Assembly: GCF_018143015.1 (NCBI RefSeq)
Contig: NC_054758.1
Span: 21,916,501 to 21,980,500, forward strand
DNA: 64,000 bases
Origin: Lytechinus variegatus
Lineage: Eukaryota; Echinodermata; Echinoidea; Temnopleuroida; Toxopneustidae
Direction of reading: 5' to 3'
Below the pieces are notes generated by a model. It did not search any database and was not told the origin of the DNA. It was given only the letters and a program-made list of their open reading frames with translations. Each line of letters starts with the position of its first letter. Position 1 is the stretch's first letter. The translations under genes and the position numbers were made by a program. Positions 1 through 64,000 of this stretch are shown here, one piece after another.

Positions 1-82
1 GGTGGTGAACAGTAACGAGCGGTGATGATTTTTTTTTCACCGCTCCAGCAAAGTTCTGGCGGTGTGACCACTACTTTATTCA
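1..82. repeat. Fragment of an inverted-repeat element cut by the window edge
   Basis: The stretch resembles the reverse complement of part of the element at 178-373, sharing the block ggtgatgattttttttt and the end word ggcggtgtgacca. It is probably one end of a second copy in opposite orientation. Confidence 0.5.
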
Positions 83-177
83 CTTAACCTTTTGAATAGT
101 GGCTAGTGCGCCGTGTTCTATCGGTGGAAGACGAAAAATTGGGTTTAATTTGTTAGTCCCACACGAACACATGGTTT

Positions 178-373
178 AAGGCCTGGTCACACCGCCCGAT
201 CGTTGTTTGAGCGGTCGTGGAGCGGAGAGAAAAAAAAATCATCACCGCTCGCTACCGTTCACCATTTTCGGTTTCGATTTTTTTTTCCAAATTTTGTGAG
301 CGAAATTCGACCCTCTCTCCCTACCGGTCAACGACCGCTCTAACAACGCTTGGGCGGTGTGACCAGGCCTTTA
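178..373. mobile_element. Small non-autonomous element with terminal inverted repeats
   Basis: The left end reads aaggcctggtcacaccgccc. The right end is its near-perfect inverse, with about 40 bp of imperfect inverted repeat in each arm. Nothing inside is coding. It is about 195 bp long, the size of a MITE. No target duplication could be assigned with confidence. Confidence 0.7.
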
Positions 374-1004
374 CACTCTAGTTCAATATATCAAACTGTG
401 ATGTGTGCCATTCTGTGTTCGGAATGCCAACTGTGTGGGTAAATCGTGTGGTTATACTGTGACAACAGTGTTACCACATACACTGTTTAAAAAACGTGAT
501 TTTACAGAAAACAATCACAGAATCATAAAACAGGAATTTTCTGCAATTTAACAGAACAGATCTGTTTAAAAGGGGGAAAGGGTGTTTTATTTAAGGAAAT
601 TTGTAAGATTCCATCCGGGGATTCCATACACCAAATACCAATTTCCTGTAAGATTACGAAAATCTGGTTAGATTACAGGTGTTCTCGAGACTCTGCTGCA
701 GGAACTTCTTTTATTTTAAGGATAAATGTTCTTGTGCATGTAACACACAGCTTACACACAGTCAACTATGTGAACACACTGTGGCAGCATTGTGTTTGTT
801 CTATAAGGGCATGCGCTAACTGTTCGAATATATAGGCCTACCTTATTTGGTTTGTAAGAAAAGATCGAGGTAAGATTCAAGGTTTCATAATCCAGCAGAG
901 TATTTAGAAGCCGATCGGAGATTTGAATGAGAATCAGTTCACTCGACCCGCCCCATTAAGTTGGATCCACCCTCATGACCCTAGCTGTTATAACAATATA
1001 TAGC
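374..1004. other. No recognised feature
   Basis: AT-rich unique-looking sequence. No convincing exon, RNA gene or repeat was seen. Confidence 0.4.
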
Positions 1005-1325
1005 CTAGGTGTTGTAGTGGTTCTGACTCTCGCCTTGTGTTCGAATCCCACCGCGGTCTAGCGTCCTTTGGCAAGGAGTTAATCCACACTTTGCCACTCT
1101 CGACCCAGGTGCTAAATGGGTACCCGGTACGATGCGAAAGATATATGTTTGATTTTGCCAGCGCCATAATAAGGCTGCGACGAATGCAAGGAATGCTCCC
1201 CAGGGAGTGGAAATTGTGCACTTTTCGTGCTTGATTTAAATGAATCCAATGACCGGCCTGCTGTAACGCGCTTTGGGCCATTCTGGGAAAGCGCTTTATA
1301 AAAATTGGCTATTATTTCAATTCAA
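1005..1325 (+). mobile_element. tRNA-derived SINE
   Basis: The head carries a tRNA-like B box (gttcgaatccc) near 1040. The body then has the words cctttggcaagg, cactctcgacccagg and aatgggtacc, which recur in the copies at 37375-37640 and 50173-50455. It ends in a short AATTC-type tail that merges with the next element. It is a SINE rather than a working tRNA because no acceptor stem closes. Confidence 0.75.
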
Positions 1326-1925
1326 TTCAATTTGTTGTTTAACCATCAAATGCAAAAAAAATACAAACTAATTGACAACAATGAAGGGAAATTACAATGA
1401 TGGTAGGGTGACCCCGGAGAAGCAAGGCTTATAAAAGGGGCCACCAGATGACCTATATATCATCAATTATCAAAAACACAAACATAATAACACACTCATG
1501 CAGCCCCCCCCCCAAAAAAAAAAAGAACATTGAAAGTACATTGGGAATTTCAGAAGGTTAACAGGATAACATTGTTGTTTAACCATCAAATACAAAAACA
1601 ATACAAACTAATTGACAACAATGAAGGGAAATTACAATGATGGTAGGGTGACCCCGGAGAAGCAAGGCTTATAAAAGGGGCCACCAGATGACCTATATAT
1701 CATCAATTATCAAAAACACAAACATAATAACACACTCATGCAGCCCCCCCCCCCCAAAAAAAAAAGAACATTGAAAGTACATTGGTAATTTCAAAAGGTT
1801 AAGAGGATAACATTGCCCTTCATAACTTTTTGAATCTAGTAATAGTGGAAGTGGGAAGTTTATTCCATAATTTATAAAAAAAAATATGTATATAATATTA
1901 TTATAGGTGAAATATCAAGCACCCG
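1326..1925 (-). mobile_element. LINE 3' end with tandemly duplicated 3' UTR
   Basis: On the minus strand, about 1885-1815 can be read as LWNKLPTSTITRFKKL followed by a stop, which is typical of the C-terminus of CR1/L2-like LINE reverse transcriptases. Downstream of that stop, a 240-bp block (1332-1571) is repeated almost exactly at 1572-1812, including a C-run followed by an A-run. The element ends in ttcaattcaattcaa, the short tandem tail usual for this LINE group. It is a heavily 5'-truncated copy. Confidence 0.65.
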
Positions 1926-2689
1926 TAAACTGGGGTGGCTTTTTAACTATTTATATCAATATATTCATTATGTACAGAAGAATTCTAAGGATAATGTGCG
2001 GTTAGCATGCAAGTACCAATAAAGAGGTCATGATATAGACTTCCCTGCAGTTTATTTTATTTCACGAATGTGTTTTTTTTGGGGGGGGGTCAAAGTTTGT
2101 CCCAAGTGACCCTGAAGTTTAGGGTGACTTTGGACAACCATTAAATCATGTCCCATTGCATAATCGCCTGTATAGCTAATATTGTCTATAGTAAACCTCC
2201 TATGGGGAACGTCGGACTACGATACATTTCTTCTTAAGTTGAACAACTCCAACCCATTCACCTTTTGTCAACAACCACCAAATAATGACTTACAAGTACA
2301 AATTTTACATATGTTTTTGTATTGGCATTTCATCTACAAAATTTTGCTAACACTAAACATGTACACAAATTTATTTAAAGGGACATTAACAGACACTTGG
2401 ATGAAGATTTTGATTTTTTTATTAGCCTACATATTCAAAATAGTAAATTAACAAATTTGAAAAAGTGTAAAAACCATGTAAGGCAGTGCACTATACAAGA
2501 ACACAATTTTCACTTCCTGGTTTATAAACTACTGTCTTATAATTTATGGTCTTTATGGTAATGAATGATTGGGTGTTGCTTCCTTGATTATGTAGTGTCA
2601 CATTTCTATATCCGTTTATGATCAAACCAGGTCAAACATATATGTTTCATCATACACTCTAGTATACAAGGGATTGTATCAGTTTCCTC
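1926..2689. other. No recognised feature
   Basis: AT-rich. A 9-G run lies near 2080. No coding pattern or clear repeat was seen. Confidence 0.4.
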
Positions 2690-2960
2690 GTTCAATATTA
2701 TACAAATAATGAATGTTTATGCGTACAATAAACAGAATAATACTCCATGAGATGATAGATGATTGGATCATTCATTTCTCATTTTACCGAATCCATTGCA
2801 CGAATGGAAAGAACATTTATTATTTGCTTTATATGACACATAAATAGATTTAAAATTGCACGGTTGATGACGCCATTCTAAATGGACTTAACGATCGATA
2901 TCAAATAACCAATCAAATGACAAGGATCTATCTAGTCATATTTACACATTGCCCTATAAG
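2690..2960. repeat. Dispersed repeat shared with 37860-38178
   Basis: Both places contain aataatgaatgtttatg, later a cgaatgga/gatgaatgga word, ttatttg..tatatgacac and a final caaccaatcaa.tgacaag block, in the same order and orientation. It is non-coding and its family is unknown. Confidence 0.55.
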
Positions 2961-2982
2961 ACAACATACAGAAAAAAAAATC

Positions 2983-3217
2983 TGGCAAAATCCAATATGA
3001 CCGCCAAAATATGCAAATTACCCATGTAAATGAAACGATACTTTTTTCTATTTTGTTCAAAGTCAGCCCAGTTTAAGGGTAGCTGGAAAGCTAACGAGGT
3101 GTTGTGTCCCCCCCCCCCCCCCCAGCTCATGGTATATGTGTATAGTCAATGTATGTGCAATTTTGTGATTTCCATAGGTAATTTGCATATCTTGGCGGTC
3201 ACATTGGATTTTGCCGA
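2983..3217. mobile_element. 235-bp inverted-repeat element
   Basis: The left arm begins tggcaaaatccaatatgacc and continues through the word atgcaaattacc. The right arm is its inverse, ending acattggattttgcc. Each arm is about 45 bp. The inside is non-coding and has a 14-C run. Confidence 0.7.
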
Positions 3218-3439
3218 TTAACGGTAAATGTTCAAGGTTTATGCGCGAGTGATCGATTTGGAATCCATGTTTGGATTGAATCAGCGTCTTCGAATCTAAC
3301 CCAGATAAGAACTTGTTTTTGCCCCCCCCCCCCTCCTGAAAAAGAAAATTTCGGTGGAAAAAAGGGTCCTATTTCAAAATTAGATACCAATTTCTAAATA
3401 AAACATAATAGGCCTACTTTTTGGGTATAAAATCACAAA

Positions 3440-3640
3440 ATTGTTGGCTCACGCTTTGCACTCGCATCAGTTTTAATTAGTAAGGTATTCATTCTGTTCT
3501 TAGTTACGAAAATGCTTAGAATAGTATTTAGTTAGATCCACATCAATTTCATGGTAACAAAAACTGCTCGGAATGTTGAATTTTTCATATAATCATGAAA
3601 TGTCAAAAAGTTTGAGCTCGCGCTTCACGCTCGCAACATC
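3440..3640. repeat. Two stray units of the GCTCGC repeat
   Basis: The words ggctcacgctttgcactcgc (about 3447) and agctcgcgcttcacgctcgc (about 3613) match the unit core of the array at 12595-14010 and have similar AT-rich flanks. Confidence 0.55.
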
Positions 3641-3975
3641 TCACAAGGATGCCCTTTTAACAGTAATTAGCGCATACATTCGTAATTCCGAAGCTTCGTT
3701 ATTCCGAAGGTTCGGATATTTTCATTTCATTTCATTTATTTTCACAAAATTAAAATATGTACAAAGCAATATACAAATACATTTTAAAATAGTGGTGGAC
3801 CAAATGAAAGCTCATCAGGCTTGTTTGGATGACCCAATATAACATCATAAGTACACATAGTACGTAATACATAAGACATAAAACATAATACATACATAAT
3901 CATAAAAATACATCCATATAGCATAAGACAGGACAGGAAAGAAGGAGGAAAGAAACAGAGAGGGAGAGGCTATGA

Positions 3976-6900
3976 TTATATGTCAAGAGAAAGGGGTTGC
4001 TCAGTGTAAAGTAAGTGTCGTTTGTAATTAAAGTTGAAAAGTTTACATGTCTTTGCTGTCTGAAGTTTAACAGGTAGATTGTTCCACAGTATAGGGCCCT
4101 GATAAAAAATGGTTGATTTGGCTAGCTCAGTTCGACACAGAGGAGGATGAAATTTGCATCTATTTCGTGTATTATGAGAATGAATGGATCGATTCAATAT
4201 AAAATAATTTAAAAGGGATGGTGGCATACTGCCATGATAACAGTTATTCATGAAAGAACCAGTTTGTAAAGAAATAATACTATGGATTGAAAGAATATTC
4301 ATTTTGGAAAATAGAGGGGAAGAAGGATGTAAATGATGAGAATGAGTTATAACTCTTAGTGCCCTTTTCTGTAGACGAAATATACGATTGAGATTATATT
4401 TTGATGAGAAGCCCCACACTGTGGAACAATAACTTAAATGAGAAGATATTAAAGAATGATACAATAATTTGAGAATATTTCTGGGCAAAAATGACAATTT
4501 CCTAAGAATTCCGATATTTCTAGATATGGTACCACATAGATGACTTATATGATTATTCCAAGACAACTTATCATCAATAATAACACCTAAGAACTTAGTA
4601 CTTGACACTCTATCAATAATACGATGATTATAATGTATATTTGGGATATTATTACTAATTTTACGTGTACCAAATATTACATAGTTAGTTTTATCTACAT
4701 TTAAAATCAGTTTATTGGCACACATCCATTGATGTAATTTTATTAATTGGGTGTTCATGGTATTGATAAGTTGAGTTGGATCAGGATTAGAAAGAAAAAT
4801 ACTGGTGTCGTCTGCAAATAATATGTAATTTAATAAGGTTGAACATTTTGGCAAGTCGTTTATATAAATAAAAAACAGAAGGGACCAAGTATAGAGCCCT
4901 GGGGCACTCCACATCTTACTGTATTATATTTTGATTCCATACCATCTATAACTGTATATTGTTGTCGTTCATTCAAATAACTTCGAAACCAGTTTAAAAC
5001 AATACCTCTGATCCCATAGTAATGCAATTTATGAAATAAAATTGAGTGATCTATAATGTCAAAAGCTTTCGACAAATCAATAAAAACTGTTAATGTATAT
5101 TCTTTCCTTTCTATTGCTTGCGTAATTTTATGAATCAATTCCAATATTGCAGAAGATGTGGAGTGCCCACATCTAAAACCAAACTGAGTACAGAAAAGAA
5201 CTTGGAGTTTATCAAAAAAAGAAACAACTCTATTATACATACATCTTTCTAGTATTTTAGCAAATATTGAGAGTACAGAGATTGGTCTATAATTATTAAG
5301 TTCACTCGTATCACCTTTTTTGTAAATTGGTGTTACTCTGGCTATTTTCATTAAGTCAGGATATTTGCCAGTAGATATACTACAGTTAAAAATATGACTA
5401 AGATTTTCACAAATGACTGGTAAACGAATTATTTTCTTGACAACTTTGATACCTATAGAATCATGACCAGAACTTGTATTGCTTTTCATTTTTAAAACTA
5501 TATCAATTATTTCACTTGGTTTTATTGGTTTGAGATATAACGATTCCAAATTGGGGTCATCTAGATAAGAAGCAAAATTAGTATTAGAATTGTTAATGTG
5601 TTGATAAGACAATTTAGTACCAATTGTAGCAAAAAAGTCATTAAAGGCATTTGCAATTGTTTTTTATTAGTTACAATTTCACCATTCAGTTTTACAGAAT
5701 TAATACTTGAAGATGAGCTTTTGTTTTTTCCCAAAATTGTATCAATACATTGCCAAGTCTTTCTTGTGTTGTCTTTGAAATAATTGAATTTCTTGACATA
5801 AAAATTACTCTTAGCTTGTCTAAGCTTTAAGGTTACATATATTCTGAATCTTTTATATGCTTTCTCACAATACTGTGTGGGATATTGTAAAAACTTTTTA
5901 TAAAGTTCTGATTTTTTCTGGCAGAGCTTTTTTAAATCGTGCGTCATCCATACTTTTTTATTACATATCTTTTTCTGTTGATGTTCTTTTTTCATAAAGC
6001 ATTTATTATATAAATTGGTAAAATTTGTGAGAAATGAATTGTACGAACTATTTACATCATCAGTTAAACTAAATGACAGATTTTGAACTTCACTATAAAA
6101 CATATTAATTGTGTCATCATTGATACAGCGTACAGTATAAATAGAATCATGTGGCACACTTAATAGCGAACCAGTAATTGCAAAAACAGGTAAATGGTCG
6201 CTTATGTCAGATATGAGAATACCAGCATTGATAAATAAATCTGAGTTAACAAAAATATTATCCAACAAAGTGGCAGATGAAGTTGTAACACGAGTTGGTG
6301 CACCAATAAGCGGCTGAAAAGAATAACTAAGCATCAAATCGAAAAAAGCATCGATTTTAATATTTTGTGAAAACTTTTAACATATCTAAGTTGAAATCAC
6401 CCATAATGTAGCATTCATAATTATTCATCATATTGTTTTGAAAAACATTTGTGAAATCTTCTAAAAAACCATCAACAGATTTGTCAGGGGGACGATAAAT
6501 GACACCAATCAATTTGTTTTTACCCTTTGTGGAATTTCAATGAATAACGATAGAAAGTACTGTATTGTGTAGCTAAGTCATTAATTTTGTAATGCACCGA
6601 CTTATTGATATACATTCCAATTCCACCACCTTTTTTGCTAACTCGGTGTTTATGTTCAAATAAATAATCTTCTAATTGAAACATTGATAAAGGAGATGAA
6701 TCATTTAACCAAGTCTCTGATATTCCTATAATATCAAAGTGATGTTCAATTTCATTTAAAAATATGTCTAAATTTTCAAAATTTTTATTAAGACTTCTGC
6801 AATTGAGATGTATGATAGAAAATGTTTTACCCAATGATCTGTTATTTTCATTAAATTTTTTACAGTAAAATACTGGTCTGACAAATTAATGGGATCAAAA

Positions 6901-7223
6901 GGCTCATCATTATTCAAGGATAACTTTGGTGTGCCATTATTAATCATGTCATGTAGGAATGAATCTGAAAACGTATTTCCACGGTCATTAAAAGACATAT
7001 GACAAGTATCATAGAATTGTTCATCATTAATATTATTAAAAGGAAAAATTTTACTTAAGCACATATTACATAAAAAGTTATTGTTTGTTACATCATGTAT
7101 GAAGCTAAGCAAATCCTGTTTCAAATTATAAATGTTTTCTATAATGCTACAAATTGAACATTTTACCCAATGATTATCAAGATTCACTGGAGAGGAATCA
7201 CAGTTAATTACTGACAGAGACAT
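3976..7223 (-). pseudogene. LINE ORF2: endonuclease and reverse transcriptase, several frameshifts
   Basis: The N-terminal segment (7223-6768) has two CxxC pairs (WVKCSIC and FLCNMC), like the Cys-rich leader of some CR1-type ORF2s. The next segment (6834-6520) opens IIHLNCRSLNKN and has ISETWL, both endonuclease motifs. A third segment (6337-5561) carries the end of the endonuclease with SDHLPV. The reverse transcriptase (5612-3976) shows NYRPISVLS, FIDLSKAFD, GVPQGSILGP and the catalytic FADDTS. After the polymerase comes a typical thumb and C-terminal tail with ILWNNLPV. At least four frame changes, at the segment overlaps (for example about 4860-4914 and 6768-6834), break it. Confidence 0.85.
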
Positions 7224-7530
7224 GTACGAGTAAAGTTTTTAAACAAGCCAAGTATTAGGAGAGAGGAAAGACAGAAAAGAACTTGAGAAAAGAGAGGAAA
7301 TGAAGAAAGATACAACATTATAAAAATCATATCACAACAAATAAAATCCATCTTTGTTAAAAATACATGGAAGTGTGAAAAAAGTTCAGAGTCTGTTCAA
7401 TAGCAGTCGACATATAGGAGTTCACCAGGGTACAAACAAATAATGCATTTCCCATGTGTATGATTCAGTTGGAAGTATATGATTCATGCATGTATTTCCT
7501 TTTCATTTGTTTACATTCAGTTTGATATGT

Positions 7531-7821
7531 TTATAGTTTATTCAAGTCTTCTTCGCAGGTAATCAGCTTCGTCATGGTCTTCCCTCCTTGGGCTGGTAGC
7601 AGGGCGATGATACGGCCATCTGATGACCAACACTGTACAACTTTTCTGTGTTCACGCGTTTTCTTCAACAATTTTTGATTTCTTGCAGTAAGATCTTCTA
7701 CGATGATGACTCCCGATCCCTTCAAGAGTTTTCTTTTTTGCAGAATTTCTTTCCTTTTCCTATAGGAAGTCAATTTGACGATAATTGGGCGTGGTGGCAA
7801 TGGATTGTCTGAGGACTGGGA
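7531..7821 (-). pseudogene. LINE ORF1, C-terminal part
   Basis: The open frame reads NPLPPRPIIVKLTSYRKRK and later LLKGSGVIIVEDLTARNQ, then DGRIIALLPAQGGK. This pattern (PRPIIVKF.SY, K..L.G....EDLT, DGRI.A) matches the nucleic-acid-binding C-terminal domain of LINE ORF1 proteins. The frame stays open to about 7821, where the flanking repeat begins, so the element was truncated within ORF1 on insertion. It ends about 310 bp before ORF2. Confidence 0.7.
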
Positions 7822-8266
7822 CCGAAGGTTCGCATCTCCTATTTGGACTCAATCTAGTGAAGGTTCGTATTTCCGAAGGTTCGTAATTCCGAAGGTTCGT
7901 TAGTCCGAAAACGAAATGAGGTTCGTAATTCCGAAGGTTCATTAGTCCGAAAACGAAGTGAGGTTCGTAATTCCGAAGGTTCGTTAATCCGAAAACGAAG
8001 TGAGGTTCGTAATTCCGGTTAGTTCGAAAACTAAATGATTAACGAACCTTATTTCGTTTTCGGATTAACGAACCTTCAGAACATCAAACCTTATTTCGTT
8101 CTTCGGATTATCGAACCTTCGGAAAAACGAATCTTCGGAATAACGCCACAAATGTTCGGATTAACGAACCCTTTTACGTTTTCGGATTAACGAACATCGA
8201 GGTATAGGCAATTTACGTGTTTCGTAATTACGAACCTTCGGAATTACGAAGTGTAACCGTAATTAG

Positions 8267-8477
8267 CCCCACAATTGATCAAAAAGTGAGTTTCACAACT
8301 TCAGGTTTAAAAAAAAATTTCAAACCATAAAAGATAATTAAGCCTATATCTTATCAATCAAACATCACTTCCAAAAGGCTTTGCTAAACTTAATTGCTAC
8401 AAAACACTTAGCGCAGATGCTAATCTCATGGTGAAAATATCCGTTTGCAACAATATGTGCATTGACATATAGGCAGG
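8267..8477. other. No recognised feature
   Basis: Short spacer between two repeat elements. Nothing was identified. Confidence 0.4.
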
Positions 8478-9087
8478 CGCGGATGTTAAGGCCCTAAACC
8501 GCAAATTGCACCTAAACCGCAAATTGCCGCCTAAGCATGTAGAATATTAACAAGGACCGTGCGCGCGTAAGAGGCGTGAACACAGAGGGCGGCAAACATA
8601 AATCGCAGAAGGATAGAGGTTGAAGAGTGAGGAATTAGAACTAGGGCGCTGATCTCATTTTTATGAGAAATGTTGTTGTTGATACACGTATTTATTTATT
8701 TATTTATTTTAATATTTTACCAGGGTGCTCATTCAACATAAAGTTGGTCTCCCATGGGGCCCTAAAAGGCTATCATTATTGTTCTTCTTGTTTGTTGGTT
8801 TTCGACTTTTGGTTATGGCGGCAATTGGGCAACTTGGGCTGTACATAGTGCCGTTTTTTGTGTTTTTTTTTGTGTATCCCTAATTCTCCCCTAGTATAAT
8901 CTAACGCCTGTAGGTTTGAGCAAAGGAAAAGAAAAAGGGAAGAAATGAAAGGGGGAAAATATAGAAAGAATCGCTATAAATAATCTTTTAAATATTTATC
9001 ATAATCTTTTTAAAACTTTAATACAAAATGATACGAGGGTAATGAAGCCATGTACTCATATTATTATAGTCATAATCAGTACGAAAT

Positions 9088-10140
9088 AGTAGTAGTAGTA
9101 GTCAGGCGCGTACGCAGGATTTTTGAAAGGGGGGGTGTTTTCGAGCTGATTTTTTTTTTAAATCTCCCGCCCAGTCTCTAAAAAGTGATGAGCGGGGGGG
9201 GAGGTGATGATTTTTTTTCTTTTTTTTCAGCGCTGCAAATAAGACAAGAACATTTAAGTGGGGATGGGGTATGTAACAGTGCGGTCATGACCCGCGAGCG
9301 AGCAGAAATGTTCTCGTTTTTGCGTTGAAAACATAACCTTTTTGTTTGTTGGTATCATAATCGATGCTACATGTCCTTCTATTCGTAACACTCATAATAC
9401 GGCCTTGAACAGGAGACTATAAAAGATACTTATGGAATTTCATAAATTATTACGAGCGAGCGGAGCGAGCTAACCGACATTTTAGCGTTTTCCGTCATTT
9501 TGGTTTTCATATTGGTGAAACATATTTTGTAAGAAAACGTATGTCTTTGTCTTGGTTCACTTGTATTCATAAGTATACATCATGATAATCATGTATGGCC
9601 TTGTTAATGGCGATACCGTGATCATGTCGGCGACATGCGGAAATAAAAGATATAATAAAATGGAGCGAGCGAAGCGAGTGGAAATTTTTTTTTTTCTGTG
9701 TTTTTCGTCGGAAACATGAGATTCTGTTCATTATTGCTGTCATATACATTATTGGGTAGGGGAACTGTCCGTAACCAGACCAAGGAGTTATCAGGCGCTT
9801 GCCCGATAACTCCATGACCAGACCGACCTCCGGTGAGACAAGCAAAAAAAAAAAAAAACGAAAGGGGGGGTTGAACCCCCTAAACCCCCCTTGCGTACGC
9901 GCCTGGTAGTAGTAGTAGTAGTAGGAGTAGCAGTAGTAGCAGTAGTAGTAGCAGTAAGAGTAGTAGTAGTAGTAGTAGTAGTAGTTTTAGTAGTAGTAGT
10001 AGTAGTAGTAGTATAGGAGTAGTAGTAGGAGTAGTAGTAGTAGTAGTAGTAGTAGTAGGAGTAGTAGTAGGAGTAGGAGTAGTAGTAGGAGTAGTAGTAG
10101 TAGTGGTAGTAGTAGTGGTAGTAGTAGTAGTAATAGTAGC
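9088..10140. repeat. TAG/AGT microsatellite, interrupted by an inserted element
   Basis: AGT triplets occur at 9088-9102 and again from 9906 to about 10140, where the run is long and has scattered AGG, AGC and TTT variants. The break is filled by the element at 9103-9905. The long minus-strand reading frame through it (runs of Tyr, then Thr) is only the triplet repeat. Confidence 0.85.
9103..9905. mobile_element. 803-bp inverted-repeat element inserted in the microsatellite
   Basis: It begins caggcgcgtacgca and ends tgcgtacgcgcctg, a 14-bp perfect inverted pair. Imperfect pairing of the G-run and C-run continues inward. AGT triplets flank it on both sides, so the target duplication is TAG-type of uncertain length. 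The interior has words like gagcgagcggagcgagc and no credible protein. Confidence 0.75.
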
Positions 10141-10574
10141 TTATTTTATGAAAACCCCGATTCTGCCCCACCAGTCCGTGTCCTTCCTGCTTCTCTCCAT
10201 CCCCGCTTGGCCCTGGGCCTGGAGAAGTTGGATGACTCTCGGCCGGCCGAATCAACACCAAACACCAAAATAACAAAGTTATGATTTTCCAATTCATTAT
10301 GAAAATTTGATGAAGGTTCTCGCGAAATTTTAGGCCAGCAGACTTAGCAGAATCAAACAACTTTCGCGAATTGCATGAAGTGTTTACGTACATGTATACA
10401 TGTATGCACAGCTAGCTGGCTCAATTTCTCGCTCGAACATGTGCACGCACAAAGAGTGCATTGCTATTGAGTAAACAAGACTAAACTTTTTTCAACAAGC
10501 TTAGGCGGCGATTTGCGGTTTAGGTGCAATTTGCGGTTTAGGGCCTTAACACGCGGATCCATGGGGGCTGAAGG

Positions 10575-10812
10575 CATTGGCGGCGGAAGCCCAAAATTTT
10601 AGGAGGGGACAACCAAAAAAAATTTGACAAGCAAAAAAAAAAAAAAAGGCTCTCAACCCAAACATTTTAGGGGGGACGTAGGAAAATAAATTGACAAGCA
10701 AAAAAAAAAAAAAAAAAGAAAAAAAAGGGTCATCAACAACAAATTTAGGGGGGGGACCGTCCCCCCCTCCTCAAATTTAGGGGGACACGTCCCCCCCGCT
10801 TCCGCCGCCTAT
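10575..10812. mobile_element. 238-bp MITE with 9-bp target duplication
   Basis: The left end reads attggcggcggaagc and the right end is the inverse of ataggcggcggaagc (14 of 15). The 9-bp word ggctgaagg flanks it exactly, at 10566-10574 and 10813-10821. The interior repeats a motif of gggga..., aatttgacaagc and an A-run about three times. A 9-bp duplication is the Mutator-like size. The family is otherwise unassigned. Confidence 0.75.
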
Positions 10813-10829
10813 GGCTGAAGGGCCTTGCT

Positions 10830-11460
10830 CCTCCCCCCCCCCCCGCTCAAAAAAAGGAAGAAAAGGGGAAGGAAGAGGGGGGAAAGAGAGAGGGGAAGAG
10901 AGGAAAGAAAAGGAGTGGGGGAAATAACTAAAAAGCGCCCATTTTTTCGAACTACATAGGGGGATGTCAAATTGATGTTCGAACTAGGGGACACCGGATT
11001 GATGTTCGAGCTAGGAGGGTGCCGAATTGAAGTTCGATTTATGGGGGCGTCAATTGATGTTCCAACTAGGGGACGCCAACTTGATGTTAACGCCGAATCA
11101 ATGTTCAAACTAGGGGGGCGCCGAATTGATGTTCGGAAAGGGGGCGCCGAATTGATGTTTGAACTATAGGGGGCGCCAAATTGATTTCAAACTAGGGGCG
11201 CCAAATTGATGTTTTAGCTATAGGGGTGGCCGCCGAATTGATGTTCGAACTAGGTGGGCACATAATTGATGTTTGAACTAAGGGGAGGGGTGCCGACTTG
11301 ATTTTCGAACTTTGGGCGCCAAAGTGATGTTTGAACTAGGGGGGGGGGCGCCAAATTGATGTTCGAATAAGGGGGCGCCAAATGGATCGATATAGGGAAG
11401 CATCAATTTGATGTTTGATCAGAGGCGACAATTCATTGTTTTTTAAGAGGGGGAGGGCAA
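10830..11460. repeat. Minisatellite of about 30-bp GC-rich units, with a purine-rich leader
   Basis: From about 10960 to 11450 some 15 units repeat the theme gggggcgccaaattgatgtt followed by cgaacta. Unit lengths run from about 25 to 40 bp and copies have drifted. The leader 10850-10920 is almost entirely A and G. Small reading frames here are by-products of the repeat. Confidence 0.75.
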
Positions 11461-11691
11461 AGCCATATTTCACAAGGGGGCTCCAAATTCATGTTCAACC
11501 ATTCATGAAATCGCTGCTGCTATCATGGCTATATACTTATTTTAGTTAGCATGTTTTTGCTCAGCTGTTTCTTAAATGCAGCTAGATCACCTGCATTTTA
11601 GTAGTGGGAGAAAGTGAATTCCACTCTACAATTGTACGAGGGTAGAGGGAATATTTGTAGCAATCCTTATTTGCTCTGATTATATTGAAGT

Positions 11692-12267
11692 TTAAAGGAG
11701 AATGTAACTTTTGGAACAAGGTAGCTTGTGTGAAAACAGAAAAATCAAAGAAACAGATCAACAAATGTTTGAGAAAAATCGGACAAACAATGAGAAAGTT
11801 ATGAACATTTGAATATGATTGCAATCACTAACGCTATGGAAATCCTCCCATTGGCAATGCGACAAAGATGTGTGATGTCACTTGTGAGCAACCCTCTCCA
11901 TATATTTCACTTAAACTGCCTCTTTTATCACATCTATCAGTAGATCATGTGTTCTTTCTATATGTAATGCAGATTTTAAAAATACATTATGGATAAAGAG
12001 TTTGTATCACCTTAAGAAAAAGCAAAAAGAGACATTTTTGGGGTATTTTAGAGTCCATCAAAGGGAAAGTTGTTCACATGTGACATCACACATCCTTGTC
12101 ACATTGCCAATGGGAGGATCTCCATAGCATTAGTGATTGCAATATCCAAATGCTCATAACTTTCTCATATATTTGTCCGGTTTTTCTCAAACTTTCTTTG
12201 TTCTTATTCTTTGATTTTTCTGTTTCGACACAAGCCTATTTGTTCCAAAGGTTTCATCCCCCTTTAA
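11692..12267. mobile_element. 576-bp palindromic foldback element
   Basis: The left arm starts ttaaaggagaatgtaac and the right arm ends with the inverse of ttaaagggggatgaaacc. The arms, about 195 bp each, pair through caatcactaacgctatgga, cccattggcaatg and gatgtgtgatgtca. A spacer of about 180 bp separates them. It is non-coding. Confidence 0.75.
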
Positions 12268-12594
12268 GTCATGAGACTGTCTGGTTATTCTGGTTGTTGG
12301 CCTGGAGGATGCTTTGGAAGTGATTTAATTAATATTACGTTACATGGAGTTATATTGTGTATTTCTTTGAACAAAAATATAAGCCGGCTACTTGTTCTCC
12401 TGTCTTGGAGAGGGCCCGGCTCCCCCCCCCCCCCCTATTGGCGGAGCAAAGAAAAAAGGGGAAAAGAAAGGAAAAGAGAGGAGAAAAGAAGGAAGGCAAG
12501 CATAAGAGGAGGAAGATGAGTGAATAAAATAAGATAAGGGGAAGACTTGGAAAATGAAGTTCTCAAAATATCCCTATTAAGGTCAGATTGTCAA

Positions 12595-14010
12595 AACGTA
12601 TCAGCTAGCGCTGCACACTTGCATTTTGATTAGTGAGTTATGTATATCTCAATATTAATTCTAAAACAAACTACTTAAATTACCATTTGATGACAATAAC
12701 TAATCATAAATTTCTGCTCGCGATTTGCGCTCGCATTGATAGATATTTAACTCATGCATCTTATGCATAATTACAAAAGTGCTTTAAATGTCCAGTTTTC
12801 AGGCCATAATATTAATAGATTTCGCGCTCTCATGCTTAGAAAGATAAATAGGAAGATAGTCATCATTTTGTTATGATGACATAATGTCCTTATAGAATAT
12901 CCCGGTCCTATGTCAAAGCTCAAAGTAACAATAATGAAAAATATCAGCTCTGTTTTAACTGTGAACCTTTTTCACCTCACAATTTTTCCACAAAGTGCGT
13001 GCAATACAGAGCTTAAAGTGACCCCTTTTCAGATCGGAATATCATATATTTTTAGCTCGCTTTGCGCTCGCTTTATTGATTTTCATGGTAAAAAAAAAAG
13101 ATATTTAGAATACCCAAATTCTAGGTTGCTATCTGAAACACACGTCTATTCAGATACGCGGCTTGTTTTCCATTAATTAGCCAGTTTCAGATCACAATAT
13201 AAAAAAATTTTCTGCTCGCGCTTTGCGCTCGCATTATTAATGTATGAAAATTTCCAATAGCTTAACCTTTCCATGATTAACAAAACATGAATAGAGTGTC
13301 CAGAATTTTTCCGCTCGCTCTTCGTGCTCGCATCAATAATGTTAAGTTTTTGTCTTATCCTTTCCACGATTACAAAAAGTACTTAAAATTTCCATTATTC
13401 AGGTAGAAATGTCAAAAATTTTCAGCTCGCGCTTCACGCTCGCAATACTTGAATGTTGAAATATGTAACGTCTTCATGGCTAAGTTCAAGCAGTCCATAA
13501 CAGATACGTTTTCGATCAGCTCAAAACGTATATAAAAAATTTCCGCTCGCGCTCTGCGCTCGCCATGTAAGGAAGATCCCCACTTCCTCATCCTTTTCAT
13601 GATTTACAAAACTTGAATAGAGTGTCTCGTTCAATAGGTCTACTAAATCTCGAAAAATGTTGCTCATGCTTCGCGCTCGCACCAATCGTTTAGTTATATA
13701 CCTATTCTGTTAAGTTACAAAAAGTGCTTAGAATTTCCATTCCGTAAAAATGTCAAAAAATTTCAGCTCGCGCTTCGCGCTCGCATTGTTTGATTTTTAA
13801 AAATATGTAACGTCTTCATCGCTAACTGCAAGCAAGTCCTTAACAGTACCTTTTCCATCATTTCATTTCTGCTCGCGCTTCACGTTCGTAATAATTATTC
13901 ACTTGCATACACATCTTTTTTCAGGATTGCCCAGAATGTTCAAAACTTTTAGAAAAAAGTACATAAAATTGCCCCCCAAAAATAGCTCGTGCTTCGCGCT
14001 CGCATTATAT
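12595..14010. repeat. Array of about 12 units with a GCTCGCGCTTCGCGCTCGC core
   Basis: Cores lie near 12600, 12715, 12822, 13051, 13213, 13311, 13425, 13544, 13663, 13767, 13872 and 13985, mostly 100-120 bp apart and separated by AT-rich sequence with recurring words such as aaaaagtgcttagaatttcc. The core is nearly self-complementary. The array is bordered by similar C-runs followed by tattggcg (about 12420 and 14167), which look like the ends of a larger composite element. Confidence 0.7.
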
Positions 14011-14104
14011 AAATAAGGATTATGGTATTATATATTTATGTTTATTCATAAGAATAAAGCTAAGAATTGACTAATAGGACTACCCCTTTAGAAGAAACCA
14101 AAAA

Positions 14105-14700
14105 TCCCAGCTAATATCATATTCAAGTGGCCGATCGGGGAAAATATGGCTGAAAAAAAAAATTCGGCCCCCCCCCCCCTATTGGCGAAGGCTGGATCCG
14201 CCCCTGGGATAGGTTTGGTTGTAAGATAGAGTTGTAAAGAACAACTTGACCTAGAAACCAAATGATGTTTTAAAAAACATTTTGAAAATATTCACTTTAA
14301 ACATCAGTAAGAAACCATATTGGGGACATTTTGTTAACATTATTAAAATAACATTTTTAGAACAGTTAAACGTATACAACACTATAATGTTTTTTTTTTA
14401 AATTGTTTAAATAATTATAAATAAATAATAATTATATAAATGCATGGTTTCAGGAATGATTAAAAAAGTTTTCAGTACATTATAACTTAACATCAGAAAG
14501 ATATCGATCATTGCAACATTTACATTGGGAAAATGTGTTTAAATGTATTTTTGATGTTGCAGCTAAATGTTAGAAAAATGTTTCATAGCAATGAGAAAAG
14601 CATACATTTTCATATAATTTTAATTAACATGTCCCTAAAACATTTTCATGATGTTTGACCAAACATTTTTATATTTGGCAATGTTTTTGTGTTAGCTGGG
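14105..14700. repeat. Possible inverted-repeat element bounded by cccagctaa / ttagctggg
   Basis: The bounds are inverse 9-mers (14105-14113 and 14692-14700), and the interior repeats the word aacattttt in both orientations. The tail of the neighbouring composite (to about 14205) overlaps its left part, so the boundaries are uncertain. Confidence 0.35.
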
Positions 14701-15185
14701 TTGCTAACGGCATAAAACGGATCCTTCTCAGGTGACAGGGGCGCAAATGATGTGTTCGTGAATTGAGGGCACTTTTCTTGGGTAAAAAGGGGCACTGATA
14801 CGAGAAAGTGCACCTATAAAATGTCCAAATGGTATTGCTCAGACATAATTAAAACGGGTCCTTCAGGTCAAAGGGCCCCCTCACAGAACAAGATCGTGAG
14901 GGCCGGGGAATTTTTCATTGGGTAATATTTATTGTTGAGATTGCTAACACATAAAATGGGCCGGAAAACGGGTCCTTCTCAGGTTAAAAGGGCACAGAAC
15001 ACGTCCATGATTGAGGGGGCATTTTTTAGCCTTTTGGGGGGGGAACTTGGCAATTATACGAGACGGGGCACAATTCACCTAAAATAGGTCCTACGTTTAA
15101 AACCGGACACAGCACTGACACACTCGTGAAGGGGCATTTTTCTTGTGTAAAAAGGGACACCTTTTCAGTAACAAAGCTACCAACC
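14701..15185. repeat. Tandem repeat of about 220-bp degenerate units
   Basis: Three decayed units share the order gctaac.cataaaa, cgg.tccttc.caggt, aaagggcac, g.gaatgagggg(c)a and ttttcttgggtaaaaagg. No coding. Confidence 0.5.
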
Positions 15186-15848
15186 GTACATTTCGGTAAT
15201 TATACCTAAATGTGGCGTATTACGTATGGCACATATAGGCCTATAATAGGGGCCGCGTAACGGTTTTCAATGTGGGGGGGGGCTGAGCTTGCACAAAAAT
15301 CACAATCATATGGCCATTTCTACGTTTTTGAACACGATTTTGGTAAAAAAGCGGGGGCTAAAAAGGAATGAAAACGAAGAAAAAATACTATGCAAATCAT
15401 CTTCCCTGGGGAGGGTGCACTTTGACCCCCCCCCCCTCCCCCCGTTCCGCCGCAATAATTGTCCACACACACGTCCACTGATCTCTCCCTCCCCTAGGGG
15501 AGAAATCATTGTCCACACGTACGTCCAATTACTTTGTCGACCCTACTGTACTATGAAGCGCCAAATAAGAGGTAGAAATACAAGTACTGTACTCTGCCTA
15601 CAAATTTAACAAGTAGAATATATATCTATATAGATGTTTTCAGTAATCAAAGATAAATAATAGAAAAACTATTTAATTGACATATCTTATTATGAAATAA
15701 AATTTTCGCATCTCAAGCTACGGGTCAGGCTGATGAAATTATATTTATAAATTTTATATAGTAAGTTTGCCATAATCCTCCCCTACTATCTATCCTCGAT
15801 TTTCTGCACGGAACCAAGAAGAAAAACTTCATATAGGGCAGCGAGATA
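15186..15848. other. No gene; short repeated words only
   Basis: attgtccacac followed by acgtcca occurs twice (about 15457 and 15508), each after a pyrimidine-rich run. The 15600-15780 part is AT-rich. Nothing else was recognised. Confidence 0.4.
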
Positions 15849-15919
15849 ATGACTTCTCCAGATCAAAATGAATTAGGTGCAATGGAAACATATCTAGAAG
15901 CTATACAACACAATAAAGG
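15849..15919 (+). CDS. Candidate orphan first coding exon
   Basis: An ATG opens MTSPDQNELGAMETYLEAIQ and runs to a good donor (aataaag|gtatgt). The composition looks more coding than its surroundings. The frame continues beyond the donor into a GC-rich patch that does not look like protein. No partner exon with a matching phase was found and no family was recognised, so it may be a chance open stretch or a gene fragment. Confidence 0.2.
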
Positions 15920-16104
15920 TATGTTTTTTTGTTATCCAAATTCGGTATTTTATCGCATGGGTTCTCGTGTTATTTCATCACGCGGTCGACGTGACGATGC
16001 GACCATCCAATGCACCTGCAGCTGCACCACTCGGCGCGGCGCGGCCGGCAGAACGGGCATAGCCATAGCCAGGACTCGCCGCTGGCCCTGGGAGCCACTC
16101 ACAC

Positions 16105-16140
16105 ATTGTACGAGGTTAGTATGTACTAACCTCGTACAAT
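16105..16140. repeat. Perfect 17-bp inverted repeat with 2-nt loop
   Basis: attgtacgaggttagta, then tg, then its exact reverse complement. It lies at the end of a GC-rich patch (15970-16100). It would extrude a 17-bp hairpin in DNA or RNA. No surrounding terminator or RNA gene was recognised. Confidence 0.85.
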
Positions 16141-16612
16141 AGACCGTGTTTGACCCTGGATTTCGAAGTAGTCGGCAAACATCGCTTCATTGCTGAAGTA
16201 ATATTTGCCGAAGCTCCTCGCTACGCACTGGGGCTCTTGCCGGTAAGCACTCTAGGCGACACCGCAATACTTACCCGTGTTAAGAAACTGGGACTCCAGT
16301 CACGCGCATTTGGGCAGCCCTAGCTTAGAACTAAGCTTTCTTTCCGTAAAAAATCTTTATTCTTATGATTCAATAAACGTTAATGAATATATAATTACTC
16401 TTAAATCGGTACTCACCGGTTCTTTTCTTGAATTTTCTGCCAAATTCCCACGCTTCTGGCAACAATTCTGCCTACGATTCTGTCGCCATAGACAGCTGTT
16501 CATGCAACTCTATTTATAAATGGAGCGCCCCTTACGAGAGTTGTTAATGCCGCGGAGAAATCGTTAGGCATTTTGGCCTGTGATCAAGGCTTAGCTGTTC
16601 TATTTTTTTTCA

Positions 16613-16690
16613 TATGTGTGAGATCAAAATCACAGAGAGTAAACACTCTTCCATATGGAAGAGTGTATACTCGCTGTGATATGATCCCGA
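16613..16690. repeat. Near-perfect palindrome of about 70 bp centred on catatg
   Basis: The centre is cactcttccatatggaagag. Pairing continues outward through gagta...tactc, cacag...ctgtg and gatca...tgatc with few mismatches. A second short inverted pair (aatagtaggggg / ccccctactatt, 16764-16800) follows. Confidence 0.8.
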
Positions 16691-17122
16691 TAGGGAGGCG
16701 CAACACCCCCACCCACATGGGCGCAAATCCCAGGGCCGGGGGACATGTACCCCTCACCCAAAATAGTAGGGGGCACATTATGAAATATCCCCCTACTATT
16801 TTTGGTCATTTCATTCAAAATCGAAATAAAACATTTGGAAGAGACGATCTTACTTTTGGGATGCCCCCCTTTTTTTGCTTGTTTGCTTGTCAAATTTCTT
16901 TTGGTTAAGATGACCTTCTTTAGGGGGTGATAAACCTTCTTTTGTTTGTTTGTTTGTTTGTTTGTCAAATTTCCAGCCCCTGGTCCCCCTACCTTTGGGG
17001 AGAGATTTCCGCCCTTGCAAGTAGACATACTCTTGATATTGTTTGCGAATCTGCACGGGCGTCGGAGGCTGGGGGATGAGGAAAAGCGGTGAGACGAGAA
17101 CAAAAATAGAAGCGGAAAAGAG

Positions 17123-17312
17123 GACAGAAAAAAGTGAAAGAAAGAAAAATTAATGGAAAATAAAAGGGAAGAGAAAATAGGGAGAAATGTGATGGGTAAA
17201 AAAAATTGGGGAAAGAAGACAGAAAAAAGTGAACGAAAGAAAAATTAATGGAAAATAAAAGGGAGGAGAAAATAGGGAGAAATGTGATGGGTTACGTCGA
17301 GATTTATGTGCC
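17123..17312. repeat. 95-bp tandem duplication, purine-rich
   Basis: gacagaaaaaagtgaa begins both copies (17123 and 17218), and they agree through taatggaaaataaaaggga and agaaatgtgatgggt. Differences are few, so the duplication is recent. Confidence 0.8.
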
Positions 17313-18180
17313 CGTGCAAAAAGAAATGAGCAGAGGTTGAGATGTTGTCCGTTTGGGCAAATGCCTGTCTGTTTCTCGGACTGGCGCCCGTGTTGCAAAA
17401 ATTATTACCGTAAGCTGATGGAATCACTGCTTCATACCGACAGTGACAGGATTTAGCGGTTGTAGGTATAAATCGCGCTCTAACACTCTAAAACTGTGTT
17501 CTTTATCAAAAAGCTGTCCTTCATATTCATTTTCGCAAAAGAATATAAAGTTAATTTAAATCATTGTCTATAGTTATCCTGTTTATGTTTAAAATACTTA
17601 GAAATTGGGTTAGGTTATAAGGTTACCAAATTATCAGGGCAGAAAATATATATTTTTTCTGATTTTGCGCGTCGAGCTGGCATTATTTGATCTGTGAGAT
17701 TATGTTTTTGATGACATTCATTGTGTTCACAGCAATAATTATTAAACATTGCGCACGCGCCGTGCGCCGCATGAATTATGTAGATCAGTGAATAACTTAC
17801 CGCTACACACGAGCAGTTGCATAATATATACAGAGCAACTGCCCATGTTTAATGGTCCATAATATACTGACTTTTTTCTTTTTTGGAAAGAGTATGAAGT
17901 TATCTACTGATATACTGAATGTACAATAAAAGTCATTATCATGTATTTCTTGACATTTCATTTACTTTTTTTCCCATCCCATAGCTGCTCGCATAGACCT
18001 ACGCCGTCACAAATAACAAAACAAAATCTCACTTTTTTCTTTTTTGGTGGGGGATGGATTTTCCACTGGATACGCAACGGTACAATTTTTCAAATTATTT
18101 TTTTCTGCTATTTTCATAATAAACTTTAAATGATTTCGCCTGTGCACTATTATTTTTTTTAAGACAACTTAACAAAATTA
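17313..18180. other. No recognised feature
   Basis: AT-rich. No coding pattern, clear repeat or RNA gene was seen. Confidence 0.4.
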
Positions 18181-18355
18181 CATCTCGTCATCATCATCAT
18201 AGCATCGTCACCAACTTCATTCTCATCTTCATCACCACTACCACCATGACCTGCCACCATCATTACCATTATCATCATCATCACCGCCACCATCACCACC
18301 ACTATCATCTTCACCAAGATAATTTTCATCATCATCATCATTGCCATCATCGTCT
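18181..18355. repeat. ATC/CAT microsatellite
   Basis: Imperfect cat/atc triplets over about 170 bp, followed by T-rich sequence. The Met-rich minus-strand frame across it is an artefact of the repeat. Confidence 0.85.
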
Positions 18356-19240
18356 TTCTTTTTTTCTTATTTTTTCCCCTTCCCTTCTTTTTTTCCTTTC
18401 TATTTTCCTCCTTTTTTAGAGGGGCATACCACCACGCCCCCTCACTGGATATCGGCCTCTAAATATGTTTGTTGTTGTATATAAGTTGGCGGATGCCTCA
18501 TGAAATGAAATAAGAGAAAATAAGGAAAAGGAAACTAAGAAGAAAAAAAAACAAGAAATGAGGAGAAGAAAAAAGAAAGCCAAACAAACAAGAAAAAACA
18601 ATATCAAAATTTTGTTGTAAAGTCTTCTACGTCAGTTTAATAATTATGTTTTCAGTGAAATGAGAACATAAAAGAATTGAAACAAGTAAGAAGGGTTATA
18701 CATTGTAGCAAAGAAATAGAGGGAAGCTCCGAGACAATAAAAAGGGTGAGAAAAAGAAGACTTAATTTGAAAACCTCACAACATGTACGAGCATAATAAA
18801 AAAAAAACTGGAATAAGCGAGGACAAGTAGCTGAGGGACCCTCCCCCTCTCTCTCTATTTATTTATCTATCAAACTCGCATATACAAGAACTTCTTACTA
18901 ATCAAAATATTGCGAGCAAAAAGCACGAGCTGACATTTTTTTTTAAATATTCAAAACTTATAGAGAGACGCATTTTAAACATTCATGAAACTTATTAATC
19001 ATTCATTTCCAATCATTCGATTGCGACAAATGATCTGAGAATTTAGTGTTTTTAGGAATTCATTAAAAGCATAAAGTTGTATCTCAACATTAAAATATTG
19101 CAGGCGCAACGCATGAGCTAAAGCTTTATACAAAGATTTTAAAAAATGACATTTTAAGTATTTTTGGTAATCACGAAAAAGATTGATATTTCATGAAAGA
19201 AAGCTCAAATCCCGAGGAGGAATATTTTTATGAATTGACT
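18356..19240. other. No gene; simple and decayed repeats
   Basis: Purine/pyrimidine-skewed runs at 18356-18600. Inverse-oriented remnants of the GCTCGC repeat family occur near 18908 (gcgagcaaaaagcacgagct) and 19103. Nothing coding was seen. Confidence 0.4.
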
Positions 19241-19242
19241 TT

Positions 19243-19786
19243 AAAAGCCGGGGCCACTTCCATTCACGAGTGGATACCATGCGCGATCATGGGGTCTCAA
19301 AAAGCACCCTAAACACGTAATTTCCTGATTCTGAAAATGCACCCCTTAACAAGTATTGACGTGTACCGTACCCTTGACAAGAATTGGAAACAAAACGATA
19401 CTCTTTAAATATTCCCTGAAATGCACAAGTACAGGAATGTTTATTGTTACGGGTCCTTCGGTCGTCGGCTTTACCTTTATTTGGTTTAGTACGACCCCAC
19501 CTTCTACACCTCGCGCAAATCGGACTCTAAACACGAAGTTTTGGGGCAAAAAGGACATCCTTTATAAAACATTTTAATTTTGTTTTATCATCCCCGCAAA
19601 TTCGACCCTAAACACGTAATTTTCCTCGCGAAATAGATACCCTTTTCCCATTATTTTTGTGTTTTTGACACCCTTATCACGTTACGTACGTAACGTGCCC
19701 TATCATGAAAAAGACATCCTTTTTACGTGTTTTTTTGGTCGCGCATGGTATCCACTCGTCAATGTAAGTGGCCCCCCCGGGAGTCG
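19243..19786. mobile_element. 544-bp inverted-repeat element
   Basis: The left end contains acgagtggataccatgcgcg. The right end has cgcgcatggtatccactcgt, its exact inverse, inside arms of about 45 bp that begin ggggccactt. The interior has repeated 'aaacacgtaattt' and 'ccctt' words but no reading frame of interest. Confidence 0.75.
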
Positions 19787-20029
19787 TTGAAGTGGTAGGG
19801 ACACCCCCCCCCCCCCCGTTGTTATGCATTACGCCAATATGGGACCAAATGATCCTTCATGTCCGGCGCGAAACTTATGCAATAAATTAAACTTTATTTT
19901 TTTGAAAAATTTAAAGCTTGCGCTGTTAACTCCAATCGCTTTCACCTGAATTTGCGATGAATGCTAGCGTTATGAAATATATCATTATCAACGTCTGGCG
20001 AAAAGAATAACCAACCGATCACCTGACGA

Positions 20030-20121
20030 GAAAGCGTATCACGTGATCTGCATAACAGCTTCGATCGCGAGTCAGAAGTGAAGAGCAACTGCCAAGAAAA
20101 TCAGGAAAAAGTCGTCAAAAT
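20030..20121 (+). promoter_or_regulatory. Likely 5' UTR exon and promoter edge of the CARF-like gene
   Basis: GC-richer than its surroundings, with an E-box (cacgtg, about 20041). It runs to a textbook donor, caaaat|gtaagt, with the intron starting at 20122. It lies upstream of the CARF-like gene with no other plus-strand gene between, so a non-coding first exon is the simplest reading. The transcription start cannot be located by eye. Confidence 0.35.
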
Positions 20122-20412
20122 GTAAGTTTCCCTTAATATCTTTCATTTTATTTTTGTTGCTTACAATGAATTTACGATCCTTAATTATAATATTGGCCAA
20201 AAAAAGAAATAGAGAGCGTACTTGTGAAATAATTTCGAAATATCCTGTACTGAAAGATTTCTAACCCCGCAATTCCACTGATGTCGCCTATGAGGTCCAT
20301 ACATGTAATGTTTGGACCTCATTGGTACTAGGAGTGCCGGTAAGTAGCAAGAGTTTGTGGAATATAAAAATAATAAAATAATAATCCGATAAAAAAAGCA
20401 CATTTTGCTTAC

Positions 20413-20521
20413 CTCGGCCTCGAAAGTGACTTCGCTTGTCTCTTCCACGGAAATACAAGGAAGCCCGTTGGTGGCGCTAATAATTTCACAACCTTGATTC
20501 AGCTCCTCGGTAATTTTATAA
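20413..20521 (-). CDS. Candidate isolated coding exon, minus strand
   Basis: On the minus strand, an acceptor (gatacag) at 20522 is followed by 109 nt that translate in one frame without stops as YKITEELNQGCEIISATNGL and then PCISVEETSEVTFEAE. A consensus donor, GAG|gtaagc, follows. Codon use and the acidic, well-mixed composition look coding. The phase is 1 in and 0 out. No family was recognised and no neighbouring minus-strand exon was found, so it may be one exon of a long-intron gene or a gene fragment. Confidence 0.35.
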
Positions 20522-20976
20522 CTGTATCTAAATTCTTTGAATGCGCAATCCTCATGATTAATTTACTAATTATGGGCACCAATTCATGAAATGCCTTCAA
20601 AAAACATAATTAATGATTATTATTGGTGATGATAATACTCATTTGCATTAATTTAAAAAGATGACTGATAAAAAAAAAATGAAAATAATATACGTGCCTG
20701 GAAAGAAACCAGCAGTACAAGCTTTGACGAACGTCAATAATACGTATACGGTATACCAAAGTCTATACAATGAAAAGATTGGACACTTCACGGACTTTGC
20801 GTAATGCCTTGCGTCGATATGCGTGTAAAATAGTGTAGGTGCCTATTCTTTCCCTTGTGTCTTTGATATGAATATAAATCGCGCGCCCTCTTCAGGAGAA
20901 AATTGATATCAACGCTGACTGATTTCTATCTCCGTAAAATCTTCACTAAAGATCAAGAAAATATACATATTTTTAG

Positions 20977-21017
20977 AAAGAAACTTCAAGAAGTCACGGA
21001 AGGATCTAAATGATTCG
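20977..21017 (+). other. Candidate second 5' UTR exon of the CARF-like gene
   Basis: A 41-nt stretch between an acceptor (tatttttag) and a perfect donor (attcg|gtaagt). Joined to 23040, it carries no long frame, which suits a non-coding exon. It is supported only by splice-site quality. Confidence 0.25.
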
Positions 21018-21399
21018 GTAAGTGTCATAGCAGGATGTGGAATATTTATTTATACATAATATTTTATGTGGGCAAAAGCCCACTGTATTTTTCGAAGTGT
21101 AGTGGTGTGTCGCGTGCGTATGACTGATAATCCTTCACTCGCGAGACGATATGAACCCATGGCTCCCTGGGAGCAAGCTACCCGTTCCGCTGAACTCTTG
21201 TTGGTTCCACTCACCAATTACAGAGTCAGAGACCAGGGTGACCGGATTGAAATATGAAACAATCGAAAAAGCATGGTGCATGAGCGGATTGACCCGCGAG
21301 TATAAACCAGGCCAGGTCTAAATTAGTCTAGGCTACTACTCTCTAGGCCTAACTTGTAATGTTAATTTTAATTTAAAAAATCAACAAAGTCAAAAAACT

Positions 21400-22030
21400 C
21401 AATATGTGAATGACAGAATGAAGGAGAGAAAGAAAAGAGGAAAGAAAATAGATGGATTGACTGAGAGGAAAGAAAGAAAAAATAAAGGGAAAAATGTAGG
21501 AAAAAGAAAGAAAAATCTAAAAGTAAGAAACTATGTTAGAAAATTAAAAGAAGGAATTGAAGAAAGCATAAAAAAGGTTTCTGTCATTCTTTAAAAAGAA
21601 AGGAAGGGAAGATGAATGAATGTGTAACGTTAAAAGAAAAAATAAAGGAGAGAAAGGAAAAAGAAAGTAAGAAAAAAGTAGAAAGAAAGAATGAAGGAAA
21701 AAATGTTTACTTCATTCTTGGAAAGAAACAAAGAAAGAAGAAAAACAGGAAGGGAAAGAAAGGATAAGGGAAAAGAAAATGAAGGGAGGATAGAAAAAAA
21801 TAGTGGAAGGAGAGAAAGAACAAAAAGGGAGAAGGAAGCTTAGAAACATTTAGGGAAAGAAAGATAATTTAAAAGGGAATTAAATAAAAAAATAAGAGAA
21901 AGAAGGAAAGAAAGAAAAATGAACAGAGATAGAAAGGATCAGGAAAGAAAGCTAGGAAAGATTGGAAATAAAGATAGATGAAACAAAAAAGGCAAGCAGG
22001 AAGGATAGAAGGATGAAGAAAGGAGGACAG
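21400..22030. repeat. 630-bp purine-rich tract (GAAA/GGAA type)
   Basis: The plus strand is overwhelmingly A and G with GAAAGAAA and GGAAAG words and very few pyrimidines. The Lys/Glu-rich frame through it is a composition artefact. It lies in the inferred 5' intron of the CARF-like gene. Confidence 0.75.
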
Positions 22031-23079
22031 ACAAGAAAAAGTTCACACTTCAAGCAAACAAAAAAATCCAATCTAACAAAAATCTTGAATTTAAAAAATT
22101 TTTTAGAAAAGTGAAATGTTTTATGAATAAATTTCAAAGTGAAACATTATCAAAAGGTTGGATTTCAAAGCTAAATTTGGTATAAGTATCCAGCCCGTTA
22201 CGATGCCGCCGTACATGTATACATTGTACAATCACAGATGGGAAAATGGAGTATTCTTCTGCACTGACAGAAACTTTAACGTCAGCAATATGCCACGATA
22301 TCGGCATCAACGCATTGACAAGCGAACCGACTTTCATACATACAAAGTTTGTGCCCATCCGCGAGTGTGCGTTTACTGCCTGTGGCCGTGCCTAGTAAAG
22401 AGTAACCCAGACGCCCAGAACCTAACCCTTCTCCACCAGGATTTTCTCAAGGAAGAGGTAACAAAAACACCCCCAAATTAATGAGAAAAAAAAAAATTCA
22501 TGCACCCACCTCAATTCTATTGATGCCTGTCTATTAGGTTCTAGGCTCCCATGGTGGATGCAGTAGCTCGCCCCTGAACAAAAAAAATCACCTTTTATTA
22601 TTTGAATAGAATAGTAAAGAAATTCTATGTCGATTTTGGTACGAGCCTCGTACCGTACTACGAGGTGATTGAGAATTGCACACTTGTTTTGATGCCATGT
22701 TGTGCTGGGCACTGGGAGGCTTGCAATGCGCATGCTTCCTATATTTTCATTCATGAATTTGTGGAAAGTGGAATTTTTTACCCCACTCTCCCCTACATCT
22801 CTAACTTTTTATCCCTACATTTTTAGATTTTCATAGTCAGTGCCAGCCCACTCCAAAATGCCCACTTTTGAAAACTATTTAGCTAATTTTTCATCCATTT
22901 TATCATAATTTGTTGTTTTTTAATTTTACCATACTGTACATTATGCACGTGTATTTCCAATTTATGATTCATCCATGGGTTTGCTGAAAAAAGAATCCAT
23001 GTTGTGTCAAGTTGAGCTTTGCTTCATGTTATATTCCAGATTCAAATTTGGCTGTACGAAAAGTTGACAATTGTACCCC

Positions 23080-26000
23080 ATGGACAGAAATGGAGGAGGA
23101 AAAGTTGGTTGTTAAAAAAATGAAATAATAGCTGACAAGTATCATACTTGCATCTGAATTTTCATGTTTTTTAAATGCTACAATGTAACATGATTCATGA
23201 CTTGAGTGGAAGATTGAATCTCACTGTAATGCAGTCAAAGCTTTTCATCAGATTAATGAGAAACATTGAAGCAAACCAACTTTTTCTCTGATATTTCTGT
23301 CCTGTTTCAGTGTCAGATGAATTAGACGTTGAATTTCCTCCACCATTTGGCTATGTACGTGATATTGAGAGTGCAGAGACTCTTCGCAGACGATTCGAGC
23401 AAAAGTTTGGTGTGCGATTTTCAACATACAGACAAAGCAAAGACTACGGAAAAGAAGGTAAGAAAGGATTCTAAAACATGTAGTTTACTATCACTTGAAT
23501 TGACATTCATGTACATGTATTCAGAGGTTTTGAGGTTGTGTTTTACAAAGCGTGAATTTAGGTATTGAATAAAATCCTTGAATTCTAAGTTGCATGAACA
23601 GATTATATTCACTTTGTGTAAATGAGAAGTTAGTCTACCTGCCCTTTCACACGGTAGAAAATCGTAGTTTGAATGATGTTTCCAGTGAAAAAGTACATGT
23701 AAGCTAATGACAAATTTTTAGCATGTAAGAAACCAAACTAGAATCACGAACGCTAATTACAATCACAAATTTAAATACTACTGCGGAGGTGTTCGCTCAA
23801 ATTACGTTACAAATTTTCCATGTGAAAGGTCTGATGATTCTAAAGGCGAATTGCAATTGTAGGGATTGATTTTGTACTTTTATTTCTTTCCAATCTTATT
23901 CATGAATCATCCCCTTTTTCTAATAGAACACCCCTCATTTATATTCACCCTTTTCATCCTAACTTTCTATTCTTTATGTACAGCTCTCTATACACTATCT
24001 GCTGTACACTCCTCACACAAGGTTCTTTTGTATTTATTCACTCCACCATCCTTCATACAGCTTTCTTCACTCCTCTCTCTCTCACTCTCCCTCTCCTTTC
24101 ACCTCTCCCTTTCTCTGATTGGTTGTAATGTTAAGTTGATGCACTCAAGCTTAGATAATAATTTGCATATAGTTTGAATATCTTTTGTTTGTATATTTGA
24201 ATATTCAGTTATACTTTGTTCCATTGATTTACATTTATATAGGAATATTGATTTGCCTTAAATAATTTGCATGGAATGTTTCCAAGAATGCGACAAGGTT
24301 TTAACTCTTTAAAAACTGGGAGTTGGCCAGGAAGTTCTCAACATGATAGCATGTCTGTTGGGCTGTCTCTGTAAAGAGTACTTGGAATGAGATTTTGTAA
24401 GAATCCCGTACTACACAATCATCATTACAATGGTGATGGTTCAAGATTCACGTGTGAAAAGGCCCTACATTTCATGAAGTCTAAACATGGGGTAAACCCA
24501 TTTGGTCTACTTTCAGTCTTGGTCTATATTTGCCATGTGCATTTTGTCTAGTATGCACACCACTTAGTCTAATTCTCATTGCACAGTTGGTCTAATTTCA
24601 CTTCGTCTATTTATTCAATTGAAAATTTGATGACAGTAAATGTATTTTATGTGTAGGTAAATACTGAATACAAGAAAGCACTTTAGGATTTATAGTCAGC
24701 CTGATTTTCCTTTTATACCTCAGGCACTGCCTTGTTTAAAGAAGTCCATTGTATAGCATGTTCCATGCATTTCTCCTTTACACTGTAGATATCATAGATA
24801 TCTATTAAAAGATACATAGATATATATCTTTAGATGATGGATACTATTTCATATTTGTTCTTCTAAAAATAATAAATAAGTATATAATACCTGCACATAC
24901 ATGTATTGCTTTTTCAGATATCAAAATTGATCATCACAAGGTATGCTGGGAAGATGGCTCCAGACTTCGTCAAGGTCACCTTGTATTTGATCACATACCA
25001 TACATTGTGATTGGTATAAAGACATTAGATTGTCAGTATGGGAGGGACAGGCATGTTGCTAGAAAGAAAAGATCTCTTGCACAGGTTAGTTTTTTTTTAT
25101 ATTCAAACCAGTGAGGGGGACATGAAGTTCTGAATGTGATTAACATTAATTGAATAAAATTTATCAAAATTTATATTGATAATGAATGGGCTGATGACAT
25201 GAGGCCCCACTTCCCTTTTTTATGTTATTACTTAAAATCATATTTCATATTTTGATACTATGTGTGTATAGTCAACAGCTGTGTGATGAAAAAAAATGGT
25301 GTCTCCCTTGTACCACTCAAAATAGGTTGCAGCAATGATTATCTTACAGGTACACCTGACATCAGGAGTCAATTCAGATTTATTGTTTTATTCCTTTATT
25401 ATAAATTTGAATTTATTATTTATTAGAATGTAAAAGAAAAAGTGGGGATAAAACATTAGTTGCTCATTTGCATGTTTATGAAGTCATGGGTAAAGAATAA
25501 TGCTAAGCTTTAAAATGTAATTTGTTATTCCTTGTCTGATATGAAATTTTCTGTGTTTTGTCTTTTTCTGACATCTCTTTCAATCATTTACATGTGCACG
25601 TAGATTGGATTAGAATTGTTGACCTGTATAAGTGCTGTAATGAGAGGTTCCACTGTATATTTGCTCAGACTGTGACAATTGGTCCTGCTGACAATGCACA
25701 CATTAAGCCAAATATAAACCTAAACTTCAAACCTTGCCTTATACCCGTCTCACACCATGCGATCCAGTGCGATGCGATTTTTCAAGAAATCACATTTTGC
25801 ATTAAATATAAAAGTTCCAAGAAGTAAAATGATCTCATTTAAAGTTCGGCATGTTGGTAGGAAAACTGAAATCATATTTTTACTTGGCGCAAGCCCTACG
25901 GTCTGAGTAAAAACCAAACCAGCTTCAAGTCGCAGCCGATGATGACGTCATTACAATTCGGAATATAATTTGTTTTTGTTCATTCAGGGACACTCTATTA

Positions 26001-29000
26001 ACTGGACTGAATTTCGATTTCACTAGCCCTACCACTTTTCAGAACTCCATATTATTTTATTAGTTGGAGTATCCATATAAAATTTTATCACAATAAATTT
26101 GAAATTCAGATCGCAACGAATTGCATAGTTACAACTCAATGGGGCAACGGACTGAATAGTAGCGTGAGCCTGACTCACTGCAGTCATTCTGTTTTATAAG
26201 AGCACACTTGTGTTCCCTCATTCTAAGTTGCATGCTTTTATGGGTGCATTGTGGTACAGTCGTTCGGACTATCTTCTTATCAGAAGATCATGGGTTCAAA
26301 CTCCGCCAGGGCTTCACATCCTTTGGATAGACATCAATCTACACTTTACCACTTTCCACATACCTGGTATGATGTGAAATACATGTACATGCCTAGCGCT
26401 TAAGAAAATTTTTATTATAATAATATATTCAATATAAATTCTACAAGTGGTGTATTGATTTTAAATGGGGTTTTTTTTCTTCAATTTTCTAGGAAGATGA
26501 TCAAAAAAGGAGAAAACGGTTATCTGGCAAGAAGGTGGACTGTCCAGCACAAATATCTTTTAGAGATATCTTGAAGTTCCCAGATTATAAAGTGAGTTCT
26601 GTTTGGGTCTTCACACAAGCCAGAAGAATATGTTTTGTCATCATCAAAGTTATTTTCTGCTTTTATAACCTAATCTTTTTTAATTTAAACCTTGAATTTG
26701 GTTTTAAAAATGCGCTGAAGGTGCATACATGTAATTGAGGTCAAATTGGTACCAAGAAATTTTGAGAAAAAAACATGGTTTCACTACAAAATGAAGGTCA
26801 TTTTCATTACATTTTTCAAATTTTTACACATTTTCCAGAATAGCTGGGGGTGCTACTTAAGGAGAACAATACACGCAGCACCCCAAGGAACGTTTCGGGG
26901 GCGCTTCAGTCTGTATATCCTTTATATCATAACCATTTTAGGGACACAAATTTGATATCATTCAAATTAATTCGAACACTGAATTGCATATATTGCTTCA
27001 TTTCTTTCTTTGTTGTGTTTAGATCGAGAGCAATACAGTATGGAGAAGAAAAGCTATGTCAGAAAAGCTCAGGAAATCCCTCTCTACAGGATCAGATGTT
27101 AAAATAGAGAGACGAATATATGTCAAATTTCCAGAAGCAAGTGATCACAAATGTGTGAGTGTAATAATAATAATAATGATTAACGTCATATTTTACCCAG
27201 GGAAGCCACCTCCGTTCTGAAAACAGTTCTACAAGCTGGCCTTGCTTAACATGGTATTACCCTGCTTTAGCACGGCTACCTTGATCTGGCGCTCAAGCAT
27301 TTGAGGAATTTCTTTCTACTGGATACTCGTTCACCTCACCTGGGTCGAGTGCAGCACAATGTGGATAAATTTCTTGCTGAAGAAAATCACGCCATAGCTA
27401 GGATTTGAAACCGTGACCCTCTTTTTGAAAGGAAAGAGTCAGAGCCACTAGACCATGATGCGTCCAGAGTGTACAAGAATTAATTTGTTTGAAACCAGCT
27501 ACACAAAGGAGCTAGGCCTATTGCATGTTCAGTTGCGGACTGGATGCAGCTTATTTCTGTTCATGAAAGTTTGAAGACTAGAAGAATACAGGGGAGCATT
27601 TCATGAAAGTTGTCAGCACTGACAAGTTGACTTTCTCTGACAGTTACCATAGTAACAGTCAGAGGCAAGTGCCTCACAGCCAATCAAAACCAAGGATTTC
27701 ACTGAAGTTGTCAACACCGACAATTTAGTCAGTGTGGACAACTTTCATGAACCCCCCCCCCCCCCCAGATTGACAAAAAGTTAAACTTTTGATCACAACA
27801 CACAAAGAAATCTTGAATAGTTCCCTTGAAATGTTTGGCTATTGCCTTCTTCAGCAATGTGACTCGATTTGACTTAAGTGATTTAGTGATTGATGATCGC
27901 ATCAGATTACCTTGGCTCCTTGTCCAAACCTTGTTGATATCCATGCGATGTTCAGATTGTCTATGATCCTATCATTGATCACTATATCATTAAGGTCAAA
28001 TTACATGACATTGCTGAGGAAGGCTGCAGTCAATAGCCAACAGTTTTGAGGTAACTACTTCAAAATTTCTTTTTCTGTTGTGGTCAAAACTTAAGCTTTT
28101 TATTTTCAATTTAGACAGATAGACTTTCATGATCGTAAGAATACAAATTATTTGAGTTAACTTGTATTAGGAGGACTCCGGCTGCACTTAATGAACCATG
28201 AGTTATGAACGGGATAATTGAATAATGTAGATTTTTTAATGAATTCATGAATGTAATTATTGCGGGGTATGCGCTATTCTGATTTGAATTTATGAAAGGG
28301 TTATAAAATTCTAAAAAAGAATTTAAGAAGAAGATAGATATTCAGTTCTTATTTAATTTTCATACATCATCAATCTACAGCCTCTGAGCCAGAAGATTTC
28401 CAATTTATTTTTAAAGAGCCTGCAAACTACCTGATTGGTGATTTGTTATATGCAAGGGATTCTTTTTGACTGGTTTCCTTTTGTTCCTGCTAGATTTGGA
28501 GCATGTTTATTTGGATTCTCAATTCATAGTTTTACAACTAGTACTAGTAGGAATAATTATCAGATCTGCTTTATAAACCCCCTCCGCCACACTATGTTCT
28601 CTTTAGGTGTATGTGGTAGTTGGAGTGAAAGGGCTATTTCTTGTAAAAGGACTTATTTGTGTATATGTACAGGCAGTTACAAAATACTATGTACCTGAGA
28701 GACATATCCTTAAGCCCTAGGTTAGAAATTAGCCTAACAGGGTCCTGTTACACAAAGGTTAACGATTTTTCGTACACTTGATTTTTACAATTGATTGTAC
28801 ATTGTAGTCTATGCAATCAATCGTAGAAAAATGTGTTACAGGCCCCAGATCTTATTTGTGAACTCTTCCTCCCCCCCACACACACGCACAAGCTGTTCTT
28901 AAACTGTGTGTTTGGGAGGTGGTAGCAGGTTATTTCTTATACAAGGAGTCAAGGACGTAATTAACTTATCCAATTCTTTTTGTACATGTTCTTGCAGGCT

Positions 29001-31129
29001 GTTGCAGAAGACTATGTGCCTGATAGATCTGTCCTTGGACACCAGGTCTTACAAAGCAGTTCTTGTGTGAGTGGAGGAGGTTCTGATGGATCAGGGATTC
29101 AAAGTGAAGTACAGACACAGGTTCTGACTATGGAGCTTGCTGTGGAAGATGTAATGCATCAGATGAGCTCTGAGACTACAGGAGTACACTATAGGTATGG
29201 ACACCTTATATTAAAAGCCAGGGGCTTGATTCTTTAAATCTTTACATAGGGATGACATTGAGTCGAATGCACCAGGTGCATTAGTGAAATGAGCCCATGG
29301 CCTTGAATTATTATATTTCTTCTTTTTTTGCTTTAATTTTATGTTTTTTTTAAAAGAATCTAACGTAAGGGCGAACTTCCTCTTGAATTTCATATGGTGC
29401 TTTTCAAGTTACCAAACTTTTTTCATTACATTTCAGGGAACCAGACAGAACATCTATTCATATTCAGCAGTCCCCTCCGTCTACCGAGGCCAGCAATACC
29501 TCGACCACAGCTGCTGAGTGCAGCCAAGAGGTGATAGTTTCTGACCCATCAAATACAGCTGTTGATGGTACAAATGCAGCTAGTCACCAGAGGAAAAAGA
29601 TGGAAACCTTGCAGCAACTGACTCATTCTACTGATCCTATGATCCAAGTCGACCAGTGCAGAAGACAGCTGGACGATTCCCTTCTTTTGATGCATCCTAG
29701 TGTGATAAATCAACAAGAGAGTCAGGTAGATTCACTTCAGTTGGCCGAGGATATCAATACTACAAACTTAGCCATTCAATCTAGGAGTAAGGAAATAGAA
29801 CCATTTCATTTATCTGAGGATGGTGCAGATCAAGGAAGCGATTGTAGAAGACAGATGGTACATGTAGATGTACTTAGATTGAGTGACAGTAGCAATGATG
29901 CAAACCAATGTGGTCGTCAGCTAGATGCTGTTCAATCGTCTAGGCAAAGTGATGGCTCAAACCAAGCTAGTCAGATGGGTTCATGTCAATCGACCAAGGA
30001 TAGCGATGGTTCAAACCGAGCAAGCCAATGCAGAAGACTTCTTGAGGAACTAACTGAAGAGACTTATACCATACAAGATATATCTATCCTAGATGCTCTA
30101 CAGGAACAACTCAGAAACACCCTTAGGGACCTACAGAAAGCAAAACAAGAACGGGTTTTGATTCCATCAGGACAGACAAGTACAGATATACTTGATTCAC
30201 ATACACAATTAGGAAAATCCTCCAATAGATATAATAGCAACAAGCCTAGTGGTAAAATTCATCCGAACACTACTGGGAAGAGTTGTACGTGCAAGAATAG
30301 AAGTTGCAGAATTTGTTCTGCAGACGAGAGGGTTGAGTTTGGTGAGGTCATGCGTGAAGAACTGTGTTCAAACCAGTCGGTGAGTAGCAGGATCATTAGG
30401 GAAGCACAGGCACTGATCCTAGAAATGTTCCCTCTTATGCATGGGTTTGAGGAAACCACTCTAGGTAACCATCTTCTCTTCTCGGCAGCCCAAGGAGAGT
30501 TCGGCCAGCTGATGAACGACGGGAAGGACCACTGGATTTTTGTCACGTCCATTTCTTGCGCTCCAGGAACGGTCAAGTACTATGACAGTATGGGTGCTCG
30601 GACGATTCCAGACATCATACGCAAGCAGATAGCATGTATCGTGTGTTCTCAGGACACCCAGATCTCTGTGGAAATCCAACCGGTTCAGTTGTCCAAGGAC
30701 TTCACCGATTGTGGTCTTTTCGCGATAGCTTTTGCTGTGAGTGTCCTGTATTCTGAAGATCCGGCATTGGTTTGTTATGACATCACCTCCATGAGAGACC
30801 ATCTCTACCATTGCTTCCAGAAACGTAGTCTCATACCATTCCCAAAGATTGATAAGTCCATGGAGCGAACCGTAAAGAGGACAATAAGTGTAGACGTGTT
30901 TTGCCTCTGCAGGATGCCCTGGTATGCTATCGCAAAGGAATCAAAGATGAAGATGGCCCACTGCAGCATGTGTGGCGAGTGGTGGCACTCGAACTGCTGT
31001 GGCATTCCTGATCCGGGTCAAAGAAGCAGCTGGAAGTGTCCTAGATGTGAAGATGTCCAGTCGGCAGTATCTGCTCTCAATTCTCTTCAGTCAGTAGTCT
31101 ATCCAAATGAAAGCCCAGGACACAGCTGA
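23080..31129 (+). CDS. CARF/ALS2CR8-like DNA-binding protein with Ulp1-like peptidase domain and PHD finger
   Basis: Exons 23080-23107 (tentative start), 23311-23457, 24918-25084, 26493-26591, 27023-27154, 28998-29194 and 29437-31129 are all GT-AG and phase-compatible. They give 821 codons including the stop. The start MDRNGGGKV is inferred from phase and its donor (gttgtt) is weak. Residues about 10-190 contain FGYVRDIESAETLRRRFEQK, a WEDG..L.....VFDHIPYIVIG strand, LDCQYGRDRH, KKVDCPAQISFRDILKFPDYK and ERRIYVKFP. That series resembles the CARF (ALS2CR8) family, thought to bind DNA. A polar Q/S-rich linker with repeated QCRRQ motifs follows. Then comes a C48-type fold with His622, Asp640 and Cys682 (DHWIFV, YYDSM, DCGLFAIAFA), and a C4HC3 PHD finger at the end. 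It is probably nuclear. Target, partner and peptidase activity are unknown. Confidence 0.75.
24480..24640. repeat. Small array of ttggtcta-type words
   Basis: ccatttggtctac, cttggtctat, ttttgtctag, cttagtctaat, gttggtctaattt and cttcgtctat follow one another. This is the same family as the larger array at 34335-34760. It lies in an intron of the CARF-like gene. Confidence 0.6.
25790..25975. repeat. Dispersed repeat shared with 40165-40370
   Basis: Both copies hold ttttgcatt.aa, aaagttc.g.catgtt.gga, gcaagccct.cggt and caagtcgcagcc.atgatgacgtcatt in the same order. It is intronic and non-coding. Confidence 0.6.
26240..26440 (+). mobile_element. tRNA-derived SINE, decayed
   Basis: tRNA-like head with gtggtacagtcg and B-box-like gggttcaaactcc, then catcctttgga and ctttaccact body words and a tail of ttattataataat. 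It ends about 50 bp before the exon at 26493. Confidence 0.6.
27160..27478 (-). mobile_element. tRNA-derived SINE, minus strand
   Basis: Reading on the minus strand: a tRNA-like head (about 27478-27395), the body words cactcgacccaggtgaggtgaa, and a tail that on the plus strand is the taataataataatga at 27160-27180. The tail begins about 5 nt after the donor of the exon 27023-27154. It is the same family as 50173-50455. Confidence 0.7.
27595..27752. mobile_element. About 160-bp MITE, tcatgaaagttgtcagcac family
   Basis: Inverted ends (tttcatgaaagttgtcagca and its inverse gtggacaactttcatgaa) and an internal cagttaccatagtaacag palindrome. The copy at 54393-54562 matches closely throughout. Confidence 0.75.
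28739..28851. mobile_element. About 110-bp MITE, tgttacacaaaggttaacg family
   Basis: It starts gggtcctgttacacaaagg and ends tgtgttacaggcccc. The inside pairs imperfectly around acaattgattgt. Relatives lie at 33113, 44448, 48826, 48946 and 56379. Confidence 0.65.
29437..31129 (+). CDS. Large terminal exon: linker, C48 peptidase domain, PHD finger
   Basis: A single 1,693-nt exon holds the whole C-terminal two thirds of the CARF-like protein. It follows a phase-2 junction (AG|G) and ends at TGA 31127-31129. In order it has a Ser/Gln/Asp-rich linker with near-repeats such as SDGSNQASQ and SDGSNRASQ, a helical stretch (DALQEQLRNTLRDLQKAK), a Cys-rich knot (CTCKNRSCRIC), the Ulp1-like domain (His codon 30530, Asp 30584, Cys 30710) and the PHD finger (about 30898-31053: CLC, CSMC, HSNC, CPRC). 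One long exon with this domain set, against small exons upstream, suggests capture of an intronless, perhaps transposon-derived, segment. Confidence 0.85.
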
Positions 31130-31139
31130 CAAGTGCACT

Positions 31140-31730
31140 GCCCCCCCCCCCCCTCCATCACCTATGGAAAGTAGAAGTTAACTTTATTTCCTCTATTAGC
31201 AGATATGATGGAAATTAAGTTGTGGGGCTAAGATCTTTGCTATTCTATGTTCTATCAAACTTACTGAATATGCTTCCAACTGCTGTGGGTAGCTGCAAGA
31301 GGCTTTTGCCTGAATTCACAAAGAAGGTTTTGAATCTGTTGGCTAGACCATAGTGTTTGTCAATACATGTACATGTATGATGAAATCATTATGCATAATT
31401 CAGTGCATACCCATTTAAAGAGAGTCCATTGATTTTCATTCTCTAAGAGATTGTGAATTCAGATATGCAGCTCCTAAACTGTGGAACCAATGTCCAATAG
31501 CATTAAGAAAGTAAAGTATTCGATGTGTGCATATCGAACTGGGTAGATTCAAAGGTCACATTGGTCATTACTGAAATAAGTAAAGTAACGTCTTGCAATG
31601 GTGGAGGCATTAATTATCAAAGCAATATTTGTCTCCCCTGCTTAGCAGACCGTGACTATAGGCTCTGCTTTTCAGATGGCGGCAGCGACGGCTTCAACAT
31701 GGAAATCTTAACCAATGTTAAGTTTTTAAA
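31140..31730. other. 3' flank of the CARF-like gene; no further gene seen
   Basis: A C-run just after the stop codon, then AT-rich sequence. It probably includes the 3' UTR. No polyadenylation signal could be singled out with confidence. Confidence 0.3.
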
Positions 31731-31734
31731 ATGT

Positions 31735-32130
31735 CATCATAACTTAAAAGAGTAATGGGCCTACTTAATGAAACTAAGACATAATGGTTATTACGTATTA
31801 CTGAACATCCTTGAGTTTCAGGTCAAAGGTCATATAGGGTCAATTAACTTTCGCCCTGTTGGGGGTATTTGTTGATTTCCATCATAACTTTTAAAGTTTA
31901 TTGATCTGGTTCATGAAACTTGGACATCAGAGTAATCAAGTATCACTGAACATCCTGCATGAGTTTCAAGTCACATGACCAAGGTAAATGAATTTTGGCT
32001 GTGATTGGGAGTATTTGTTGAATTGCCATCATAACTTTGGGAGTTTATGGATCAAATAATCAAGTATTACTGATCGTCTTGCAGAAGTCTTCAGTCACAC
32101 AATCAAGGTCAAATATTTAGGGTCAATGAA
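31735..32130. repeat. Three degenerate units of about 125 bp
   Basis: Each unit runs ccatcataacttt, atgaaactt.gaca, aatcaagtatcactgaacatc, gagtttcagtcac and aggtcaa...gggtcaatgaact. The copies diverge moderately. This unit style is common as tandem repeats in marine invertebrate genomes. Confidence 0.65.
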
Positions 32131-33112
32131 CTAGTATTAAATCATATCGTGAATGGTGTTTTTTTGTGAATGATTATTCGAGATAGCCGTTTTCAAAGTC
32201 AGCACTGCCGGCATATTGAATTGTGTAATGCGGGCGAGACTGCCCGAGGTGCTCCACTTGTTTATCCATGTTATACATGTACCTCCCGTACGTAAAACTT
32301 CTTCCGAGTCAAACAGATTTATATGGTTCCAAAGTTTTGACTGTAATAGATTGGATGAATTTGTGCAGAATTTTCCAAATAAACACAGGTATTCCAATAA
32401 ATAGTGCCAATCAGTCCAACTCTTCTTTAATTTCTGTATTCATTAGCGTCAGTCTGTGTAATTTGTGTCTGATGATAGCGTATGATTCATTTTGAGAAAT
32501 TAATGCAAGTGGAACACCCATTCCATGACAATTGTCTGATGTTTGGAAATAAGTTATCTTCTTTATTAGCAGATAAAGGTCAACAGGATGTAGTTGAACA
32601 TAGTTTTGCATGTTTGCCCCAAAAATATTCAAACCCTTAAAAAATTATGTCTTGCAGTCATGCATAGAGCCTACATTGATTTAATTCATACATTCAATGT
32701 GGTATCATGGAAATCTTTTTATGAGTGTTAGCAATGTTTTACTCATGAGAGTGTATGTCACTTATGATGATGATCTTTGGTAGTTTGAAACCCAATGATG
32801 AATTCACTTGTTTAATGAATACCCTCCCCCATTAAGTGCACGTTGAGTTAAAGGGAAGAGTAAAGAGAGAGAGAGAGGGTCATGATTTATGACCAAATGC
32901 CAAAACAGACCACAAAATTGTACTTACATCTCTTTTATGTTTTTTTTTCTTGGTCAAAGTTGTGAGACTTGCCTAGATATGTTACAAGATAGAGTGAAAG
33001 AGAGGTGGTTTTCACTGGATGCTTGATACAAAGCTACTGAAAGCCTTTCATCTGATTGGTTGAAAGCAAAATACACAATCGACTCTTGTTTCATGAAATG
33101 CCGACTTGGCCG
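32131..33112. other. No recognised feature
   Basis: Intergenic, AT-rich. Short reading frames on both strands lack coding character. WDR77 exon 1 could lie in this interval or the next but could not be picked out. Confidence 0.35.
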
Positions 33113-33240
33113 TGTAACATGAAGCTTAGCAATTGATCTTTGGGCCTGATTTTTACAAACGATCCTACTCAACAATCAATGCAATTGATTGTAGACATCA
33201 GCCCAGCAATCAATCACTAAGTGTGATGTTACAGGGCTTA
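33113..33240. mobile_element. Decayed MITE, related to 28739-28851
   Basis: The bounds gtgtaacatgaagcttagca and gtgtgatgttacagggctt, and the internal caatcaatgcaattgattg pairing, match the family with many changes. Confidence 0.5.
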
Positions 33241-33627
33241 CATGTATGGTGTGAAAGTGAGACTTCCCTTGGTATGTGTTTAGTGTTGGTTCCTGTCACA
33301 CAAAGAGATGTGATTGATTGCAAAATTTGGAACAATTATTCAAATTTAGTAACATCCCATACATGTGAGTGCATTTCTCATTGATACTGATTGGCCTTTG
33401 TCAATTGATTTTAAGTTGTCAATTTATTTTAAGAAAGGTTAGGGTTAGGAAATTTGAAATTTAAAAAGAAAAACCAAACAAAACAGAAAGAGAATACAAT
33501 TTATTACAAATCTTGAGTTAAAACCAAAGGAGTCTGATTTGTGATAGTTAGATTATTTTGTCTGGAAAGTGTTGAAGTTATCATACTATCACAGGGCCAA
33601 AACCGACTCCTGATTGACCATTGACAG

Positions 33628-33710
33628 ACCTTTGGTCAATATGGAGACTGATGGATCTGTGAGATCATGGCTACATCTGGACTTACTGGAAGACTTGACT
33701 GAATCTTGTT
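33628..33710 (+). pseudogene. Decayed partial copy of WDR77 exon 2
   Basis: 33646-33708 aligns with the start of WDR77 exon 2 (34918-34980). The blocks gatgg.tctgtga, tggct.c.tctgga and actggaagactt are shared at roughly 80% identity, with 2-bp indels that break the frame. The sequence 5' of the match does not resemble the intron that precedes exon 2. It could instead be read as a run-in ending DRPLVNMETDGSV. That pattern fits a cDNA-derived fragment better than a genomic duplication, but the piece is short. Confidence 0.55.
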
Positions 33711-34334
33711 ATCTCTTGTTCATTATTTAGCATCACTTGTCCACCCCTCATCTGGGATTGTATTCTGAAAACGTTCTTATCTCAAATTTGTTCTTAGCAA
33801 CATCATGATCTCAAATACATTGTAGATATTCTAAAAACGTTCTTATCTTTCCCTTTTTTTTTCTCTCTCTGTACTACATGTACATGTTTTCCATGCATGT
33901 TAATTTATAACTTGCCCATAATACCTACGCGCCCTAGAAAGACGAGAACATAACATGCGTTATTGTGAACTATGTAATTACACCAGTATACACGTAGTGT
34001 GCGTAATATTCTCTTGATATAAGGAATGGTTCTATTGGTTAAACTGCCAATATATAAGTGTATCTAAACAAAATGGGCATGTTGAAGATGAGAAGGGGGC
34101 AGTCCTTACAGAGACAAGAATGCTTTAAGATTGTCAGAATACCGATTTGCAATGATTTTAGCGTCTTCCCTATCTTGGTGAGATATTAAGATAAGAAAAG
34201 AAATACAAATTAACGTTTTCAGAATACCTGTACCACCCCTTGGGAGTTGGTATGGTGGTGACTCCTGATTTTTACCTGATTGCTACGATAGCAAGCAGGC
34301 CGAGGACCTAACGCTTTTTACATAAGATCCTCTT

Positions 34335-34760
34335 TAAGGGTAAATTGCCAATTCGTCTTCTGCCAATCCGTCCACTCACCACATGGTCTACTTTTATTTA
34401 GTCTAATGCCATTCCGTCCATCAACATTTCATCTAACAACCATTTGGTCCATTAACCATTTGGTCCAACAATCACTTTGTCTAATCACTATTTCATCAAT
34501 GACTATTTCGTCTCAAAACCAGTTGGTCTAATATCCATTTTATTTTCATTCATTTTGCCCAATTAACACTCAGTCCAATTAGACCAAATGGTATATGGAA
34601 TAAATGGCTTTTGGACCAACTGGTTATTAGACAAAATGGTGAGTGGACGAATTGGCAATTAGACCATGTGGATAGTGGACGAACTGATGGTAAACCAAAT
34701 GATAGTAGACAAGTTTGAAATTAGAGGAACTGGCATTAGACAAATTGGAAATAAACCGTC
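34335..34760. repeat. Foldback array of degenerate 12-14-nt 'ccatttggtcta' words
   Basis: The first half (34335-34580) repeats forms of ccatttggtcta. The second half (34585-34760) repeats the inverse, such as ttagaccaaatgg and tagacaaattgg. More than 25 words are recognisable. The two halves could pair imperfectly. It sits just upstream of WDR77 exon 2. Confidence 0.75.
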
Positions 34761-34795
34761 TGGTAGTGAAGATGAATGCCTTACTATTAGGGCAC

Positions 34796-34858
34796 TGAGT
34801 GAGAATCAAACCCGGGTCACCGTACTGTGAAAGCTGTACCAACCAAACTATCACGCCT
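34796..34858 (-). mobile_element. tRNA-like head of a SINE, minus strand
   Basis: On the minus strand: ggaggcgtgatagtttggtt..., then ggtttgattctcac as the B box. No matching acceptor stem closes, so it is a SINE relic rather than a tRNA gene. Confidence 0.5.
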
Positions 34859-34918
34859 CCTCCAATGCTGCCTTGAAATTTTCATTAATGAAGGGAATTA
34901 ACTTTCTCTTTTTCTCAG

Positions 34919-37900
34919 ATGGGTCTGTGATCTTGGCTGCCTCTGGATTGACTGGAAGACTTTGGACCGGATCCCTGTGGTACTTTGAGGACCCATCCAG
35001 TGCTCCGGATGTCAACAGAAGCAGTGCAGGAGTACGGACTGAGGCAGGAATAACAGACTTAGAATGGATTGATGAAAACAGACTAGCTGTTGCATCAGAT
35101 ACAGGTAGGGTTCTTCTCTGCATAACTCAACCTTTATAAGTATATAAACTAATATATGAACTTAAAAAGCATTATTTCAGACCAGATTTAAAATGTTTTT
35201 TTACATCAAAGTCAAATTTTGCCACTTTGAAATCAAACAAATTGTTTTGGTGAGAAGTATTCTGCCTGTATCTGACACCTCCTTCCCTCAATATTTTGTT
35301 TTGAGACAAAATAAACCATTGTTCAAGTTCGGGACATGTTTTACAATATTGAAGGTTGAAGATAAATGCCAGTTGTGGTAAAGATTTCAAAATGAGTTCA
35401 TAAAGAATCCAATGAAATGACCACGATCAATTGGGCAAAACAAATTTTCAGAGTATTTCATTTCTGGTGTCTATTTGGAACAATAAAATATGGATAATAT
35501 AATATCTAATCATCTGTCCTCATTACAGGTGCAATCGAGATTTGGCAACTTGAGAGCAACGCATTCCGTAATTTATTTTATTTATATGAGCATGATAGTA
35601 CAGTGAACTCCGTCAGCGTCAACTCAAATAAGACCCGTGTCATCAGCGGCTCGTCAGACAGACTGTAAGTATATAAACACCAGATATATAAATGGTGACA
35701 AGCTGTGGTTGGCTATCAAGATAAACAAATTAGGCTTTTTTTAATACTAAATAGCCTTCAATTAATTTTTTTTTCTGTTCTGTTTCTGTTTATGGTAACT
35801 CCCGTAGGAACTCGGCAGGACAGCATTTTGCTGGTAAACGCCAAGCTGGTATATAACACCGGGAAACATTTTACATCTACAGTGTAGGTTTAATCAGTCA
35901 ATAGTGGCTGATGTTATAGATGACAGGTATCACTCTTGGGTCCTTTTATCAAAGTGAAGACAGTGGCAGAGTTGGGATTTGAACTCACAACCTTGCGATT
36001 ATTAGTCCAATGCTCTAACCACTGGACCACATGACCTTGACAGCCAATCACAGCTTGTCGTTTAGCGTCTATTACCTTGTTTGGTTCTGTTATATATTGT
36101 TTCATTCTGTTCATTTACTCCGATGAGTGCATATCAAAAAGCTTAAGTAGTTAGGATTATTATTGTTTACATGTATTTTGTTTTTGTTTACAGGATTAAG
36201 ATCTGGGATCTTGCTACACAGCGTTCTATTCGTACACTCAACGTCCACACAGGAAAGATTGAACAGCTAGCATGCAGTCCAAATGAATTAGATGTCTTTG
36301 TATCGTGTTCACAGGTATATCATTTATATTCCTTTTCTTTATTGTGCACAGTGTCCCCGTTTACAATAACTATAACCCTAGAACAATGAGTTTAAGGCGT
36401 TTTGATATGTTTGCAAAAATTATACTTCTTTCAATGTCCAAGTTAAAGGTATTGTTTAACTTTGTGAGCAGCCGATTTAAAAAATTCTCAAACCAAGATG
36501 AAACATGTGTACAAGTGCATGTATTAGAACTAATAAACCCTGAAAACAACCATTATTGAAAATGAAAAGCTAAAACTACAAGGCAAACCCCGATTTTGTA
36601 AATAGGCGTCTTATAGACACCTAAATAGTACACATAAGTGTATGGGATGAAATTAAGATGGTGTTTCCGGTCACTTTATATTTTAATTTTTGAAGCACTA
36701 AATAATTATTTTTGAAGGCAATTTTTTCTGGGCTTCATTTTTGTAACACATCACAGACACAGGTGACAAGTGTGACCTTCTAGCTCAGATTTTTTAAAAG
36801 TCAAACCAATGTTAACCAATCACTTTAAGCTTTGAAGAAAACTCCCGCGAAAATTTGAATCTGTTTAATAAAGTTCTACCTCTATGATGATCGGAGAATC
36901 ATAGAAATGATCCAGAATAATCTCAAATATCATAAACCTAGATCTGGTCATGGGCTATCTTGTGCTAATCTTGATTTTATTATTATTATTATTGTTATTA
37001 TTATTATTATTATTTGTTTGGCGTCACCTGTGCCTGGGAGGCAAAAAGCGAACTGAATCACTATGACCCGCAGGTCTCTCCTCCCGATATAACTGATTGG
37101 GGGGAATGCAGGATTTGGGCTCTTAATCGGTCACTCTATGCATTTTCTGTTATCACACCTGCCCTGTAAAAAATTTTCAAATCTTCTCTTAAAACTCGTC
37201 TTGTTCCAACACTAGCATACATGTAGTTAATGATTCATTAATAGTCAGCCCATCTTTGCGCTTTGAAACACCCGTATAAAGACCCCCACATGTATAAAGG
37301 TTATTATTATTTATCATTTATAATGAATTTAATGAAATACCCTTTTCCCTGAGAAAATTAACTTTAATGAAGGCAGCATCACCAAGAAAGCAATTATGAT
37401 ATAAAACCACAAGGTCTGGGGTTCAAATCCCACCACAGCACTAGCATCCTTTGGCAAGGCGTTTATCTACATTTGCCACTCTCGACCCAGGTGTAGTAAA
37501 TGGGTACCAGGTAGGAAGGAATTCCTTGAATGCTCGATGCGCCCGATCAGGGTAGCCTTGCTAAAGCCGGGGTAATAGTATACAGCGCTTAGAAACATTT
37601 CTATTATGCGCTATATGTTGCATATTATTATTATTTTTTGCAGGATGGATTTGTACTATTATGGGATATGCGGAAAGCTAAGCCAGCTCAACGACTACCA
37701 TGTCCGGCTGGTGTACCTACAAGTGTCGTGTGGAAGCCAGGAGAGTCCTATGTTATAGCAGTTGGTAAGCTCTCATAACATGTCTTCTTCTAACTACTGG
37801 TCCAACAAAACATTGTAAACTGTATCGTGCAACAGGAGAATTAGAAAGAAAAAAAATGTTATGTAAATAATGAATGTTTATGAGTGCAATGGACAGAATA

Positions 37901-40900
37901 TTTCATCTTTCACCGAATGAAGTAGTCTGTACATTTGATGAATGGAAAAATAAAATCATTATTTGTTATATATGACACCTAATAAAAATGCAAAAGTGCA
38001 TGTAGTTCAGTGGTTTCACATGTAGTGATGGTGGTCTCAGCGAGCGTGCAATGCAATGGTAAAATTTGTATGAAATGAAAATTGCATGATGAGTTGATGA
38101 AATGTGCTGTAGGATGGTGTCCTTGTAAAATGGGCTGAATGATTGATATCATACAACCAATCAAGTGACAAGATGAAAAGGATATATTATTGTAACTTTG
38201 CTATCCAGTGGTAACTACCATGGTAACATTGATCATCAGCCAATCAAAATCAAGGATCCAATGCAAGTTACTATTAGATGGCAAAGTTACCATAATTGTA
38301 ACTTGTATGCAGCGGCCCCTTGTGTCATTTAATTGGTTATTATCACCCAGTATCCAATTGGAGAGTTTTCCCTCTGGCATGGTCCAAGATAAACCAGCAA
38401 TAACCATTTTTATCAGAGTAATATTACAAGTCTAACTGAGATGATAAAATCCCACTTAATATACTTGTCAATGAAATACCTGATTATTTGGTTTCATATT
38501 CCTTCTTTAAGTTTGAACTATGTATTTCGGTAATATCATTGTGATCGATGCATGCCCTATTCTTGACCAAACCACTACATGGCAGAATCCGATTAATGTC
38601 TGTGCTTTTACTCTACTCGATTTAATACCAAGTAGAGCCAAGTGGTTTATCATATGTGTCCGAGACCTTCATGAAGCTTTCACAGTTCTTCCCAGCGAAA
38701 AATAAGTAAAAAATTATATTTTCACATGAGCACTATTTAAGCAATCAGTTGTTTGGAATACTTGAGAATATTTATATAAAGAATATTATTTAACAAATTG
38801 TTCTCCACAGGTGATGAGAGTGGTAGTATCTCCCTCCTTGATGCTCGCAATCTTCAAAATGCAGCTATTGTTACATCAGCTCACAGCAGAGCTGTACATA
38901 GGCTGGCTTTTTCAACCAAATCGTAAGTTTATTTTCTTCTTTCTATATGATTTGTTTCTCCCCCATTACATATTTCAGGGGGCTGTTTCATGAAGCTGTT
39001 CTTAATTTCAGAGTGAAGAATGACGGGTGATCCTTTCTTGTGGTAAGTGATATTCACCATTAAATGTTCATTGGTGATTAGTTCGTGTGTAAGAAAGGAT
39101 CACTAGTTGTTTTTAAAGTTGCTCTGAACTTATGAACAGCTTTATGAAACACCAACTGGGGTTTGAATTAAATCAAGGCCATGTTATCTTCTGTGCCTGT
39201 TGGAATTCTTCTCATTAATGCTATGATAGATGTAGCCTTTAAACAAGGCCTTGTGTCTGTTATGATATTTATATAAAATGCCTACCGATGGGAAAAAAAG
39301 ACTATTCGCAAAAGGCTGATTGAATGTGAGGTAATAGTAATTGCAGAAATGCATGTACTCACCCCGGATAATCCCATGTGTTTTTGTGTTGTGCAGATTT
39401 CAGCATACCATTTATTCAGCTTGGTTTCACCGCTAATCAGCTTGTTTTTAACACTTTGATATATTTGTTTTCGTTTTAGTCCCCTATTACTTGCATCTGT
39501 ATCAGATGATTGCACAGCAGCCGTTACAGAGCTACAACCAGAGCTTAAACAAATGTAAGTCTCTTTGACCTCCCACAATTTCCCTTACTCAGCCTCTTCC
39601 TTCCTCTTTTTAAAGCTTGTGTATAGTTTTGGTAAATCCACCAAAATGCACCTATCACTGTTCCAATTCATTGCTAGCTAAAAATATGAATGGATATGCC
39701 CTATAACAGTTATGATGTGGAGGATATGAAATGAAAATGTGTTTTACAGGATAAATTTTGCGATTTGACATGGAAATTTAACTTGATCGGGTCACCCGAT
39801 CAAATTAAAATATCTGTGTGTTTTTGTCTTTTAATCAAATCCTATTCCAAATCATGGAATGGGCTGAAACTTTCAAGATATGTTCTTTGTCTGTAACTTT
39901 TGGATATCTAATCACTAAATTTATAAGATAAGTGCTTGAATGCCCATTTTTAAAATTTAAATCAAGCATCGCCGAGAGAGGGCGCTATATATCCAAGATT
40001 TGAATATTTGAAATTTTCTCAGAGAAGTGCAGTTGGAAAAATATCTAACGGTCTCTACACTTCAGTAAGACTGTCATATTAGATGATATTCGATTATCAA
40101 TCATATTATTGACCCTTTACCAAAGCTATACACAGGCTTTAAAGTCCAACGCACATTATACAAGCCGATACCACACGATTTTTTAATCTATTGCATTTTG
40201 CATTTAATGTTAAATTTCCAAGATGTAGAATTATTTTATTTGAAGTTCGGCAAATGTTAGGAATAATAACAATCATAATTTTGCCTTGCAGCAAGCCCTG
40301 TGGTTGGAGTAAAGTCTGGATTGGCTTCAAGTCGCAGCCAATGATGACGTCATTGCGATGTGAAATTGAAATTGCTTTCATTTAATTCCTACGGAGAGGC
40401 TCGAACGAATTGTATAGTGTGCACTTAACTTCCCCCCCCTCCCCATCTATTTTCATTGCCCCTTCCTCTGATTTGAAGTCAAATATCAGTAAAGCAAGTT
40501 CTGACTTTTGAATATTGTGCTTAATTTCTCAAAAAAGTCATTTTTCACATCATGAGGTCAATGTGAATGAGGGTTGCAGTGATATCACATACTCTTTCTC
40601 TTGTAGTTCATTATGTGAAATTAATGTTTATTCCTTCTGTAGTATAAAATCTTGTTTGACTCCATACACTTCAAATTTTTCATGTTTTTTATTATGCTTT
40701 TAGGGGAAAAAAGCCTACAGTATGTTCTTTATTAGTTTTTCTTTGCTTGGCCATAGACTGGAAAAGTATGTAATCATAATAATTTTCTTCTTTTTCTCTT
40801 TTCTTTTTTATTCTTTTATTTTGCAGATACCGTAGCTATGCTCACAATGACTTTGTGCATGGTTTATCATGGGACAGTCAGAGTAATAAGCTACTAACAT

Positions 40901-40962
40901 GTGGATGGGATCGCCAGGTTATTTCTCATGATATTAACATTGCAACATCTATGGCCCTATGA
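34919..40962 (+). CDS. WDR77: WDR77 (methylosome protein 50), first exon missing
   Basis: Exons 34919-35104, 35529-35664, 36194-36314, 37644-37764, 38811-38922, 39480-39554 and 40827-40962 are joined by GT-AG introns with consistent phase. The product matches vertebrate WDR77 along its length: GSLWYFEDPSSAP, SAGVRTEAGITDLEW, VASDTGAIEIWQL, YEHDSTVNSVSV, RIKIWDL-type strands, GDESGSISLLDA and YRSYAHNDFVHGLSWDSQ...GWDRQV. WDR77 is a seven-bladed WD40 propeller that binds PRMT5. The complex makes symmetric dimethylarginine on Sm proteins, histones and other targets. Only the N-terminal 20-30 residues are missing. Exon 2 starts with the last two bases of the Asp codon of DGSV after a pyrimidine-rich acceptor (tttctctttttctcag), so a phase-1 first exon is expected upstream; it was not found. 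The stop is TGA at 40960-40962. Confidence 0.93.
35960..36050 (-). mobile_element. tRNA-like SINE relic, minus strand, in WDR77 intron
   Basis: The minus strand has ggtccagtggttagagcatt (A-box-like) and gtgagttcaaatcccaac (B-box-like). The body beyond it is unclear. It is intronic. Confidence 0.55.
36560..37374. other. WDR77 intron, nothing specific
   Basis: AT-rich intron with an ATT microsatellite (36975-37015). A fragment at 37020-37080 (cacctgtgcctgggaggc) looks repeat-derived but was not assigned. Confidence 0.35.
37375..37640 (+). mobile_element. tRNA-derived SINE abutting a WDR77 splice acceptor
   Basis: B box (gggttcaaatccc), then cctttggcaaggcgtttatc, cactctcgacccaggtg, aaatgggtaccaggtagg, and a tail of atgttgcatattattatt. 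The same tail occurs at 57110-57130. The tail runs to within about 10 nt of the acceptor tttttgcag|gat (exon 37644). The branch point and upstream part of this acceptor must therefore lie in SINE sequence. Confidence 0.8.
37860..38178. repeat. Dispersed repeat, second copy of 2690-2960
   Basis: Same word order as the first copy, with an extra unrelated stretch of about 60 bp in the middle. It is in a WDR77 intron. Confidence 0.5.
38190..38320. mobile_element. Small inverted-repeat element (tggtaac / gttacca words)
   Basis: tgtaactttgctatccagtg...taccatggtaac and aagttaccataattgtaact face each other. The internal cagccaatcaaaatcaagga is shared with the MITEs at 27595 and 54393. Confidence 0.5.
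38980..39157. mobile_element. Foldback MITE, gtttcat.aagctgttc family
   Basis: The left arm is gggctgtttcatgaagctgt and the right arm is its inverse, ending acagctttatgaaacacc. ggtgatcctttcttgtggtaa is opposed to aagaaaggatcac inside. It is in a WDR77 intron. Other copies lie at 44769, 44927, 59749 and 59908. Confidence 0.75.
40165..40370. repeat. Dispersed repeat, second copy of 25790-25975
   Basis: See the first copy. The best block is the gcttcaagtcgcagccaatg to gatgacgtcatt stretch. It lies in the last WDR77 intron. Confidence 0.6.
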
Positions 40963-43122
40963 GATAGATCCTAGATGACAGTCCTCCCATTGCAACCACT
41001 GAAGTTATGCACGCTTCCTACTATCTGTGGCATACTAATGATACCCAACATGACTTTACATTTGCCAAATGATCAACTTAGCTTATTTTTCTTTTCTGGG
41101 TTAGCAAGCCATGGCCAGAATTCACTTAAGAGGTTTGGAATCCATAGTTTCAAAATATTTGTTTGTGCAGATTTCATTAAGCATTGATTATGATTTATTC
41201 AGTGCGTATGTTAAAAGGCATCCAATAGTGAATGCACACTTTCGCCGCAGGGCGCTAACTTCATGCCTGTCAGTAAAGCGTGGTTTCACAAACAGCTTTG
41301 CCCACAAACTCTTTGTTAAGTTTTTCTAAAGGATGTTAAATGTAAAAAAAAAAATTGGCAAAGTCCGACATTCACATGTTATGCAGTAAAAATGTGCCAT
41401 ATTTTCACTGAAAGTGATTGTTTCATTTTGTTGTGATGCTAAAAATTCTCATTTTGGTTTTTGGAAAGGGGCTAAACTTAAGTCTTTAGTGTGAAAATAC
41501 GAGTCCAAAGTTTCCAAGTATCATATCTACAGAAAAGATGAAGCTACATGAAATCAGGGCAAATTTGTGAACCAGAGATTTTACACAGAGCTTAATCTCC
41601 AGTAACCATGCATAAGGCTATCAAGATTTGTCATTATGCCATATGATTCATGAATATGCTGAAGTGGGGGAAAAAAAGATGCATCTCACTTTAATATTCT
41701 ATGTATGGCATTATTAATGCTGGTAATGTGCTCGTCATGGTAATACTTGATCCATAACAGTTACTATTTGTGTATTTTCTGCATAATTTATTGGAAGTAC
41801 AGTGTTGATAATTGTGAAAGGGTTGATGTACATGTAAGTCCTACAAAGTGCTTCAAAATGTTTCAATATTTTATTTGACCAATGCTTTAATGATGTCCAA
41901 ATATGTTGTAAAATACATGTTTTAGTTTTTTGTAACCTTTTTTTTATACCAATACTTACAGTAGACTCTGCTTAAGCCTAAATTGCCAGATGGGAGATTT
42001 GCCTCTCCCTCTGTTTTTTTTTTATATATAAATCTGTCATACAAGAAGTGACTGCCATGATGTTCCATTACTCTTTTTTCCTTTAAAGTCTTAAGCCATT
42101 AATGAGACCAAATTTGCGACCCCTGAGTATGCGGTTCTGAAAATATACAACTTTCCGTAAGTGTATGTCAGACGCCAAATTGATAAGAATTGTGAATTCA
42201 TGTAGGCCTACAAATCCAATGCATATTGTGCGTGTACATGAGCCAAAATTCATATATGTATCATTCTTTATAATTTTACTGATTAAAGTCCATTAATTTT
42301 GTCTTCTTTATGATCAGAATAAAGTAGGCAATGATTTCCACCGAAAAAAATTTAACATATAATGTTGAAAAACAAAAATGCACAAGAAATTTTAAAACTA
42401 GAATACATATGAAAAAATTGCAATACCGAATTTCTTTAATTGCAATTTGATCAGAATCCAACAAAGAATCTGTGAACAGAAATTAATTAGAGCACATTTT
42501 TACTCAACACAAATCTTACTATTTGAGAAAAGTGAACCATTGAGTCTGGTAGATTGCATTGCACACCATGAATCTACTGGGTTTTTTGCAGCTTTTTTTT
42601 TGGCTGCAGGGATGGAATCCCCCCCCCCCTGTGAGATGGGTTCATATCTCCTGGCTATATTAGGGCTAATTAACCTCCGTGAGTTGATAATCGCCAAATT
42701 AGAAGCAATTTTTCAGACCAGAATAAGTAAATATGTGTTATTTTGATATCTTCTAAGTCAATTCCCAAAAGATTTGACTTGGATACTAGATTTACATAAC
42801 TATATTTTATTATTTTTTATTCTTTTTACTTCATGAAGGAAGAGCCATGCATATTGTAAACCCTTGTAATGCTTTCTTGGTCAAATTTAGCAACATGTGA
42901 CACATTGTATATGAAAATGTTCATGTATCTTTGCGCATTGACTGTTGGACAAAAATTGATAAAAATAATGTTCATATAGTCTAAGAAGTGTGTGTATGTG
43001 TTATTAATTTCAAGCTTTATTCAATGTGTATGAAGCACAGCTGGATTAGATTTTTAGCATTTAGTACTAAAAGTGATGATAATAATGGCTTCCTACGTAA
43101 TACTGATTTCCAAAGTTCCAAT
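40963..43122. other. WDR77 3' flank, no other gene seen
   Basis: Probably includes the WDR77 3' UTR. AT-rich throughout. Reading frames on both strands are short and lack splice or family support. Confidence 0.35.
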
Positions 43123-43613
43123 TTAAAGAGGAAGTTCACCCTGACACAAAGTTTGTTGTTAAAATAGCAGAGAAAATATTGCCGAAGGTTTGAGAAAAAT
43201 TCATCAAAGAATTAAAAAGTTATTAGAATTTCAATTACTTGATTTGTGACGTCATATGCGAGCAGCATTCCTACATAGCGAATGGTAAAATATCAATGAA
43301 ATGTCATTTTCTCAGAAAATTGAAAATGGTTCTTACTGTAACTTTTGTATATCAATAGACAAATCATTTCACACCCGATCGTGAATAGAAAACAAAATTA
43401 AGTCATCGGGAACCATACAAAATTTGAAATTCATGCATTTTATATTACATAACATATGGGGCAGCTGCTCGTTTAAGACATCACAAATCCAAAACTTTGA
43501 ATTCTAATAACTCTCTTTATCTTGAATGGATTTTCCTCAAACCTTTGGCAAAATTTTTTATTATTTTTTCTGCTATTTTTACAACAAACTTTTTCAGGGT
43601 GAACTTCCCCTTT
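43123..43613. mobile_element. 490-bp palindromic element, copy 1
   Basis: It starts ttaaagaggaagttcaccct and ends with the inverse (agggtgaacttcccctttga). Long arms pair through aaagtttgttgt, tttgagaaaaattcatcaaa and tttgtgacgtca. The copy at 45733-46228 is the same family in opposite orientation. Confidence 0.8.
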
Positions 43614-44447
43614 GACGAGTTCATGATGAAAACCTGAAACCCCTATTTGCTTTCCATCGCTACTGGACAACTGAGGTTGTAAAGCAAAGGCTTCCCTCCT
43701 CAAGATCAGACTTTGACAGGGAGAGAGAGAGAGATACACATGATAGAAGAGGAATGGACTGCATGTACCCAGTGCATTGTGAGGCTCACCAGGTCAATTT
43801 TTTAAATTATTTATATTGCCAATTCTAGATCATTTTGCTTTGTTCAAACCTTCATTGGTTTCAGGGATGGAATCCACCCCCCCCCCCCCTCCCGGGCTGT
43901 GAGAGGGGTCCAAATTACCTGGCTTTATTAATAGGGAGACCACCAGATTTTTCTATCTCATCACCCACTTCATTAAACTCTGATTTTTTTTCATATCTTG
44001 ATGAAAATAGTGCAAAATAAAAATCTACCAAAATCCATGAATTGGTTTTTGAGTAATAATCAAATGGATTTTGAATGAAATTCATCTAAATAATGAGTGA
44101 CTTTTGGACATGAAATTATCTTGGAAGTAAAATATATGTGTCCTACTACTCCTTTCCTATCAGGCAGAGCCCCAGTAAGAGTTTGCACAGAGACTATTAT
44201 GTATAAAGATAATGAAAAGTACAATTGCAATCCAATACCATTATCTCTTATGGGCCGCTGTCGGGTGCAGACCACTCTTTTTAAGAGGAATGGGAAAATG
44301 AGGTACCAATGCCCCACCTGAAATACATAGATTCCTGTGTCATAACGATGGTGTATTTAACGATGGATAAATGTAAGGTGTCCTCCGATATTCCTTTTGA
44401 AAATAATGATTTCCTCATCAAAATACTGAAATGTTCTTCAAGTTGTT
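43614..44447. other. No recognised gene
   Basis: Intergenic between WDR77 and SND1. It has a C-run with ggatggaatcc (43865) that resembles 42610. The reading frames across 44060-44540 have no coding support. Confidence 0.35.
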
Positions 44448-44612
44448 CAGGGCTCCGTATCACAAAGGGTTTTGATGAATGCAAATATGAAAGAACTGCA
44501 CTGATTGGCTCCCAGTCAGTATTATAAACAGAGTGCGGGTGCAACGGTGATCTTGATTGGTCATTGGTATTCAGTGATTGATTGCAAACTTTTGTGTTAC
44601 GGAGCCCTGTTA
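44448..44612. mobile_element. 165-bp MITE, gggctccgtaacacaaag family
   Basis: Ends cagggctccgtatcacaaag and tttgtgttacggagccctg are inverses. The internal gattgg...ccagtcagtatt and ttgattggtcat blocks match 48946-49108 and 56379-56542. Confidence 0.75.
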
Positions 44613-44768
44613 GCAGCTCTCATCAAAGTGTGACATGAATTTTCTTGTGTAAGGGTGTGCATTTCTGCTTTTTCATGACCCTCCCTCCCCCCCCCCCAAA
44701 TTTGACAAGAATTCAATTGGTCCATGGTTGACAAATGAAGACTAAATAGACCCTGTATTCACCTGAAG

Positions 44769-44920
44769 GGTGCTTCATACAGCTGTTAGCAAGTTATGAG
44801 CAACAGTACGAATGACTGGTGATCCTTTCTTAGGAACTAAATCAACACCAATGATAATCTGTTGTGCATCGTACCACAATAAAGGATCACCTGTCATTAT
44901 AAACAGCTTTATGAAACACC
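44769..44920. mobile_element. Foldback MITE, gtttcataaagctgttc family, first of a touching pair
   Basis: The left arm is ggtgcttcatacagctgtta and the right arm is its inverse, ending aacagctttatgaaacacc. It is followed at once by a second family member. Confidence 0.75.
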
Positions 44921-44926
44921 TTCCTG

Positions 44927-45110
44927 GTGGGTGTTTCATAAAGCTGTTCGTAAGTTAAGAGCGACTTTAAGAACGACTGGTGATCCTTTCTTGTGGTAAA
45001 TATGCACCATTCAATGTTCATTTGTGGTAGCTTAGCGCGTAAGAAAGGTTCACCAGTCGTTCTTAAAGTCGCTCTTAACTTACGAACAGCTTTATGAAAC
45101 ACCTTCCTGG
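44927..45110. mobile_element. Foldback MITE, gtttcataaagctgttc family, second of the pair
   Basis: Very good arms: gtttcataaagctgttcgta, then agttaagagcgactttaaga, mirrored exactly at 45060-45103. Its arms are much better preserved than those of its neighbour. Confidence 0.85.
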
Positions 45111-45732
45111 TTTATTACTGTTTGGACTTGAGCCAATTTACACCAATCTCAATGGGAAGGTATTCATACAGCAAACTCTTGGGCTCAATACTGGCCATTA
45201 TTACCCGTATCAGACATTTACATTGGTCATTATTTGGTCAATTGCCCTAGATTTTCTGAATATCAGGAAGGGATAGGTCCATTGTTTGTATTTTCGTCTT
45301 AAAATTAATAGGCCTATCACCATTATCATGATCTTTGCTCCAGATATCTGATTTGGATGATTAAATTGATTGGCTCTTCTTTCCGGAACATCATATATAT
45401 TGCCCTTAAAAGAGCCACATTGCCCTCGTCTAAAGACTCTGCCAATATGATTCTTTTGCTGGCATTATATTCGATGTTCCCCTCAAGGCCAGTCAATATT
45501 ACATAAATATTTTTCATTGTGCCCTTCCGAGGTAGGGTATCTGAAAACACTGAAATGCAAAAAAAAGTGATATCATTGCTTTGGTACTGGAATGCACCAA
45601 AGCAATGTACTTGGAAAGATTATTCAAACTGTTTCCTGCATCATGCAAATTTTCATTTATCAAAGAATGCAAATTTAGAGGGGCAAGGCGACATTGTTGA
45701 GGGACACTTTGTCAAACAAGCAAATTATATAA
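45111..45732. other. No recognised gene
   Basis: An open minus-strand frame at 45326-45550 was considered and rejected. Nothing else was seen. Confidence 0.35.
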
Positions 45733-46228
45733 TTAAAGGGGAAGTTCACCCTGAAGAAAAGTTTGTTGTAAAAATAGCAGAAAAAATAATTAAAAATATT
45801 GCAGGTTTGAGGAAAATCTGTTAAAGATTAAGAAAGTTAATATAATTCAAAGTTTTGGATTTGTGACGTCATCGATGAGTAGATGCCCCATTTGTTATGT
45901 AATATAACATGCATGAACTTCAAATTTTGTATGGTTCCTGACGACTTAATTTTGTATCTATTCATGATCGGGTGTGAAATGATTTGTATATTGATATATG
46001 AAAGGTACAGTAAAAACCATTTTCAATTTTCTGAGAAAATGAGATTTCATGCATTTTTTACCATCGGCTATGTGGGAATGCTGCTCGCATATAACGTCAC
46101 AAATCAAACAATTAAAATTCTAATAACTTTTTAATTCTTTGATGAATTTTTCTCAAACCTTCAGAAATATATTTTTTTTCTGCTATTTTAACGACAAACT
46201 TGTTGTCAGGGTGAACTTACCCTTTAAT
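45733..46228. mobile_element. 496-bp palindromic element, copy 2 (inverse of 43123-43613)
   Basis: It starts ttaaaggggaagttcaccct and ends agggtgaacttaccctttaa. Its right half, reverse-complemented, matches the left half of copy 1 over some 160 bp. Confidence 0.8.
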
Positions 46229-48280
46229 GACTGGTAGAACCTGTCATAAATGTTATATCTTCTGTGATGGGATTGTGTGTTTGTGAATCCACAATTTTTC
46301 TTGTGCGCACTCTAGAGAAAAGACAACATTGATGACAAAATTATGACATCCACCAGAATATGAAAAAAGATAAAACATTGAGAAAACGCAATGTACGGAA
46401 CACTGCCCCTGGCCCTGAATTCTATAGACAATAGATTAAGAACTCAACTGAACACATGAATTTGTTCTCTGAAAAGTTTAATCCTACTCAATTGCTGGAC
46501 TAAAAATAAATGTAATAGAATCTCATAAAAGATAATGACATTTTAGAATGGAACCTCAATGATGGTCACCAATCAAACAATTGATTGGTTATAAGTGCAT
46601 AGCACATTCGATAGAAATTTATAGCCGTGAAGAATAACCCTTGAGTTGTGTTACATATACTGAGAGTTTCTTTGCAAGAAAGAGATAGCTGCCAGACATA
46701 AAACATGAAGGGCTTCAATGCATGCATCATAATAATGTAAAATATTGTTAATTTATAAACCAACCAGCATGATTTTGCACAAGGCAGTAGTTATTTTACT
46801 ATTGGCATGCTCTGAGTTTTCAATATTTAAAACAAATATTGACTTCTCCTTCATTGACGAGCAGTCAATAGCTAGAATTGATTGCATTTGCAGTTGTTCG
46901 TATCTCACATTTGTTTTAAAGGTCCTCAGATTAAGATGACCATAGCATTGAACTAACAACACATTTCTTTGAATGTCAAAGCATAAACGAAACCAACTAC
47001 AAACATGTCCTTTGTGTTCCTATTCAAGTTCAAAATCAAATACACATATTTGTATTGCAAAAAGGAAAATCTGAATATCTCTATTCAAAATGTCAATTTG
47101 AAATTAAAATCATGATTGGTTTCTTCTCGACATAGTAGTAATATGATTTATTCAATGCAAGAAAATAAGAATATGAAAGAAATTTCATGAAACAAATGGT
47201 GATATTCAATGTTATACTTGTTATAAGCTACTGAAGTCCATGCTTCTGATAGGCTAATTTGTCAGTGAAAATCACGGATGCTGCTTCATGAAACTCCCAC
47301 AGACAGTAATGAAATTGAGTTTTAAAAAGAAGAGAGAAAAATAGTAAATGATACATAATTTCTACTCAGAATTAAAAAATTATACCCTTTCCACTTACAG
47401 TGCAAAAAGGGAAGGAAAATTAATTTTTAAAATTTGTCTTTATATCACCTCAAATGACCGTGGTACACTAAAATAAAACGGGGGAAGGGGGAACGAAAGA
47501 GAAATAAGAATACTGAAAAGTGTTTCCCAAAATACCACTTTAAAGAAATTTACGTAATATATTTATACCTAACACATAACAATTTCCTGACACCTTGAAT
47601 CTACTCTACGACTAAACACATTCATTTTATTCCTTCTCCTGAAAGATACATGTCTACATACTACAAATACACATGAAATCAATACATTTCTTTCTCAATT
47701 CAAAATTAGATTTACGAAATACATTTACATTTCAAATTTGTTAATACATCTTCTTGGAAGCATCATAACAATAAAAGTATTTCTTGGTTAAATGTGTCTA
47801 AGGTTTTCGTTCAATTGGTTAGAGTGATACTATCATTATCTTGAGCATGCTAGTTTATTTCAGTCTTCAAATAGAGATAAAACATACACGGACATGATTG
47901 TGGCAACATAAACATTCTATCTCAATGAATTACGATGGTTGCCTTGAGTTTGAAGTCACCCTGGTAAGGTGATAGTTTTCCCCCTGAGGATCAACACATT
48001 GAATACACTGGAAACAAACCTCTGGTATCTGGCACTCTTGTACCTCAAATGAATAACTTATAATTTACGTAATTTCCCACATGAAAATACAATCAGAATA
48101 ATCATTAAAAAATGAATTACAATAATAAAGATGTTTAATCACCATTCTTTTACATTGTAGACCTTTTTATAAAGCACTTGTTGCAGTATTGATTTGTAAT
48201 ATTTCATTTGAATTGTTAATCATGTCAGGGACATTTTATGTTCGACTTGAAGACTGAAGACGAGATCAGAGCCTGACCTT
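46229..48280. other. SND1 3' flank; probable 3' UTR, nothing else seen
   Basis: AT-rich. The SND1 3' UTR must start at 48280 and run leftward. Several minus-strand AATAAA words exist (tttatt on the plus strand), so the end cannot be fixed by eye. Confidence 0.35.
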
Positions 48281-51200
48281 TCACCCAGAAAAGCCAAATT
48301 CCTTTGCGTCGTCTTCGGTGATGTCACCATATCGCCACAGATTTTTCTGGAGACAAAGAGAGAGAAAGAGAATATTAATTCAAATCCGATTTGTTTACCC
48401 TAATGCAGATTAATATTCCTAAAGCAGCATAATCAAGACATGGGCCTGGCAGCAGCTAATCCTCCATCCCTTGGATCGTTGAACACAGGGTAGCTGCTAC
48501 TCGCATCTTTTAACGTCTGTTTGGTCAAACGCTGCCAGGACTTGAACTTCCTGACCACCGGGTTGTGAGATAGATGCTCTACCAACAACACACCCTTTAT
48601 TGGCAGGAATATTTCAATGGATCAAAATGGACGCTGGGAGGGGGTGGGGATGGGCTCAGGATCTCATCGTTTCTGATCAGGGAAAGGATTCATTTTATCA
48701 AGTATCAAGACTGCAACTCAGACTAACGAGATATATTTATAATCACAATGTTATCATTCTTAAGTTGAATGGAATGATTAATTGTCATCACTGTTGCATA
48801 GTCATTACCATCCCCAGGGGCCAGTAACACAAAGCTTAGCAATGATCGTAGAACATTTTTCTACGATTGATTCCATTGACTACAATTTACAATTGTAAAA
48901 ATCAAGCGTACGATCAATCGTTAACCTTTGTGTTACAGGACCCTGGGCTCCGTAACACAAAGGTTTGCGATGGATTGCAAATGTGTAAGAACCACATTGA
49001 TTAGTCCCTGGTCAGTATTTTAAACCACATGCGCGTGTCACATTGATATTGATTGGTCAGTTCATTTAGCGATTAATCGCTTATCTTTGTGTTACGGAAC
49101 CCTGGTCTCTACTAGAGAAGGAATCTCTACACATGAATAACAAGAAACCTATAATCAACATCCTACTGACCCTATAATTACCCCATCCATCCAGATAAGT
49201 ACCGCCTTGGTGTTCACTTTCAAATCATCACAGTTACATTCAAATTGAATAGGTGAATTTAGCAAATTTCGCCCAAATTTGGATTAGAGATTCGATCCAT
49301 AAGCCTTCTCTTTCTTCCCCAATTTTTAACTGTAATCTTCTAATTATATATATCATCTTTATTCGCACATTAAAAATGGCATGTTCACGTACATCTAAAT
49401 AGAGGGGAAAAAATACACAACATATCATACAAGTGCAAATAGGTTGTGGTCCCACTACCTGATGAAAGCTGTGAGGTAGTAAAAGAAAAGTCATGATAAG
49501 TACCATTCACAATTCCTCAAAAAACACTTACATGGGCTTTCTTGGCTACTTCTTGAGCTTTGGCGTATTCTGAGACAAGCTTGGCTAATCGTTTCTCTCG
49601 TCTCATCTCAGCTAGGATGAGGCCTTCTTTGAGTAAGCCTTCCGCCACATCTTCCTTCTTCTCTGGTGTGAGTAGAGTGACATACTCTAATGTTCCGTTC
49701 TTGTACTCCACATTGGCCAGGTAGGTGTTGTTCAATATGGTGGACTGTACTGCGTCTATAGCATCTAGACAATTCTCTTCCTACAAAGCAAAAACATCAA
49801 ATATAAAAAAAATACTTATATATATATAGTGCATGCGAAAGTATGATTTTGCATGCTAATTACGCATTAATTAGCATAATTAATCAATAGTAATTTTCGT
49901 AAAATAAATAACTGCAATTTCAAAGGCTATGTCCCAAGCAACATGCATGCCTATTTTTGGCACAATCGTGCGGTCAATGGCCATATGATCTATCTGGCCT
50001 ACTAGGGATTAAATCTAAATTTAAAATATGCTTCTTCAGTATACAGAAAGCTTTAATGATCTAATTGAAAGAACTCCTAGCACAGTTGAATATAACCATA
50101 TAAAAGACGAGCTATATATTTACATAATTCTAATATTATTTTAAAAGCAGAATATTATCATATTGTCATAATGTGAGGGCGTAGTGGTCTAGTGGTTACA
50201 AATCTTGTCTTTCAATCAGAGGGACGTGGGTTCGAATCCCAGCCATGGTGTGTTTTCCTTCAGCAAGAAATTTATCCACACTGTGCTGCACTCGACCCAG
50301 GTAAGGTGAATGGGTACCCAGAAGGATTTATTCCTTGAATGTTTTAGCACCAATACGGCAGTTAAACTACAGCCAAGATAATATGATACCAAGTATCAAG
50401 CGCAGTAGGGCATATGCAATTACAGAAGCTGCGCTATACCAATGGAACATAATATTATTTAATACTTACATCTTTTGGTAATTGTACACATGCTAGATGG
50501 TATTTCTGTGCCTGAGGAGCTTGCGTATGATAACCAGGGGGTAGACTCGCTAGACTCGAGGATGAAACCAATTCTCGCTGTAAAAAGAATAATGTAAGAC
50601 AATCAGTTATATGTCAACCTTCTATGACTCTAATTGACTATATAAAATCAATTACACAATCAGATATATCTCAACCTTTTAAGACTACATCAAAGCAATT
50701 TTGCAGATTAGACCATGCAAAGTATGTGATATCTGCATCTTCGAAGTTGAATTATGCCAAGGTCTGAAATATGTCTGCGATCCCATGATATTTGATTCAA
50801 TCAGAAATAATTTGTCATTACAATTCAGAATCGGAGTAGATCGTCACCCTATAATTCTGCATGTTTTTTAATACATCAATAGACAGTGGAGTATTCATTG
50901 ATATTGGAGGTTCAGGGCTGACACACTTTGATGTCTCCCTGTTTTTACAGCTTGATTTCTGTTCTCTAAAATTTAGATAACCAAAGTGAGTTCAGTGCTT
51001 CTCAACTGGTGGGCCGAGAAGCTCTCTCATGTGGGCTGTGAGAAGTTCCGGATGGAGAAAAAAAATAGAAGAAAAACTATAGTATATTTCACCAACCTGT
51101 CCAAACATGTTATGTCCGATTGTTCTATGAGGGTTAACTATTAGGCCCCCCCCCCTAAGATCTCGGCCGTTTATCGACCGATCCCGACCAAATTTGGTGT

Positions 51201-54200
51201 GTGGGTGTCTCATTATGTAATTTTACAAGAATGTGTTGTCAAATTTGTGATATTTATTATCATTTTTTATTCATATAATTAATTATGCAAATATTCAAAT
51301 TTTTTCAAGGAATTTTCATTTTTTTGTAGTTTTCCCCCCATTTTTTGAAAAAATGCAATGGAATCAAGCGTGTTAGTAGCTAGTCATGTAATCTAAAAGA
51401 CAGCTCACTCAACTGTATTGAAATTGTATAATTATTAGATTATAAAAGTAATTAGTTATGCGCATATGCTAATTTTTCTCGATAATATTCTTGTTTCCTT
51501 CTGTGTTTCCAAATTCTTATGTATTTCTTTGTGTTTAATTTATTATGTATTTCTTTGTTTTGAAATCTCTATTTTTTATTGTTTTTTAAATCTAGAATAG
51601 TTGGTGATAGCCCAAAAGAAATTAATGTGAGGAAAAACAGAAAAAAAACATTCATCTGACAACACTTCTTGTAAAACCCATACATTGTACACACAAAAGT
51701 CGATGGAAATTGCCATTTTCGGTGACATTGGTCACGAATATGTGCTATATCTCCGCAAGTGTACCCCCGATTTTCGCAAACAGGGTCTCAAAATGTGCGG
51801 GAGATGTGAAAGAAAAAAGTCTTGAAATTTCAGCGTATTATTTTTTTGCATTTAGAAATTATCGCGAAAAATGTCGAGGGGGGCCCCAGGCTATATAGGG
51901 TTAAGTATCATGTATATATTGCAAGCATGCACACTATGATGGTTTTGATCTTATTTTGATGAAAACCTCATGAGCATGCATAATTGTGTATGCAGTTAAT
52001 TGTCGCCCACTTAACAGACCTTTGCGAATGCAGATTAGTTCTCAAACTGTTTGTTTTGAATGTGCTTCACAGCTTTGTGTTCAAATGTCACAAAATATTT
52101 TTAATCAACTACAGGCTTAAATGCCTACTTTAAAGCTACTCACATTTCCGAAGTCAATGAAGAGTACAGTGACCTTGTCCCTTGATGATACTCTCTCAAC
52201 CTTAGCTCTGTACCATTGACCATCTAGAGCAAACTTGGCAGCACAGAGCTGACCAACCTGAGGTGTATAGGCTCCTTGGAGAGGAGGAGAAGCTTCTAAC
52301 TCGGCCCGTAGCTGAGTCATCAACTGTTCAAACTTGGGACCTGAACAAAGATTTAGGGGTTTTGGGAAAATGTAATAAAATTATTCTATGCTTCTAACTC
52401 GGCCCGTAGCTGAGTCATCAACTGCTCAAACTTGAGACCTGATTAAGCGGCAGTTTGAAAAAATGCACTGAAATTATTCTAACTGAACACATAGGTCATA
52501 GCCGATTTATCAAATGTTCAAACTTGGAAACCGAATAAAGATTAAGAAAGGATTTAGTAAGAAAATGATAAAGATATGATTCTCTTAAAAGCCATGAAGA
52601 TTATCACTCTGATAGCATGATCAAGGCACTCTTAGATTTCTGGCTGGAGGGACGAAAGACGGGGAGGAAAGAGGAGGCGGCCCTCATGATCTTTGCATTT
52701 TTAAGGCTTAAAGTATCACAATTGCAACTCAGACTAACGAGATATATTTATAATCACAATGTTATAATTCTAAAGTTGAATGGAATGATTTATTGTCATC
52801 ACTGTTGCATACATGTAGGTGATCCACAAGGAAACTCCGGGCAGATTCCTATAATCCTTATACAACAGCCTTTGGGTATATGAAATGCCAGTAGCTTGTT
52901 GGTAACTCATGATAGATGATTTATGAATTTCCCCTTTTCTTGATCTACTACCAAGGCATATCTGATCATTGAAAAAGGAACATTTTGCCTAGGTTTGAGT
53001 TTTGTTGGCTAATGTCCTGTAGCAGAATGTGCCTTTCAATCAACATGCTTCTGCTTCAGATTTGGAGCAGCAAAATTGAGAAACAGACAATGATTGTGAT
53101 ATAGAACATGTTCTTCTATTTGATCAAATAACTTCCGCAAAAAACTGTACATTGATTTTCCACGATATAAGTTATTTATCATCTTGCGTGCATACAGTTT
53201 GTGCAATATCAATGTAAAATCATGACCTGCTTCTTTCAACCCATAACCTAATCCATAATGACCATCATAGGGTCAAATATGAAGAGAATATTACAATGAC
53301 AGTCACATGTAAGGGAATCTATTAGCTAATCAATTAAAGGTCAAGTCCACCTCAGAAAATGTTGATTTGAATCAATAGAGAAAAATCAGACAAGCACAAT
53401 GCTGAAGATTTCATCAAAATCGGATGTAAAATAAGAAAGTTATGACATTTCAAAGTTTCGCTTATTTTTAACAAAATAGTTATATGAACGAGCCAGTTAC
53501 ATCCAAATGAGAGGTCGATGATGTCACTCACTCACTATTTCTTTTGTTTTTTATTGTTTGAATTATACAATATTTCAATTTTTATGAATTTGATGATTAG
53601 GACCTCCTTGCCTGAAGCACAAAATGTTAAAATAATGGAATTCCACGTGTTCAGGGAGAAATGAAACTTCATTTCACATGACAATGACGAGAAAATCAAA
53701 ATATTTCATATTTCAAACAATAAAAAACAAAAGAAATAGTGAGTGAGTGACATCATCGACATTCTCATTTGGATGTAACTGGCTCGTTCATATAATTGTT
53801 TTGTGAAATGAAGCGAAACTTTAAAATGTCATAACTTTCTTATTTTACATCCGATTTTGATGAAATTTTCAGTGTTATGCTTGTTGAATTTTTCTCTTTT
53901 TATTCAAATCAAGTTTTTGTTGGGGTGGACTTGTCCTTAATATCTCTCTCTGTTGGTCCATGATCAAACCCATCTACTCACCTGACTCAACATACTGCGC
54001 AAAGAAGTCCAGCTCCTTCCCAACCTCCGTTACCAAGATCTTGACATATTTAGGTTTCCGTTCCGTCTCTTCAACCTGCACTGTTTCAACCTGCTCCACG
54101 TAGCCTTCCCAAACCTAGGATTTCAAGAACAATGCCATCATTATTGTAAATTTCATTCTGGATTGAAGGAATCCAAAAAGACTAATTGGGCATTGCAAGG

Positions 54201-57200
54201 TATGTAATGGGCCACAGCAAGAAGTTGAGTTGTAATCAAATGCAAATCAATAACTAATTTCCATTTAATCAAAGAACTCATGCATGCATTTGGCGCTTAC
54301 AACAGATTTGGAAATGAATCTTTCCTATGGTAACTGCCACATAAAAAATCCTAGAGATTTTTTTTTATTGTAGTACTTACTATACAAGAACCGGGAAGCG
54401 TTTCATGAAAGTTGTCAGCACTGACAAGCTGGCTTTCTCCGACAGTTACCATAGTAACAGTCAGAGGCCAGTGCCTTACAGCCAATCAAAACCAAGGATT
54501 TCACTGATATTGTCAGCACCGCCAGGTTAGTCAGAGCTGACAACTTTCATGAAACACCCCCCTTGCATTTGGGGCTTACAATAGATTTGGAGTTGAATCC
54601 TTCTTATGGTACATGTAACTGCCACATAAAAAATCTGAGAGTTTTTTTGTATTGTAATATATACTATACAAGAACTGTCTATCATTACTATGATTATCAT
54701 TACCTTTAATTTGCTGGACTTTGCTTTATTTTCTGCATCTGAGATCTGTCTGGAATAGTTGCTTCTCTCTGCAGTGAAGTGCATCTTAGAGAGTCCTTGT
54801 TCCACCAGTGACACAGAGAGATTAACACCATCAACAAACAACCAACCAATCAAATTACCACCCTTATCCATGTTCTCAACTTCTACCTCCACCTACAAAA
54901 AAAAAGTAAAGAAAAAAATATGAAAATTAATCAATGTTGTTTGTCTTGAAGCATGTGTGTCTTCTATCTCATCTCAGTTTCATGAAATGTTTTTTATCTT
55001 AGTGGGTGACACATTAGCATGACACTGATAAATACATGTATATTAATTTTGACAGGTTATTCTCACTGCTTTATTTCAACCTTTCAATGTTGGTGTCGGT
55101 GACAATATGTCATATGTCACACCTTGCTAATTCTGGTTCATAGCTTTGAATAGAGACACAGAGAGATTATAAATGCCATCAACAAACCAATCAAGTTACC
55201 ACCTTCATCAATGTTCTCTAGTTAGACCTTCACCAAAAAAGATAAATTAAAGAACAATGAAAAAGCATTTTTGTGATAAATATGTGATAACGACAGTTAA
55301 CTGTTAAAAGTCAACTTCTCAATTTTGAGTATGTTCCTTGTTTTAATTACGTATTTGAGACACCTCTTTCCTCTTTTCAACTTGAGAATTCTGAGATGAT
55401 AGACAACGACTGTTATCAAAGATTTGGTACCTTTGCTTGAAAGGCATTCATGAGAAAACCTGCTTGTAAGAATATTCTAATACTTTTGTTTATTAATTAC
55501 TATCACTGGCAAGAGCTATTGGTGTGTTAGTTAAGTTGGTAGCAAGTCCGTCTCACAACTCTGGAGGTCAAGAGTTCAAACCCCGGCCCCGTCAGACCAA
55601 AAGACGTTAAAAGATAGGAGTTACTGCTACAATGATGCAAGAGATAGATCTACATCAATCTGGTACTGCACAATGGTTGCTAGACCCACGATCAATTGGG
55701 CAAAAAGAACTTAAGGGTTTTTTTTAGATTTAATTTCAAACAAGATATGGATTTTTTTCTGAATTTTTTCATCTATCTTACCTCTCTTTGTAGACATGTT
55801 TCTTTGGTGAATTGAAGAGCTTCTTCACCGAATGGTTCTCCCTGAGTAGGACCTCCTGGACCAGTCCTTGCCATACGTGGGCAGCTTATCCCTGTAATGA
55901 CAAAATATAACACGAGTAATGAATCAAGTAAAGACTTCAAATGGAAGGAAGGAAGGAAGGAAGGAAGGATGGAAGGATGGATGGAAGGATTGATGGATAG
56001 ATGGAAGGGATGGAGGGAGGGGTGGGTGGATGGATGAAAGTATGGATGGATGGATGGACTGATGGATTGATAGACGGACTACAGGAAGGATGGACGATTT
56101 GATTGCTTGATTGATTGATGAATGAACAAACGAACGAATGAGTGAGTGAATGAATGAATGAATGAACAAATGAATGAACGAACAAACGAACAAATGGAAT
56201 TATATGAACAAAGGAATGGAAATATCCATGATAGTTGTCAACAAGGAGTGCCAACCTCTTCAAACGAATTACAGTATTTTGAGAGATGAAAAAAAAAAGT
56301 TTTGGGTATATAAAGAGTATTTAAATTTTTAGCATCTCTGAGTTAAGATAATAGCAAGCCCTTCATGAAATGAGGTCCAGGGCTCCGTAACACAAAGATT
56401 AGCGATCAATCGCTAAATTAAACTGACCAATCAACATCAATGTTTCACGCGCATTTGGTTTAAAATACTGACCAGGGACCAATCAGTGTGGTTCTTACAC
56501 ATTTGCAATCCATCGCAAATCTTTGTGTTACGGAGCCCTGGTCATGAAATATTTCTGAGTATTGTACCAACCTGCAAGTAGGAATGTCATAAGGCATGTC
56601 TCTTTGGGTAAGAAGAGTCTTAGTCGAGATCCACTAGCGACAAACTCTACTACAGCTTCAGTTCGACCAGCTCGTTGAAGGAACGGTAAAAACTGCTTCG
56701 CCTTGGCAGAATCCTGTCAAAACAAAACATTGTTCATTCTGCATTTGGATTTGTAACAGTGATGGGAGGGGGGGGGGGTTAAATAATCTTAGGCAGGCAG
56801 ATTTTAAGTTCAAGCAACTAGAGACAAACTTTTCAATAAGGCTGCTCTTGACAACGAATGCTCTATGTTTTGAAAACATTTTTGCAAAATTCAATTGTTT
56901 TCATGGCAAGCTAATTTTCAGACCTTACACAATCACAATTAATTATCAGCTTAGAAAATCAATACTTGCCACTCTTTACCCAGGTGTAGGTACCAGGTAG
57001 GAAGAGATTACTTAAATTTTTAAACCTGATCCGAGTAGTTGTACTAAAGCCAAGGATAGTATTTATTTGCCAAGCTTAGGAACATTGTACTAAGGACCAC
57101 CTGTCTATTAATGTTGCATATTATTATCATTATTGGAATGTATTAATGAAATAGCCTTTATACCAGGTAAAACAAAAATTGCTTTTATCTTCAGGGGCTA

Positions 57201-60200
57201 TTTATCACAACTTACTCCCTAAATCTGCAATATCAGATAGGCTTTAATATTGCAATGGATGGGGATTTACTAGGGATCCTTTTTTCAGTTTCCAGAGCTC
57301 TTTTTAGCATTTCTGGGGCAAAATTGCACAAAACCCCAATGTATTTTTTTCCTCATACATACCCCTGATAGATCAGCGACTCTGTGAAGGGGTTGTTCCT
57401 TTTTACTATGTAAGCCTTTGACATTCTTGATGGCTCGTGTCTCTGCGGCTAATAGTTCATCATAGTGAGCCGACCGTTGATCATCGTCTTGTCTGTGACG
57501 TAGCGCTGTACATAGTCCCTTGCTCACCAATGCTTCAGCCACATTGCTGTATGACCAAAGGAAATAAACCTTGAGAATTACTGGTGTTTGCAAAGACACA
57601 GCTTATAACACAGTCCATTAAATGTCACAAGTTTTCTGCGATACCTTCTTGTAAATGCTGGTAAGTACTTAAAGCACAAGTCCACCCCAACAAAAACTTG
57701 ATTTGAATAAAAAGAGAAAAATTCAACAAGCATAACACTGAAAATTTCATCAAAATCGGATGTAAAATAAGAAAGTTATGACATTTTAAAGTTTCACAAA
57801 ACAGTTATATGCACATCTCGGTCGGTATGCAAATGAGGGAACTGATGACATCACTCACTCACTATTTCTTTTGTATTTTATTATATGAAATATGAAATAT
57901 TTTGATTTTCTCGCCATTGTCATGTGAAATGAAGTTTCATTCCTCCCTGAACATGTGGAATTCCATTATTTTAACATTTTGTGCTTCAGGCAAGGAGGTC
58001 CTAATCGTCAAATTCGTAAAAATTGAAATATTGTATAATTCAAACAATAAAAAACAAAAGAAATAGTGAGTGACATCATCGACTCTCTCATTTGGATGTA
58101 ACTGGCTCGTTCATATAACTATTTTGTTAAAAATAAGCAAAACTTTGAAATGTCATAACTTTCTTATTTTACATCCGATTTTGATGAAATTTTCAGCATT
58201 GTGCTTGTCTGATTTTTCTCTATTGATTCAAATTAACATTTTTCTGAGGTGGACTTGACCTTTAATATGCACAGGAAGGTATAGGAAAATGATCAAGAAG
58301 TATATCTTATATTATTTACTTGCATTTCCAGCTATTTCCCATTTCCTCAAACATTATCCAGGCAGTATTTCTCACCTTGACCAACCCTGGTATCAGGGCT
58401 TTGTGATTTTCTAATAAGAGGTTATTCGCCAGGGCATTTGTCAAAATATAACAGATAGCAGATTGTTTATGTCCCAATTAAAGAAAAATACAATTTTGAA
58501 ACTTGAAAATACAGTATGACATTTCCGCCATTTTGTATATTGGAGCAAATGGAAGAGTAATCCTTGCCCTATATCACAATGACAATCACCAATGAGGTCA
58601 ATTTAGAGCAGTCATAGGTGTAGTGATAAAAAAAAATTATAACTTAATTATCATTAGTACTATATTGTTAAACTTTCACCTTTCTGTTTATTTGACTTTT
58701 CTTTTTCTTCAAGTACAACTTTCCTTTTTGGGTTGGATTCCCCTTTTATTGATGGAAATGTCAAGTTACAATTACCAGCATTTGGCAAGGTGCAATGTGA
58801 CTGGTTGTAAGCATATGTTCAAAAGAATTGTAATTGATAGCAAAGCATAGCCCTTGGTCAGCTATATGAACATGTCACAGCTGATGCAAATTTATTGCCC
58901 CAGAGACAGAGAAGACAGATGGGGGTCTGCAACTCAGACTAACGAGATCATATATATAATCACAATGTGATATCATTCTTATAGTGAATGGAATGATTTG
59001 TGTGTCATCATTGTTGCTAAAATAAAATTGAAATTAATCCTTAAATTCTTCATTGTAATAAGTAAGGATATTTCCATAAAATATGAATGCCCGAGCCGGT
59101 CTATGTGAAGATGGGCTGGGACAGATTACTCTCTTATCTTTATTCGAAGGAAAGTGCTCTCAATATTTCATGGGTTGAGCTGTTTATGGGGGGGGGGGGG
59201 GTCCCTAACCCAATTATCTGAAATGGTTGCTTGTGCTTGTTTGTTGTGAAAGAAAAGGACAACATTCTTTTGTGATCATCAACATCATCATTACTATTAA
59301 TCTTTCAGTTTAATCTTCACTAATTCTTTTATCTTAAATGCTGGTTTGTTCTGTTGTTGTTTTATGTTTCTTTTATCCAATAATTCTCAATACCCTGTCA
59401 ATACTCTGATTGTGTGAGATTGGAATGTCAATTAATATGTCTAATTGAAAAAAAAACAAAGGGATTTCTAAGAAAATCTATAAAATAGAATCTATATACA
59501 GAGGGGCTCCAAAGTTTGTGAACCCTACAAGAAAATGAACATATTTAAAGTGTCCAAGTTCTGCCATCTTTTAGATATTTTATTGTGAAGTCGGGTGATG
59601 GAATATTACATTCAATAAAGTTTGTTTCTCTGGGTTCGTTGAACATTGTAGTGTTGTTGTCTACAATCAACACTCAGTGTGAAGGAGTGCATCTTGTGGT
59701 GGAATTCACTAACTTTTGAGCACATATCTGTAGAATGTCATTTCAGAAGGCCGTTTCATAAGGCTGTTAAGAGCGACTTTAAGAACGACTGGTCGTCCTT
59801 TCTTACGCACTAAACCGTCACCAATGTATATACCATTTACCACAAGGATCACCAGTCATTCTTAAAGTGCTCCTAACTTACAAACAGCTTTATGCAACAC
59901 CCACCAGGTGGCTTTTTCATAAAGCTGTTCGTAAGAATGACTTTATGCACGAATGGTGATTCTTTCTTGTGCTATGTGATATCCGTATGTAATTGAGTTA
60001 TGACCTAAGAAGATGTTCCAGTCGTACGTAAAGTCGTTCGGAACTTTACGAACAGCTTTATGAAACACCTACCAGGTGATTGAAAAGTCAATAAATGAAA
60101 TTGGAGAAAAAGATTCATGATATTGATGGAGTAGCTTACACTTGTCCAATGGTGACAAGGGAGAGTTGACGGACTGACACCGAGCGCGATTCCATAATAC

Positions 60201-63200
60201 GTCCCATCTAGGACGGGCATATAAGAAGTCGGTAAGAGGATAATTGAGAAAATATATTTTTCTAAAACTAATGCAACTGATGGAGTAGCTTACGCTTGTC
60301 CAATGTTGACAACAGAGAGTTAACGGACGGACACCGAGCATGATACCATAATACGTCCTATCTAGGACGGGCATATAAGAGGTCAGTGAGAGGATAATTG
60401 AGAAAAAGATATATTTCTAAAACTAATGCAATTGATGGAGTAGCTTACACTTGTCCAATGGTGACAGTTGCACATGTTTTCTCAGGATAGCCATCAGAAG
60501 CAGGTTTGATGTAATCAACAGACACATTGATCCTCTTACCAATTAACTTCTTCCTCAGATATTCTCTTGCTTCAAACATGTATGGAATGTCATACAACGG
60601 TCGTACCCGTCGATCCTGTATAGATAAAGATTTTAAAATCAGAATGTAAATTTCAGAGGCCTTTCATAAACAATAAGGTTGTGTTACATGAATATCATAC
60701 AATGATATTGACAGATACATCAACGGCGTTCATCCGAAAAATTAAATTTGAGATTTTTGCAGAAAATGAAGGTATGGGTCCTATTCTATTCATAACTGAA
60801 CTAGGCAGCAATTTATACATATTATTAATAAAATGCGCATATCCCATTGGAAACGTGTACTGAAGCAGAGCGATACGATGTTTTGACTGACAGTGATTTC
60901 AATTTTCAATTTGCAACATCGTATGTGGATACGACGGTTCGGATGACCGCTGACAACATGTGAGACCATGAGGTCTATATGTTACCTTAGGAGCTTCTTC
61001 TGTGGTAGCAGGAAGTCTTGGAGGTCGTATACTGGATAAAGTGATCTTCTTAAAGGTTCCGTTATCAAGCTTGACAACCAACGCATCCGCATTGACAACT
61101 TCCATAACCTATTTCAAATAAAACCAAACAAAGTTATCTATTATGAGAAGTGAATGTTCAACCAATATCTGCAATGGAAAAAATAACATACAAATATTGC
61201 ATTTATGAGTGCGTTGTGGTGATGGACTACATTCAAGGATATTACAATTTGCATCAAGTACAAGGCGCTGTGTGCATTTGTATAATACCGTGAATACTTG
61301 AGATGGTTGCATTGTCAATAACATCACAAATTTTAAAATGTGCATTAATAAAACAGGCCGGCCAAATAAAATTTGTACAGGAAAGTTTGTTCAAATGCCT
61401 CCATATTTTTCTTTAATTTTAGGCAATCGAATGCCATGTCCTTGAATGCCCCTTTCATTGTCATAAATGCCGCTTTCATTGGGCTTGGATAGTTATGTAA
61501 CCTTCTTAACGTTTCCATTTTGTGCTACTATAAGAAAAAGTGGCATTGCCACTGGAATATTGAAATATAAGGCCTGCCATTAGATGAAAAGAATTGGGTA
61601 TAAATAAGTAATGATGCTAGAGGTTAGTATATACATGTACATATATAGTGATTGTGCATGGACTTCAATAATAACTAGAGGATTCTCACATAGTTTGAAA
61701 TAATGACCACTGTGACATTTAACCTTGTGACCCCAAAATTTCATCTGAAAAAGTTACAAGTTGATCTGTGAAGCAGTTCCTTAGTTATCGCATGAATGAA
61801 AACGGGATGGATGGACGACCCCAAAACAAAATAAAAGATGCAACTTTTAAAGTACTGGTATCCAAATGAATTCAATGAATTGAATGCAAACCTTTCCACT
61901 GAAGTACTTCTCTCCAATATCGACAGTCTTAGTGGGTGGGGTGTAATCTTTCCAGAGCCTAAGACGCTTTTCCTTGGCTACCCTATGGATGAACACAAAG
62001 TGATACAAAGTGATTGAAAAAAAATATACTCCAAATAATACAAATCTTGTACCCCAATCTTATTTTTTTTTTATTTTTTTTTTTTATTTCCAGGCAAAAG
62101 ACATCAAGAATAAGTACAAGAAGGAGAAATTACCACCGACTAGTGCCTGAGGATGACTAAAAGAAAAACTAGTTTCTGTTATGAAGCTCTCCTCACTAAT
62201 CGGGGTTTACAAAATTAAATATACAAATTATAATATACCTATTGAGATAACTATTACCAAAAATATAGTGAATAAATTAGCTTCCAATTTTATTTGTGTA
62301 GAGAAACTGAACTGTTTTTGAGAGTAAAAGTATGTTTTGCTACTTGGTAGCATAATTTTTGTGGAATGAATATACCAGGTACTATCATTTAAGTGTTGTC
62401 ACTCCATTGGGCTTACTTTAATACAAGACTTCTCTGCTCAGTATGTTGCATTATGGGTAAGAAACTTGGCCAGATTTGAGAAGTTGAGGATTTTAGGCTG
62501 CTGGTTTGTATTGCCTTTATTGATAAAAGATAGTATTGTTTATTAACCTTCCGGGATAGGTTTTTTTTCAACTGATCTTTCAATTAACTGCTTTTGTTCA
62601 AAACAGTCAGTGTATCTTATCAGATAAAAACCTACAAAATATAAAAGTATGTTACACTATGTACCAACCCAAGGAAATGTGCATTGCACCACATATTACC
62701 TTCAAATTTTGATGACCTGTTTACTATAAGGACATGAGCACATATCAATTTTCGTTTTCATGAATTTTGCTATTCAGACCTTGGCTTTTATTAAGAAAAA
62801 TCTCCTTCACTTCCTCAATTGAAAAAAATATCATATGTGGAATACACACCAAAGTATCACCTTGTTGAAGTAAATAAGAAATACTTTCCATTCCTCTGCA
62901 CCATCACCACCCTTACTACTACAACTACTAACTACCAAATAATACTTCAAAAAATCATTTTCCTTCCATTTATTAGTGTAAAAATAACTCACTTTTCTGC
63001 CGCCCTGAGTTTGTCCGCTCCAGACGAGACTAATCCCATGCTCCAATCTACGCAGCGAGCAAAACCATCACGAAGCAAGCACTCTGCAATGTTCATATTC
63101 TAGGGGGGGAACAAGAAATTAGCTTAGTACATTCCATTTGCAATAGGAGGTTTCCAGGCAGGTGTTTTTATACAATGTATCTCAGATCACTTGAATTTCT

Positions 63201-63540
63201 TAGTTTGCATAAAATAAAGATTGAAGAAGTAAGATGAAACCTTGCATTCCGGAGAAGTGTGGACTGAATATCTTGTTCAGCCTTGGGTTAAACCTAAGTT
63301 TGGACTTAAGTTTTAATTATCAGAATACAATCCTGTGAGTTAAGCTTTACATAGGTGACCTAGGTCCATGATACTTACGTTAACAGGATGCAAGACGGTT
63401 CCAAGGAAATTCTGATTCGATACCCCCTCCAAAATTATCTTGACTTCTCTTTGGAGTAACCTGCTTTCGGTGAAGAATTTAGCCTGATCTGCAAACGGTT
63501 CTCCAACTTCTTTTTCCCCTTCTCTTTTGAACATGGGACA
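48281..63540 (-). CDS. SND1: SND1 (Tudor-SN / p100), 5' end beyond the window
   Basis: Fourteen GT-AG exons in transcript order: 63540-63379, 63099-62993, 61982-61892, 61108-60986, 60615-60449, 57546-57363, 56713-56572, 55891-55782, 54892-54704, 54114-53982, 52340-52144, 50577-50470, 49780-49532 and 48346-48281 (stop TGA). Phases agree at every junction. The roughly 675 residues match human SND1 from mid-SN2 to the end: [112 protein letters not shown]...FIDFGN and [13 protein letters not shown]. The family has four SN-like domains plus a Tudor domain lodged in a split fifth. It binds RNA, including inosine-containing dsRNA, and its Tudor domain binds symmetric dimethylarginine. SN1 and the start of SN2 lie off the right edge. 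Confidence 0.95.
48490..48600 (-). mobile_element. tRNA-like SINE relic, minus strand
   Basis: On the minus strand: gttggtagagcatctatctc, then cggtggtcaggaagttcaag and tcctggcag. The layout is that of a tRNA head, but the B box is decayed. It is in the last SND1 intron. Confidence 0.5.
48713..48800. repeat. 88-bp repeat, copy 1
   Basis: gcaactcagactaacgagat to catcactgttgc. The 5-bp ends (gcaac/gttgc) are inverse. Copies 2 and 3 (52723, 58930) also lie in SND1 introns in the same orientation. Confidence 0.75.
48826..48945. mobile_element. MITE, taacacaaagcttagcaatg family
   Basis: Inverted ends (gtaacacaaagcttagca / ttaacctttgtgttacagg) with tgatcgtagaacattttt inside. It abuts the next copy. 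Confidence 0.75.
48946..49108. mobile_element. MITE, gctccgtaacacaaaggtt family
   Basis: gggctccgtaacacaaagg and tttgtgttacggaaccctgg are inverse ends. It closely matches 56379-56542 read on the opposite strand. It touches the related element on its left. Confidence 0.8.
50173..50459 (+). mobile_element. tRNA-derived SINE, well preserved, next to an SND1 donor
   Basis: A-box-like tagtggtctagtggttac and B box gggttcgaatccc lie within the first 80 bp. Body words are ctgcactcgacccaggtaag, gaatgggtaccc and ttccttgaatg, and the tail is cataatattattta. The tail stops about 7 nt from the donor of the SND1 exon 50577-50470 (plus-strand acttac at 50464-50469). Confidence 0.85.
51126..51905. repeat. 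Possible 780-bp element bounded by inverse ggggccccc-type ends
   Basis: The left edge gggttaactattaggccccc and the right edge ggggccccaggctatatagggttaa look like imperfect inverse ends. The interior has 'taattaattatgcaaat' and 'caaatttggtgtgtggg' and no gene. The edges are uncertain. Confidence 0.35.
52389..52545 (-). pseudogene. Two decayed partial copies of the SND1 Tudor exon start
   Basis: The 5' part of the Tudor exon and its acceptor (52292-52350) recurs at 52390-52447 (gcttctaactcggcccgtag, tgagtcatcaactgctcaaa), nearly identical. It recurs again, much decayed, at 52478-52540 (caaatgttcaaacttgg.aaccgaataaag). The copies lie head to tail in the upstream intron at spacings of about 98 and 86 bp. 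None has a donor, so they are pseudo-exons. Confidence 0.75.
52723..52813. repeat. 88-bp repeat, copy 2
   Basis: gcaactcagactaacgagat to atcactgttgc, very close to copy 1. Confidence 0.75.
53334..53940. mobile_element. 607-bp palindromic element in an SND1 intron, copy 1
   Basis: It starts ttaaaggtcaagtccacct and ends with the inverse (ggtggacttgtccttaa). The arms, about 230 bp, pair through catcaaaatcggatgtaaaa, ataagaaagttatgacattt and gagccagttacatccaaatg. A roughly 140-nt loop includes gacctccttgcctgaagcac. Non-coding. Confidence 0.85.
54285..54676. repeat. About 105-bp duplication with a MITE between the copies
   Basis: The block gcatttggcgcttacaac to actatacaagaacc (54285-54392) recurs at 54564-54676 with small changes. 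The MITE at 54393-54562 lies exactly between them. Confidence 0.75.
54393..54562. mobile_element. About 165-bp MITE, tcatgaaagttgtcagcac family
   Basis: It matches 27595-27752 nearly throughout, including cagttaccatagtaacagtc and agccaatcaaaaccaaggat. The inverse ends are gtttcatgaaagttgtcagc and gctgacaactttcatgaaac. Confidence 0.8.
55150..55245 (-). pseudogene. Decayed partial copy of the SND1 exon 54892-54704
   Basis: gacacagagagatta, gccatcaacaaacca, ccaatcaagttaccacctt and catcaatgttctc follow the same order as the 5' part of the true exon (54807-54892), with small indels. The copy then runs into a caccaaaaaag stretch like the true intron edge. It lies about 260-350 bp upstream of the true exon in transcript terms. 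It has no open frame of use. Confidence 0.7.
55515..55610 (+). mobile_element. tRNA-like SINE relic
   Basis: gttaagttggtagcaagtcc (A box) and gagttcaaaccccgg (B box). The body downstream is decayed, and no tRNA stem closes. Confidence 0.5.
55939..56180. repeat. GGAA/GGAT/GAAT microsatellite
   Basis: ggaaggaaggaaggaagg, then ggatggatgg and gaatgaatgaatga. The Ser/His/Phe-rich minus-strand frames across it are artefacts. Confidence 0.9.
56379..56542. mobile_element. MITE, gggctccgtaacacaaag family
   Basis: cagggctccgtaacacaaag and ctttgtgttacggagccctg are exact inverses. The inside matches 48946-49108 on the other strand, including ttggtttaaaatactgacca. It lies in an SND1 intron. Confidence 0.85.
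56965..57135 (+). mobile_element. SINE body and tail without its tRNA head
   Basis: ttgccactctttacccaggtg, gtaccaggtaggaaga and atgttgcatattattat match the later part of the SINE at 37375-37640. The head is missing. Confidence 0.6.
57669..58265. mobile_element. 597-bp palindromic element in an SND1 intron, copy 2 (inverse of 53334-53940)
   Basis: It starts ttaaagcacaagtccacccc and ends gaggtggacttgacctttaa. Its loop (gcttcaggcaaggaggtcct) is the inverse of the loop of copy 1, so the two lie in opposite orientation 3.7 kb apart within one transcript. Confidence 0.85.
58266..58929. other. SND1 intron, nothing specific
   Basis: AT-rich intron without recognised elements. Confidence 0.35.
58930..59017. 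repeat. 88-bp repeat, copy 3
   Basis: gcaactcagactaacgagat to catcattgttgc, with a 2-nt insertion near atatatata. Confidence 0.7.
59749..59907. mobile_element. Foldback MITE, gtttcataaagctgttc family, first of a touching pair
   Basis: ggccgtttcataaggctgtt and its inverse (acagctttatgcaacaccca) with agagcgactttaagaacgac opposed inside. It is followed directly by a second copy. Confidence 0.75.
59908..60078. mobile_element. Foldback MITE, gtttcataaagctgttc family, second of the pair
   Basis: ggctttttcataaagctgtt opposed to aacagctttatgaaacacct. The same two-in-a-row arrangement occurs at 44769-45110. Confidence 0.75.
60125..60432 (-). repeat. 154-bp tandem units carrying copies of an SND1 exon end and donor
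   Basis: gatggagtagcttac starts at 60125, 60279 and 60433, exactly 154 bp apart. The third belongs to the true exon 60615-60449. On the minus strand each copy holds the last about 20 nt of that exon plus its donor (CATTGGACAAGT|gtaagc in the first and true units, CATTGGACAAGC|gtaagc in the middle one). It is preceded in the extra copies by unrelated sequence with an acceptor-like cgtcctag. Confidence 0.8.
61109..61891. other. SND1 intron, nothing specific
   Basis: AT-rich intron. No repeat family was recognised. Confidence 0.35.
62094..62150 (+). CDS. Candidate terminal exon on the strand opposite SND1
   Basis: After an almost pure T tract (62060-62089) ending in tttatttccag, 57 nt read [18 protein letters not shown] and then stop. 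The strong acceptor and the codon pattern suggest the last exon of a gene or a copy of one. It lies inside an SND1 intron with no plus-strand partner in view, and the family was not recognised. Confidence 0.3.
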   Translation, partial: AKDIKNKYKKEKLPPTSA

Positions 63541-64000
63541 CTAAAGTTTAGTAAACAAGGAATAATAGTAAATATGCAAGGAATACTATCAAAATGAAAT
63601 ATATCTAAATTTCTATACAGTAAACCTCTGACACACATGCTAAGTCGGAGTTGGGTAGAGGAAATTTTTTGTGATTTGAGCCATACCTCAAAGCTACAAA
63701 TTTCAATACAATAATAGTTCAAACTTCACATTTTGTAGAATTCTTTCTCAAGTACATTTTCATATTACATGGATGCTCAAAGAAATGAAAGGTACTGTAG
63801 TGACAATAAAAGCAATAACTCAGTCATCAAAATCTTTATATGAAAAGACCAAAATCCAATATGCACAGTGGCACAATTTCTTTGCACCTCCCCTACATAC
63901 GTATATATTCTGATATGCGTTCCTCATTCGGTGGAGAAAGCAATATATACCTAGCAGTCAGAATGGAAACACACAAGTCACTCTCAGATGGCCCCTGTGC
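63541..64000. other. SND1 intron continuing past the window edge
   Basis: The acceptor of exon 63540-63379 (minus-strand aactttag) is at its left edge. A candidate preceding exon near 63950-64000 was checked and dropped because its phase does not fit. Confidence 0.4.

Follow-up and report, generated by a model that had tools for sequence, protein, structure and literature searches.

A predicted Lytechinus variegatus gene that joins a CARF-type domain to a C48/Ulp1-like domain and a PHD finger

Gene model and neighbouring genes

The window is a stretch of 64,000 nucleotides of Lytechinus variegatus DNA (contig NC_054758.1), and all coordinates below are counted from its first letter. Six plus-strand exons were found between 23311 and 31129, and they are joined in phase at GT/AG sites at all five core junctions to give a core model of 810 residues. 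Splice sites were ranked with a simple consensus against all GTs or all AGs of the 20-34 kb region. On this scale the ranks of the five core donors run from the top 0.1% to the top 6.1%, and those of the six core acceptors from the top 0.2% to the top 4.8%. The first core exon (23311-23457, phase 1 in and phase 1 out) is placed by its splice sites, lies 5' of the CARF match and shows no Pfam match alone. It is followed by three small exons of the CARF (ALS2CR8) type at 24918-25084, 26493-26591 and 27023-27154. A linker exon (28998-29194, phase 2 out), again placed by its splice sites and free of Pfam matches, precedes the last exon (29437-31129), which carries further linker, the C48-like domain, the PHD finger and the stop codon. 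The last exon is part of a stop-to-stop frame of 580 aa (29387-31129). By comparison, the longest frame reached 207 (mean 147) among 100 random 64-kb sequences from a first-order model, and chance was rejected as an origin of the 580-aa frame.

The 5' end of the gene is less firmly placed. The sequence-only reading had the gene run from 23080 to 31129. The core exons from 23311 onwards agree with that span, and its 5' end is unconfirmed: a start at ATG 23080 requires a GTTGTT donor, and there is an alternative start at 22203. ATG 22203 opens a tentative first coding exon (22203-22457, + strand) that spans 85 codons, contains several Cys and His, joins in phase and ends at a fair phase 0 donor (GTAACA). 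This frame has no Pfam or PDB match; it may be the first exon of the CARF-type gene. A tentative second exon (23040-23103, + strand) also joins in phase and contains ATG 23080 in a different frame. Its donor, GTTGGT, is weak (top 23% of GTs). The longer model from ATG 22203, in phase through this weak donor, would have 917 residues.

The linker between the CaRF-type and C48-like domains is long and of low complexity. At 29437-30280 (+) the motifs CRRQL, CGRQL, CRRLL and SDGSN are loosely repeated, perhaps as a decayed tandem repeat. A cysteine cluster, CTCKNRSCRIC, is found at about 30281-30316 (+) ahead of the C48-like domain and near a rise in third-position G+C; the region 30185-30400 gave no Pfam match.

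Two conserved genes lie downstream, and they were counted in favour of a host gene. WDR77/MEP50 (methylosome protein 50) is on the plus strand at 34831-36386, where exon 34909-35118 matches PDB at E about 5e-20; weak WD40 matches are seen beyond this exon. SND1/Tudor-SN is on the minus strand at 49520-57602, where Tudor matches at E 2e-17 and one of three SNase pieces exceeds the Pfam cut-off. Elsewhere in the window, a minus-strand reverse transcriptase match (PF00078, E 3.6e-6) is found at 3976-7848 and scores 27.3 bits, just under the cut-off of 29.6. Its upstream ORFs are in overlapping frames, and the ORF at 7534-7848 is weakly similar to a baculovirus FP domain (E 0.013). This element is probably a decayed LINE. 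Long nested inverted repeats, with pairs as long as 247 nt (93% complementary) and 158 nt (98% complementary), occupy 43123-46228 and 53356-58265 and look like non-autonomous elements; the latter set overlaps the SND1 region.

The CARF-type domain

Pfam profile PF15299 (ALS2CR8) matches residues 54-181 of the 810-aa model with 95.6 bits (E 5.5e-27), and a 199-aa piece scores 100 bits; the curated cut-off is 28.9 bits. The motifs LDCQYGRDRH, DCPAQISFRDILKFPDY and RRIYVKFP had been read as CARF/ALS2CR8-like from the sequence alone, and the profile search on the joined protein bears this out. Each of the three small exons also matches PF15299 singly, as that reading implied they should. The exon with LDCQYGRDRH (24918-25084) scores 33 bits (E 7.3e-8), the exon with DCPAQISFRDILKFPDY (26493-26591) scores 29.8 bits (E 7.3e-7) and the exon with RRIYVKFP (27023-27154) scores 18.8 bits (E 0.0016). 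Thus two exceed the cut-off and the third is under it. The three matches follow profile order (positions 7-46, 58-88 and 90-135). Chance was considered and rejected as the source of the CARF match, given a score over the cut-off and three exons matching in order.

The match covers only profile positions 7 to 136-137 of 235, which is where the likeness to CaRF ends; the later part of the profile is unmatched in the window protein. For this reason we call the product a CARF-domain protein, which may be either a CaRF ortholog or a divergent paralog. In our view positions 7-136 cover the conserved DNA-binding region of CaRF. PMC2877716 presents CaRF as a transcription factor that has no homologs in the mammalian genome, and describes three regions in it: a DNA-binding domain/NLS, an intermediate domain and an activation domain. 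The same source reports conservation of the DNA-binding domain between vertebrates and Nematostella, and each species examined had one similar gene product. The window protein differs in having a PHD finger and a C48-like domain; the main text of PMC2877716 has neither the word PHD nor the word protease.

Other searches with the CARF part gave nothing beyond chance. A PDB search turned up no solved relative: it listed seven sequences with E of 10 or less, each of them complement C5 and at chance level. The mouse CaRF motif RRARYGAGGC occurs 0 times in the 64-kb window with 1.06 expected, a count that is uninformative on binding. Viral contigs held no confirmed relatives of the CARF part, and a degenerate CARF motif was absent from viral and genome contigs.

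The C48-like domain and the PHD finger

The C48/Ulp1-like stretch (30512-30745, + strand) was located by Pfam PF02902 and a residue map. Its PF02902 score varies with sequence context: the full chain gives 9.6 bits (E 0.99), the last exon alone 13.0 bits (E 0.092), the C48-PHD piece 14.8 bits, and two isolated segments 18.6 bits (E 0.0018) and 19.9 bits (E 7.2e-4, the best value). All six matches, one of them a repeat, are under the cut-off of 20.7 bits. None of nine control sequences (one reversed and eight shuffled) matched PF02902, and two of the nine matched an unrelated family at E 0.09-0.15. A phmmer search of the C48 segment against PDB returned zero matches up to E 10. Two single-sequence AlphaFold2 models of the domain had mean pLDDT of 34.6 and 36.1, too low to use.

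The candidate catalytic residues are His (30530-30532), Asp (30584-30586), Gln (30686-30688) and Cys (30710-30712). They are His612, Asp630, Gln664 and Cys672 in the 810-aa core, and were numbered His622, Asp640, Gln674 and Cys682 (an offset of 10) when first proposed. Compared with the Ulp1/SENP peptidases of family C48, the His-Trp, Asp-Ser and Asp-Cys-Gly motifs are intact and in family order. The order first proposed for the four residues is correct, but the Gln sits eight rather than six residues before the Cys, and a Ser stands at Cys-6. The oxyanion Gln of yeast Ulp1 is six residues before the Cys. Because of this Ser, catalysis by the domain is uncertain. With the displaced Gln, a PF02902 score under the cut-off and an empty PDB search, we name the domain C48-like and do not place it in the C48 family.

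The most probable of the competing explanations concerns this domain. It may be catalytically dead and serve as a SUMO-binding or scaffold module in a DNA-bound chromatin reader, which would conflict with our preferred reading at the protease step only. We consider this a real possibility that falls somewhat short of an even chance. The missing Gln at Cys-6 and the sub-threshold profile scores point to a dead enzyme, and the three intact motifs point the other way. In addition, the spacing from Gln to Cys varies among clan members, adenovirus protease having a spacing of seven, and the Gln at Cys-8 might therefore fill the role. SUMO deconjugation is accordingly given here as a putative activity read from residue patterns; it is unproven and is the weakest step of the mechanism proposed below.

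The PHD finger (30896-31051, + strand) is better defined. In phmmer searches against PDB it matched PHF2 (E 3.5e-6), PHF8 (E 9.3e-6) and BPTF (E 4.3e-5). The C4HC3 ligand spacing is complete in the sequence and in the PHF2 and PHF8 alignments, with a Trp ahead of the last Cys pair. Together with the PHF2 match it upholds the complete C4HC3 finger that had been proposed. PF00628 (PHD) gives 16.4 bits for the full chain, 17.1 for the last exon, 19.2 for the C48-PHD piece and 22.1 (E 1.5e-4) for an isolated segment, under the cut-off of 24 bits in every context. The Pfam cut-off is a score limit and not a structural feature, so we still call it a PHD finger on its zinc ligands and PDB match. At the PHF8 positions that we take to form the H3K4me3 cage (Tyr7, Tyr14, Met20 and Trp29), the alignment has Phe, Trp, Met and Trp. 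From the sequence, H3K4me3 binding is a fair prediction for this finger. PHF2 and PHF8, which gave the best PDB scores, differ from the window protein in that the latter shows no JmjC match and has its finger joined to a C48-like domain.

Profile and sequence searches thus back all three parts of the architecture first proposed (CARF, C48 and PHD), the C48 part most weakly. In Pfam terms, CARF exceeds its cut-off while the C48 and PHD parts match under theirs. Among further collections, NCBIfam gave one match for three exons (E 0.16) and PHROGs two matches for three pieces (E 0.22 and 0.28), all chance-like. Confirmed relatives of the C48-PHD part were absent from viral contigs, phages and genome contigs, and the C48 motif was absent from viral contigs. 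The collections searched for relatives hold viruses, phages, bacteria and archaea, and their absence there says little for an animal gene.

Host gene or mobile element

The C48-PHD pair raises the question of a transposon. The sequence-only reading placed Ulp1-like domains and PHD fingers together in some large DNA-transposon proteins, and such a pairing is in print: in PMC2836005, a table gives Ulp1 and PHD as C-terminal domains of the transposase Ginger1-9_HM of Hydra, and Ulp1 domains are reported in Ginger1 and in hydra and lancelet Mutator elements. In PMC6446971, Rehavkus transposases are listed with a PHD finger. The likeness of the window protein to Ginger1-9_HM and related Ginger1 and Mutator transposases lies in this C-terminal pair. 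It differs from Ginger1 proteins, which have an integrase-type DDE core, in that none was found in the window protein or in the three stretches scanned around it.

These precedents allow a second explanation, in which a mobile DNA element encodes the protein, the CARF-type domain binds the element's own ends, and the transposase ORF lies elsewhere or has been lost. Some MULE transposases bind their own ends through FLYWCH or WRKY-GCM1 fingers. The long, undivided C-terminal exon would also suit an element, as would the published Ulp1 and PHD pairs. Against it, the gene has several introns, and six-frame Pfam scans of 18305-23301, 24000-28996 and 31130-36126 found no transposase domain at E 0.1; the 810-aa protein had none at E 1. 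Of the 43 inverted-repeat pairs of 18-38 kb, 25 are listed, and five of these have their two arms on opposite sides of the gene; they are 23-40 nt long and 70-83% complementary. Between the flanks 18000-22202 and 31130-34830 the best inverted match scored 14, which was equalled in 35 of 200 shuffles and is at chance level. The inverted seed matches between these flanks numbered 22 against a shuffle mean of 7.5, an excess that is probably simple sequence. No second copy of the gene was found among the window repeats listed (20 of 33 direct families and 25 of 36 inverted pairs). We regard a mobile-element product as rather unlikely.

Base composition was compared along the gene. G+C at third codon positions comes to 178/534 for the CARF and linker part and to 143/256 for the C48-PHD part (p 2e-9 by Fisher's test, with a boundary picked after the sequence had been read). 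Five pieces of WDR77 and SND1 give 131/312, and the tentative exons at 22203-23103 are as G+C-rich as the C48-PHD part (0.55). Because the boundary is post hoc and the tentative 5' exons are equally rich, the contrast fails to single out the C48-PHD module and is only a hint of composite origin. Two adjacent genes, a CARF-like one ending at stop 29235 and a C48-PHD one from ATG 29600 (the first in the last exon's frame), are distinctly unlikely: read-through from exon 28998-29194 past its donor runs into a stop 13 residues on, an ATTAAA at 29210 could terminate a shorter transcript and counts against a single gene, and third-position G+C shifts within the last exon, but the predicted 29194/29437 junction is in phase (AG/G) with high-ranking sites by the simple consensus in the 20-34 kb region (donor 29195 in the top 2.6% of GTs, acceptor 29437 in the top 0.8% of AGs), and the frame is open from the acceptor to 31126.

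Our preferred reading is one multi-exon host gene encoding a CaRF-type DNA-binding domain, a linker, a C48/Ulp1-like domain and a C-terminal PHD finger, the module being probably transposon-related; we put its chances at about even. The C48-PHD module was probably acquired from DNA-transposon proteins bearing the same pair, or shares common ancestry with them. We infer a host gene with transposon-derived parts. In such a protein the CaRF part would bind a specific DNA element and the PHF2/PHF8-like finger would dock on H3K4-methylated promoter nucleosomes. The C48-like domain could then strip SUMO or a related modifier off chromatin proteins at these promoters. The most complete version is a domesticated single-copy regulator built from a host transcription factor and a transposon Ulp1-PHD module, in which the CaRF domain guides a SUMO-type protease to promoters with H3K4 methylation, so that one chain would be a deconjugase that is addressed by DNA sequence and reads chromatin; this version is in our judgement very doubtful.

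In the literature searched, which takes in few subscription journals, we found no earlier description of a protein combining CARF with C48 and PHD. Public proteomes of marine invertebrates contain several models named calcium-responsive transcription factor-like, and with these the novelty would be lower. Should both the model of one gene and the activity of the enzyme prove correct, this Lytechinus variegatus protein would be a SUMO-removing enzyme aimed at chosen genes, and thus a natural case of gene-specific SUMO removal. It would also mean that the CARF DNA-binding domain has been shuffled into other architectures and tied to transposon protein modules.
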